A stretch of 33,359 nt of DNA, taken from NCBI GenBank assembly GCA_003209225.1, contig QCRZ01000011.1, positions 1 through 33,359 on the forward strand. The letters run 5' to 3'. This DNA comes from Pelagibacteraceae bacterium AG-464-B04 (GTDB taxonomy: Bacteria; Pseudomonadota; Alphaproteobacteria; Pelagibacterales; Pelagibacteraceae). Position numbers and translations under genes: made by a program. Shown here piece by piece: positions 1 through 33,359 of this stretch (its first letter is position 1; the number at the start of each line of letters is the position of its first letter). Below the pieces are notes generated by a model. That model was not told the DNA's origin and searched no databases. It worked only from the letters and a program-made list of their open reading frames with translations.

Positions 1-1248
1 TATTCAATATTCAGTTTAATAAAAAATACTTTTACCAATCATCAGAACTGGAAGTTGGCCTGGAAGGATCCGGAACCAAAAAAGGAGTATGATGTTATAA
101 TAATTGGTGGAGGAGGGCATGGGCTAGCAACCGCATATTATCTTGCCAAAGAACATGGAATAACCAATGTTGCTATATTGGAGAAGGGTTGGATAGGAGG
201 AGGCAATGTTGGAAGAAACACAACAATACTAAGATCTAATTATATGTGGGATGCTAATGGGCTTTTTTATGAATATGGAATGAAGCTTTGGGAAAATCTA
301 TCTCAAGAATTAAATTATAATGTCATGTACTCTCCTAGAGGAATTATTAATCTTGCCCATTCAGACGCCCAATTAAATGTATATGCACGTAGAGGAAATT
401 CTATGAGGTTAAATGGAATTGATGCTCAAATGTTAAACAGAGAAGAGCTAAAAAAAAAAATTCCTTTTGCAGATTTTTCTTCTTCGGCTAGATTTCCAAT
501 TTTTGGTGCTTTAATGCAGCCAAGAGGTGGAACAGCCAGACACGATGCTGTTGCATGGGGATACGCAAGAGGAGCTGATGATCTAGGCGTAGATATAATT
601 CAACATTGTGAAGTTACAGGATTTGATATTCAAAATGGAAAAATCATAGGAGTACGAACATCTCGTGGAGATATTAAAACAAAAAAGATAGGATTATGTG
701 TTGCGGGTAGCACTTCCTTATTGGCAGAAAAATTAGAAATGAAACTGCCTATTGAATCTCATGTCCTCCAAGCCTGTGTATCAGAACCTGTAAAACCTTT
801 TCTTGATAATGTAGTAACTTTTGGCGCTGGCCACTTTTATTGTAGTCAATCAGACAAAGGTGAAATGGTTATGGGCGGAGATTTAGATGGTTACAATAGT
901 TATGCACAAAGAGGAAATCTTCCAACGCTGCAACATGTATTATCTGAAGGTGTTGCTATGTTTCCTAATCTAAGTAGGTTAAAAATGTTAAGAACTTGGG
1001 GAGGTATCATGGATATGTCCATGGACGGCTCTCCTATTATTGACAAAACACATATTGAAGGAGTTTATTTAAATTGTGGTTGGTGTTATGGAGGATTTAA
1101 AGCAACTCCAGTGTCGGGATTTACTTTTGCTTATACAATTGCTCAAAATAAGCTTCACTATTTAAATTCAAAATTTCGTTTAAATAGATTTAATACCGGT
1201 CATCTTATTGATGAAAAGGGTGTAGGAACAAAAACTTGGATAGGATAA
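1..1248 (+). CDS. soxB: Sarcosine oxidase beta subunit, 5' end cut by window edge
   Basis: Flavoprotein subunit of heterotetrameric sarcosine oxidase, which oxidatively demethylates sarcosine to glycine in the cytoplasm and carries the catalytic flavin site. The ORF track starts at a TTG at 55, but the frame is open to base 1 and the upstream residues (YSIFSLIKN...HQNWKLAW) look like the usual SoxB N-terminus, so the gene begins outside the window and 415 residues are visible. A dinucleotide-binding glycine motif (IIIGGGGHGLATAYYLAKEHG) follows. The segment GGTARHDAVAWGYARGA contains the histidine that in characterised SoxB proteins binds FMN covalently. The C-terminal half has the expected WGGIMDMSMDGSPIID and GWCYGGFKATPVSG segments. 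It is followed after 3 nt by soxD in the classic order soxB-D-A-G. Confidence 0.95.
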   Translation, partial: YSIFSLIKNTFTNHQNWKLAWKDPEPKKEYDVIIIGGGGHGLATAYYLAKEHGITNVAILEKGWIGGGNVGRNTTILRSNYMWDANGLFYEYGMKLWENLSQELNYNVMYSPRGIINLAHSDAQLNVYARRGNSMRLNGIDAQMLNREELKKKIPFADFSSSARFPIFGALMQPRGGTARHDAVAWGYARGADDLGVDIIQHCEVTGFDIQNGKIIGVRTSRGDIKTKKIGLCVAGSTSLLAEKLEMKLPIESHVLQACVSEPVKPFLDNVVTFGAGHFYCSQSDKGEMVMGGDLDGYNSYAQRGNLPTLQHVLSEGVAMFPNLSRLKMLRTWGGIMDMSMDGSPIIDKTHIEGVYLNCGWCYGGFKATPVSGFTFAYTIAQNKLHYLNSKFRLNRFNTGHLIDEKGVGTKTWIG

Positions 1249-1251
1249 TAA

Positions 1252-1518
1252 ATGTTAGAAATTAAATGTCCTTATTGCGGCAAAAGATCACAAAATGAAT
1301 TTTCATATGGTGGAGACGCTAGTGTTAAAAGACCAGATTTAGAAAAAGAAATATCAGATCAAGATTGGGATAATTTTGTTTATTTTAGAAATAATCCACG
1401 AGGAAAACATTCAGAGTTATGGCAACATATTTCAGGTTGTAGACAGTGGTTTAAAGTTTCAAGAGATACTGTTTCACATGAAATTTTTAAAACAGCAAAA
1501 TTGAATGAGGAATTATAA
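1252..1518 (+). CDS. soxD: Sarcosine oxidase delta subunit
   Basis: Small zinc-binding structural subunit of heterotetrameric sarcosine oxidase; 88 aa is about the usual length. The N-terminal CPYCGKR motif and the later H-x3-C-type segment (HISGCRQWFKVSRDTVSHEI) supply the Cys/His zinc ligands, and EFSYGGDASVKRPD is the familiar SoxD signature. It starts 3 nt after the soxB stop, with AGGA of the soxB tail (TAGGATAATAAATG) placed as a Shine-Dalgarno sequence, so translation is probably coupled. soxA follows after 5 nt. Confidence 0.95.
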   Translation: MLEIKCPYCGKRSQNEFSYGGDASVKRPDLEKEISDQDWDNFVYFRNNPRGKHSELWQHISGCRQWFKVSRDTVSHEIFKTAKLNEEL

Positions 1519-1523
1519 TTAAT

Positions 1524-4520
1524 ATGACCCAAAGTTATCGATTAGAAAATATTGGTTACATAAATAGAGATAGGAAAATTTCATTTAGGTTTAACGGAAG
1601 AAAATATTTTGGTTACAAAGGCGATACATTAGCATCGGCATTGCTTGCAAATGGCGTTCATCTTGTAGGTAGAAGCTTTAAATATCATAGACCTAGGGGA
1701 TTTCTAGGTGCTGGGGTTGATGAGCCTAATGCTAAAGTTCAATTATATAAGGAAAATAACACCGAACCAAATGCTAACGCAACAGAAGTTGAGCTAGTAG
1801 AAGGACTTATTGCAAAAAGTCAAAATTGTTGGCCTTCTGTTTCTTTTGATTTTGGTGCAATCAATAATTTATTAGGTAAATTGTTTCCAGCTGGTTTTTA
1901 TTACAAAACATTCATGTGGCCTAAAAGTTTTTGGTATAAAATTTATGAACCTATTATAAGAAAAGCAGCAGGCCTTGGTATAGCTCCTCTTAAACCTGAT
2001 CCAGATAGATATGAACACAAGTATGAATATTGTGATATTTTGGTAGTTGGTTCAGGACCATCAGGTTTATCAAGCGCACTATCAGCAGCAAAAAATGGAG
2101 CTCGAGTTATTTTAGCTGAAGACAAACCCAGATTTGGAGGAAGTTTATTAACCGACGAGGTTACAATTGGAAATAAAAAAGGAAAAGAGTGGGCAGATGA
2201 AATAATTTCTCAACTTAAATCAATGCCAAATGTTATTGTAAAAAAAAGATCTCAGGTCTTCGGATATTATGATCACAATATGATGGTAATGTGTGAAAGA
2301 ACAAAAGATCATATAGAAAATCCAAATGAATTTACTCCAAGACAAAAACTTTGGTACATACGAGCAAAAGAAGTAATTGTTTCGACAGGATCTATAGAAA
2401 GACCGATTACATTTGGCAACAATGATAGACCAGGGATATTGTTAGCATCTGCAGCCAAAGAATATATGAAGGTCTATGGAGTTCTTGTTGGCAGGAAACC
2501 AATAATATTTACTAATAATGATAGTGCATATGATACAGCGATCGAATTTAAAAAAAATGGAATTAATCCTTTAGTTCTCGATACAAGATTAGATTCAGGT
2601 AGCTCAGTAGTTGCTGAAGCGAAAAGTTTAAATATTAATATTAAATTTTCTTACGGAATAGCAAATGCAAAAGGTTATTTAAAAGTTAAATCTGCTACTA
2701 TAGGAAAATTAAATAGCGATAGATCTAGTTTTGAAAAATTAGAAAATATTACTTGTGATTGCATTTGTGTTTCTGGTAATTGGACACCCACTGTTCATTT
2801 AACATCACAATCAGGAAATAAATTAAAATTTAATGATGCTATTGATGCATTTACTCCAAATGAATCACGACAGAGCGAAACCACAGTTGGGTCTGCAAAT
2901 GGATCATTTACATTAAAAAAATCATTAGAAGAAGGATTCACAAAAGGCTTTGAATTGTCAAAAAAAATAACTAGTAAAAATGAAAAAAGCGTTTCCCCTC
3001 ATTCTAATGAAAGAAGTTATGATCAACATGATAAAATTTGGTGTATGCCACTTCCAAAAAATAAACATTATAAGAGATTTTTAGATTTTCAAAATGATGT
3101 AGCTGTTTCAGATATAGAGTTGGCTGTACGTGAAGGATACAGATCTATCGAACATGTAAAAAGATATACAACATTAGGTATGGCAACAGACCAAGGAAAG
3201 ACAAGCAATTTAAATGGGATGCAACTAGTATCCAATATTGAAAACAAAGTAATCCCTGAAGTTGGTCACACAACCTTTAGACCACCTTATACTCCTATAA
3301 CAATCGGAGCCATTGTTGGAAGAGAAGTTGGAAAACATTATCGTGCAACAAGAAAATCACCAATGCATGAATGGCATGAAAAAAATAAAGCTGTATTTGT
3401 TGATGCGGGATTATGGCTAAGACCAAGATATTATAAAAAGGGAGAAGAAACATTATTTGAAGCATCAAAACGTGAAGCAAAAAATGTAAGAAAAAATGTT
3501 GGAGTGTGTGATGTTACATCTCTTGGAAAAATCGATATAAAAGGTACAGATTCAGCTGAATTTTTGAACAGAGTTTATACGAATGCTTGGATGAAATTAC
3601 CAATTGGTAAAGCTAGATATGGAGTAATGTTAAGAGAGGACGGAATAGTTTTTGATGATGGAACCACAACCAGAATAGCAGAAAATCACTATCACATGAC
3701 AACTACAACAGCACAAGCTGCAAACGTTTTATCACATTTAGAATATTACCTGCAAGTTGTTTGGCCAGAATTAGATGTAAATGTTTTATCCACAACCGAA
3801 CAATGGGCTGGTGCAGCTTTAGCAGGACCAAATTCAAGAAAATTATTAAGTAAGCTTTTCCCGAATATTGATGTTTCAAATGAAAATTTTCCTTTTATGG
3901 GTTACAAAGAATCTGAATTATTCGGTGTTCCTGCTAGAATTTTTCGAATTTCATTTTCAGGTGAGTTAGCTTACGAAATTAATGTTGAGTCAAATTATGG
4001 AGTATCTATGTGGAAAAAAATAATTGAATTAGGTAAAGAAGTGAATATTGAGCCATATGGCACAGAAGCACTTTCTACTTTAAGAATAGAGATGGGTCAT
4101 GTTGCTGGTTCTGAAATTGATAATAGAACTATAGCTTCTGATCTTTCATTAGAAGGGATGCTAAGCAAAAAGAAAGATTTTATAGGTAAGAGATCATTAT
4201 CTAGGGAAGCTTTTACAAATCCAAATAGAGAAAAAATTGTTGGTGTAGTTCCGGTTGATAAAAAAACAATGATTCCTGAAGGCTCGCATTTAGTAAAAGA
4301 TAGCAATGCATCTTTGCCAAACCCTAAACTTGGGCATATTTCAGCTTCATGTTGGAGTGTAGAGCACAATAATCCTTTTTCATTAGCGATACTTAAAGAT
4401 GGAAAAAATAAAATAGGTGAAAAACTTTATGCACTTTCTCCATTGAAAAATAAAAGTATTCCTGTAGAGATAATTTCGTCACATTACGTTGATCCTAAAG
4501 GAGAAAGAGCAAGATCATGA
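1524..4520 (+). CDS. soxA: Sarcosine oxidase alpha subunit
   Basis: Large subunit (998 aa, normal for the family). It binds NAD and, through a C-terminal aminomethyltransferase (GcvT-like) domain, tetrahydrofolate, so the methyl group removed from sarcosine is captured as methylene-THF. Residues about 15-75 form the ferredoxin-like N-terminal domain (RPRGFLGAGVDEPNA). That domain lacks the cysteines of a real 2Fe-2S ferredoxin, as is usual in SoxA. A Rossmann motif (ILVVGSGPSGLSSALSAAKNGA) lies near residue 170. The central segment includes IVSTGSIERP and VSGNWTP. The GcvT domain spans roughly 620-990 (GVCDVTSLGKIDIKG, FSGELAYEINV, LRIEMGHV). The stop overlaps the soxG start in an ATGA. Confidence 0.96.
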   Translation: MTQSYRLENIGYINRDRKISFRFNGRKYFGYKGDTLASALLANGVHLVGRSFKYHRPRGFLGAGVDEPNAKVQLYKENNTEPNANATEVELVEGLIAKSQNCWPSVSFDFGAINNLLGKLFPAGFYYKTFMWPKSFWYKIYEPIIRKAAGLGIAPLKPDPDRYEHKYEYCDILVVGSGPSGLSSALSAAKNGARVILAEDKPRFGGSLLTDEVTIGNKKGKEWADEIISQLKSMPNVIVKKRSQVFGYYDHNMMVMCERTKDHIENPNEFTPRQKLWYIRAKEVIVSTGSIERPITFGNNDRPGILLASAAKEYMKVYGVLVGRKPIIFTNNDSAYDTAIEFKKNGINPLVLDTRLDSGSSVVAEAKSLNINIKFSYGIANAKGYLKVKSATIGKLNSDRSSFEKLENITCDCICVSGNWTPTVHLTSQSGNKLKFNDAIDAFTPNESRQSETTVGSANGSFTLKKSLEEGFTKGFELSKKITSKNEKSVSPHSNERSYDQHDKIWCMPLPKNKHYKRFLDFQNDVAVSDIELAVREGYRSIEHVKRYTTLGMATDQGKTSNLNGMQLVSNIENKVIPEVGHTTFRPPYTPITIGAIVGREVGKHYRATRKSPMHEWHEKNKAVFVDAGLWLRPRYYKKGEETLFEASKREAKNVRKNVGVCDVTSLGKIDIKGTDSAEFLNRVYTNAWMKLPIGKARYGVMLREDGIVFDDGTTTRIAENHYHMTTTTAQAANVLSHLEYYLQVVWPELDVNVLSTTEQWAGAALAGPNSRKLLSKLFPNIDVSNENFPFMGYKESELFGVPARIFRISFSGELAYEINVESNYGVSMWKKIIELGKEVNIEPYGTEALSTLRIEMGHVAGSEIDNRTIASDLSLEGMLSKKKDFIGKRSLSREAFTNPNREKIVGVVPVDKKTMIPEGSHLVKDSNASLPNPKLGHISASCWSVEHNNPFSLAILKDGKNKIGEKLYALSPLKNKSIPVEIISSHYVDPKGERARS

Positions 4521-5098
4521 CACCTTTATCAGCATTAAACAAATTACATCAAAAAGGATTATTTGGTGATTATAAAAATAAAAATGAAATAATATCTGTA
4601 TCAGAATTAAAAAATTTAAAAATTATACAAATATTTCATTACAGAAAGTCAAATATAAAAATTTCTTCAATTAATTTAGATAATATAAAATTTCCAGAAA
4701 ATTCAATGCAGGTAAATTCAAATGACGAAACAAGAATTCTTTGGAATGGTCCAAATAATTGGCTGATAATCTCAAAAAATAAAGATATTTTAAAAAAAAT
4801 TAAAAAAAAATGTGATGATAAAAATTTTGCAGTAACTGATCTTTCACACTCAAGAACTGTAATTGAATTAAAAGGAAACAATTCTAAAGAAATTTTAAAA
4901 AAAGGTTGTCCAATAAATTTTAATGAATTTAAATTAAATAATTGTGCCAATTCAGTTTTTCATGGCATTACTATAACTATCGATATGACCGACGAAAATC
5001 TTGAAACTTTAAGAATTCTTGCTCTAAGAAGTTTCGGGGAATCTTTGTACCATGGCATTACAGATGCTTGTCTTGAAGATGGTTATCAAGGGATTTAA
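4517..5098 (+). CDS. soxG: Sarcosine oxidase gamma subunit
   Basis: Gamma subunit of heterotetrameric sarcosine oxidase (193 aa, typical length), with a fold related to the GcvT family. Segments such as RILWNGPNNWLIIS, VTDLSHSRTVIELKG, ILKKGCPINF and RSFGESLYHGITDAC match the SoxG pattern of 'GP.eWLl', 'DlS..r....l.G', 'l..G..lD' and 'R.fa.sl...l'. The N-terminal third is lysine/asparagine-rich and weakly conserved. Its ATG overlaps the soxA stop by 4 nt, showing translational coupling. The gene ends 5 nt before the stop of the convergent methyltransferase, leaving no room for a conventional terminator. Confidence 0.92.
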   Translation: MTPLSALNKLHQKGLFGDYKNKNEIISVSELKNLKIIQIFHYRKSNIKISSINLDNIKFPENSMQVNSNDETRILWNGPNNWLIISKNKDILKKIKKKCDDKNFAVTDLSHSRTVIELKGNNSKEILKKGCPINFNEFKLNNCANSVFHGITITIDMTDENLETLRILALRSFGESLYHGITDACLEDGYQGI

Positions 5099-5103
5099 TA
5101 ATT

Positions 5104-5733
5104 TTACTTAATTACTTCTGCTAAACATAGCCACGCATTAACATCTTTGCTTGCTATATAATCAGATTTAAAAAATTCTTTAACCGACCAAGATTTATTA
5201 TCTTTTAGATCTTTTATTTTTTTATCAAATCCGTATTTTTCATAAATACCCTCGTTTATTGTGAAGCAAATTAAACCTTTATTCTTGGTTATTCTTATAA
5301 ATTCATTTAATGCATGTGGTTTTACATGCCCAAATGTAAAAGTTCCTACACACATTACCGCATCATAACTATTATCTTGAATGTTTATTTTTTGATTCAA
5401 ATCTATCTTTGATATTTTTTGGTATAAACCTTGGGGAACTAAATCCAGCAATGATTGAGATAAATCAGCACCATCATAATATTGATATCCAAATTTTTTT
5501 AATTCAACTCCTACTAAGCCAGTTCCACAACCAGCATCAAAGATTTTAATATTTTTATTTTCAGCATGCTTTTTAAAAACCTCAACAGCTTCTTTGGGAC
5601 CAGAGTATTTCCAATCAAGCATGTCTTGGTCATACTTATTTTTAATACCCCATTCATCATAATACTTCATGACTTCATCTGTGGTCTTTAATTTATAAAT
5701 AGGTATTTTATTTCCAACGTCTTTTTGTGCCAT
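5104..5733 (-). CDS. Class I SAM-dependent methyltransferase, substrate unknown
   Basis: A 209-aa Rossmann-fold methyltransferase. Motif I is clear (IFDAGCGTGLVGVELKKFG), followed by an acidic motif II (YDGADLSQ) and a motif IV region (YDAVMCVGTFTFGHVKP). The N-terminal segment (YYDEWGIKNKYDQDMLDWKYSGPKEAV) resembles the METTL27/WBSCR27-like group, whose natural substrates are not established. It is the only minus-strand gene between soxG (convergent, 5 nt) and bhmt (divergent), within a cluster that otherwise removes methyl groups. A role that adds a methyl group, or that uses SAM derived from the methionine made by BHMT, is possible but is only inference. No membrane segment or signal peptide is present. 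Confidence 0.85.
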   Translation of the reverse strand: MAQKDVGNKIPIYKLKTTDEVMKYYDEWGIKNKYDQDMLDWKYSGPKEAVEVFKKHAENKNIKIFDAGCGTGLVGVELKKFGYQYYDGADLSQSLLDLVPQGLYQKISKIDLNQKINIQDNSYDAVMCVGTFTFGHVKPHALNEFIRITKNKGLICFTINEGIYEKYGFDKKIKDLKDNKSWSVKEFFKSDYIASKDVNAWLCLAEVIK

Positions 5734-5822
5734 AAGTTTAAACTATCAACAATATTAATTATTAACAATTATATTTTCAAATTAGCTAAAATATGATTAG
5801 CTTTAAAAAGAGTAAAAAATAT
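5734..5822. promoter_or_regulatory. Divergent promoter/leader between methyltransferase and bhmt
   Basis: This AT-rich stretch must hold promoters for both the minus-strand methyltransferase and bhmt. It contains the perfect 10-bp palindrome AGTTTAAACT (5735-5744) next to the methyltransferase start. Near bhmt there is a short hairpin candidate, AGCTAA-AATATGA-TTAGCT, whose loop holds the ORF-track ATG at 5793. If bhmt really starts at 5823, that hairpin lies in its leader. I cannot assign a known riboswitch class. Confidence 0.4.
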
Positions 5823-6869
5823 ATGTCAAAAAATTTAATAGAAAGACTTAATGAAGGACCAGTTCTTTGTGCAGAAGGATACCTTTTTGCAATGGAACGA
5901 AGAGGCTATTTGCAAGCTGGATCTTTTGTTCCTGAAGTTGTTTTAGAAAATCCAGAAGTTGTTTCACAATTACATAGAGAATTTATTAGAGCTGGTAGCG
6001 ATGTTGTGCAGGCATTTACTTATTATGGACACAGAGAAAAATTAAGAATAATAGGAAAAGAAAAACTTCTTGAACCGCTTCAAAAAAATGCTCTAAAAAT
6101 TGCAAAAGATGCCCGAAGTGAATTTAAAGATTTAGATTTAATGGTTTGTGGTGATGTAGCAAACACAAACATTTATGACCCAAAAGACAAAAAAAGTCTT
6201 GTTGAGTGCCAAAAAATGTTTGAGGAGCAGGTTGCATGGGCAAAAGAAGCAGAAGTTGATTTTATCATTGCCGAAACAATTACTTGGGTTGAAGAAATGA
6301 AAATCGCACTTAAAGTTATAAAAGATGCTGGACTAATTGCTGTTTGTAACTATGCATTTAGACGAGATGGCAAAACAAGAGAAGGTATTTCACCGGGCGA
6401 AGCATGTAAAGTTTTAGAAGATAATGGCGCTGATGTTGTTGGATTAAATTGTTTTAGAGGACCTAAAATGACTATAAAACTTTTACCTGAAATCAGAAAA
6501 AGTGTATCGTGCCATGTTGCAGCATTGCCTGTACCTTACAGAACAACAGAAAAAGATCCTGGTTTTTTAAATCAAACCGACGAAGGCTGTGATTGTATTC
6601 CAGGAGGTAACGCTTTTCCTGTTGCGTTAGATAATTTATATTGTAATAGATTTGAAATGGGCGAGTTTGCAAAAGAGTGTGCTAGTAAAAAAATAAATTT
6701 TATAGGAATTTGTTGTGGTGCCGAACCTCATCATGTAAGAGAAATGTCCGTTGCACTTGGCAGAAAACCAATTTCTTATAAATATTACCCTGATATGTCG
6801 AAACATTATGCACATGGTACAGATAAAACTTTAAAAAAACTTAATACTGACGCAGCCAAAACGTTATAA
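5823..6869 (+). CDS. bhmt: Betaine-homocysteine S-methyltransferase
   Basis: Transfers a methyl group from glycine betaine to homocysteine, giving dimethylglycine and methionine; a zinc enzyme. The homocysteine S-methyltransferase fold is clear from LHREFIRAGSDVVQAFTYYG near the N-terminus. The three zinc cysteines are visible in GLNCFRG and in the C-terminal pair of GICCGAEPHHVREM. The ORF track starts at 5793, but no Shine-Dalgarno precedes that ATG. The ATG at 5823 has AAAGAG about 10 nt upstream and gives MSKNLIERLNEGPVLCAEGYLFAMERRGY, which aligns with the beginning of animal BHMT ([26 protein letters not shown]), so I prefer it (348 aa). The gene begins the linear betaine pathway, with the dimethylglycine dehydrogenase 9 nt downstream. 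Confidence 0.93.
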   Translation: MSKNLIERLNEGPVLCAEGYLFAMERRGYLQAGSFVPEVVLENPEVVSQLHREFIRAGSDVVQAFTYYGHREKLRIIGKEKLLEPLQKNALKIAKDARSEFKDLDLMVCGDVANTNIYDPKDKKSLVECQKMFEEQVAWAKEAEVDFIIAETITWVEEMKIALKVIKDAGLIAVCNYAFRRDGKTREGISPGEACKVLEDNGADVVGLNCFRGPKMTIKLLPEIRKSVSCHVAALPVPYRTTEKDPGFLNQTDEGCDCIPGGNAFPVALDNLYCNRFEMGEFAKECASKKINFIGICCGAEPHHVREMSVALGRKPISYKYYPDMSKHYAHGTDKTLKKLNTDAAKTL

Positions 6870-6878
6870 ATTTAGTTG

Positions 6879-9296
6879 ATGGAAACACATGCTAAAGTAG
6901 TTGTTATTGGTGGTGGAGTAGTTGGTTGTTCTATTCTTTTTCATTTAGCAAAGTTTGGTCTTAAGGATTGTATTTTACTTGAAAGAAATGAATTAACCTC
7001 AGGTTCATCATGGCATGCAGCTGGCTCTGTGCATGCTATTTCTTCTGACCCAAATATTTCTAAATTGATGGCTTATACTATTAAACTTTATAAAGAAATC
7101 GAAGAGACGTCAGGACATTCAGTTGGATTTAAACCCAGTGGTGGTTTTTATTTAGCTTCAAACGAAGCTTGGCACGACTACCTAAAAAGAGAGAGATCAA
7201 AAGCAAGATATATGGGGTTAGATCAAGAATTTATTTCACTTGAGGAAGTAGTTAAAAAACATCCATTAATTAACCCAAAACACTATTTAGCTGCACTTTG
7301 GGACCCTATAGATGGCGAGGTAGATCCTTCAGGGGTTACTTACGCATATGCAAAATCTGCAAAAGTTCATGGAGCAAAATATTATACTCATACACCAGTT
7401 CTAGAAACTAACCAAAAAAACGACGGGACATGGGAAGTAGTAACAGAAAAAGGAAATATAAATGCAGAAATTATAATAAACGCTGGAGGGCTTTGGGCTA
7501 GAGAAGTTGGTAAATTAGCTGGTCTTAATTTGCCAGTGCAGCCTATGGAACATCACTATTTAATTACAGAGACAATACCGGAAATAAAAGAGAGAAAAAA
7601 TGAACCAAGGCTGCCAATAGGAACTGATTTTGAAGGAAATATCTATTTTAGACAAGAAGCTTATGGCATGTTACTAGGAACCTACGAATTTAAATCTACA
7701 CCGTGGCAGATAAAAAAAACACCAGTTAACTTTGGTCATGAATTATTAGAGCCTAAATTAGATAATATTCAAGATCGGCTAGAAGTTGGTTTTAAAAGAA
7801 TACCTGCTTTAGAAAAAGCTGGAATAAAAAATATCGTTAATGGACCTTTTACATTTGGTCCTGATGGAAATCCACTAATAGGACCTGTTCCAGGAAAAAA
7901 AAATTATTGGGTAGCCGTTGGTGTAATGGCAGGTTTTTGCCAAGCTGGTGGGGTAGGCAAATCTATTGCTGAATGGATTATTGATGGAGAACCATCAATT
8001 GATGTATGGGCTATGGATGTAGCACGGTTTGGAAATTATGCCTCACCACAATATGGAACCATAAAATCTTCTGAGAATTATGAACGAAGATTTATTATGA
8101 CTTTTCCAAACGAAACTTTACCAAAAGGAAGAAAACAAAAAACTACTGCTTTGTATGATCGATTAGTAGCCAGAGGAGCTGTTATGGGGGATGTTTTTGG
8201 TTTAGAAAATGCTTTATGGTTTGCAACAAATATTAAAAATGCATACGAGGAACCAACCTTTAAGCGTTCACGTTCTCATGATTATGTGAACGAAGAAGTT
8301 GAAGCTGTGAGAACTGCAGTTGGTGCGACTGAAATAGCAAATTTTGCAAAACATGAAATAACTGGACCAGGTTCAAAAAAATTTCTAGATTATGTTTTAG
8401 CAGGAAAAATACCAAAACCTGGAAGAATTATATTAACTCCCATGTTAACTCCAAAAGGAAAATTATATGGGGATTTAACTGTTGCCTGCTACAACAAAGA
8501 AAAATATATTATATATGGATCCGGTGTTGCACAAGAAATGCATCGAAGATGGTTTGAAAAATACTTACCTAAGGAAGGTGTAAATTATAAAAATCGCTCT
8601 GATGATTTTCATGGAATTGCTATATCGGGACCCAATTCACGTAAATTATTATCTCGAATATCCAGAGATGATGTTTCTGCAGAAGTTTTAAAATTTAGAG
8701 ATACAAGAGAAACATTTGTTGGGGGAGTGCCAGCTATTTTAAATAGAATATCTTTTTCAGGGGAGTTAGGATATGAAATTTATGTAGCTCCTCAATTTCA
8801 GTTAAAATTATTCGAGGAAATTGAAGCAAACGGAAAAGATCTAGGACTTAAGCTATATGGAAATCGAGCTTTAATGTCTTTAAGATTAGAAAAAAATTGG
8901 GGTGCTTGGACACTAGATTATAGACCTGATTTTACGGCAAGTGAGTCAGGCTTAGATTCTTTTATATATTGGGATAAAGATTTTGTTGGTAAAGAGGCAG
9001 CTTTAAATGAAAAAAAAAGGGGTCCTGAAAAAAAACTTGTTACAATGATTGTTGAAACAGATGATGTAGATGTCACAAATGACGAGGCTATTTTAAGAGG
9101 TAAAAAATGTATAGGTTACGTAACTTCGGGAGGTTTTGCACATCATATTAAAAAAAGTATAGCGTTTGGGTATGTGCCATTAGAATTTTCAAAACATGAA
9201 ACAGCTTTAGATATCGAAATAAATGGTAAAATTTATAATGCCAAAGTTTCTGAAAAACCTTTATACGACGCTAATGGTGGACGAATGAGAGTTTAA
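6879..9296 (+). CDS. Dimethylglycine dehydrogenase-like FAD/THF protein (copy 1)
   Basis: Two-domain enzyme of 805 aa, as expected for dimethylglycine/sarcosine dehydrogenases. The N-terminal FAD oxidoreductase domain (about 1-390) begins with VVVIGGGVVGCSILFHLAKFG and contains SGSSWHAAG, whose histidine is the covalent FAD site in the mammalian enzymes. The C-terminal GcvT/THF domain (about 420-800) includes FSGELGYEIYV and LMSLRLEKNWGAW. The ORF track begins at TTG 6876, but an ATG follows immediately at 6879 and is the likely start. Position directly after bhmt and upstream of the betaine transporter makes dimethylglycine the most likely substrate, yielding sarcosine for the adjacent Sox complex. 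Exact substrate specificity cannot be read from sequence. Confidence 0.9.
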   Translation: METHAKVVVIGGGVVGCSILFHLAKFGLKDCILLERNELTSGSSWHAAGSVHAISSDPNISKLMAYTIKLYKEIEETSGHSVGFKPSGGFYLASNEAWHDYLKRERSKARYMGLDQEFISLEEVVKKHPLINPKHYLAALWDPIDGEVDPSGVTYAYAKSAKVHGAKYYTHTPVLETNQKNDGTWEVVTEKGNINAEIIINAGGLWAREVGKLAGLNLPVQPMEHHYLITETIPEIKERKNEPRLPIGTDFEGNIYFRQEAYGMLLGTYEFKSTPWQIKKTPVNFGHELLEPKLDNIQDRLEVGFKRIPALEKAGIKNIVNGPFTFGPDGNPLIGPVPGKKNYWVAVGVMAGFCQAGGVGKSIAEWIIDGEPSIDVWAMDVARFGNYASPQYGTIKSSENYERRFIMTFPNETLPKGRKQKTTALYDRLVARGAVMGDVFGLENALWFATNIKNAYEEPTFKRSRSHDYVNEEVEAVRTAVGATEIANFAKHEITGPGSKKFLDYVLAGKIPKPGRIILTPMLTPKGKLYGDLTVACYNKEKYIIYGSGVAQEMHRRWFEKYLPKEGVNYKNRSDDFHGIAISGPNSRKLLSRISRDDVSAEVLKFRDTRETFVGGVPAILNRISFSGELGYEIYVAPQFQLKLFEEIEANGKDLGLKLYGNRALMSLRLEKNWGAWTLDYRPDFTASESGLDSFIYWDKDFVGKEAALNEKKRGPEKKLVTMIVETDDVDVTNDEAILRGKKCIGYVTSGGFAHHIKKSIAFGYVPLEFSKHETALDIEINGKIYNAKVSEKPLYDANGGRMRV

Positions 9297-9450
9297 TTGC
9301 ACTAATAGTAATTTTTTAAGCACATTTTCGAAAATAAGTGATTTGATTTAATTCAATTTCAGGTTGTTTTTTTTTTGGTTACATTTGTTCATCTAATGTG
9401 TTTAATTTAATGCACTTAAATAAATTAATTAACCAAAAGGAACAATAACA
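9297..9450 (+). promoter_or_regulatory. Upstream region of the betaine transporter operon
   Basis: This is a comparatively long 154-bp gap in a compact genome. It contains a perfect 12-bp palindrome, ATTTTCGAAAAT (9324-9335), then a near-palindrome TTGATTTAATTCAA, then a run of T residues. A weak promoter-like pair (TTGTTC near 9385, TTTAAT near 9406) precedes the transporter gene, and AAAAGGAAC supplies the ribosome-binding site. The palindromes could be operators. I found no riboswitch consensus here. Confidence 0.4.
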
Positions 9451-10473
9451 ATGAAATATATAAAAAAATTGTCTATTTCCATATTGTTCGCGTTAGGATT
9501 TACTTCTTTTAATGTAAATGCAAACGCTTATGACTGTGGAAAAGTAGTTATGGCAGACATGAATTGGGCTTCGGCTTCGTTGATGGCCAATGTAGATAAA
9601 ATTATTCTTGAAAAAGGTTGGGGTTGTGAAGTTGAGTTAATCCCAGGAGCAACGATGCCAACTTTTGCGTCAATGAATGAAAAAGGAGCGCCAGATGTTG
9701 CTGCTGAGCAATGGGCAAATGCTGTAGCTAATCCTTTAGCAAAAGCAGTAGGAGAAGGTCGTTTACATATAGCAAACGAAGCGCCTATAAAAGGTCTTGG
9801 TGAAGGATGGTGGGTAACACCGGGCACACTAAAAAGACACCCTGAGTTAAAAACTGCTTTAGATATTTTAGCTCATCCAGAATTATTTCCAGATGCAGAA
9901 GATTCTTCAAAAGGTGCATTCGTTGGTTGCCCTGCAGGTTGGGGTTGTCAATTAGCAAATGCTAATCTTTTCAGAGCTTTCGAAATGGAAAATAAAGGTT
10001 GGGTATTAGTTGATCCTGGTTCTGCGGCAGGACTTGATGGTTCTATAGCTAAAGCAGCTGAAAGTGATAAAAATTGGTTTGGCTATTATTGGAATCCGAC
10101 AGCAATCATAGGTAAATACGGTATGGTGCCAATGGATTTTGGAGTTCCATTTGCTGGATCTGAAAATTGGGATGGCTGTATAGTAAAACCAGAACAAGAA
10201 TGTGCTGATCCAAAACCATCTGCATGGACACAGTCAGTTGTTAATACGGTAGTTACAGATAAATTTAAAAAAAATGCTGGAAAACACGTTATGAAATTTT
10301 TATCTAAACGAACGTATCCTGGAGAAGTTATGAACGCTATGCTTGTTTATATGCAAGACGAACAAGCTGAGGGCGCTGATGCAGCTATACATTTTTTAAA
10401 GAATCATGAAGACGTATGGACTGCTTGGCTTGGAGATGCTGTAGGAAATAAAGTTAGACAAGGAATTAAGTAA
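9451..10473 (+). CDS. Glycine betaine/TMAO-type ABC transporter substrate-binding protein
   Basis: Periplasmic OpuAC-family binding protein of 340 aa. The first about 26 residues form a classical signal peptide (two lysines, a hydrophobic core ISILFALGFTSF, then NVNANA before the mature protein). The mature part has the aromatic residues that cage trimethylammonium groups in this family (candidates in MNWASASL, EQWANAV, EGWWVTPG and GYYWNPTA) and paired cysteines in GCPAGWGCQLANANLFRAF. A strong AAAAGGA ribosome-binding site precedes the ATG. Gene order binding protein-permease-ATPase is like marine TmoXWV systems rather than E. coli proVWX. The adjacent bhmt/dmgdh/sox genes favour glycine betaine as a main ligand, but TMAO or choline cannot be excluded. 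Confidence 0.92.
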   Translation: MKYIKKLSISILFALGFTSFNVNANAYDCGKVVMADMNWASASLMANVDKIILEKGWGCEVELIPGATMPTFASMNEKGAPDVAAEQWANAVANPLAKAVGEGRLHIANEAPIKGLGEGWWVTPGTLKRHPELKTALDILAHPELFPDAEDSSKGAFVGCPAGWGCQLANANLFRAFEMENKGWVLVDPGSAAGLDGSIAKAAESDKNWFGYYWNPTAIIGKYGMVPMDFGVPFAGSENWDGCIVKPEQECADPKPSAWTQSVVNTVVTDKFKKNAGKHVMKFLSKRTYPGEVMNAMLVYMQDEQAEGADAAIHFLKNHEDVWTAWLGDAVGNKVRQGIK

Positions 10474-10497
10474 GAGACTTTGATTATTTAAATTTTT

Positions 10498-10536
10498 TAA
10501 CAAACCTATTAACTAAAAATGTTAGTAGGTTTGTTA
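10498..10536 (+). repeat. Long intercistronic hairpin between binding protein and permease genes
   Basis: Inverted repeat TAACAAACCTATTAAC / GTTAGTAGGTTTGTTA with a 7-nt loop (TAAAAAT). All 16 positions pair, one of them as a G-U wobble in RNA. It has no T tract after it; the T run is before it. A canonical intrinsic terminator is therefore unlikely. Stem-loops after the binding-protein gene commonly protect the upstream mRNA so that more binding protein than permease is made, and that is the likely role here. Confidence 0.8.
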
Positions 10537-10560
10537 TGTGTATCATATAAATAGGTAAAA

Positions 10561-11445
10561 ATGGATTTTTTTGCTGACTTTCCCACAATGGAACGCCAAG
10601 ATTTGCGCGATTTTAAAAAATTCATAGATTTTGCTTTTAGATCATTTGCACGTACTTATGGCGATGCTATTGAGTCTTTTTTTCATCCACTGTTAATGTT
10701 TTTAGTTTGGTTAGAAAAACTAATGATAAACACACCTTGGCCAATAGTTATTATGGCTATTGCAGGATTAGCTTGGTTGGGTTCAAGGAGCTGGAAATTA
10801 GTTTTGGGAACGATCATCTCATTTTTAGTTATCGGATATTTTGGAATGTGGAAAGATACAATGGCAACAATGGCAATCATTGCAGTTGCTACAATCGTAT
10901 GTATTGGTGTTGGTATACCTTTTGGAATACTAATGGCACGATCAAATCGTATACAATCAATAATAACTCCAGTTTTAGATGTAATGCAAACAATCCCAAG
11001 TTTTGTTTACTTAATTCCAATACTTATGCTTTTAGGCATTGGTAAGGTACCAGGTCTTATTGCTGTTTGTATTTATGCAATTCCTCCTATTGTACGCTTA
11101 ACAAACCTAGGAATTCGTGAGGTAGATAAAGAAGCTTTGGAAGCTATAGATGCATTCGGTGCTACAACATGGCAAAGATTAACAAAAGTTCAAATTCCTC
11201 TTGCTTTACCAACTATTTTTGCTGGTGTTAACCAAACTATTATGATGGCACTCGCAATGGTAGTTATTGCTTCTATGATAGGAGTTAAAGGTTTAGGAGT
11301 GCCCGTGCTTCGTGCAATATCAAATCAATACTTAGCGCTGGGATTAATGAATGGGTTAGCCATTGTAGCATTAGCTATTATATTTGATAGGGTTTGCCAA
11401 CACTATGGAAAAAGAATTCAAAAACATCGAGAAGGCAAACATTAA
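10561..11445 (+). CDS. Glycine betaine-type ABC transporter permease (ProW-like)
   Basis: Inner-membrane permease of a ProU/OpuA/Tmo-type importer, 294 aa. Several hydrophobic segments are visible (WPIVIMAIAGLAWLG, LVLGTIISFLVIGYFGMW, MATMAIIAVATIVCIGVGIPFGIL, FVYLIPILMLLGIG, IMMALAMVVIASMIGVKGLG, GLMNGLAIVALAIIFD). The cytoplasmic EAA coupling loop is EAIDAFGATTWQRLTKVQIPLALPTI, and the N-terminal soluble extension is typical of ProW. AGGT sits 5 nt before the ATG. The stop codon overlaps the ATPase ATG by one base (TAATG). Confidence 0.93.
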   Translation: MDFFADFPTMERQDLRDFKKFIDFAFRSFARTYGDAIESFFHPLLMFLVWLEKLMINTPWPIVIMAIAGLAWLGSRSWKLVLGTIISFLVIGYFGMWKDTMATMAIIAVATIVCIGVGIPFGILMARSNRIQSIITPVLDVMQTIPSFVYLIPILMLLGIGKVPGLIAVCIYAIPPIVRLTNLGIREVDKEALEAIDAFGATTWQRLTKVQIPLALPTIFAGVNQTIMMALAMVVIASMIGVKGLGVPVLRAISNQYLALGLMNGLAIVALAIIFDRVCQHYGKRIQKHREGKH

Positions 11446-12467
11446 TGAGCGCAATCAAAATTAAAATTGATTCCTTATATAAAATTTTTGGAAAAAATCC
11501 TAAGGAAGCGATTGAGCATGTAAAAAGTGGTATTGGCAAAGATGAGCTTTTAGAAAAACATAATCATGTCTTAGGACTTCAAGATATTAATCTTGATATA
11601 TATGAAAAAAATATTCAAGTAATTATGGGTTTATCTGGATCTGGAAAATCTACTTTAATCAGACATATTAATCGCCTTATAGAACCTACCGAAGGGAAAA
11701 TCAAAGTAGATGAGTTTGATGTTATGGATTATGACAAAAATGCTTTAAGAAAATTTAGAAGGCAAAAAACTGCAATGGTTTTCCAGCGTTTTGCTTTAAT
11801 GCCTCATCTTACTGTTATTAAAAATGTTTGTATTGGATTAGATATGCAAGGAATTAACCCTGATGAAAGTAAAAAAAGATCAAAACATTGGATTGAGAAA
11901 GTTGGCTTAAATGGTTACGAAGAAAGGTACCCACAACATTTATCAGGTGGAATGCAACAACGTGTTGGACTTGCTAGAGCATTAACCAATGATGCGGATA
12001 TTCTATTAATGGATGAAGCCTTTAGTGCTTTAGACCCTTTAATTAGAAAAGATATGCAGGACATACTTTTAAATCTTCAATCTGAACTAAACAAAACAGT
12101 AGTCTTTATTACCCATGATCTAGATGAAGCTTTGAAGTTAGGTGATAGAATAGCAATACTCAAAGATGGTAGAATGGATCAAGAAGGTTTGCCAGCAGAT
12201 ATTTTATTAAACCCAAAAACAGATTATGTAAAAAGATTTGTAGAAGATGTAAATCGCCCCCGTGTTCTTAGAGCAAAAAATATTATGGAAAAAGTAAACG
12301 GACAAGATCTATCGAACGCTATTATAGTTGATGAAAATGATTTTATTGAGTCCTTTATAGACAAGGTTCTCATAAAACAACCATCCATAATTATAGTAAA
12401 AAATAAAGAAAATAAAGGTGAGGGGTATATATCTCCACAAAGACTTTCTAATATTTTAAAAAAGTAA
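11445..12467 (+). CDS. Glycine betaine-type ABC transporter ATPase (ProV-like)
   Basis: ATP-binding subunit of the importer, 340 aa. Walker A is GLSGSGKST, the ABC signature is LSGGMQQR, Walker B is ILLMDEAFSALD, and the switch histidine is in FITHDLDEAL. The ORF track uses a TTG at 11394 that lies inside the permease gene. The ATG at 11445 overlaps the permease stop by one base and starts the conserved sequence (KIKIDSLYKIFGKNPKEA), so I use it. The tail after about residue 270 is only about 70 aa and resembles a shortened CBS region rather than the two full CBS domains of osmosensing OpuA/ProV, suggesting weak or absent ionic-strength gating. Confidence 0.93.
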   Translation: MSAIKIKIDSLYKIFGKNPKEAIEHVKSGIGKDELLEKHNHVLGLQDINLDIYEKNIQVIMGLSGSGKSTLIRHINRLIEPTEGKIKVDEFDVMDYDKNALRKFRRQKTAMVFQRFALMPHLTVIKNVCIGLDMQGINPDESKKRSKHWIEKVGLNGYEERYPQHLSGGMQQRVGLARALTNDADILLMDEAFSALDPLIRKDMQDILLNLQSELNKTVVFITHDLDEALKLGDRIAILKDGRMDQEGLPADILLNPKTDYVKRFVEDVNRPRVLRAKNIMEKVNGQDLSNAIIVDENDFIESFIDKVLIKQPSIIIVKNKENKGEGYISPQRLSNILKK

Positions 12468-12483
12468 CTTATATTGATTTAAT

Positions 12484-13467
12484 ATGAGTGAAATAAAAAA
12501 TTACCGAATAGATAATCTTCAATACTGTAATTGGTCTAAAGAAATATTCAAAATAAACAACGAAGCTAAATTAGATGCGGTTCAAGTAACAATTGCTTAC
12601 CACGAGAATTTTGATGAAGTTAAAAAAAACATAGAAATTTGGAATAAGTACTTTAAAGATTATAAAGATTTAATTTTTCAAGGAAAAACATTTCGAGATA
12701 TAGAAAAAGCAAAATTGGATAATAAAACAGCAATTTTTTTTGGTTTTCAAAATTGCTCTCCTATCGGAGATAATATCGGTTTAGTTGAAGAAATCCATAA
12801 ATTAGGAATAATTTTTATGCAACTAACTTATAACAATCAATCTTTATTAGCTACAGGTTGCTACGAAGAAAATGATAGTGGAGTTACAAGAATGGGAAAA
12901 GAAGTTATCAAGGAAATGAATAGATTGGGAGTTGTGGTAGACATGTCCCACTCAGCGGAAAAATCTACATTAGATGCAATTAAGATATCTTCTAGGCCCA
13001 TAGCAATCACGCACGCTAACCCATCTTTTTGGTTTGAAGCAAAAAGAAATAAATCAAACGAAGTTTTAAAAGCATTAGCAAAATCTGGTGGAATGATTGG
13101 GCTTTCCTTATATCCTCATCATTTAAAAAATAAATCAAATTGTACTTTAGAAAGTTTTTGCGTAATGGCAGCAAAAACTGCAGATCTTATAGGAGACAAA
13201 CATATAGGAATAGGATCAGACCTTTGCATTGGACATCCTAACTCAGTTGTTGAGTGGATGAGAAACGGAAAATGGACAAAAACAAAGGACTATGGAGAGG
13301 GAAGTTCTTCAGATGCAAATTTTCCTAAACAGCCTAGCTGGTTTGAAGATGCAAGAGGATTTAAAAATTTAGAACAAGGTTTAAAGAAAGTAGGATTTCA
13401 AGATGCTGAAGTAAATGGCATACTAGGAAATAATTGGTATAATTTTTACCAGGGTATAAATATTTGA
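12484..13467 (+). CDS. Membrane dipeptidase (peptidase M19)-like protein with altered metal site
   Basis: A 327-aa protein of the renal dipeptidase/M19 amidohydrolase fold. It keeps the second half of the family pattern: MQLTYNNQSLLATGCYE, EMNRLGVVVDMSHSAEKS, IAITHANPSFWFEAKRNKS and GIGSDLC. The N-terminal H-x-D metal motif of canonical dipeptidases is absent (the protein begins YRIDNLQYCNWS). The glutamate that bridges the two zincs appears to be replaced in FFGFQNCSPI. A binuclear dipeptidase mechanism is therefore doubtful. It lies 16 nt after the transporter ATPase and overlaps the next gene, so it is part of the transporter transcription unit. Its true substrate is unknown; a role with a betaine-related or amide-linked osmolyte is inference from context. 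No signal peptide is visible. Confidence 0.8.
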   Translation: MSEIKNYRIDNLQYCNWSKEIFKINNEAKLDAVQVTIAYHENFDEVKKNIEIWNKYFKDYKDLIFQGKTFRDIEKAKLDNKTAIFFGFQNCSPIGDNIGLVEEIHKLGIIFMQLTYNNQSLLATGCYEENDSGVTRMGKEVIKEMNRLGVVVDMSHSAEKSTLDAIKISSRPIAITHANPSFWFEAKRNKSNEVLKALAKSGGMIGLSLYPHHLKNKSNCTLESFCVMAAKTADLIGDKHIGIGSDLCIGHPNSVVEWMRNGKWTKTKDYGEGSSSDANFPKQPSWFEDARGFKNLEQGLKKVGFQDAEVNGILGNNWYNFYQGINI

Positions 13468-15134
13468 GTGATTTAAATATAAAATTTAGAGATCCTAGCG
13501 AAGTAATGAAACTTTCAAGATTAGGATCGTTTCATCAGTCTAAACTTTCTTTTTTAAGAAGTTTTATTAGAGAATTTAAAGACTGGGATTATAAAAGAGA
13601 TTTATTTGATTTAGATAAAAATGGTTATGGTACAGCAGTTTATTCATTTAGTAAAAATGAAAGAAACTATTCTCTAGTTTGTTTTGCACAACATATCAAC
13701 TCAGAAGAAAGATCAGATAGAGTTATAGCAACAAAATGGGATGCCGCCTTTGTTTTGCATGATGGCATTCCAACTAAAGAAGATATAAGGCGTTTAAGAG
13801 ATAACGTACCTAAACAAGAAGTGGGACGCGTATCATATAAGGAGCTTACTTTATCCAGAGCTAATAAATCAGTAAGAGCATTTGACCATGTGGTTGAATA
13901 TTTAAGCTTAGGAAAACAACCTGATAAGAATTTATTAAATAAAGTTGGATATTTATATCGCACAACTGCCGTTTATGGATCAGGAAAATTTGGTTTAGCT
14001 GATCGTTTTAGAATTAAAGATAGAAAAGAAATTTATGGCCCATTTAGGTTGGAAATGATGTTAGTTTATTTAGTTAGACAGTTTACCTTTGACCAAGTTA
14101 ATCATATAGCTAAATTTAAAAATCCAACAAAAGCAGTCGAGCTAGACATAGATATTGCAAGAAATTTAGGAATTGGTAATTCTACAGGACTGGGTATGGC
14201 ACCTTTTATTGTTAACCATCCAACACTTTTACATAATTGGATTTTTTGTAGAGAAAAAGCGTTAAAAGAAATTAGATCTATAGAAAAGGTTAATGTTAAT
14301 GATTTAAATATTTTTAAAGATTGTCTTATTAAGTCAAAAGTTAGTATAAATACTTGGTTAACTGACAGCGATTATCAAAATCATAAAATTAATTCATTAA
14401 AAGTAGATTTAACTAAATTTGATCAATATTTAGAAAAAGAATGTTCAGTGAAAAAAAAATATCTATGGAATTCAATTTATATTTGGTCTGCAAAAAATCT
14501 TAAAGATGAATGTTTAGAATATATAGTTTCTATGATGATGGAACCTTATGACAAAATAATTGACCCTTTAATCAATAATATGAGCTCAGAAGAAGATGAG
14601 TATTTTACAATCCCTGCAGATAAAAAAGTTTCAGATCTTAAAATAATTTTAGAAAATAATTATAAATCAATTATAAAAATTGATTTTAGCAAAAAAGATA
14701 GTACATTTAATTTTTGGTTTATTTCAAAAAATAAAGAAGAACCTCGTGTCGCTAATAGATACGAAGAACATGGGGCTGAACTAGAGCAGCCCTTAGCTAT
14801 AGCTAGAGATATCAAAAAACTTTATGAAAAAATAATTAAAACAAAACAAACAAGTTCAATTGCGGATTTTTTATTAAATAATGATGACGTAAGGCATGTA
14901 GTTAGAAGAGCTTTTATTGTTGATCAATTTCCATATTCCGAAATTCAAGATAATACAATTGGCGCATCATTGGTTCCAATTGATATGTTAAGACTAAAAC
15001 TTTCTTTTTTTGGGGCTGTTAAATTTGATCCTAGATCAGATAAATGGCTAAGGATAAACATGTATCAAGGAGCTCCATTGTCCCATGAAATGAAAAATTT
15101 CAATGATACTTGGGTATATAATGTTATTAATTAA
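13464..15134 (+). CDS. Conserved protein of unknown function, 556 aa
   Basis: I do not recognise a characterised family. The N-terminus has a distinctive FRDPSEVMKLSRLGSFHQSKLSFLRSFIRE segment, the middle contains YLYRTTAVYGSGKFGLADRFRI and ARNLGIGNSTGLGMAPFIVNHPTLLHNW, and the C-terminus contains RRAFIVDQFPYSEIQDNTIGASLVPIDMLRLKLSFFGAVKFDPRSDKWLRINMYQGAPL. There is no signal peptide and no clear membrane helix, so it is probably cytoplasmic. The start is a TTG overlapping the M19 gene stop (TTGA). The first internal ATG (13506) would remove the FRDPSEV segment, so the TTG is preferred. It sits between the M19-like gene and a DUF3726-like gene with 2-4 nt junctions, implying a joint function. 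Confidence 0.85.
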   Translation: MSDLNIKFRDPSEVMKLSRLGSFHQSKLSFLRSFIREFKDWDYKRDLFDLDKNGYGTAVYSFSKNERNYSLVCFAQHINSEERSDRVIATKWDAAFVLHDGIPTKEDIRRLRDNVPKQEVGRVSYKELTLSRANKSVRAFDHVVEYLSLGKQPDKNLLNKVGYLYRTTAVYGSGKFGLADRFRIKDRKEIYGPFRLEMMLVYLVRQFTFDQVNHIAKFKNPTKAVELDIDIARNLGIGNSTGLGMAPFIVNHPTLLHNWIFCREKALKEIRSIEKVNVNDLNIFKDCLIKSKVSINTWLTDSDYQNHKINSLKVDLTKFDQYLEKECSVKKKYLWNSIYIWSAKNLKDECLEYIVSMMMEPYDKIIDPLINNMSSEEDEYFTIPADKKVSDLKIILENNYKSIIKIDFSKKDSTFNFWFISKNKEEPRVANRYEEHGAELEQPLAIARDIKKLYEKIIKTKQTSSIADFLLNNDDVRHVVRRAFIVDQFPYSEIQDNTIGASLVPIDMLRLKLSFFGAVKFDPRSDKWLRINMYQGAPLSHEMKNFNDTWVYNVIN

Positions 15135-15136
15135 TT

Positions 15137-15742
15137 ATGCAGTCACTTAGTGAAATTGACACAACATCAAAAAGAGCATCTAAGGCTGCTGGTTTTTCTT
15201 GGGGTATCGCAGAAGAAATAGGTAAAGCTATTAGAAATTTAGAACTATTTGGTTTACCAGGCATTATAAATTTAAATTTATATTTAAAAAAAATAAAAAA
15301 AAAACACCCTGAAAAGTTAAAAAAAATAGAGAAAGAAAATAAAAATAAAGAATTATGTCCAATTTATTGTGGTGTTGCTTTTTTAGATCAATGTAAGCAT
15401 TTAGAAACTTTAAGAACTATTAAATTTTATAATATTAACTATCCTATGTTAATCTTACCTTTTGTCAGTAAAGCCTCTGAGATTTTGGGAAAAAAAATAT
15501 TAATACAGTATAATAAATCTAGTTTTCTTGTTAATTTTAATAAATCCATTTTATCTAAAAATATAGAAACACAAATTGTCACCTTAGCTAATGAGATTAG
15601 TATTGTTTTTTTAGAAAATAAAAATTCATTTTCGGATCAAGAATGGAAGGAGATTTATAAGCTTTCCGAAGAAACTTTCGTTGAAGAGTCTGAAAGTTTA
15701 AAAACAAAAGGTGCTGGTGCTGGTCTAACCGATAACGATTAG
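15137..15742 (+). CDS. DUF3726-like protein
   Basis: A 201-aa protein beginning SLSEIDTTSKRASKAAGFSWGIAEEIGKAIRNLELFGLPG, which matches my memory of the DUF3726 pattern of 'SlnEie..akrAarGaG.swGlAEEagkAtrwL...GldG'. The molecular function of that family is unknown. The middle is lysine-rich and degenerate, followed by CPIYCGVAFLDQ and a region with LILPFVSKASEILGKKILIQYN. The ATG lies 2 nt after the stop of the 556-aa unknown gene, so they are almost certainly co-translated. The acidic C-terminal tail ends GAGAGLTDND. It has no signal peptide. Confidence 0.75.
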   Translation: MQSLSEIDTTSKRASKAAGFSWGIAEEIGKAIRNLELFGLPGIINLNLYLKKIKKKHPEKLKKIEKENKNKELCPIYCGVAFLDQCKHLETLRTIKFYNINYPMLILPFVSKASEILGKKILIQYNKSSFLVNFNKSILSKNIETQIVTLANEISIVFLENKNSFSDQEWKEIYKLSEETFVEESESLKTKGAGAGLTDND

Positions 15743-15761
15743 TAAAAAATATTTTTTTAGG

Positions 15762-15802
15762 GTGTGTCATCTTGATACAATCAAGTGTGTCAACTTGTTA
15801 CA
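15762..15802 (+). promoter_or_regulatory. Repeat-rich putative operator upstream of pseudoazurin
   Basis: Two 18-bp direct repeats, GTGTGTCATCTTGATACA (15762-15779) and GTGTGTCAACTTGTTACA (15785-15802), match at 16 of 18 positions and are 23 bp apart start to start, about two helical turns. The junction also forms a perfect palindrome, CTTGAT-ACA-ATCAAG (15771-15785). The block ends about 35 bp before the pseudoazurin ATG, so it overlaps the expected promoter. This looks like a cooperative binding site for a regulator. The regulator cannot be named from the sequence. Confidence 0.6.
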
Positions 15803-15836
15803 GAAAAATTCTTGTAAATTTTAAATTAAAGATTAT

Positions 15837-16316
15837 ATGAACGCTATGAATAAATCTTTAAAAAAAATAAAATCTTTATTTTTAACTATAACTTTATTTT
15901 TTATCTTAATGTTATCAGCTTTATCTATTTCATTATCAGCTTTGGCAGCAGATCAAACAGTTGAGATGCTTAATAGACTGGAAAAAGAAAATATGGTTTT
16001 TTCTAAAAAAATTGTAAAAATTGATGAAGGTGATACGGTTTTTTGGAAAGCAACAAAACCTGGACATAATGTGGAATTTATTAAAGGTGGAGTTCCAGAA
16101 GGTGTGACCAAATTTAAATCTGCTATAAGTAAAGATACTGAGTATAAATTTGAAATCCCAGGTATTTATGCGTACTGGTGTACCCCTCACAAAGGTATGG
16201 GTATGATAGGTTTTGTTGTTGTTGGTAATGATAAATCTAACTTAGAGTCAGTAAAAAAAATTAAGTACATGGGTATGTCAAAAAAAATTGCTATAGAACT
16301 TATTAACTCTTTGTAA
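15837..16316 (+). CDS. Pseudoazurin (periplasmic type I copper protein)
   Basis: Small blue-copper electron carrier, 159 aa as precursor. Residues 1 to about 38 form a signal peptide (lysine-rich start, long hydrophobic core LFLTITLFFILMLSALSISL, then ALAA), placing the mature protein in the periplasm. All four copper ligands can be seen: His77 in GHNVEF, and Cys115, His118 and Met123 in YWCTPHKGMGM, with the spacing of pseudoazurins. It follows the DUF3726-like gene after 94 bp with its own promoter region. The likely role is electron transfer to a terminal oxidase or periplasmic reductase; no obvious redox partner is nearby. An alternative ATG at 15846 would shorten only the signal peptide. 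Confidence 0.92.
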   Translation: MNAMNKSLKKIKSLFLTITLFFILMLSALSISLSALAADQTVEMLNRLEKENMVFSKKIVKIDEGDTVFWKATKPGHNVEFIKGGVPEGVTKFKSAISKDTEYKFEIPGIYAYWCTPHKGMGMIGFVVVGNDKSNLESVKKIKYMGMSKKIAIELINSL

Positions 16317-16322
16317 TTAAGT

Positions 16323-16532
16323 TTACATATTTTTAAATTTCATTAACTTTCTATGCTTAGTTAGTCTACCTCTTATTCTCTTGCGCCATAAAATGTAACT
16401 ATTTTTTTTAAGATTTTTTCTCATAATGCTAATAACTTCTTTTTCAGAAAAACCAACTTTTTTTTTAATTTCATCAAATGAAATTTTATCTGACCAAGCC
16501 ATTCCTATAACATCGTATTTTTTATTTTTCAT
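16323..16532 (-). CDS. Small DUF2805-family protein
   Basis: A 69-aa basic protein: MAWSDKISFDEIKKKVGFSEKEVISIMRKNLKKNSYILWRKRIRGRLTKHRKL. It matches the DUF2805 (TIGR03643) pattern of 'MAWeDrtpFe.I...fGlsE.eVi.lMR.eLkpsSfrlWRkRv.gRkTKH' nearly end to end. The pattern suggests a helix-turn-helix-like fold, but the function is unknown. It starts 1 nt after the stop of the YczE-like gene, so it is the third gene of the typA-yczE-DUF2805 operon. It ends 6 nt from the convergent pseudoazurin gene. Confidence 0.85.
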   Translation of the reverse strand: MKNKKYDVIGMAWSDKISFDEIKKKVGFSEKEVISIMRKNLKKNSYILWRKRIRGRLTKHRKLMKFKNM

Positions 16533-16533
16533 T

Positions 16534-17196
16534 TTATTTAAAATTTTTACTTACGAAATAAATTCCAATAGCTACCGCAGGACCAATGCCCAAGGCGAAT
16601 ATAATTGTGCCTAAACCAGCAGTACCACCTAGTAACCACCCAAAAAAAACAACCATTACTTCTATTGTAGATCTTACTAGAGCTATTGGTTTTCCCGTCA
16701 TTTTTTGAAGGCCTGTCATTAATCCATCTCTTGGACCTGGACCTAAATTAGCAATTAAATAAAACCCACTTCCTAAACCAGTTATTAAAACTCCGATTAT
16801 AATTTGTATTACTTTAAATTTATAATTTTCAGGGTTAGGCAAATACGGTAGCGCATAATCTAAAACTAAAGCAACAATAATTGCATTTAAAATTGTACCA
16901 ATACCAGGTTTTTGTTTTAAGGGAATCCATAATATTAAAACAATAAAACTCACCAAAATAGTGCACCAGCCAATAGAATATGAACTATGAATTGATAATC
17001 CTTCAGCTAATACGGTCCAAGGACTTACACCTCCACCAGAGGCAAGCAAAAGAGTTTCTCCTAGGCCAAATAAAAATAAACCAATTATTAAAAATATTAG
17101 AGTTTTTATTTTTGGTTTAATATTTAACGGCCTTTTTGAACTCCAGGAAGTTTTAGGGATTTTTTTAATTAAGCTTAAAATTGAAAATAATTTCAT
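16534..17196 (-). CDS. YczE/YyaS/YitT-family membrane protein
   Basis: Polytopic inner-membrane protein of about 220 aa. Hydrophobic segments include IFLIIGLFLFGLGETLLLASGG, CTILVSFIVLILWIPL, ILNAIIVALVLDYALPYL, IQIIIGVLITGLGSGFYLIANLG and VMVVFFGWLLGGTAGLGTIIFALGIGPAVAIGIYFV. The conserved pieces GVSPWTVLAEGLS, GIGTILNAI, NLGPGPRDGLMTGLQKMTG and GGTAGLGTI identify the YczE-like group, whose transported or regulated substrate is unknown. The ORF track begins with TTG at 17199, but an adjacent ATG at 17196 is more likely. It is 25 nt downstream of typA on the same strand. Confidence 0.87.
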   Translation of the reverse strand: MKLFSILSLIKKIPKTSWSSKRPLNIKPKIKTLIFLIIGLFLFGLGETLLLASGGGVSPWTVLAEGLSIHSSYSIGWCTILVSFIVLILWIPLKQKPGIGTILNAIIVALVLDYALPYLPNPENYKFKVIQIIIGVLITGLGSGFYLIANLGPGPRDGLMTGLQKMTGKPIALVRSTIEVMVVFFGWLLGGTAGLGTIIFALGIGPAVAIGIYFVSKNFK

Positions 17197-17221
17197 CAAT
17201 TAGCATTAAAAATATTGAATA

Positions 17222-19051
17222 TTAAATAGTTTGAGAGTTATTTTTGGACATTTTTTTTCTCTCATGGTGATCCAGGTACTTTTTTCGAAGTCTTAAATGC
17301 TTAGGAGTTACTTCTAAAACTTCATCTTCATTGATATATGCCATTTTTTCTTCAAGACTCATTCGGCGCGGAGGTGTTAATACTACGTTTTCATCAGTTC
17401 CCTGAGTTCTCATATTCGTTAATTTTTTTCCTTTTAAAAAATTTACTTCTAAATCATTATCTCTAGTATGTTCTCCACAAATCATTCCTTTATATACTTC
17501 TGTATTATGACCAATAAACATTTCACCTCTATCTTGAAGATTAAATATTGCAAAAGCTACTGCTGGTCCTGTTTCCATAGAAATTAGAGCTCCATTTATC
17601 CTTCCCGTAATTCCTGATCTAAAAGATCCATAAGAATGAAAAGTTCTATTCATTACGCCAGTACCACGGGTTTGTGTCATGAATCTTGACTGATATCCTA
17701 TTAACCCTCTTGAGGCCGCATGAAAAATTAAACGTTTTTTACCAGCTCCAGCATCTATCATATTAATCATTTCAGCTTTACGTTTATTCATATTGTCTAT
17801 AATTTTAGAAGCAAATTCAGCATCTAAATCTATTGTAACTTCTTCTATTGGCTCTGTTTTATTTCCATTATCATCTTTTTTGAAAATAACTTTGGGACGA
17901 GAAACTGTAAGTTCAAAGCCTTCTCTTCTCATTGTTTCAACTAAAACTCCTAATTGTAACTCTCCACGGCCACTGATTTCAAAAGAATCTTTATTTGTAT
18001 TTTCAGAAAAAGTTATACCAACATTATTTTCGTCTTCAGCTAACAAACGCTCTCTAATTTGAGTAGAAGTTAGTTTAGTTCCATCAATTCCAGCTAAAGG
18101 AGAGGAGTTTACACTTATATTTATTGACATAGTAGGAGGATCAATCGGAGTGCTTGGTAAAGGTGTTTCAACATTAAGATCACAAATAGTATCTGAAACA
18201 GTGGCTTTAGTTAGTCCTGCAATAATTACAATATCTCCAGCTACAACTTTTTCAACAGGAACTTTTTTTGTTCCTTCAAATCTCAACAATTTAGTCAATC
18301 TACCAACGTCAACTTTTTGACCATCTAAATTAATAGCTTTAACATTTTCATTAATATGAGCTGTTCCTTGGCCAACGCGACCTACCAAGCATCTTCCCAA
18401 AAAGCTATCAGCATACAAAAGGGTAGTTAGCATGGCAAAAGGTTTTTCTATTTCAACTTTTGGAGGAGGAACATGTTTTAAAATTAAATCTAATAAAGTA
18501 TGTAAATTTTCTCTTGGTTGATCTAATTCTTTTACAGCCCATCCATCACGTCCTGAAGCATAAAGAATAGGAAAATCTAATTGTTCATCAGTTGCCCCAA
18601 GTGCAACGAACAAATCAAAAACTTCATCAATAACTTCTTTTGGTCTAGAGTCAGACCTGTCAATTTTATTTATAATTACTATTGGTCTGAGGCCTTGTGC
18701 TAAAGCTTTTTTCATTACAAAACTAGTGCCAGGAAGACATCCTTCAGCAGCATCTGTTAGCAAAATAACACCATCTGCCATATCAAGTACCCGCTCTACT
18801 TCACTTGAAAAATCTGAATGACCTGGTGTATCAATAATATTAATTTTTGTATCTTTCCATTTTATAGAAGCAGGTTTTGCAAGAATTGTAATCCCACGCT
18901 CTTTTTCAAGGTCACCACTATCCATAACTCTTTCTTCAACTTCTTGATTATCTCTCCATAATCCACTTTGTTTCATAATGGAATCAATCAAAGTAGTTTT
19001 TCCATGATCAACATGGGCAACTATAGCTATGTTTCTAATATTTCTAGACAT
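17222..19051 (-). CDS. typA: Ribosome-associated GTPase TypA/BipA
   Basis: Translational GTPase of the EF-G-related superfamily (609 aa, normal length), associated with ribosome assembly and stress or cold adaptation. The G motifs are clear: AHVDHGKTTL (G1), RGITILAK (G2), DTPGHSDF (G3) and NKIDRSDSRP (G4). The TypA-specific C-terminal region contains RGTGVMNRTFHSYG, EHTRDNDLEVN and KLTNMRTQGTDENVVLTPPRRMSLE. It is probably the first gene of a three-gene minus-strand operon. An imperfect inverted repeat lies directly before its start codon. Confidence 0.97.
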   Translation of the reverse strand: MSRNIRNIAIVAHVDHGKTTLIDSIMKQSGLWRDNQEVEERVMDSGDLEKERGITILAKPASIKWKDTKINIIDTPGHSDFSSEVERVLDMADGVILLTDAAEGCLPGTSFVMKKALAQGLRPIVIINKIDRSDSRPKEVIDEVFDLFVALGATDEQLDFPILYASGRDGWAVKELDQPRENLHTLLDLILKHVPPPKVEIEKPFAMLTTLLYADSFLGRCLVGRVGQGTAHINENVKAINLDGQKVDVGRLTKLLRFEGTKKVPVEKVVAGDIVIIAGLTKATVSDTICDLNVETPLPSTPIDPPTMSINISVNSSPLAGIDGTKLTSTQIRERLLAEDENNVGITFSENTNKDSFEISGRGELQLGVLVETMRREGFELTVSRPKVIFKKDDNGNKTEPIEEVTIDLDAEFASKIIDNMNKRKAEMINMIDAGAGKKRLIFHAASRGLIGYQSRFMTQTRGTGVMNRTFHSYGSFRSGITGRINGALISMETGPAVAFAIFNLQDRGEMFIGHNTEVYKGMICGEHTRDNDLEVNFLKGKKLTNMRTQGTDENVVLTPPRRMSLEEKMAYINEDEVLEVTPKHLRLRKKYLDHHERKKMSKNNSQTI

Positions 19052-19053
19052 TA

Positions 19054-19096
19054 TAATCGGTTCTTATAGCTTAATTTTAAAAATAAGGAACGATTA
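19054..19096. repeat. Imperfect inverted repeat before typA
   Basis: TAATCGGTTCTTAT (19054-19067) and ATAAGGAACGATTA (19083-19096) are inverted copies agreeing at 12 of 14 positions, with a 15-bp AT-rich spacer. The element starts 3 bp from the typA start codon, inside its 5' leader. It could be an operator or an RNA stem over the typA translation start. The remaining gap to the aldehyde dehydrogenase gene (19097-19200) is AT-rich divergent promoter DNA; the only other thing I see in it is AAAGGA, the aldehyde dehydrogenase ribosome-binding site. Confidence 0.45.
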
Positions 19097-19200
19097 AATT
19101 GGATCATTTTTTCTTATTTAAGGTACTATTTTAACAAAAATATTAATTAAATTTGCTCCTATTTGTTTGCAAAATTTAAAAGAAAGGATAGTTTTATAGC

Positions 19201-20637
19201 ATGCTTAATAAAAAAAATTTTTATATTAATGGACAGTGGGTTGCCTCAAAAAACTCAAAAGAAATTCAAGTAATAGATCCTGCAACTGAGAAAAATTGTG
19301 CAGTTATATCGTTAGGAGGCACTGATGATGTTAATGCAGCGGTTGTTGCTGCAAAAAAAGCTTTTGAAAGTTGGGGATTTTCATCAAAAGAAGAAAGAGT
19401 TGAATTGTTAGAAAAACTTTATGTAGTTTACAAAAAAAGATGGGCTGAAATAGCAGAAGCTATTACTTTAGAAATGGGTGCTCCAAAAGACTTTTCATCA
19501 CAACTTCAAACAGGAACTGGTGCAAGTCATATAAAATCTTTTACTGGATATTTAAAAGAATTTAAATTTGAGAAAATACTTGGTGAGCATGCAAAAAACC
19601 AAAATATTTTATATGAACCAAAAGGAGTTTGTGCACTAATTACTCCTTGGAATTGGCCAATGAACCAGGTTTGTCTAAAAGTAATACCGGCACTTGCAGC
19701 CGGTTGTACGATGATATTAAAACCATCAGAATTAGCACCTTTATCATCCATGATACTTGCTGAAATGATCGATGAAGTAAAATTTCCAGCTGGAGTTTTT
19801 AATTTAGTAAACGGCGATGGAGCGACGACAGGCAATGCTCTTACTAGTCATCCAGATGTAAACATGATTTCATTTACAGGATCTACTAGAGCAGGTGCTT
19901 TAATTTCTCAAAATGCAGCAAAGGACTTTAAAAGAATAAGTCTAGAGTTAGGGGGAAAAGGGGCAAACATTATATTCAAAGATGCAGACCCTGAGGCCGT
20001 TGAAAGAGGAGCTTTAAGATGTTTTAGAAACTCTGGACAATCTTGTAATGCTCCGACAAGAATGTTGGTTGAAAAATCAATGTATAGCGAAGCTGTAGAA
20101 AGAGTAAAAAATTTTGCTAATAAAACAAAAGTTGATTTACCAGAAAAAGAAGGTGATCATATTGGTCCGGTAATCTCCGAGACTCAATATAATAAAATTC
20201 AAACATTAATTAAAAAAGGAATAGAAGAGGGGGCAAAATTGGTTGCCGGAGGGGCTGGAAAACCAGAGGGTTTAGAAAAAGGTTATTTTGTTAAGCCCAC
20301 AGCTTTTGCTGATGTTAACAATCAAATGGAAATTGCTAGAACAGAAATCTTTGGACCTGTTTTGTCAATTATTCCTTTTGAAACAGAAGAAGAGGCAATC
20401 AAAATTGCAAATGATACACCTTATGGTCTTACAAATTATATTCAAACCCAAGACCAGAAAAAAGCAAATAGAGTTGCAAGAAAATTAAGATCAGGAATGG
20501 TTGATGTTAACGGCGCAGGCATAGCAGTCGATGCTCCATTTGGAGGTTACAAACATTCTGGGATTGGCCGTGAAGCTGGTGCTATCGGAATAGAAGAATT
20601 TTTAGAAGTCAAAACAGTTGGTGGCTGGAACGACTAA
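19201..20637 (+). CDS. NAD(P)-dependent aldehyde dehydrogenase, substrate unknown
   Basis: Aldehyde dehydrogenase superfamily protein, 478 aa. The substrate-tunnel asparagine motif is TPWNWPMNQVCLKVIPALAAGCTMILKPSE, the cofactor-binding motif is FTGSTRAG, the catalytic glutamate is in SLELGGKGAN, and the catalytic cysteine is in NSGQSCNAPTRM. EIFGPVLSIIPF and PFGGYKHSGIGREAG are also typical. The sequence does not let me separate betaine-aldehyde, gamma-aminobutyraldehyde and other aldehyde substrates. It is a monocistronic plus-strand gene facing a DUF2061 gene, with AAAGGA upstream. A role in oxidising aldehydes from nearby osmolyte or polyamine breakdown is plausible but not shown. Confidence 0.92.
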   Translation: MLNKKNFYINGQWVASKNSKEIQVIDPATEKNCAVISLGGTDDVNAAVVAAKKAFESWGFSSKEERVELLEKLYVVYKKRWAEIAEAITLEMGAPKDFSSQLQTGTGASHIKSFTGYLKEFKFEKILGEHAKNQNILYEPKGVCALITPWNWPMNQVCLKVIPALAAGCTMILKPSELAPLSSMILAEMIDEVKFPAGVFNLVNGDGATTGNALTSHPDVNMISFTGSTRAGALISQNAAKDFKRISLELGGKGANIIFKDADPEAVERGALRCFRNSGQSCNAPTRMLVEKSMYSEAVERVKNFANKTKVDLPEKEGDHIGPVISETQYNKIQTLIKKGIEEGAKLVAGGAGKPEGLEKGYFVKPTAFADVNNQMEIARTEIFGPVLSIIPFETEEEAIKIANDTPYGLTNYIQTQDQKKANRVARKLRSGMVDVNGAGIAVDAPFGGYKHSGIGREAGAIGIEEFLEVKTVGGWND

Positions 20638-20643
20638 CTAATT

Positions 20644-20841
20644 TTACCTTTTATTTTTAATAATTTTATTCCAAGCTAGTTCATATAAAATATAAACAAA
20701 AACGCTCACAACAACTAATACTATACTAAAAGTTAGCGATCTCACCCAACTACCAAACCATATATAAGATAGTATTGAAATCCATGATAAACCTATAATT
20801 TGCCAAATAATTGCTTTGTAAAATAATTCTTTCTTATCCAT
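20644..20841 (-). CDS. Small DUF2061-family membrane protein
   Basis: A 65-aa protein with two hydrophobic helices (IIWQIIGLSWISILSYIWFG and LTFSIVLVVVSVFVYILYELAW). The pattern 'KA..W..iG...t...y.wtG....a...........vlY..yE.aWn.i' matches DUF2061, whose function is unknown. An excellent Shine-Dalgarno (AAAGGAG, 6 nt before ATG on the minus strand) supports the start and shows this is a real gene. It converges on the aldehyde dehydrogenase with 6 nt between stops. Confidence 0.8.
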   Translation of the reverse strand: MDKKELFYKAIIWQIIGLSWISILSYIWFGSWVRSLTFSIVLVVVSVFVYILYELAWNKIIKNKR

Positions 20842-20894
20842 AAAAACTCCTTTTTAATTTTTAAATAACGTCTAAAAAATAAAAGGATTTTTTA

Positions 20895-20969
20895 TTGATC
20901 GGTACTGTAGATAGCTTTAACGAAGAGAGAGCAATTCCAATTATGATGGAAGTTAAATATCATTGCTAA
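20895..20969 (+). CDS. Possible 24-aa small ORF
   Basis: In the 148-bp gap between the DUF2061 gene and the FrhB-like gene there is a short frame, TTG to TAA, encoding (M)IGTVDSFNEERAIPIMMEVKYHC. An AAAAGGA Shine-Dalgarno lies 7 nt before the TTG. The base composition is richer in G and C than the surrounding spacer. It matches nothing I know. It could be a genuine microprotein, the remnant of a larger gene, or chance. Confidence 0.25.
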   Translation: MIGTVDSFNEERAIPIMMEVKYHC

Positions 20970-20989
20970 AATTAGAATTGATTTATTGC

Positions 20990-22219
20990 TCATGCTTTAA
21001 TTTTTTTTATTCTACTCCCTACACCATACTCTTCTTTTTTATTAAAATCTTTACTATTTAATTTAGAAAGTTCTTTAATTCTAAGGCCATTAGTATCTAT
21101 AGTAGGTGAGCCATTTTTTATCATTCCTTGATGTCTAGAATACACTGCTTTCTTTTTATTAACCTGATGGGGTTGGAAATCATCAATATCTTCTATTTTT
21201 AATTTATCTCCAATATGAATAAAACCAGCTTTGGCTGCGTCATTCATCAAATCTAATCCTTTTTTTGTTCTAATAATTGCGGCGTTGAAACCTTCATCTT
21301 CTCCTTTAGGTGAACCACCTCTCCAAGTATCCAAAGCAGCTACGTCTGCGCTTTCACCAATGGCGTCGGGACATATTTTACATCTGAAAGGAACTCTCCA
21401 TGTAGATTCTTCTCCCCAAAAAGAATTATATTCTCTATCATATTCACGGCCATCTTTTGTTTTGATGTACATTCTGCCAGGATTTCCAAATCCTCTATAT
21501 CTAAAGATAGACAATTCATCTTCTTTAACCTTAAAGCTTTCAATAAAATCTTGCGCTTTTGTAAATTCTGCAAAGCCTCCACAGACTAAGGTTAGCAAAT
21601 ATTTACAAAGTTCGTTTACTCTAGAATCAGTTTTAGATAGCAGTCTGATTGCACTGATATCACAAGGTTTACCAACAAAAGCAAAAGGTTGGTTTAAATC
21701 AAGCGCTTCATGAAATCTGTCCAAAGGTGCTGCGGGTCCATACCTTGATCTACTTTCACCGCCTAAAAGTTCTTCTTTATTATAACTAAATTTACACAAA
21801 CTACGCATCGGTTTTTTTGGATCAGCAGCTGTATGCATAATAAATTTAACTTTTTTAGATTCGAGCAAGTAAATGGATAAGCCATTGAGCAAACCACCTG
21901 TCGAACTTTCAAATCTTATTTTTTTATCAGTAGACCAGGTATAACAAAGAGATAAATAATAACCCCAAACAAGATTATGTTTAGTACTTTGATCAACGTT
22001 TTCTTTTGGAAGACCCTCAACAATCGTGCCAGGACAAACATTACGTATTTTTTCAAATATTTCTGGTGTAATTTTACTGATTTCCTTTGGTTCAAGTCTT
22101 CCCTTTGAGGTCATAGAAATTTCAATTTTATCTTTCCCAGTAATACTTTGACAAAGGCCACAACCAATGCAAAGACCATTATCAACTATATCTGACAGTT
22201 GATTTACTGAACGATTCAT
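20990..22219 (-). CDS. FrhB/FdhB-family iron-sulfur flavoprotein
   Basis: A 409-aa protein of the coenzyme F420 hydrogenase/dehydrogenase beta-subunit family, which combines FAD and 4Fe-4S clusters for electron transfer between ferredoxin-like carriers and a small-molecule acceptor. The N-terminal cluster motif is CIGCGLC (about residues 17-23). The family core is visible in IRFESSTGGLLNGLSIYLLE, SRYGPAAPL, FVGKPCDISAIRLL and VCGGFAE. The second cluster region is VPFRCKICPDAIGESADVAALDTWRGG. Bacterial members often do not use F420. It is the last gene of the five-gene operon led by the Rieske oxygenase and could be its electron donor, or could reduce a pathway intermediate. Both roles are inference. 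Confidence 0.85.
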   Translation of the reverse strand: MNRSVNQLSDIVDNGLCIGCGLCQSITGKDKIEISMTSKGRLEPKEISKITPEIFEKIRNVCPGTIVEGLPKENVDQSTKHNLVWGYYLSLCYTWSTDKKIRFESSTGGLLNGLSIYLLESKKVKFIMHTAADPKKPMRSLCKFSYNKEELLGGESRSRYGPAAPLDRFHEALDLNQPFAFVGKPCDISAIRLLSKTDSRVNELCKYLLTLVCGGFAEFTKAQDFIESFKVKEDELSIFRYRGFGNPGRMYIKTKDGREYDREYNSFWGEESTWRVPFRCKICPDAIGESADVAALDTWRGGSPKGEDEGFNAAIIRTKKGLDLMNDAAKAGFIHIGDKLKIEDIDDFQPHQVNKKKAVYSRHQGMIKNGSPTIDTNGLRIKELSKLNSKDFNKKEEYGVGSRIKKIKA

Positions 22220-22225
22220 TAAAAA

Positions 22226-22963
22226 TTAATTTTTATAAGACGGATCAATTTTTTCACACTTACGCTTTAATGCGGGCCATTCATTTATTCCAGGTGCAAA
22301 AGCTTCATATTGTTTTTGAGATTGTTCCCAAAAAGTTTTTTCTGCATAATCCAATTTGAGACCAGAACCTTGTGCATTGACTGCAACTTCACACATGCGG
22401 ATTGCATAATACATATTCATAAAAGCTTCTCCTGCAGTTTCGCCCACAGTAAGCAATCCATGATTACGCATAATTAAAACTTTATTGTCACCAAGATGTT
22501 TCGCAATTCTATGTCTTTCATCAATATCAACTGAAAGACCTTCCCAATCATGATAGCCAACTTTACCATAAAGCATTGAAGAATCTTGAACTAAGTGAGG
22601 TATACCATCTTTAAGTGCTGTAGCTGCAAGTGCAGTCGGTGGGTGAGTATGAAATACAAATTTATTTTTTGGATGGTTTAAATGAACCGCACTATGAATA
22701 ACAAATCCCGCAGTATTAACATCTGAAGGACCCTCTATAACTTTACCGTTTTCATCTACTTTAATAAGATTTGATGCTGTTACCTCTTCGTACAAAAGTC
22801 CAAAACGATGCATAAAAAAAGTGTGATCAGTACCAGGAGTTCTAGCTGTTATATGATTCCACACAGTATCATCCCACCCCATCATGTGAGTAAGACGATA
22901 CATGGCAGCAAGATCAACCCTTACTTCCCATTCTTCAGCACTAATATCGTTTCGTATATTCAT
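22226..22963 (-). CDS. Class II aldolase/adducin-fold protein
   Basis: A 245-aa protein of the class II aldolase/adducin head domain family. Zinc-binding histidines are visible in FHTHPPTALAA (H-x-H) and RNHGLLTVGETAGEAF. At the position where fuculose-phosphate aldolase has its catalytic glutamate (PSSE...) this protein has PSDVNTAGFVIHSAVH, with no acidic residue aligned, as in the adducin-like branch. A retro-aldol reaction on a phosphorylated sugar is therefore unlikely; lyase, decarboxylase or other metal-dependent chemistry is possible. It is separated from its operon neighbours by 2 and 6 nt. Confidence 0.87.
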   Translation of the reverse strand: MNIRNDISAEEWEVRVDLAAMYRLTHMMGWDDTVWNHITARTPGTDHTFFMHRFGLLYEEVTASNLIKVDENGKVIEGPSDVNTAGFVIHSAVHLNHPKNKFVFHTHPPTALAATALKDGIPHLVQDSSMLYGKVGYHDWEGLSVDIDERHRIAKHLGDNKVLIMRNHGLLTVGETAGEAFMNMYYAIRMCEVAVNAQGSGLKLDYAEKTFWEQSQKQYEAFAPGINEWPALKRKCEKIDPSYKN

Positions 22964-22965
22964 GT

Positions 22966-23817
22966 TTAGTCAGCTAAGCCGTCTGGTCTAGCTTTATTTC
23001 TTTCTATATGAATTGGTAATACTTTTCCATATATAGCTTTTGAATGTTCAGGAGTATTTACTCTCCAAGGATCCAAAACATAAGCCGGTATACAAAGGTA
23101 TCTGGAATGATTTCCTTCTATTTTTGTAACACGATGAAGTGTAAATCGTCCTTTAAATATTTGAAGGTCACCTGGTTCTAATTTTAATTGACGAACTCTT
23201 TTACGGTCTCCATCAAGTACTTTTTTAACTTCTTCCAAATTTTCATTTCCTGGTTCGCGTATGTTTGGGCAATATTCAAATATTCCACCTTTCTCAGGTT
23301 TTTGTATCATGAAACTTAAAGTAAACTCACAACTATCGAAATGCCATGGAAGAATACCGTCTGGTTTCATAACATTATAAGCGTGACAAGCTAAAGGATC
23401 GGCCCATCGATAAATTGGCGACATTCCAAGACAAGCGGACACAAAATTTAAAAGTTCATCTTGTTCATAAAGAAATTTCATCTCTGAATCTTTTGGAAAA
23501 ACATCCGAGTTTAAATATCCATTATAACGATCCATAAATATTCTTTTTGGATGATCTTTAGGTAAGGAAGGATCGTCTTTTGAATATAAATATGCGTTTA
23601 TATTTTGTTTTGACATATAAACTTCATCGAGTTGTTTTTCTAACTCTGTATTCATTATTTTTAAAGAATTGGGTAAAATAAAATTAGGAATAGTAACACA
23701 ACTAAACTGATCTAAATCACTTTTACATTTTTTTATTAATTCTTTTATTGATGGAGAATTTAAATCTTGGATTGGATATTTTTTAAGATCGACAATAGTT
23801 TCTAATCTATTATTCAT
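22966..23817 (-). CDS. Fe(II)/2-oxoglutarate-dependent oxygenase (phytanoyl-CoA hydroxylase-like)
   Basis: A 283-aa putative non-haem iron oxygenase. The iron-binding facial triad is visible: H-x-D in WHFDSCEFTLSFMIQ and the distal histidine in LHRVTKIEGNHSRY, where the arginine 11 residues later would bind the 2-oxoglutarate carboxylate. The retained aspartate argues for hydroxylation rather than halogenation. The supporting core is LKLEPGDLQIFKGRFTLHRV. The substrate is unknown. It sits between the class II aldolase-fold gene (2 nt) and the M24 gene (6 nt), so it should act on the same compound as its operon partners. Confidence 0.85.
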   Translation of the reverse strand: MNNRLETIVDLKKYPIQDLNSPSIKELIKKCKSDLDQFSCVTIPNFILPNSLKIMNTELEKQLDEVYMSKQNINAYLYSKDDPSLPKDHPKRIFMDRYNGYLNSDVFPKDSEMKFLYEQDELLNFVSACLGMSPIYRWADPLACHAYNVMKPDGILPWHFDSCEFTLSFMIQKPEKGGIFEYCPNIREPGNENLEEVKKVLDGDRKRVRQLKLEPGDLQIFKGRFTLHRVTKIEGNHSRYLCIPAYVLDPWRVNTPEHSKAIYGKVLPIHIERNKARPDGLAD

Positions 23818-23823
23818 TTTTAA

Positions 23824-25059
23824 TTACAAATCTTCTAATGGATGATGAGACATTAACTCAAGTCCATTTTCGCCAACTAAATATTGTTGTTCTAGTTTTA
23901 CTCCTTCTTTACCACTGACTTTTCCGATGTAAGATTCAACTGTAATAGTCATATTTTTTTCAAAACAACCTTCTCTTTGACCACCATCAGTTGGGTATCT
24001 TATCATTGGCCATTCATCACAAAGACCGATTCCGTGAACCATACATGAATATCTATTTCCATAATATTCTTCTGGAAGTTTCCATGATTTTTCAGTGAAT
24101 TCTTTAAAAGACGTTCCAGGTTTTATTAATCTAGAATTATGGTTTATATGTTCAACAGCCATTAAATATAATTTTTTCTGCTCTTCATTAAATTTGTGGC
24201 TTTCAACAAAAGAACGAGAAATATCTGCACAATAACCGTAAGGGCCAACCATATCAGTATCAAAAGATACCATTTCTCCACTTTGAATAATTTTGTTGCT
24301 ACTTTCTTGCATCCAAGGATTTGTTCTTTGACCTGAAGATAAAATTCTGCATTCAATCCATTCACCACCATGTTCAATATTAGTTTTGTGTAAGATCGAC
24401 CAAAGCTCGTCTTCAGTCATTCCTGCTTTTAATTCTTCTCTCATTTTGTTAATGCCAATTTCGCAAACCTCAATTGCAGCTTTCATGCATTTTAGCTCAT
24501 CTGGTGATTTAATGACTCTAGCTTGTTCAAGAACCAATTTAGCATCAACTACCTCAATTCCTACATTATTCAAAGCTGTTACAGCAGGACCATTAACAAC
24601 ATCAATCGCTATTTTTCTATTTTTAAAGAATGAATTAGATAAATCTTTAATTTCATTAATCCATTTTTTCAATTGGGTTCCCGCTTGATCTCCATTACTA
24701 AAATAATCCCAAGTTATTGCAGGCCTTATTTCATCAATCAAATTTAAGTGTTTAGATAATCCCTCACAATTAAAATATTCATAAAGAATTATAGGTCCGT
24801 TAACAGGCACAAAACAATAACGAGTTAAATTATGCATATTATAAACGCTCATGTTAACCGTATCTAGTGCATATCTAACATTAACAGGGTCAAATAATAT
24901 ACAAGCTTCAAGATTATTTTTTTCTAACTCTTTTTTTACTCTATCTAATCTATAAGATCTAAGTTTAGTAAAATCTATTTCATCTTCTTTTAATCTTTTC
25001 TTTGTTATAAAATTTGAAAGAGGTTTTGTATTCGGGGAAATTTTTCTTTTAAACTTCAT
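23824..25059 (-). CDS. M24 metallopeptidase-fold enzyme resembling DddP/creatinase
   Basis: A 411-aa protein of the M24 pita-bread fold with the creatinase-type N-terminal domain. Metal ligands can be read as Asp residues in FDTDMVGPYGYCADISR, the His in VHGIGLCDEWP, and Glu residues in TVESYIG and KLEQQ. The DTD arrangement, GGEWIECRILSSGQRTNPWMQES, and the aspartate six residues after the metal His in HGIGLCD resemble the DMSP lyase DddP more than ordinary Xaa-Pro peptidases. From memory, that aspartate corresponds to the DddP catalytic base. Related M24 enzymes include creatinase and ectoine hydrolase, so cleavage of a C-N or C-S bond in an osmolyte is plausible. Operon context (Rieske oxygenase 1 nt upstream) argues against simple peptide processing. 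True DddP activity is unproven. Confidence 0.8.
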   Translation of the reverse strand: MKFKRKISPNTKPLSNFITKKRLKEDEIDFTKLRSYRLDRVKKELEKNNLEACILFDPVNVRYALDTVNMSVYNMHNLTRYCFVPVNGPIILYEYFNCEGLSKHLNLIDEIRPAITWDYFSNGDQAGTQLKKWINEIKDLSNSFFKNRKIAIDVVNGPAVTALNNVGIEVVDAKLVLEQARVIKSPDELKCMKAAIEVCEIGINKMREELKAGMTEDELWSILHKTNIEHGGEWIECRILSSGQRTNPWMQESSNKIIQSGEMVSFDTDMVGPYGYCADISRSFVESHKFNEEQKKLYLMAVEHINHNSRLIKPGTSFKEFTEKSWKLPEEYYGNRYSCMVHGIGLCDEWPMIRYPTDGGQREGCFEKNMTITVESYIGKVSGKEGVKLEQQYLVGENGLELMSHHPLEDL

Positions 25060-25060
25060 A

Positions 25061-26257
25061 TTAAACCAGATTGGTTGCTATCCATTTATGAAAATGATGA
25101 GTAGGATTATCCATAACAGGTGAAAAATTACCACCATTATAGGAAGGTGAATTTCTTCCTTCTTGCATTCCCTCGATAATACCTACATCTTCTGACTGTA
25201 CACCATGCCAAAGTTTCATATTCTGTTTTCTTAAATTTTTGAATTTTTTTGAGTTAGCAGCTGCATTTCTTACATAATAAATTTCCATATGCTCAATAGT
25301 AAATTCATGATTAACTGGTTCCAGCCAATAAGCATAATAGTGATCTTTATGTATTCCAAGCATTACGTTTGGAAAGAGAGCAACATACTCAGCAATATTT
25401 AATTTATCTTTTGGCCAGTTTGGAAAACATGGAAATTTAAGTTTACCTTTAAATCTTGGATTGTAAACAACAGTACCTTGTCCAGCAAATCTATTAGGCA
25501 AACCTTCGATGTGATAATGATCACTAATTTTAGAGTAAGAATTTAATCCTGGATGCACCCATGGAAGGTGATAGCTTTCACAATAATTTTCAATTGCAAA
25601 CTTCCAATTACATTTGGCTGTTAATTTAAAATAACCAAAATCTTTTGAATGTTGAATCAATTTTTGATCTTTTTCTGACCAAAATTTAGACCAACGATCT
25701 TGTAAAGGTTTAATATATTGTTCAAAAGGAATCTCATTATTAGAAATGTTTACCATAATCATGTCTAGCCAAAGATATGAACGAATTTCTTTAAGTCCGC
25801 TTTTATCTTTATTAAAATCTTTAGATTCATGCTTGTTCATTCCACCCAAATGAGGAGTAGCTACTAGCTTTCCTTCAAGATTATAGGACCAAGAATGATA
25901 AGGGCATCTTAATAGATTTTTAATAGAACATTTTTTTTGTAGAATTCTATAACCTCTGTGACTACAAACATTGTGATAAACTCTAATTTGATTTTTATTA
26001 GTTCTTAATAAAATCAAAGGAATTCCTAGCAAATCAAAAGGTTTTGCGTCCCCTAGATTGGGAATTGAGCTAGCAACACCAACAACTACCCACTTATCTT
26101 CAAATATTTTTTTTCTCTCTATATATGTATATTCTTTGCTATTATAGCATTCATTAGGAAGGCCATGAGCTTTACTAATAGGTTTGTTTACAACATCAAG
26201 TTTTTCTTTATTTATAATGTCATAAATATTTCCGTGACCATTAGCCTTCGAATTCAT
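25061..26257 (-). CDS. Rieske-type oxygenase, quaternary-ammonium/N-demethylase class
   Basis: Catalytic alpha subunit of a ring-hydroxylating-type oxygenase, 398 aa. The Rieske 2Fe-2S motif is C-x-H-x17-C-x2-H (VCSHRG...CPYHSW). The mononuclear iron site is ENYCESYHLPWVHP, with the third carboxylate ligand probably in QSEDVGIIEGMQEG. The bridging position before the first iron His holds Glu rather than the usual Asp, as in oxygenases that demethylate or cleave quaternary amines (carnitine, glycine betaine, stachydrine types). This is the first gene of the five-gene minus-strand operon. Its start codon lies inside a perfect inverted repeat. No conventional ferredoxin-NAD reductase partner is encoded in the window. 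Confidence 0.88.
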   Translation of the reverse strand: MNSKANGHGNIYDIINKEKLDVVNKPISKAHGLPNECYNSKEYTYIERKKIFEDKWVVVGVASSIPNLGDAKPFDLLGIPLILLRTNKNQIRVYHNVCSHRGYRILQKKCSIKNLLRCPYHSWSYNLEGKLVATPHLGGMNKHESKDFNKDKSGLKEIRSYLWLDMIMVNISNNEIPFEQYIKPLQDRWSKFWSEKDQKLIQHSKDFGYFKLTAKCNWKFAIENYCESYHLPWVHPGLNSYSKISDHYHIEGLPNRFAGQGTVVYNPRFKGKLKFPCFPNWPKDKLNIAEYVALFPNVMLGIHKDHYYAYWLEPVNHEFTIEHMEIYYVRNAAANSKKFKNLRKQNMKLWHGVQSEDVGIIEGMQEGRNSPSYNGGNFSPVMDNPTHHFHKWIATNLV

Positions 26258-26286
26258 ATTAAAAAACCTAACATTTTAATATGAAT
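26252..26286. promoter_or_regulatory. Perfect 13-bp inverted repeat over the Rieske gene start
   Basis: ATTCATATTAAAA (26252-26264) and TTTTAATATGAAT (26274-26286) are exact inverted copies separated by AACCTAACA. The Rieske start codon (CAT on the plus strand, 26255-26257) is inside one arm. In its mRNA an SD-like TAGG falls in the loop. It could be a DNA operator at the divergent promoter or an RNA stem controlling translation. Confidence 0.6.
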
Positions 26287-26295
26287 AGGCAATAG

Positions 26296-26309
26296 ATTTC
26301 AGTTGAAAT
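26296..26309. promoter_or_regulatory. Second palindrome in the divergent promoter
   Basis: ATTTCA-GT-TGAAAT is a perfect 6+6-bp dyad. It lies 10 bp beyond the larger inverted repeat and about 43 bp before the MetF-like ATG. It is a good size for a dimeric regulator site in the shared promoter of the two opposing operons. No regulator gene is encoded next to it. Confidence 0.35.
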
Positions 26310-26351
26310 TTCTGGACATCCCCATAGTTACGCTGGTATATCCCGGTGATT

Positions 26352-27080
26352 ATGAATTTTTCATTAGAGATTACTATAAAGACTGATCTATCAGACCTGC
26401 CTAAGGTAAAAGATGTATATATTACGATGTTACCCGGTGATGATTTTAAAATGGTAGCAAACAAAGCTAAAGAATTGGCACAATCAGGTTTTAATCCAGT
26501 GCCTCATTTTCCAGCACGATCAATAAAAAATATGGCTGAATTAAAAGATTTTGTGAATAGAAGTAAAGATGGAGGCATAAAACAAGCTCTTGTAATAGGG
26601 GGTAGTGCGCAACCTGTTGGAGATTTTCATTCTTCTCTCCAGTTATTAGAGACAGGATTATTCGAGGGGTTGAAGATAGGAATTGCTGGACATCCAGATG
26701 GGTCCCCTGATATATCCGACTCAGATTTAGAAAAAGCTATGATTAGTAAAAAACCTTATGCAGACTATATAGTTACTCAATGGTTATTAAACACCAATTC
26801 TATAGCTGAGTTTGTTTCTAAACAAACGTTACCAGTTCATGTGGGAATTACTGGGCCTTTAAAAATAAGCAGTTTGCTTAAATTTGCTAATATTGTTGGG
26901 GCAAAAAATTCTATTAATTTTCTTAAATCTAACGCAACAAAAGCTATAGATTTATTAAAACCAAGAGACCCAAATAACATAATAGAAAAACTTAAAGGAA
27001 AAACAGAGAATTTTCATATTTATACTTTTGGCGGTCTAAAAGAAACTAACAAATGGTTAATGGAGAATAATTATGCCTAA
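26352..27080 (+). CDS. Short MetF-like methylenetetrahydrofolate reductase homologue
   Basis: A 242-aa protein of the MetF TIM-barrel superfamily, shorter than housekeeping MetF (about 290-300 aa). Recognisable segments are FSLEITIKTD near the start, GFNPVPHFPARSIKN, KQALVIGGSAQPVGDFHSSLQLLETG, IGIAGHPDGSPDI, DYIVTQWLLNT, and LPVHVGITGPLKISSLLKFANIVG. Such short homologues are expected to bind THF derivatives and flavin. It probably interconverts methyl- and methylene-THF after methyl transfer by the overlapping downstream gene. The ORF track uses a GTG at 26346; the ATG at 26352 two codons later is preferred. It overlaps the next gene by 8 nt. Confidence 0.85.
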   Translation: MNFSLEITIKTDLSDLPKVKDVYITMLPGDDFKMVANKAKELAQSGFNPVPHFPARSIKNMAELKDFVNRSKDGGIKQALVIGGSAQPVGDFHSSLQLLETGLFEGLKIGIAGHPDGSPDISDSDLEKAMISKKPYADYIVTQWLLNTNSIAEFVSKQTLPVHVGITGPLKISSLLKFANIVGAKNSINFLKSNATKAIDLLKPRDPNNIIEKLKGKTENFHIYTFGGLKETNKWLMENNYA

Positions 27081-28512
27081 AAAAAAGAAAAAAAATAAAT
27101 TAAAAAAAAAGAAAAAAGCAAAATTAATATTATTAAAAAACAATAAAACTGAAAAAGTTAATTATGATAAAGTAAAACATGCTACATCAGTAGATCAATC
27201 TGATAGAATGGTTCCTTATAATTTAAGACAAAGTGGCCCAACTAAAGTAGAGCTGTTGATTTCAACAAGAGTTAGAAAATCACCGTATTGGCATTTGTCA
27301 ATGAAAGCAGGCTGTTGGAGAGCAACTGTTTATAATCGTGTTTACCATCCCAGAGGTTATGTAAGACCTGAAAAAGGAGGAGCCATGGTTGAATATGCGG
27401 CAATTAAGAATCATGTAACCATGTGGAATGTAGCTGTTGAAAGGCAAATTCGAGTTAAAGGACCAGATGCAGAAAAGTTTACAGATTACGTAATAACGCG
27501 TGATGCAACTAAAATTTCAACAATGAGAGGTCGTTACGTTATTCTTTGCAATAACAAAGGTGGCGTTTTAAATGATCCAGTTTTACTAAGAGTAGCTGAT
27601 GATGAGTTTTGGTTTAGTTTATCTGATTCTGATATTGGAATGTACTTACAAGGTGTTAATGCTGATAAAAGATTCAATGTAGAAATAGACGAAATAGATG
27701 CGTGCCCGGTTCAAATACAAGGTCCTAAATCAAAAGCATTAATGAATGATTTAATTGGAGATCAAGTTGATTTAGACAATATGCCTTTTTATGGTTTGGC
27801 CGAAGCTAACGTAGGAGGTAGAAGCTGTGTGATTTCTCAATCAGGATTTTCTGGTGAGGCCGGATATGAAATTTATCTTCGTGATGCCACTTTATATGCA
27901 GAAGACATGTGGAATGCAGTGCTTAAAGCTGGAAAAAAACATAAATTAATGGTTATTGCGCCAGCTCATCACAGAAGAATCCAAGCAGGAATATTATCCT
28001 GGGGTCAGGATATGGATAATGAACATAATGCTTTTCAATGTAACTTGGGTTATCAAGTTTCTTTATCAGGAAAAGGTCAATGGGATAAAAAAACTGATTA
28101 TGTCGGTAAAGAAGCTTTAGAAAAAATGAAGAATGAAATTATTAATGGAAAAAAACCTTACAAACTTCAACTTGTAGGTTTGGAATTGGGTGGAAAACCA
28201 ATAGAAGAGTATGCACCAGACTTTTGGTTAATCTCAGATGTCAAAGGAGGGGGTAAACCAATTGGTTATATTACTTCACCCTGGTATCATCCAGAGAAGA
28301 AGAAAAATATTGCTATGGGTTATGTTCCTTACGAAGGACACAAAAATTCAAAAGGATTTCCTACTGGTAATTTTGGTAAAAAATATAAAGTACACTTGCC
28401 AAAAAAATATTCTAGTAAACCCGTTGATGCAGTTGTTGTGCCAATACCGTTTACTCAATCATTTAACGCAAATACTAGGGAATCAGAAGTTTTAGCTACT
28501 TTGAATAAATAA
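27073..28512 (+). CDS. GcvT/DmdA/LigM-related THF-dependent methyltransferase
   Basis: A 479-aa member of the aminomethyltransferase family that includes GcvT, the DMSP demethylase DmdA and the aryl-O-demethylase LigM; these transfer a methyl or methylene group from substrate to tetrahydrofolate. Family marks are VWNVAVERQIRVKG-like MWNVAVERQIRVKGPDAEKFTDYVITRD, DEFWFSLSDSDIGMYLQG, PVQIQGPKSKALM, SGFSGEAGYEIYL, and the tail AVVVPIPFTQSFNANTRES. It is longer than DmdA (about 370 aa) and close to LigM in size and C-terminal ending. The first 45 residues are an unusual lysine-rich extension before MVPYNLRQSGPTKVELL. It overlaps the MetF-like gene, so the pair probably forms a demethylation and C1-oxidation unit serving the divergent Rieske/M24 operon. 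Confidence 0.87.
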   Translation: MPKKKKKNKLKKKKKAKLILLKNNKTEKVNYDKVKHATSVDQSDRMVPYNLRQSGPTKVELLISTRVRKSPYWHLSMKAGCWRATVYNRVYHPRGYVRPEKGGAMVEYAAIKNHVTMWNVAVERQIRVKGPDAEKFTDYVITRDATKISTMRGRYVILCNNKGGVLNDPVLLRVADDEFWFSLSDSDIGMYLQGVNADKRFNVEIDEIDACPVQIQGPKSKALMNDLIGDQVDLDNMPFYGLAEANVGGRSCVISQSGFSGEAGYEIYLRDATLYAEDMWNAVLKAGKKHKLMVIAPAHHRRIQAGILSWGQDMDNEHNAFQCNLGYQVSLSGKGQWDKKTDYVGKEALEKMKNEIINGKKPYKLQLVGLELGGKPIEEYAPDFWLISDVKGGGKPIGYITSPWYHPEKKKNIAMGYVPYEGHKNSKGFPTGNFGKKYKVHLPKKYSSKPVDAVVVPIPFTQSFNANTRESEVLATLNK

Positions 28513-28531
28513 TTAATTTTTTTAAAAGCTT

Positions 28532-29068
28532 ATGTTTGATGAATTCACTAAAATTATTTTTAGATCGATAAAACTAGACAAATCTTTATATAAGGATCCA
28601 AATACTTTTGGAGAATTTTCCTTATACTATGCTGGAATAATAATGGTTTTGGATGGATTAGCAAGCGCGACTGCATTAAGTAATATTTATAAGACCAACA
28701 TCATTTTATCAGGCGCAACATCTTTGATTAATTGGTTGGTATGGGCATTATTGATATACGTAATAGGAATCAAATTATTTCCTGACCAAAATACAAAATC
28801 TAATTTTAAAATAACTTTAATTACCGTAGGTATTGCGCATGCGCCAGGCCTATTTAGATTCTTTGCTTTGGTACCAGAATTTGTAGTACCAATTATTTTT
28901 TTAACTCAGTTTTGGATTTTTGCTTCATTATTAGTTGGTATTAGAGAAATATTAAATTATAAAAGTAACTTAAAATCAGCTGGAGTTATAATCATTGCCT
29001 TTCTAGTTATTGCAATTGTTTCACTTTCATTTGTAATGGAAAAAATAAATTCTTTGCCAGTAAATTAG
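28532..29068 (+). CDS. Yip1-family integral membrane protein
   Basis: A 178-aa membrane protein with about five hydrophobic segments: FSLYYAGIIMVLDGLASATALS, ILSGATSLINWLVWALLIYVIGIKLFP, ITLITVGIAHAPGLFRFFAL, FVVPIIFLTQFWIFASLLVGIREIL and AGVIIIAFLVIAIVSLSFVM. The pattern, including GHAPGLFR-like IAHAPGLFRF and a closing W..a..lvGiRe.l, fits the Yip1 domain family. Its function in bacteria is unknown. It follows the demethylase-like gene after 19 nt and may be co-transcribed, but a shared role is not evident. Confidence 0.75.
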   Translation: MFDEFTKIIFRSIKLDKSLYKDPNTFGEFSLYYAGIIMVLDGLASATALSNIYKTNIILSGATSLINWLVWALLIYVIGIKLFPDQNTKSNFKITLITVGIAHAPGLFRFFALVPEFVVPIIFLTQFWIFASLLVGIREILNYKSNLKSAGVIIIAFLVIAIVSLSFVMEKINSLPVN

Positions 29069-29075
29069 TTGTACT

Positions 29076-29543
29076 ATGATAAAAAATTTTTTTTTACTAA
29101 TATTTTTGTTTGTTTTCACAACTTCATCAAGTTTATCTAATGAATTTTTAAAACCAAATATTAAGTATAAACCGCTTGACGTTGTTAAAATCCAACTAAG
29201 TGCACTAAAAAGTAATGATGTACCTTATAAAAATGCAGGGATAAAACAAACATGGGAATTTGCTCACCCTTCTAATAAAAAATTTACTGGCCCTCTTCCC
29301 CGTTTCATTAAACTATTAAACAGGAAAGGATATAATATTTTATTAAATCACGTTAATCATGAAATTGTAGAAGTTTTTAAATCTGAGAAAAAATTTATTT
29401 ACGAGGTAACAGTCTTAAATTCAGAAAAATATTTTTTTAAATATAACTGGGAAGTCGAAAAATATAAAGACGGTGGATATTTGAATAATTGTTGGTTAAC
29501 TACTGCTGTTTCTTTACCTAAGTCGATTGGAAGCTCTATTTAA
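29076..29543 (+). CDS. Exported protein, possibly DUF4864-like
   Basis: A 155-aa protein with an N-terminal signal peptide (MIKNFFLLIFLFVFTTSSSLS, then NEF). The mature part has DVVKIQLSALKSNDVPYKNAGIKQTWEFAHPSNKKFTGPLPRFIKLLNRKGYNILLNH and a late NNCWLTTAVSLP. This resembles DUF4864-type SnoaL/NTF2-like small proteins ('vi.aQL.A...nD...af.fAsp......g....F..mv...Y'), but the assignment is tentative. It is predicted to be periplasmic or membrane-anchored. It lies 7 nt after the Yip1-like gene and ends exactly where the convergent gene's stop begins. Confidence 0.6.
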   Translation: MIKNFFLLIFLFVFTTSSSLSNEFLKPNIKYKPLDVVKIQLSALKSNDVPYKNAGIKQTWEFAHPSNKKFTGPLPRFIKLLNRKGYNILLNHVNHEIVEVFKSEKKFIYEVTVLNSEKYFFKYNWEVEKYKDGGYLNNCWLTTAVSLPKSIGSSI

Positions 29544-29786
29544 TTATTCATTTTTAGCCGGAATTATTTTTCCATCTTTAACTTTAGGGGGAAAATATTT
29601 TGTATCTGGTGAAATATGACTAAAATACCTAAAAAATATAAGTATTAAAATAAGAAAAATAACACTTGCAATGGACAGTTTTAAGACAGGAACTTTTTTC
29701 TTCTCAAGCTTTAGTAGATAAACAGTAAAATAATATCCCAAAAAAGGTGAAACGATTGCAAGTAAAAGTATAATTTTTTTAATCAT
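29544..29786 (-). CDS. Small membrane protein, DUF6111-like
   Basis: An 80-aa protein with two hydrophobic helices (IILLLAIVSPFLGYYFTVYLL and LSIASVIFLILILIFFRYF) and the conserved-looking tail DTKYFPPKVKDGKIIPAKNE. The 'Y.PP...DGkI.Pg' ending is characteristic of a short alphaproteobacterial family I associate with DUF6111; its function is unknown. Its stop directly abuts the stop of the convergent exported-protein gene with no intervening base. Confidence 0.7.
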   Translation of the reverse strand: MIKKIILLLAIVSPFLGYYFTVYLLKLEKKKVPVLKLSIASVIFLILILIFFRYFSHISPDTKYFPPKVKDGKIIPAKNE

Positions 29787-29855
29787 TTTAAATCTAAACT
29801 TGACCTATTATATCCTTCCATTTAGATATTACCAAAATTAAAGCATATTTTTTTT

Positions 29856-32288
29856 ATGAAAAAAAAAACAAAGGTAGTGGTAATAGGTGGGGGAGTCGTT
29901 GGTGTTAGTATGCTTTACCATCTAGCAAAAAAAGGATGGTCCGATGTAGTTTTGGTAGAAAGAAAAGAATTAACCTCAGGATCAACATGGCATGCTGCAG
30001 GATTATTACCCTTATTTAATATGAGTTATTCCGTTGGTCAGCTACACAAGTATGCTGTTGATTTGTATAAAACCTTAGAAAAAGAAACAGGTAAATCAGT
30101 TGGTTTTAGTGTTGTTTCAAATATCAGGTTAGCACAAACAAAAGAACGTATGGATGAATACCACCAGTACGCAGGAGTTGCGCAAACAATTGGTGTTAAA
30201 GTTAATTTTCTAAAACCAGAACAAGTAAAAGAAATTTGGCCTTTAGTAAATACCGAAGGTTTAGTTGGAGCTATACAGCATCCAGAAGATGGATATATTC
30301 AGCCCGCTGATGTTACCCAGGCGTTGGCAACAGGTGCAAGAAATAGAGGTGCGGAGATTTATCGTAGTACAAATGTTTTGGCAATTAAACAAACTAAAGA
30401 TGGGTGGGTAGTTAGTACAGATAAAGGAGATATTGAATGTGAACATGTAGTTTCATGTAGTGGAAATTTTGCTCGGCAAACTGGACAAATGGTTGGATTA
30501 GATATTCCTGCAATTCCTGTAGAACATCAATATATTGTTACAGAACCTCATCCCGAAATTCAAAAAAGAAAAAAAGAAAATAAACCAGAAATGGGAGTTC
30601 TTAGAGATAGTGATAACTCCTGGTATATGCGTGAAGAAGCTGGAGGTTTACTTTTAGGTCCTTACGAAAAAGGTGCACCTGCTTGTTATGTTGATGGACC
30701 TTCAAAAGATAGTGAATATGAATTATTTCAAGAAGATCTAGATCGATTAGCTCCTCACATTGAGGGAGCAATTAAAAGAGTACCTGCATTTGGAGAGGTA
30801 GGAGTCAAAAAAGTTTATAATGGTGCGATTTGTTATACGCCAGATGGAAACCCTATCGTTGGACCTGCGTGGGGTTTAAAAAATTTTTGGATAAACGAGG
30901 GACATAGTTTTGGAATTACAGCAGCTGGTGGTGCTGGTTGGCAGCTTGCTGAATGGATTGTGGATGGAGAACCTACAGTAGATATGCTTGGTGTGGAACC
31001 AAGAAGATATGGAGATTACGCAACAAAATCTTACTTGGTAAAAAAAAATGAAGAAGCTTACGAAAATGTTTTCGTTATTCATTATCCAGATGAAGAAAGA
31101 CCAGCTGGTAGACCTTTAAGACAAGCTCCATGTTATGATAGATTAAAAAAATTGGGTGCAGTTTTTGGTCAAAAATTTGGTTGGGAAAGAGCCAATTTTT
31201 TTGCAACTGACGGAGCAAAACAAGAAGATGATTGGTCATTTAGAAGATCTAACTGGTTTAAATCTATCGAAAAAGAATGCAAAAATGTTCGAGAGAATGT
31301 CGGATTGTTGGATATGACAGCATTTGCAAAATGTAGAATTAAAGGACCAAAAGCTGAAGAATTCTTAAATAGATTAGTTGCTAACAAACTCCCAAAAAAG
31401 ATAGGAAGAATTAATCTTTGTCATGCTTTAAATACTAAAGGAGGTGTCCATTCAGAATTTACTATAATGAGAGAATCTGAAAATAGTTTTTATTTAGTAT
31501 CGGCTGGAGCTTTTCAAAGATTAGATCATGATTGGATTAATAAATGGATGCCAAATGATGGTACGGTTCAGTTTGAAAATTTAACTAACAGCAAAGGTGT
31601 TCTAGTAATATCAGGACCTAAAGCCAGAGATTTAATGCAAAGAGTTTCTAAGACTGATTTTTCTAATGATAAATTTAAGTGGCTAAGTGGCCAAAATATA
31701 AATATTGGGTTAGCTCCATGTAATGCTATGAGAGTTAACTTTGTAGGAGAACTAGGTTGGGAATTACATCATCCTATTGAATATCAAAATCATATATTTG
31801 ATAAATTAATGGCTGCTGGCAACGATTTAAACCTTAAACCTTATGGCATAAGAGCAATGAATAGCTTAAGGATTGAAAAATCTTATAAATTGGTTGGAAC
31901 GGAATTATCTATCGAGTACTCACCTTACGAATCGGGATTAGATAGGTTTGTTCATCCCAATAAAGGAGATTTTATTGGTCTTGCGGCATTGAATCAGTGG
32001 AGAGAAAAAGGTTTTTCAAATAAATTAGTTACAATGGAAGTTCACGAAGTTACCGATGCAGATGTTTTGGGAAATAATCCAATTTATAATAATGGAACTG
32101 TTGCTGGAAGAGCAACAGGAGGAGATTTTGGTTTCCGATTAAATAAATCTATAGCTTTAGGTATGGTTAAGCCTGATCTCGCTAAAGTTGGTCAAAAATT
32201 AGAAATTGATATATTGGGAAAAATGCATAAGGCGTCAGTACTTGAAGAATCACCTTACGACCCAGAAAACAAATTATTAAGATCTTAA
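29856..32288 (+). CDS. Dimethylglycine/sarcosine dehydrogenase-like FAD/THF protein (copy 2)
   Basis: An 810-aa protein with the same two-domain plan as copy 1. The FAD domain begins KVVVIGGGVVGVSMLYHLAKKG, and SGSTWHAAGLLPL holds the covalent-FAD histidine and is closer to mitochondrial DMGDH/SarDH (GSTWHAAGL) than copy 1. EDGYIQPADVTQALATGARNRGA is a typical DMGDH-type segment. The GcvT/THF domain covers roughly 430-805 (DMTAFAKCRIKGPKAEEFLN, FVGELGWELHHP, RAMNSLRIEKSYK). etfB starts immediately after its stop, so electrons from demethylation probably flow to the co-produced electron transfer flavoprotein. The substrate may be dimethylglycine, sarcosine or another N-methyl amino acid. Confidence 0.9.
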   Translation: MKKKTKVVVIGGGVVGVSMLYHLAKKGWSDVVLVERKELTSGSTWHAAGLLPLFNMSYSVGQLHKYAVDLYKTLEKETGKSVGFSVVSNIRLAQTKERMDEYHQYAGVAQTIGVKVNFLKPEQVKEIWPLVNTEGLVGAIQHPEDGYIQPADVTQALATGARNRGAEIYRSTNVLAIKQTKDGWVVSTDKGDIECEHVVSCSGNFARQTGQMVGLDIPAIPVEHQYIVTEPHPEIQKRKKENKPEMGVLRDSDNSWYMREEAGGLLLGPYEKGAPACYVDGPSKDSEYELFQEDLDRLAPHIEGAIKRVPAFGEVGVKKVYNGAICYTPDGNPIVGPAWGLKNFWINEGHSFGITAAGGAGWQLAEWIVDGEPTVDMLGVEPRRYGDYATKSYLVKKNEEAYENVFVIHYPDEERPAGRPLRQAPCYDRLKKLGAVFGQKFGWERANFFATDGAKQEDDWSFRRSNWFKSIEKECKNVRENVGLLDMTAFAKCRIKGPKAEEFLNRLVANKLPKKIGRINLCHALNTKGGVHSEFTIMRESENSFYLVSAGAFQRLDHDWINKWMPNDGTVQFENLTNSKGVLVISGPKARDLMQRVSKTDFSNDKFKWLSGQNINIGLAPCNAMRVNFVGELGWELHHPIEYQNHIFDKLMAAGNDLNLKPYGIRAMNSLRIEKSYKLVGTELSIEYSPYESGLDRFVHPNKGDFIGLAALNQWREKGFSNKLVTMEVHEVTDADVLGNNPIYNNGTVAGRATGGDFGFRLNKSIALGMVKPDLAKVGQKLEIDILGKMHKASVLEESPYDPENKLLRS

Positions 32289-33038
32289 ATGAAAATTTTA
32301 GTCGCTATCAAAAGAGTTATTGATTACAACGTTCAAATTAGAGTGAAAGAAGATGAAACAGGAGTTCACACTGATAACGTAAAAATGTCAACCAATCCTC
32401 CAGATGATAATGCAATAGAAGAAGCGGTAAAACTTAAAGAAGCAGGCAAAGCAAAAGAGGTGATAGCTGTAACTATAGGGGGAGAAAAATCTCAAGAAAC
32501 AGTTCGTAAAGCTTTAGCAGTTGGGGCCGATAGAGGAATTCATGTAAAGTCAGAAAATTATATAGAACCTTTAGGTATATCTAAAATTCTAAAAAAAATT
32601 GTAGAAAAAGAAAAACCTGATCTTGTTTTTATGGGAAAACAAGCAATCGATGATGATTGTAATCAAACAGGCCAGATGCTATCTGCAATTTTGGGTTGGT
32701 CACAAGGAACATTTGCTTCAAAAATTGAATTAAAAGATAAATCCCTACATGTAACCAGAGAAGTTGACGAAGGGTTAGAAACAATAGAAATAAACCTACC
32801 AGCTATTGTTACTTGTGATTTAAGACTTAATGAACCACGTTATGCTTCACTTCCAAATATTATGAAAGCTAAGAAAAAACCAATAGAACAATTAATTGCT
32901 AAAGATTTGGGCGTAGATATTTCTAACCGAATTCAACAGATAAAAGTAGAAGAGCCTCCAAAAAGAAAAGGCGGAATAAAAGTTTCGAGTGTTGCGGAAT
33001 TGATCAGTAAACTTAAAAATGAGGCAAAAGTTATTTAA
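32289..33038 (+). CDS. etfB: Electron transfer flavoprotein beta subunit
   Basis: A 249-aa ETF beta subunit, which with EtfA binds FAD and AMP and shuttles electrons from flavin dehydrogenases to ETF-quinone oxidoreductase. Conserved parts are [139 protein letters not shown]. The ATG abuts the stop of the dehydrogenase gene (TAAATG), and the stop overlaps the etfA ATG by one base (TAATG), showing tight coupling. Confidence 0.96.
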
Positions 33039-33359
33039 TGTCAGTTTTATTGATAGCAGAACATGATAATTTAAAATTAAAAGCTTTTACATTAAATGCA
33101 ATTAATGCCGCTTCAAAAATAGATTCCGATATTCATATTTTGGTTGCAGGAAATAGTTGTGAAAAGGTTGTCAAAGAATCTGCCTGTATTCCAAAAATTA
33201 AAAAAGTTTTACATTCAGATTCTTTAATTTACGAGAATCATTTAGCTGAAAATTTAACACCCCTAATAGTTAAATTAGCAGAAGGATATACTCACATAAT
33301 TAGTTCTGCTAACACATTTGGAAAAAATTTAATGCCAAGAGTTGCGGCTTTACTAGACA
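33038..33359 (+). CDS. etfA: Electron transfer flavoprotein alpha subunit, 3' end cut by window edge
   Basis: This frame is not in the ORF track because it runs off the window. It starts at the ATG overlapping the etfB stop and is open for 107 codons to the edge. The translation begins [28 protein letters not shown] and continues with IHILVAGNSCEKVVKESACIPKIKKVLHSDS, the N-terminal domain of EtfA. About one third of the expected length (around 320 aa) is present. An ETF-quinone oxidoreductase gene is not within the window. Confidence 0.93.
   Translation, partial: MSVLLIAEHDNLKLKAFTLNAINAASKIDSDIHILVAGNSCEKVVKESACIPKIKKVLHSDSLIYENHLAENLTPLIVKLAEGYTHIISSANTFGKNLMPRVAALLD

Follow-up and report, generated by a model that had tools for sequence, protein, structure and literature searches.

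A putative DddP sister enzyme of the M24 fold encoded next to a Rieske oxygenase in SAR11 bacteria

Introduction

For the DMSP lyase DddP it has been proposed that the DMSP carboxylate is bound on iron, that Asp377 takes the alpha proton and that dimethyl sulfide then leaves (PMC5395565); the roles of the active-site residues have been described (PMC4108388). Among the Rieske non-haem iron oxygenases that act on quaternary-ammonium compounds (group V), some members carry a pair of cysteines (Cys-X-X-Cys) beside the mononuclear iron (PMC10952381). In SAR11, it has been speculated that SAR11_1264/1265 of strain HTCC1062 might serve a second step of DMSP demethylation (PMC3160333). A literature search, covering mainly openly accessible journal papers, found no relevant description of a SAR11 Rieske-M24 operon, of homarine genes or of M24-MttB clusters.

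Here we describe a DddP-like gene on a contig of a SAR11 genome. An earlier note, made from the letters of the same DNA, had recognised DddP motifs in its product and placed it in a SAR11-type genome, and had left it open whether the protein was a true DMSP lyase or a sister enzyme acting on another osmolyte.

Results

Active-site residues of the M24 protein

The gene lies on the minus strand of the window, i.e. the whole stretch of 33,359 nucleotides that was analysed:

23824..25059, minus strand: M24-fold enzyme of the DddP superfamily, predicted DddP sister lineage, 411 aa (ORF, Pfam, NCBIfam, phmmer, trees, alignment)

The plus-strand frame at this position is full of stops, and the minus-strand ORF is open over the 411 codons. 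The product matched Peptidase_M24 (Pfam, E = 2e-32), and a phmmer search of solved structures returned DddP first (4rzy, E 8.5e-83), followed by the aminopeptidases as the next family (4e-18). All the motifs noted earlier were located: the GGEWIE/RTNPW segment, GGEWIECRILSSGQRTNPW, at residues 231-249, FDTD...C-ADISR at residues 266-282 and HGIGLCDEWP at residues 342-351.

Alignment with DddP (4RZY numbering) showed that the metal ligands Asp295, Asp297, Asp307, His371, Glu406 and Glu421 correspond to D267, D269, D279, H342, E375 and E390, so that 6/6 are kept. Tyr366 corresponds to Y337 and the catalytic base Asp377 to D348, which is the Asp of the HG.GLCDEWP segment to which the earlier note had given that role. 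The metal ligands and Tyr366 were identical in every group sampled (DddP, SAR11, family f32, the Rieske-linked Rhizobium/Paraburkholderia proteins, the MttB-linked proteins and 14 others), and the Asp377 equivalent was kept in all rows of the superfamily alignment but two, both among the 'other' rows. Because nearly all members of the superfamily, those of Rieske- and MttB-linked operons included, have these eight residues for catalysis and metal binding, as judged from the alignment they are not diagnostic of a DMSP lyase; the motifs lose the value that had been given to them as a pointer to that activity.

The DddP-clade marker positions Ala103 and Phe155, a criterion derived in the present analysis and not a published one, are Tyr81 and Trp133 in the M24 protein, and Tyr and Trp in nearly all non-DddP rows. 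Residue Glu349, seven residues past the ligand His, is Glu throughout the superfamily. The M24 protein had been remarked upon as shorter than DddP; its length proved normal for the non-DddP members, which mostly have about 400-430 aa (DddP-clade members, 431-473 aa). An AlphaFold model computed with 30 SAR11 homologues as input was poor (mean pLDDT 57).

Profile scores and phylogeny

The NCBIfam DddP model NF043017 gave 359.7 bits (E 2e-107), below its cut-off of 600. Prolidase/aminopeptidase equivalog models gave 50-69 bits (cut-offs 390-630), and two models of the ectoine hydrolase DoeA gave 34.7 bits (cut-off 575) and 22.6 bits (cut-off 613).

In a 72-row maximum-likelihood tree, obtained by a quick search, the protein fell into a SAR11 clade which three f32 genomes joined with full support. 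The structures 4RZY and 4B28, the annotated Oceanisphaera DddP and the 787-bit copies of SAR11 family f2 formed a separate, fully supported clade, and the host genome's two other M24 proteins were placed far outside the DddP superfamily (branch 4.4). A 35-row tree gave the same split; forcing SAR11 and DddP together cost 60 log-likelihood units (AU p = 0.00013). In a 130-row FastTree the SAR11/f32 clade lay within a 26-row group (support 0.95) that also took in the Rieske-linked proteins of Rhizobium and Paraburkholderia and several proteins linked to MttB or BHMT. We are unsure of this wider grouping, since the 35-row tree failed to recover it.

Compared with DddP of Ruegeria lacuscaerulensis (4RZY) and Roseobacter denitrificans (4B28), the M24 protein shares the fold family by sequence over ~380 residues, the six metal ligands, Tyr366, Asp377 and the GGEWIE and RTNPW segments, but it differs in overall identity (35% to crystallised DddP), in its separate clade, in the Tyr/Trp pair replacing Ala103/Phe155, in a shorter N-terminus and in its operon. 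By profiles, alignment and trees the protein is assigned to the DddP superfamily, and not to the Xaa-Pro peptidases; the phylogeny, which the earlier note had proposed as a check, thus did not give the placement among Xaa-Pro aminopeptidases that would have spoken against the note. Its suggestion of a DddP relative within the creatinase/ectoine hydrolase superfamily, in a SAR11 genome, is correct. On the same grounds the protein is classified as a member of a DddP sister group, not as DddP itself. Of the two alternatives left by the note, the evidence favours the sister enzyme with some other osmolyte as its substrate; a true DddP is unsupported, given the score below the cut-off, the position outside the clade and the AU test.

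A five-gene operon in a glycine-betaine island

The M24 gene is the second of five minus-strand genes, separated by gaps of 1, 6, 2 and 6 bp, the Rieske gene ending 1 bp before the M24 gene. In operon order its partners, and the features around them, are:

25061..26257, minus strand: Rieske non-haem iron oxygenase alpha subunit, quaternary-ammonium (group V) type, gene 1 (Pfam Ring_hydroxyl_A and Rieske; PDB matches)
22966..23817, minus strand: Fe/2-oxoglutarate dioxygenase related to HalD/BesD-WelO5, HxD (hydroxylase) not HxG (halogenase) (domain and structure matches)
22226..22963, minus strand: class II aldolase/adducin family, PRK07044 subfamily (278 bits, cut-off 207)
20990..22219, minus strand: FrhB/FdhB-like iron-sulfur flavoprotein, last gene (domain matches; 49% identity to a Pseudomonas plasmid gene)
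19201..20637, plus strand: aldehyde dehydrogenase, downstream of the operon end (profile matches)
5793..12467, plus strand: glycine-betaine island with BHMT-like, DMGDH-like and glycine-betaine ABC transporter genes
26346..27080, plus strand: MetF-like protein, divergent neighbour of the operon (weak MTHFR match, E 9.5e-5)
27073..28512, plus strand: DmdA-related GcvT-family protein (238 bits, cut-off 410)

The operon is nested in a glycine-betaine catabolic island. The operon, its conservation and this nesting were absent from the earlier note. The aldehyde dehydrogenase may or may not be part of the same system. The window also holds a gene for a 556-aa protein with no NCBIfam match (13464-15134, plus strand), which lies downstream of the genes for the betaine transporter and for a predicted peptidase and is directly followed by a 201-aa ORF (15137-15742, plus strand).

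The best full-length PDB match of the Rieske protein was the carnitine monooxygenase CntA, followed by the stachydrine demethylase Stc2 (3vca), and these are its closest solved relatives. It has the bridging Glu (CntA Glu205), which replaces the usual Asp, in ENYCESYH, three residues ahead of the Fe-ligand His; both the quaternary-amine relatives and the bridging Glu place it in group V. It differs from CntA/Stc2 in that the Cys206/Cys209 pair is absent (Ser and Leu instead; ESYHL, compared with ECYHC in the Rhizobium/Paraburkholderia partners) and no reductase gene is linked to it. A search of 21 SAR11 relatives for a GbcB-like reductase found none. The FrhB-like protein was considered as a general electron donor of the Rieske enzyme and ruled out, being present in only 9/92 SAR11 loci. 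The Fe/2-oxoglutarate dioxygenase is a distant relative of BesD/HalD.

DMSP-related neighbours

The earlier statement that the gene is not part of a recognisable DMSP cluster holds with a qualification. In line with what had been noted, the 33 kb contig has no recognised gene for acrylate or 3-hydroxypropionate, but the divergent neighbours of the operon are the MetF-like and DmdA-related genes. The true DmdA of the host genome is encoded on another contig (536 bits). The MetF-like/DmdA-related pair is present in most SAR11 loci and, by synteny alone, probably corresponds to SAR11_1264/1265.

An AcuI/YhdH-type gene was found nowhere in the host genome, which is 63% complete. In G389, a relative of the same genus, such a gene is found at a distance of some 13 kb from M24, a position that in the window would fall beyond the end of the contig. 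As AcuI/YhdH genes also occur in SAR11 genomes without the M24 gene, we take this proximity as neutral with regard to a DMSP lyase role.

Distribution among SAR11

The M24 type of the window was found in 97/397 genomes of the SAR11 order, about a quarter of the sample, all of family f1 (about 254-391 bits, the lowest scores being contig-end fragments). True DddP occurred in 15/397 genomes, of family f2, at about 787 bits, and no scores fell between the two types.

M24 and Rieske genes were found together in 90/92 SAR11 loci, which also held the dioxygenase (71/92), DMGDH (76/92), BHMT (71/92) and the betaine ABC transporter (60/92); aldolase and FrhB genes were rarer (9-10/92). In some loci BHMT and DMGDH lie between the Rieske and M24 genes; the genes therefore stay together through rearrangement. 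Fuller operons (L036, L114) add an L-carnitine-dehydrogenase-like (LcdH-like) gene (354-360 bits, cut-off 414), which the window lacks. In L036, a single-cell genome, a small kinase, two autotransporter-domain proteins and a nucleotidyltransferase-like protein are encoded between the M24 and dioxygenase genes (6428-11730).

Two SAR11 f2 loci, L125 and L126, carry the true DddP gene (787 bits) with gamma-butyrobetaine-dioxygenase-like, second TauD-family and L-carnitine-dehydrogenase-like genes, and also a BKACE gene, an acetoacetate-CoA ligase, BHMT and DMGDH. This DddP locus looks like a carnitine-to-glycine-betaine cluster.

Relatives outside SAR11

A plasmid of Pseudomonas sp. MPC6 carries a PhyH-PhyH-M24-FrhB module near a betaine ABC transporter, the FrhB gene lying directly 3' of the M24 homologue. 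Its products are similar to those of the window (identity 53 and 46% for the hydroxylase, 49% for M24, 49% for FrhB), but the 17 kb read there include neither a Rieske oxygenase nor a class II aldolase gene.

Rhizobium plasmids and one Paraburkholderia plasmid have Rieske, GbcB-like reductase and M24 genes in a row; Caballeronia has the same three genes arranged divergently. Like the window, the Rhizobium/Paraburkholderia operons pair a quaternary-amine Rieske oxygenase with an M24 protein, which falls in the same superfamily branch in one tree (0.95). They differ in that the M24 proteins are 42-46% identical and the Rieske proteins only about 28-34%, and in that their Rieske protein has the Cys-X-X-Cys pair and its own reductase gene, unlike that of the window. 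The Rieske-dioxygenase-M24 trio was found again, within about 6 kb, in genome G683.

Other M24 relatives adjoin genes for MttB-family methyltransferases, DMGDH, sarcosine oxidase, BMT or mandelate-racemase-family proteins, and a dioxygenase gene adjoins M24 in five other genomes. In a class-wide sample of Alphaproteobacteria, a dioxygenase gene within 1 kb of an M24 gene was observed 6 times (0.09 expected), and MttB within 10 kb for at least 19 M24 genes (2.1 expected), in counts taken by eye from tables and under a Poisson model that ignores shared ancestry. These MttB-linked genes represent 16 neighbourhoods in 14 genomes, some of them tandem. On two Rhodobacteraceae plasmids (L202:6613-9185 and L207:6613-9185) an M24 homologue follows fatty-acid-desaturase-like and Rieske-type ferredoxin genes, near a guanidino-oxopentanoate decarboxylase gene; these homologues are possibly a further subfamily.

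An N-demethylation gene was found within 8 kb of 30/93 non-DddP loci outside SAR11 and of 3/16 DddP loci, a difference that was not significant (Fisher p = 0.38), partly owing to the small DddP set, which includes SAR11 f2. Two thirds of the non-DddP loci outside SAR11 had none of the tested demethylation markers. Because of these loci, and because the contrast with the DddP loci was not significant, the M24/DddP superfamily is probably functionally mixed.

Discussion

We propose, with about even confidence, that the M24 protein is a dimeric di-iron DddP-sister enzyme that catalyses a step in the breakdown of a zwitterionic quaternary-ammonium osmolyte, which would feed the glycine-betaine/dimethylglycine/sarcosine route of SAR11. 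The relationship of the Rieske partner to CntA and Stc2, the retention of the gene group in SAR11, the LcdH-like gene of the fuller operons and the return of similar gene pairs in unrelated genomes speak for this role; the missing GbcB-like reductase and the many non-DddP loci that show no N-demethylation gene speak against it. The Rieske enzyme would remove a methyl group or cleave an onium compound, and the Fe/2-oxoglutarate enzyme would hydroxylate the carbon skeleton. The M24 enzyme would bind the substrate carboxylate on its two metals, and Asp348 (DddP Asp377) would act as the base, so that a nitrogen leaving group is expelled by beta-elimination, in analogy to the release of dimethyl sulfide by DddP. 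The substrate could be the osmolyte itself or its breakdown product; candidates are beta-hydroxylated or carnitine-like betaines and (hydroxy)proline betaine.

DddP-like chemistry on an onium compound appears the most economical inference because the residues are the same as in DddP, and both the enzymes encoded alongside and the betaine island around the operon suggest a nitrogenous leaving group or product; the adjacent demethylases are also compatible with M24 acting upstream or downstream of the onium step. Carnitine was considered as the substrate from the LcdH-like genes of L036 and L114 and set aside, the window being without that gene. Hints toward (hydroxy)proline betaine came from a Rhizobium 4-hydroxyproline epimerase (575 bits, cut-off 376), an FAD oxidase that Rhizobium and f32 clusters have in common and a DapA-family gene in an f32 cluster, but none of the f32 genes reached the cut-off of a hydroxyproline model and the assignment was judged too thin.

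The M24 protein could instead be a functional DMSP or DMSOP lyase, a divergent DddP with which SAR11 cleaves DMSP to DMS and acrylate. DMSP is taken up together with glycine betaine in seawater, and the true DddP of SAR11 f2 also adjoins BHMT and DMGDH genes, so that a betaine setting agrees with this role too; so do the DmdA-related diverging neighbour, the AcuI/YhdH gene of the same-genus relative and the retained metal ligands, Tyr366 and Asp377. We nevertheless consider it unlikely: the protein scores under the DddP cut-off and branches outside the verified clade, Tyr81/Trp133 ally it with nearly all non-DddP members, the genes that share its operon suggest nitrogenous osmolytes, the contig has no recognised acrylate gene, and its relatives occur in bacteria of soil and plants, settings in which DMSP plays a minor part. 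A hydrolase that cuts an amide or related C-N bond, and so supplies glycine betaine, dimethylglycine, sarcosine or an N-methyl amino acid to the adjoining demethylation genes, seems a less remote alternative, though still a doubtful one. Most M24 enzymes are hydrolases, its relatives creatinase and ectoine hydrolase act on osmolytes, and pairing with demethylation chemistries as varied as Rieske, MttB and BHMT is what would be expected of a supplier to demethylases. The sixth metal ligand and the Asp377 equivalent of DddP are kept, however, Glu349 stands where M24 peptidases have their second active-site His, seven residues past the ligand His, and the ectoine hydrolase models reach at most 35 bits.

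Relatives of the protein are usually annotated 'Xaa-Pro peptidase family protein', and weak prolidase model matches accord with the label; the protein is nonetheless highly unlikely to be a conventional Xaa-Pro aminopeptidase or dipeptidase, as those matches fall far below the equivalog cut-offs, the host's two other M24 proteins lie far outside the superfamily and DddP is inactive on Val-Pro (PMC5395565).

Beyond the preferred role in quaternary-ammonium catabolism, we offer a broader reading only tentatively: DddP may be one offshoot of a wider M24 superfamily that serves mainly for the breakdown of quaternary-ammonium osmolytes, and SAR11 may possess a Rieske/Fe-2-oxoglutarate/M24 C-N lyase-or-hydrolase pathway that turns a marine betaine into glycine-betaine intermediates.

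The M24 gene is genuine and conserved, and it tells more than the earlier note had drawn from it; as a DMSP lyase it is at best a candidate. SAR11 bacteria are the most abundant heterotrophs of the ocean. The gene matches DddP strongly enough (phmmer E about 1e-82, a value that varies with database size) to pass published survey cut-offs, namely E < 1e-70 (PMC5395565) and the E < 1e-80 of an earlier GOS search (described in PMC4304780). Counted as DMS-producing, it could inflate estimates of DMS release by SAR11. If the module degrades another osmolyte, it would represent an unrecognised source of nitrogen and carbon for SAR11.
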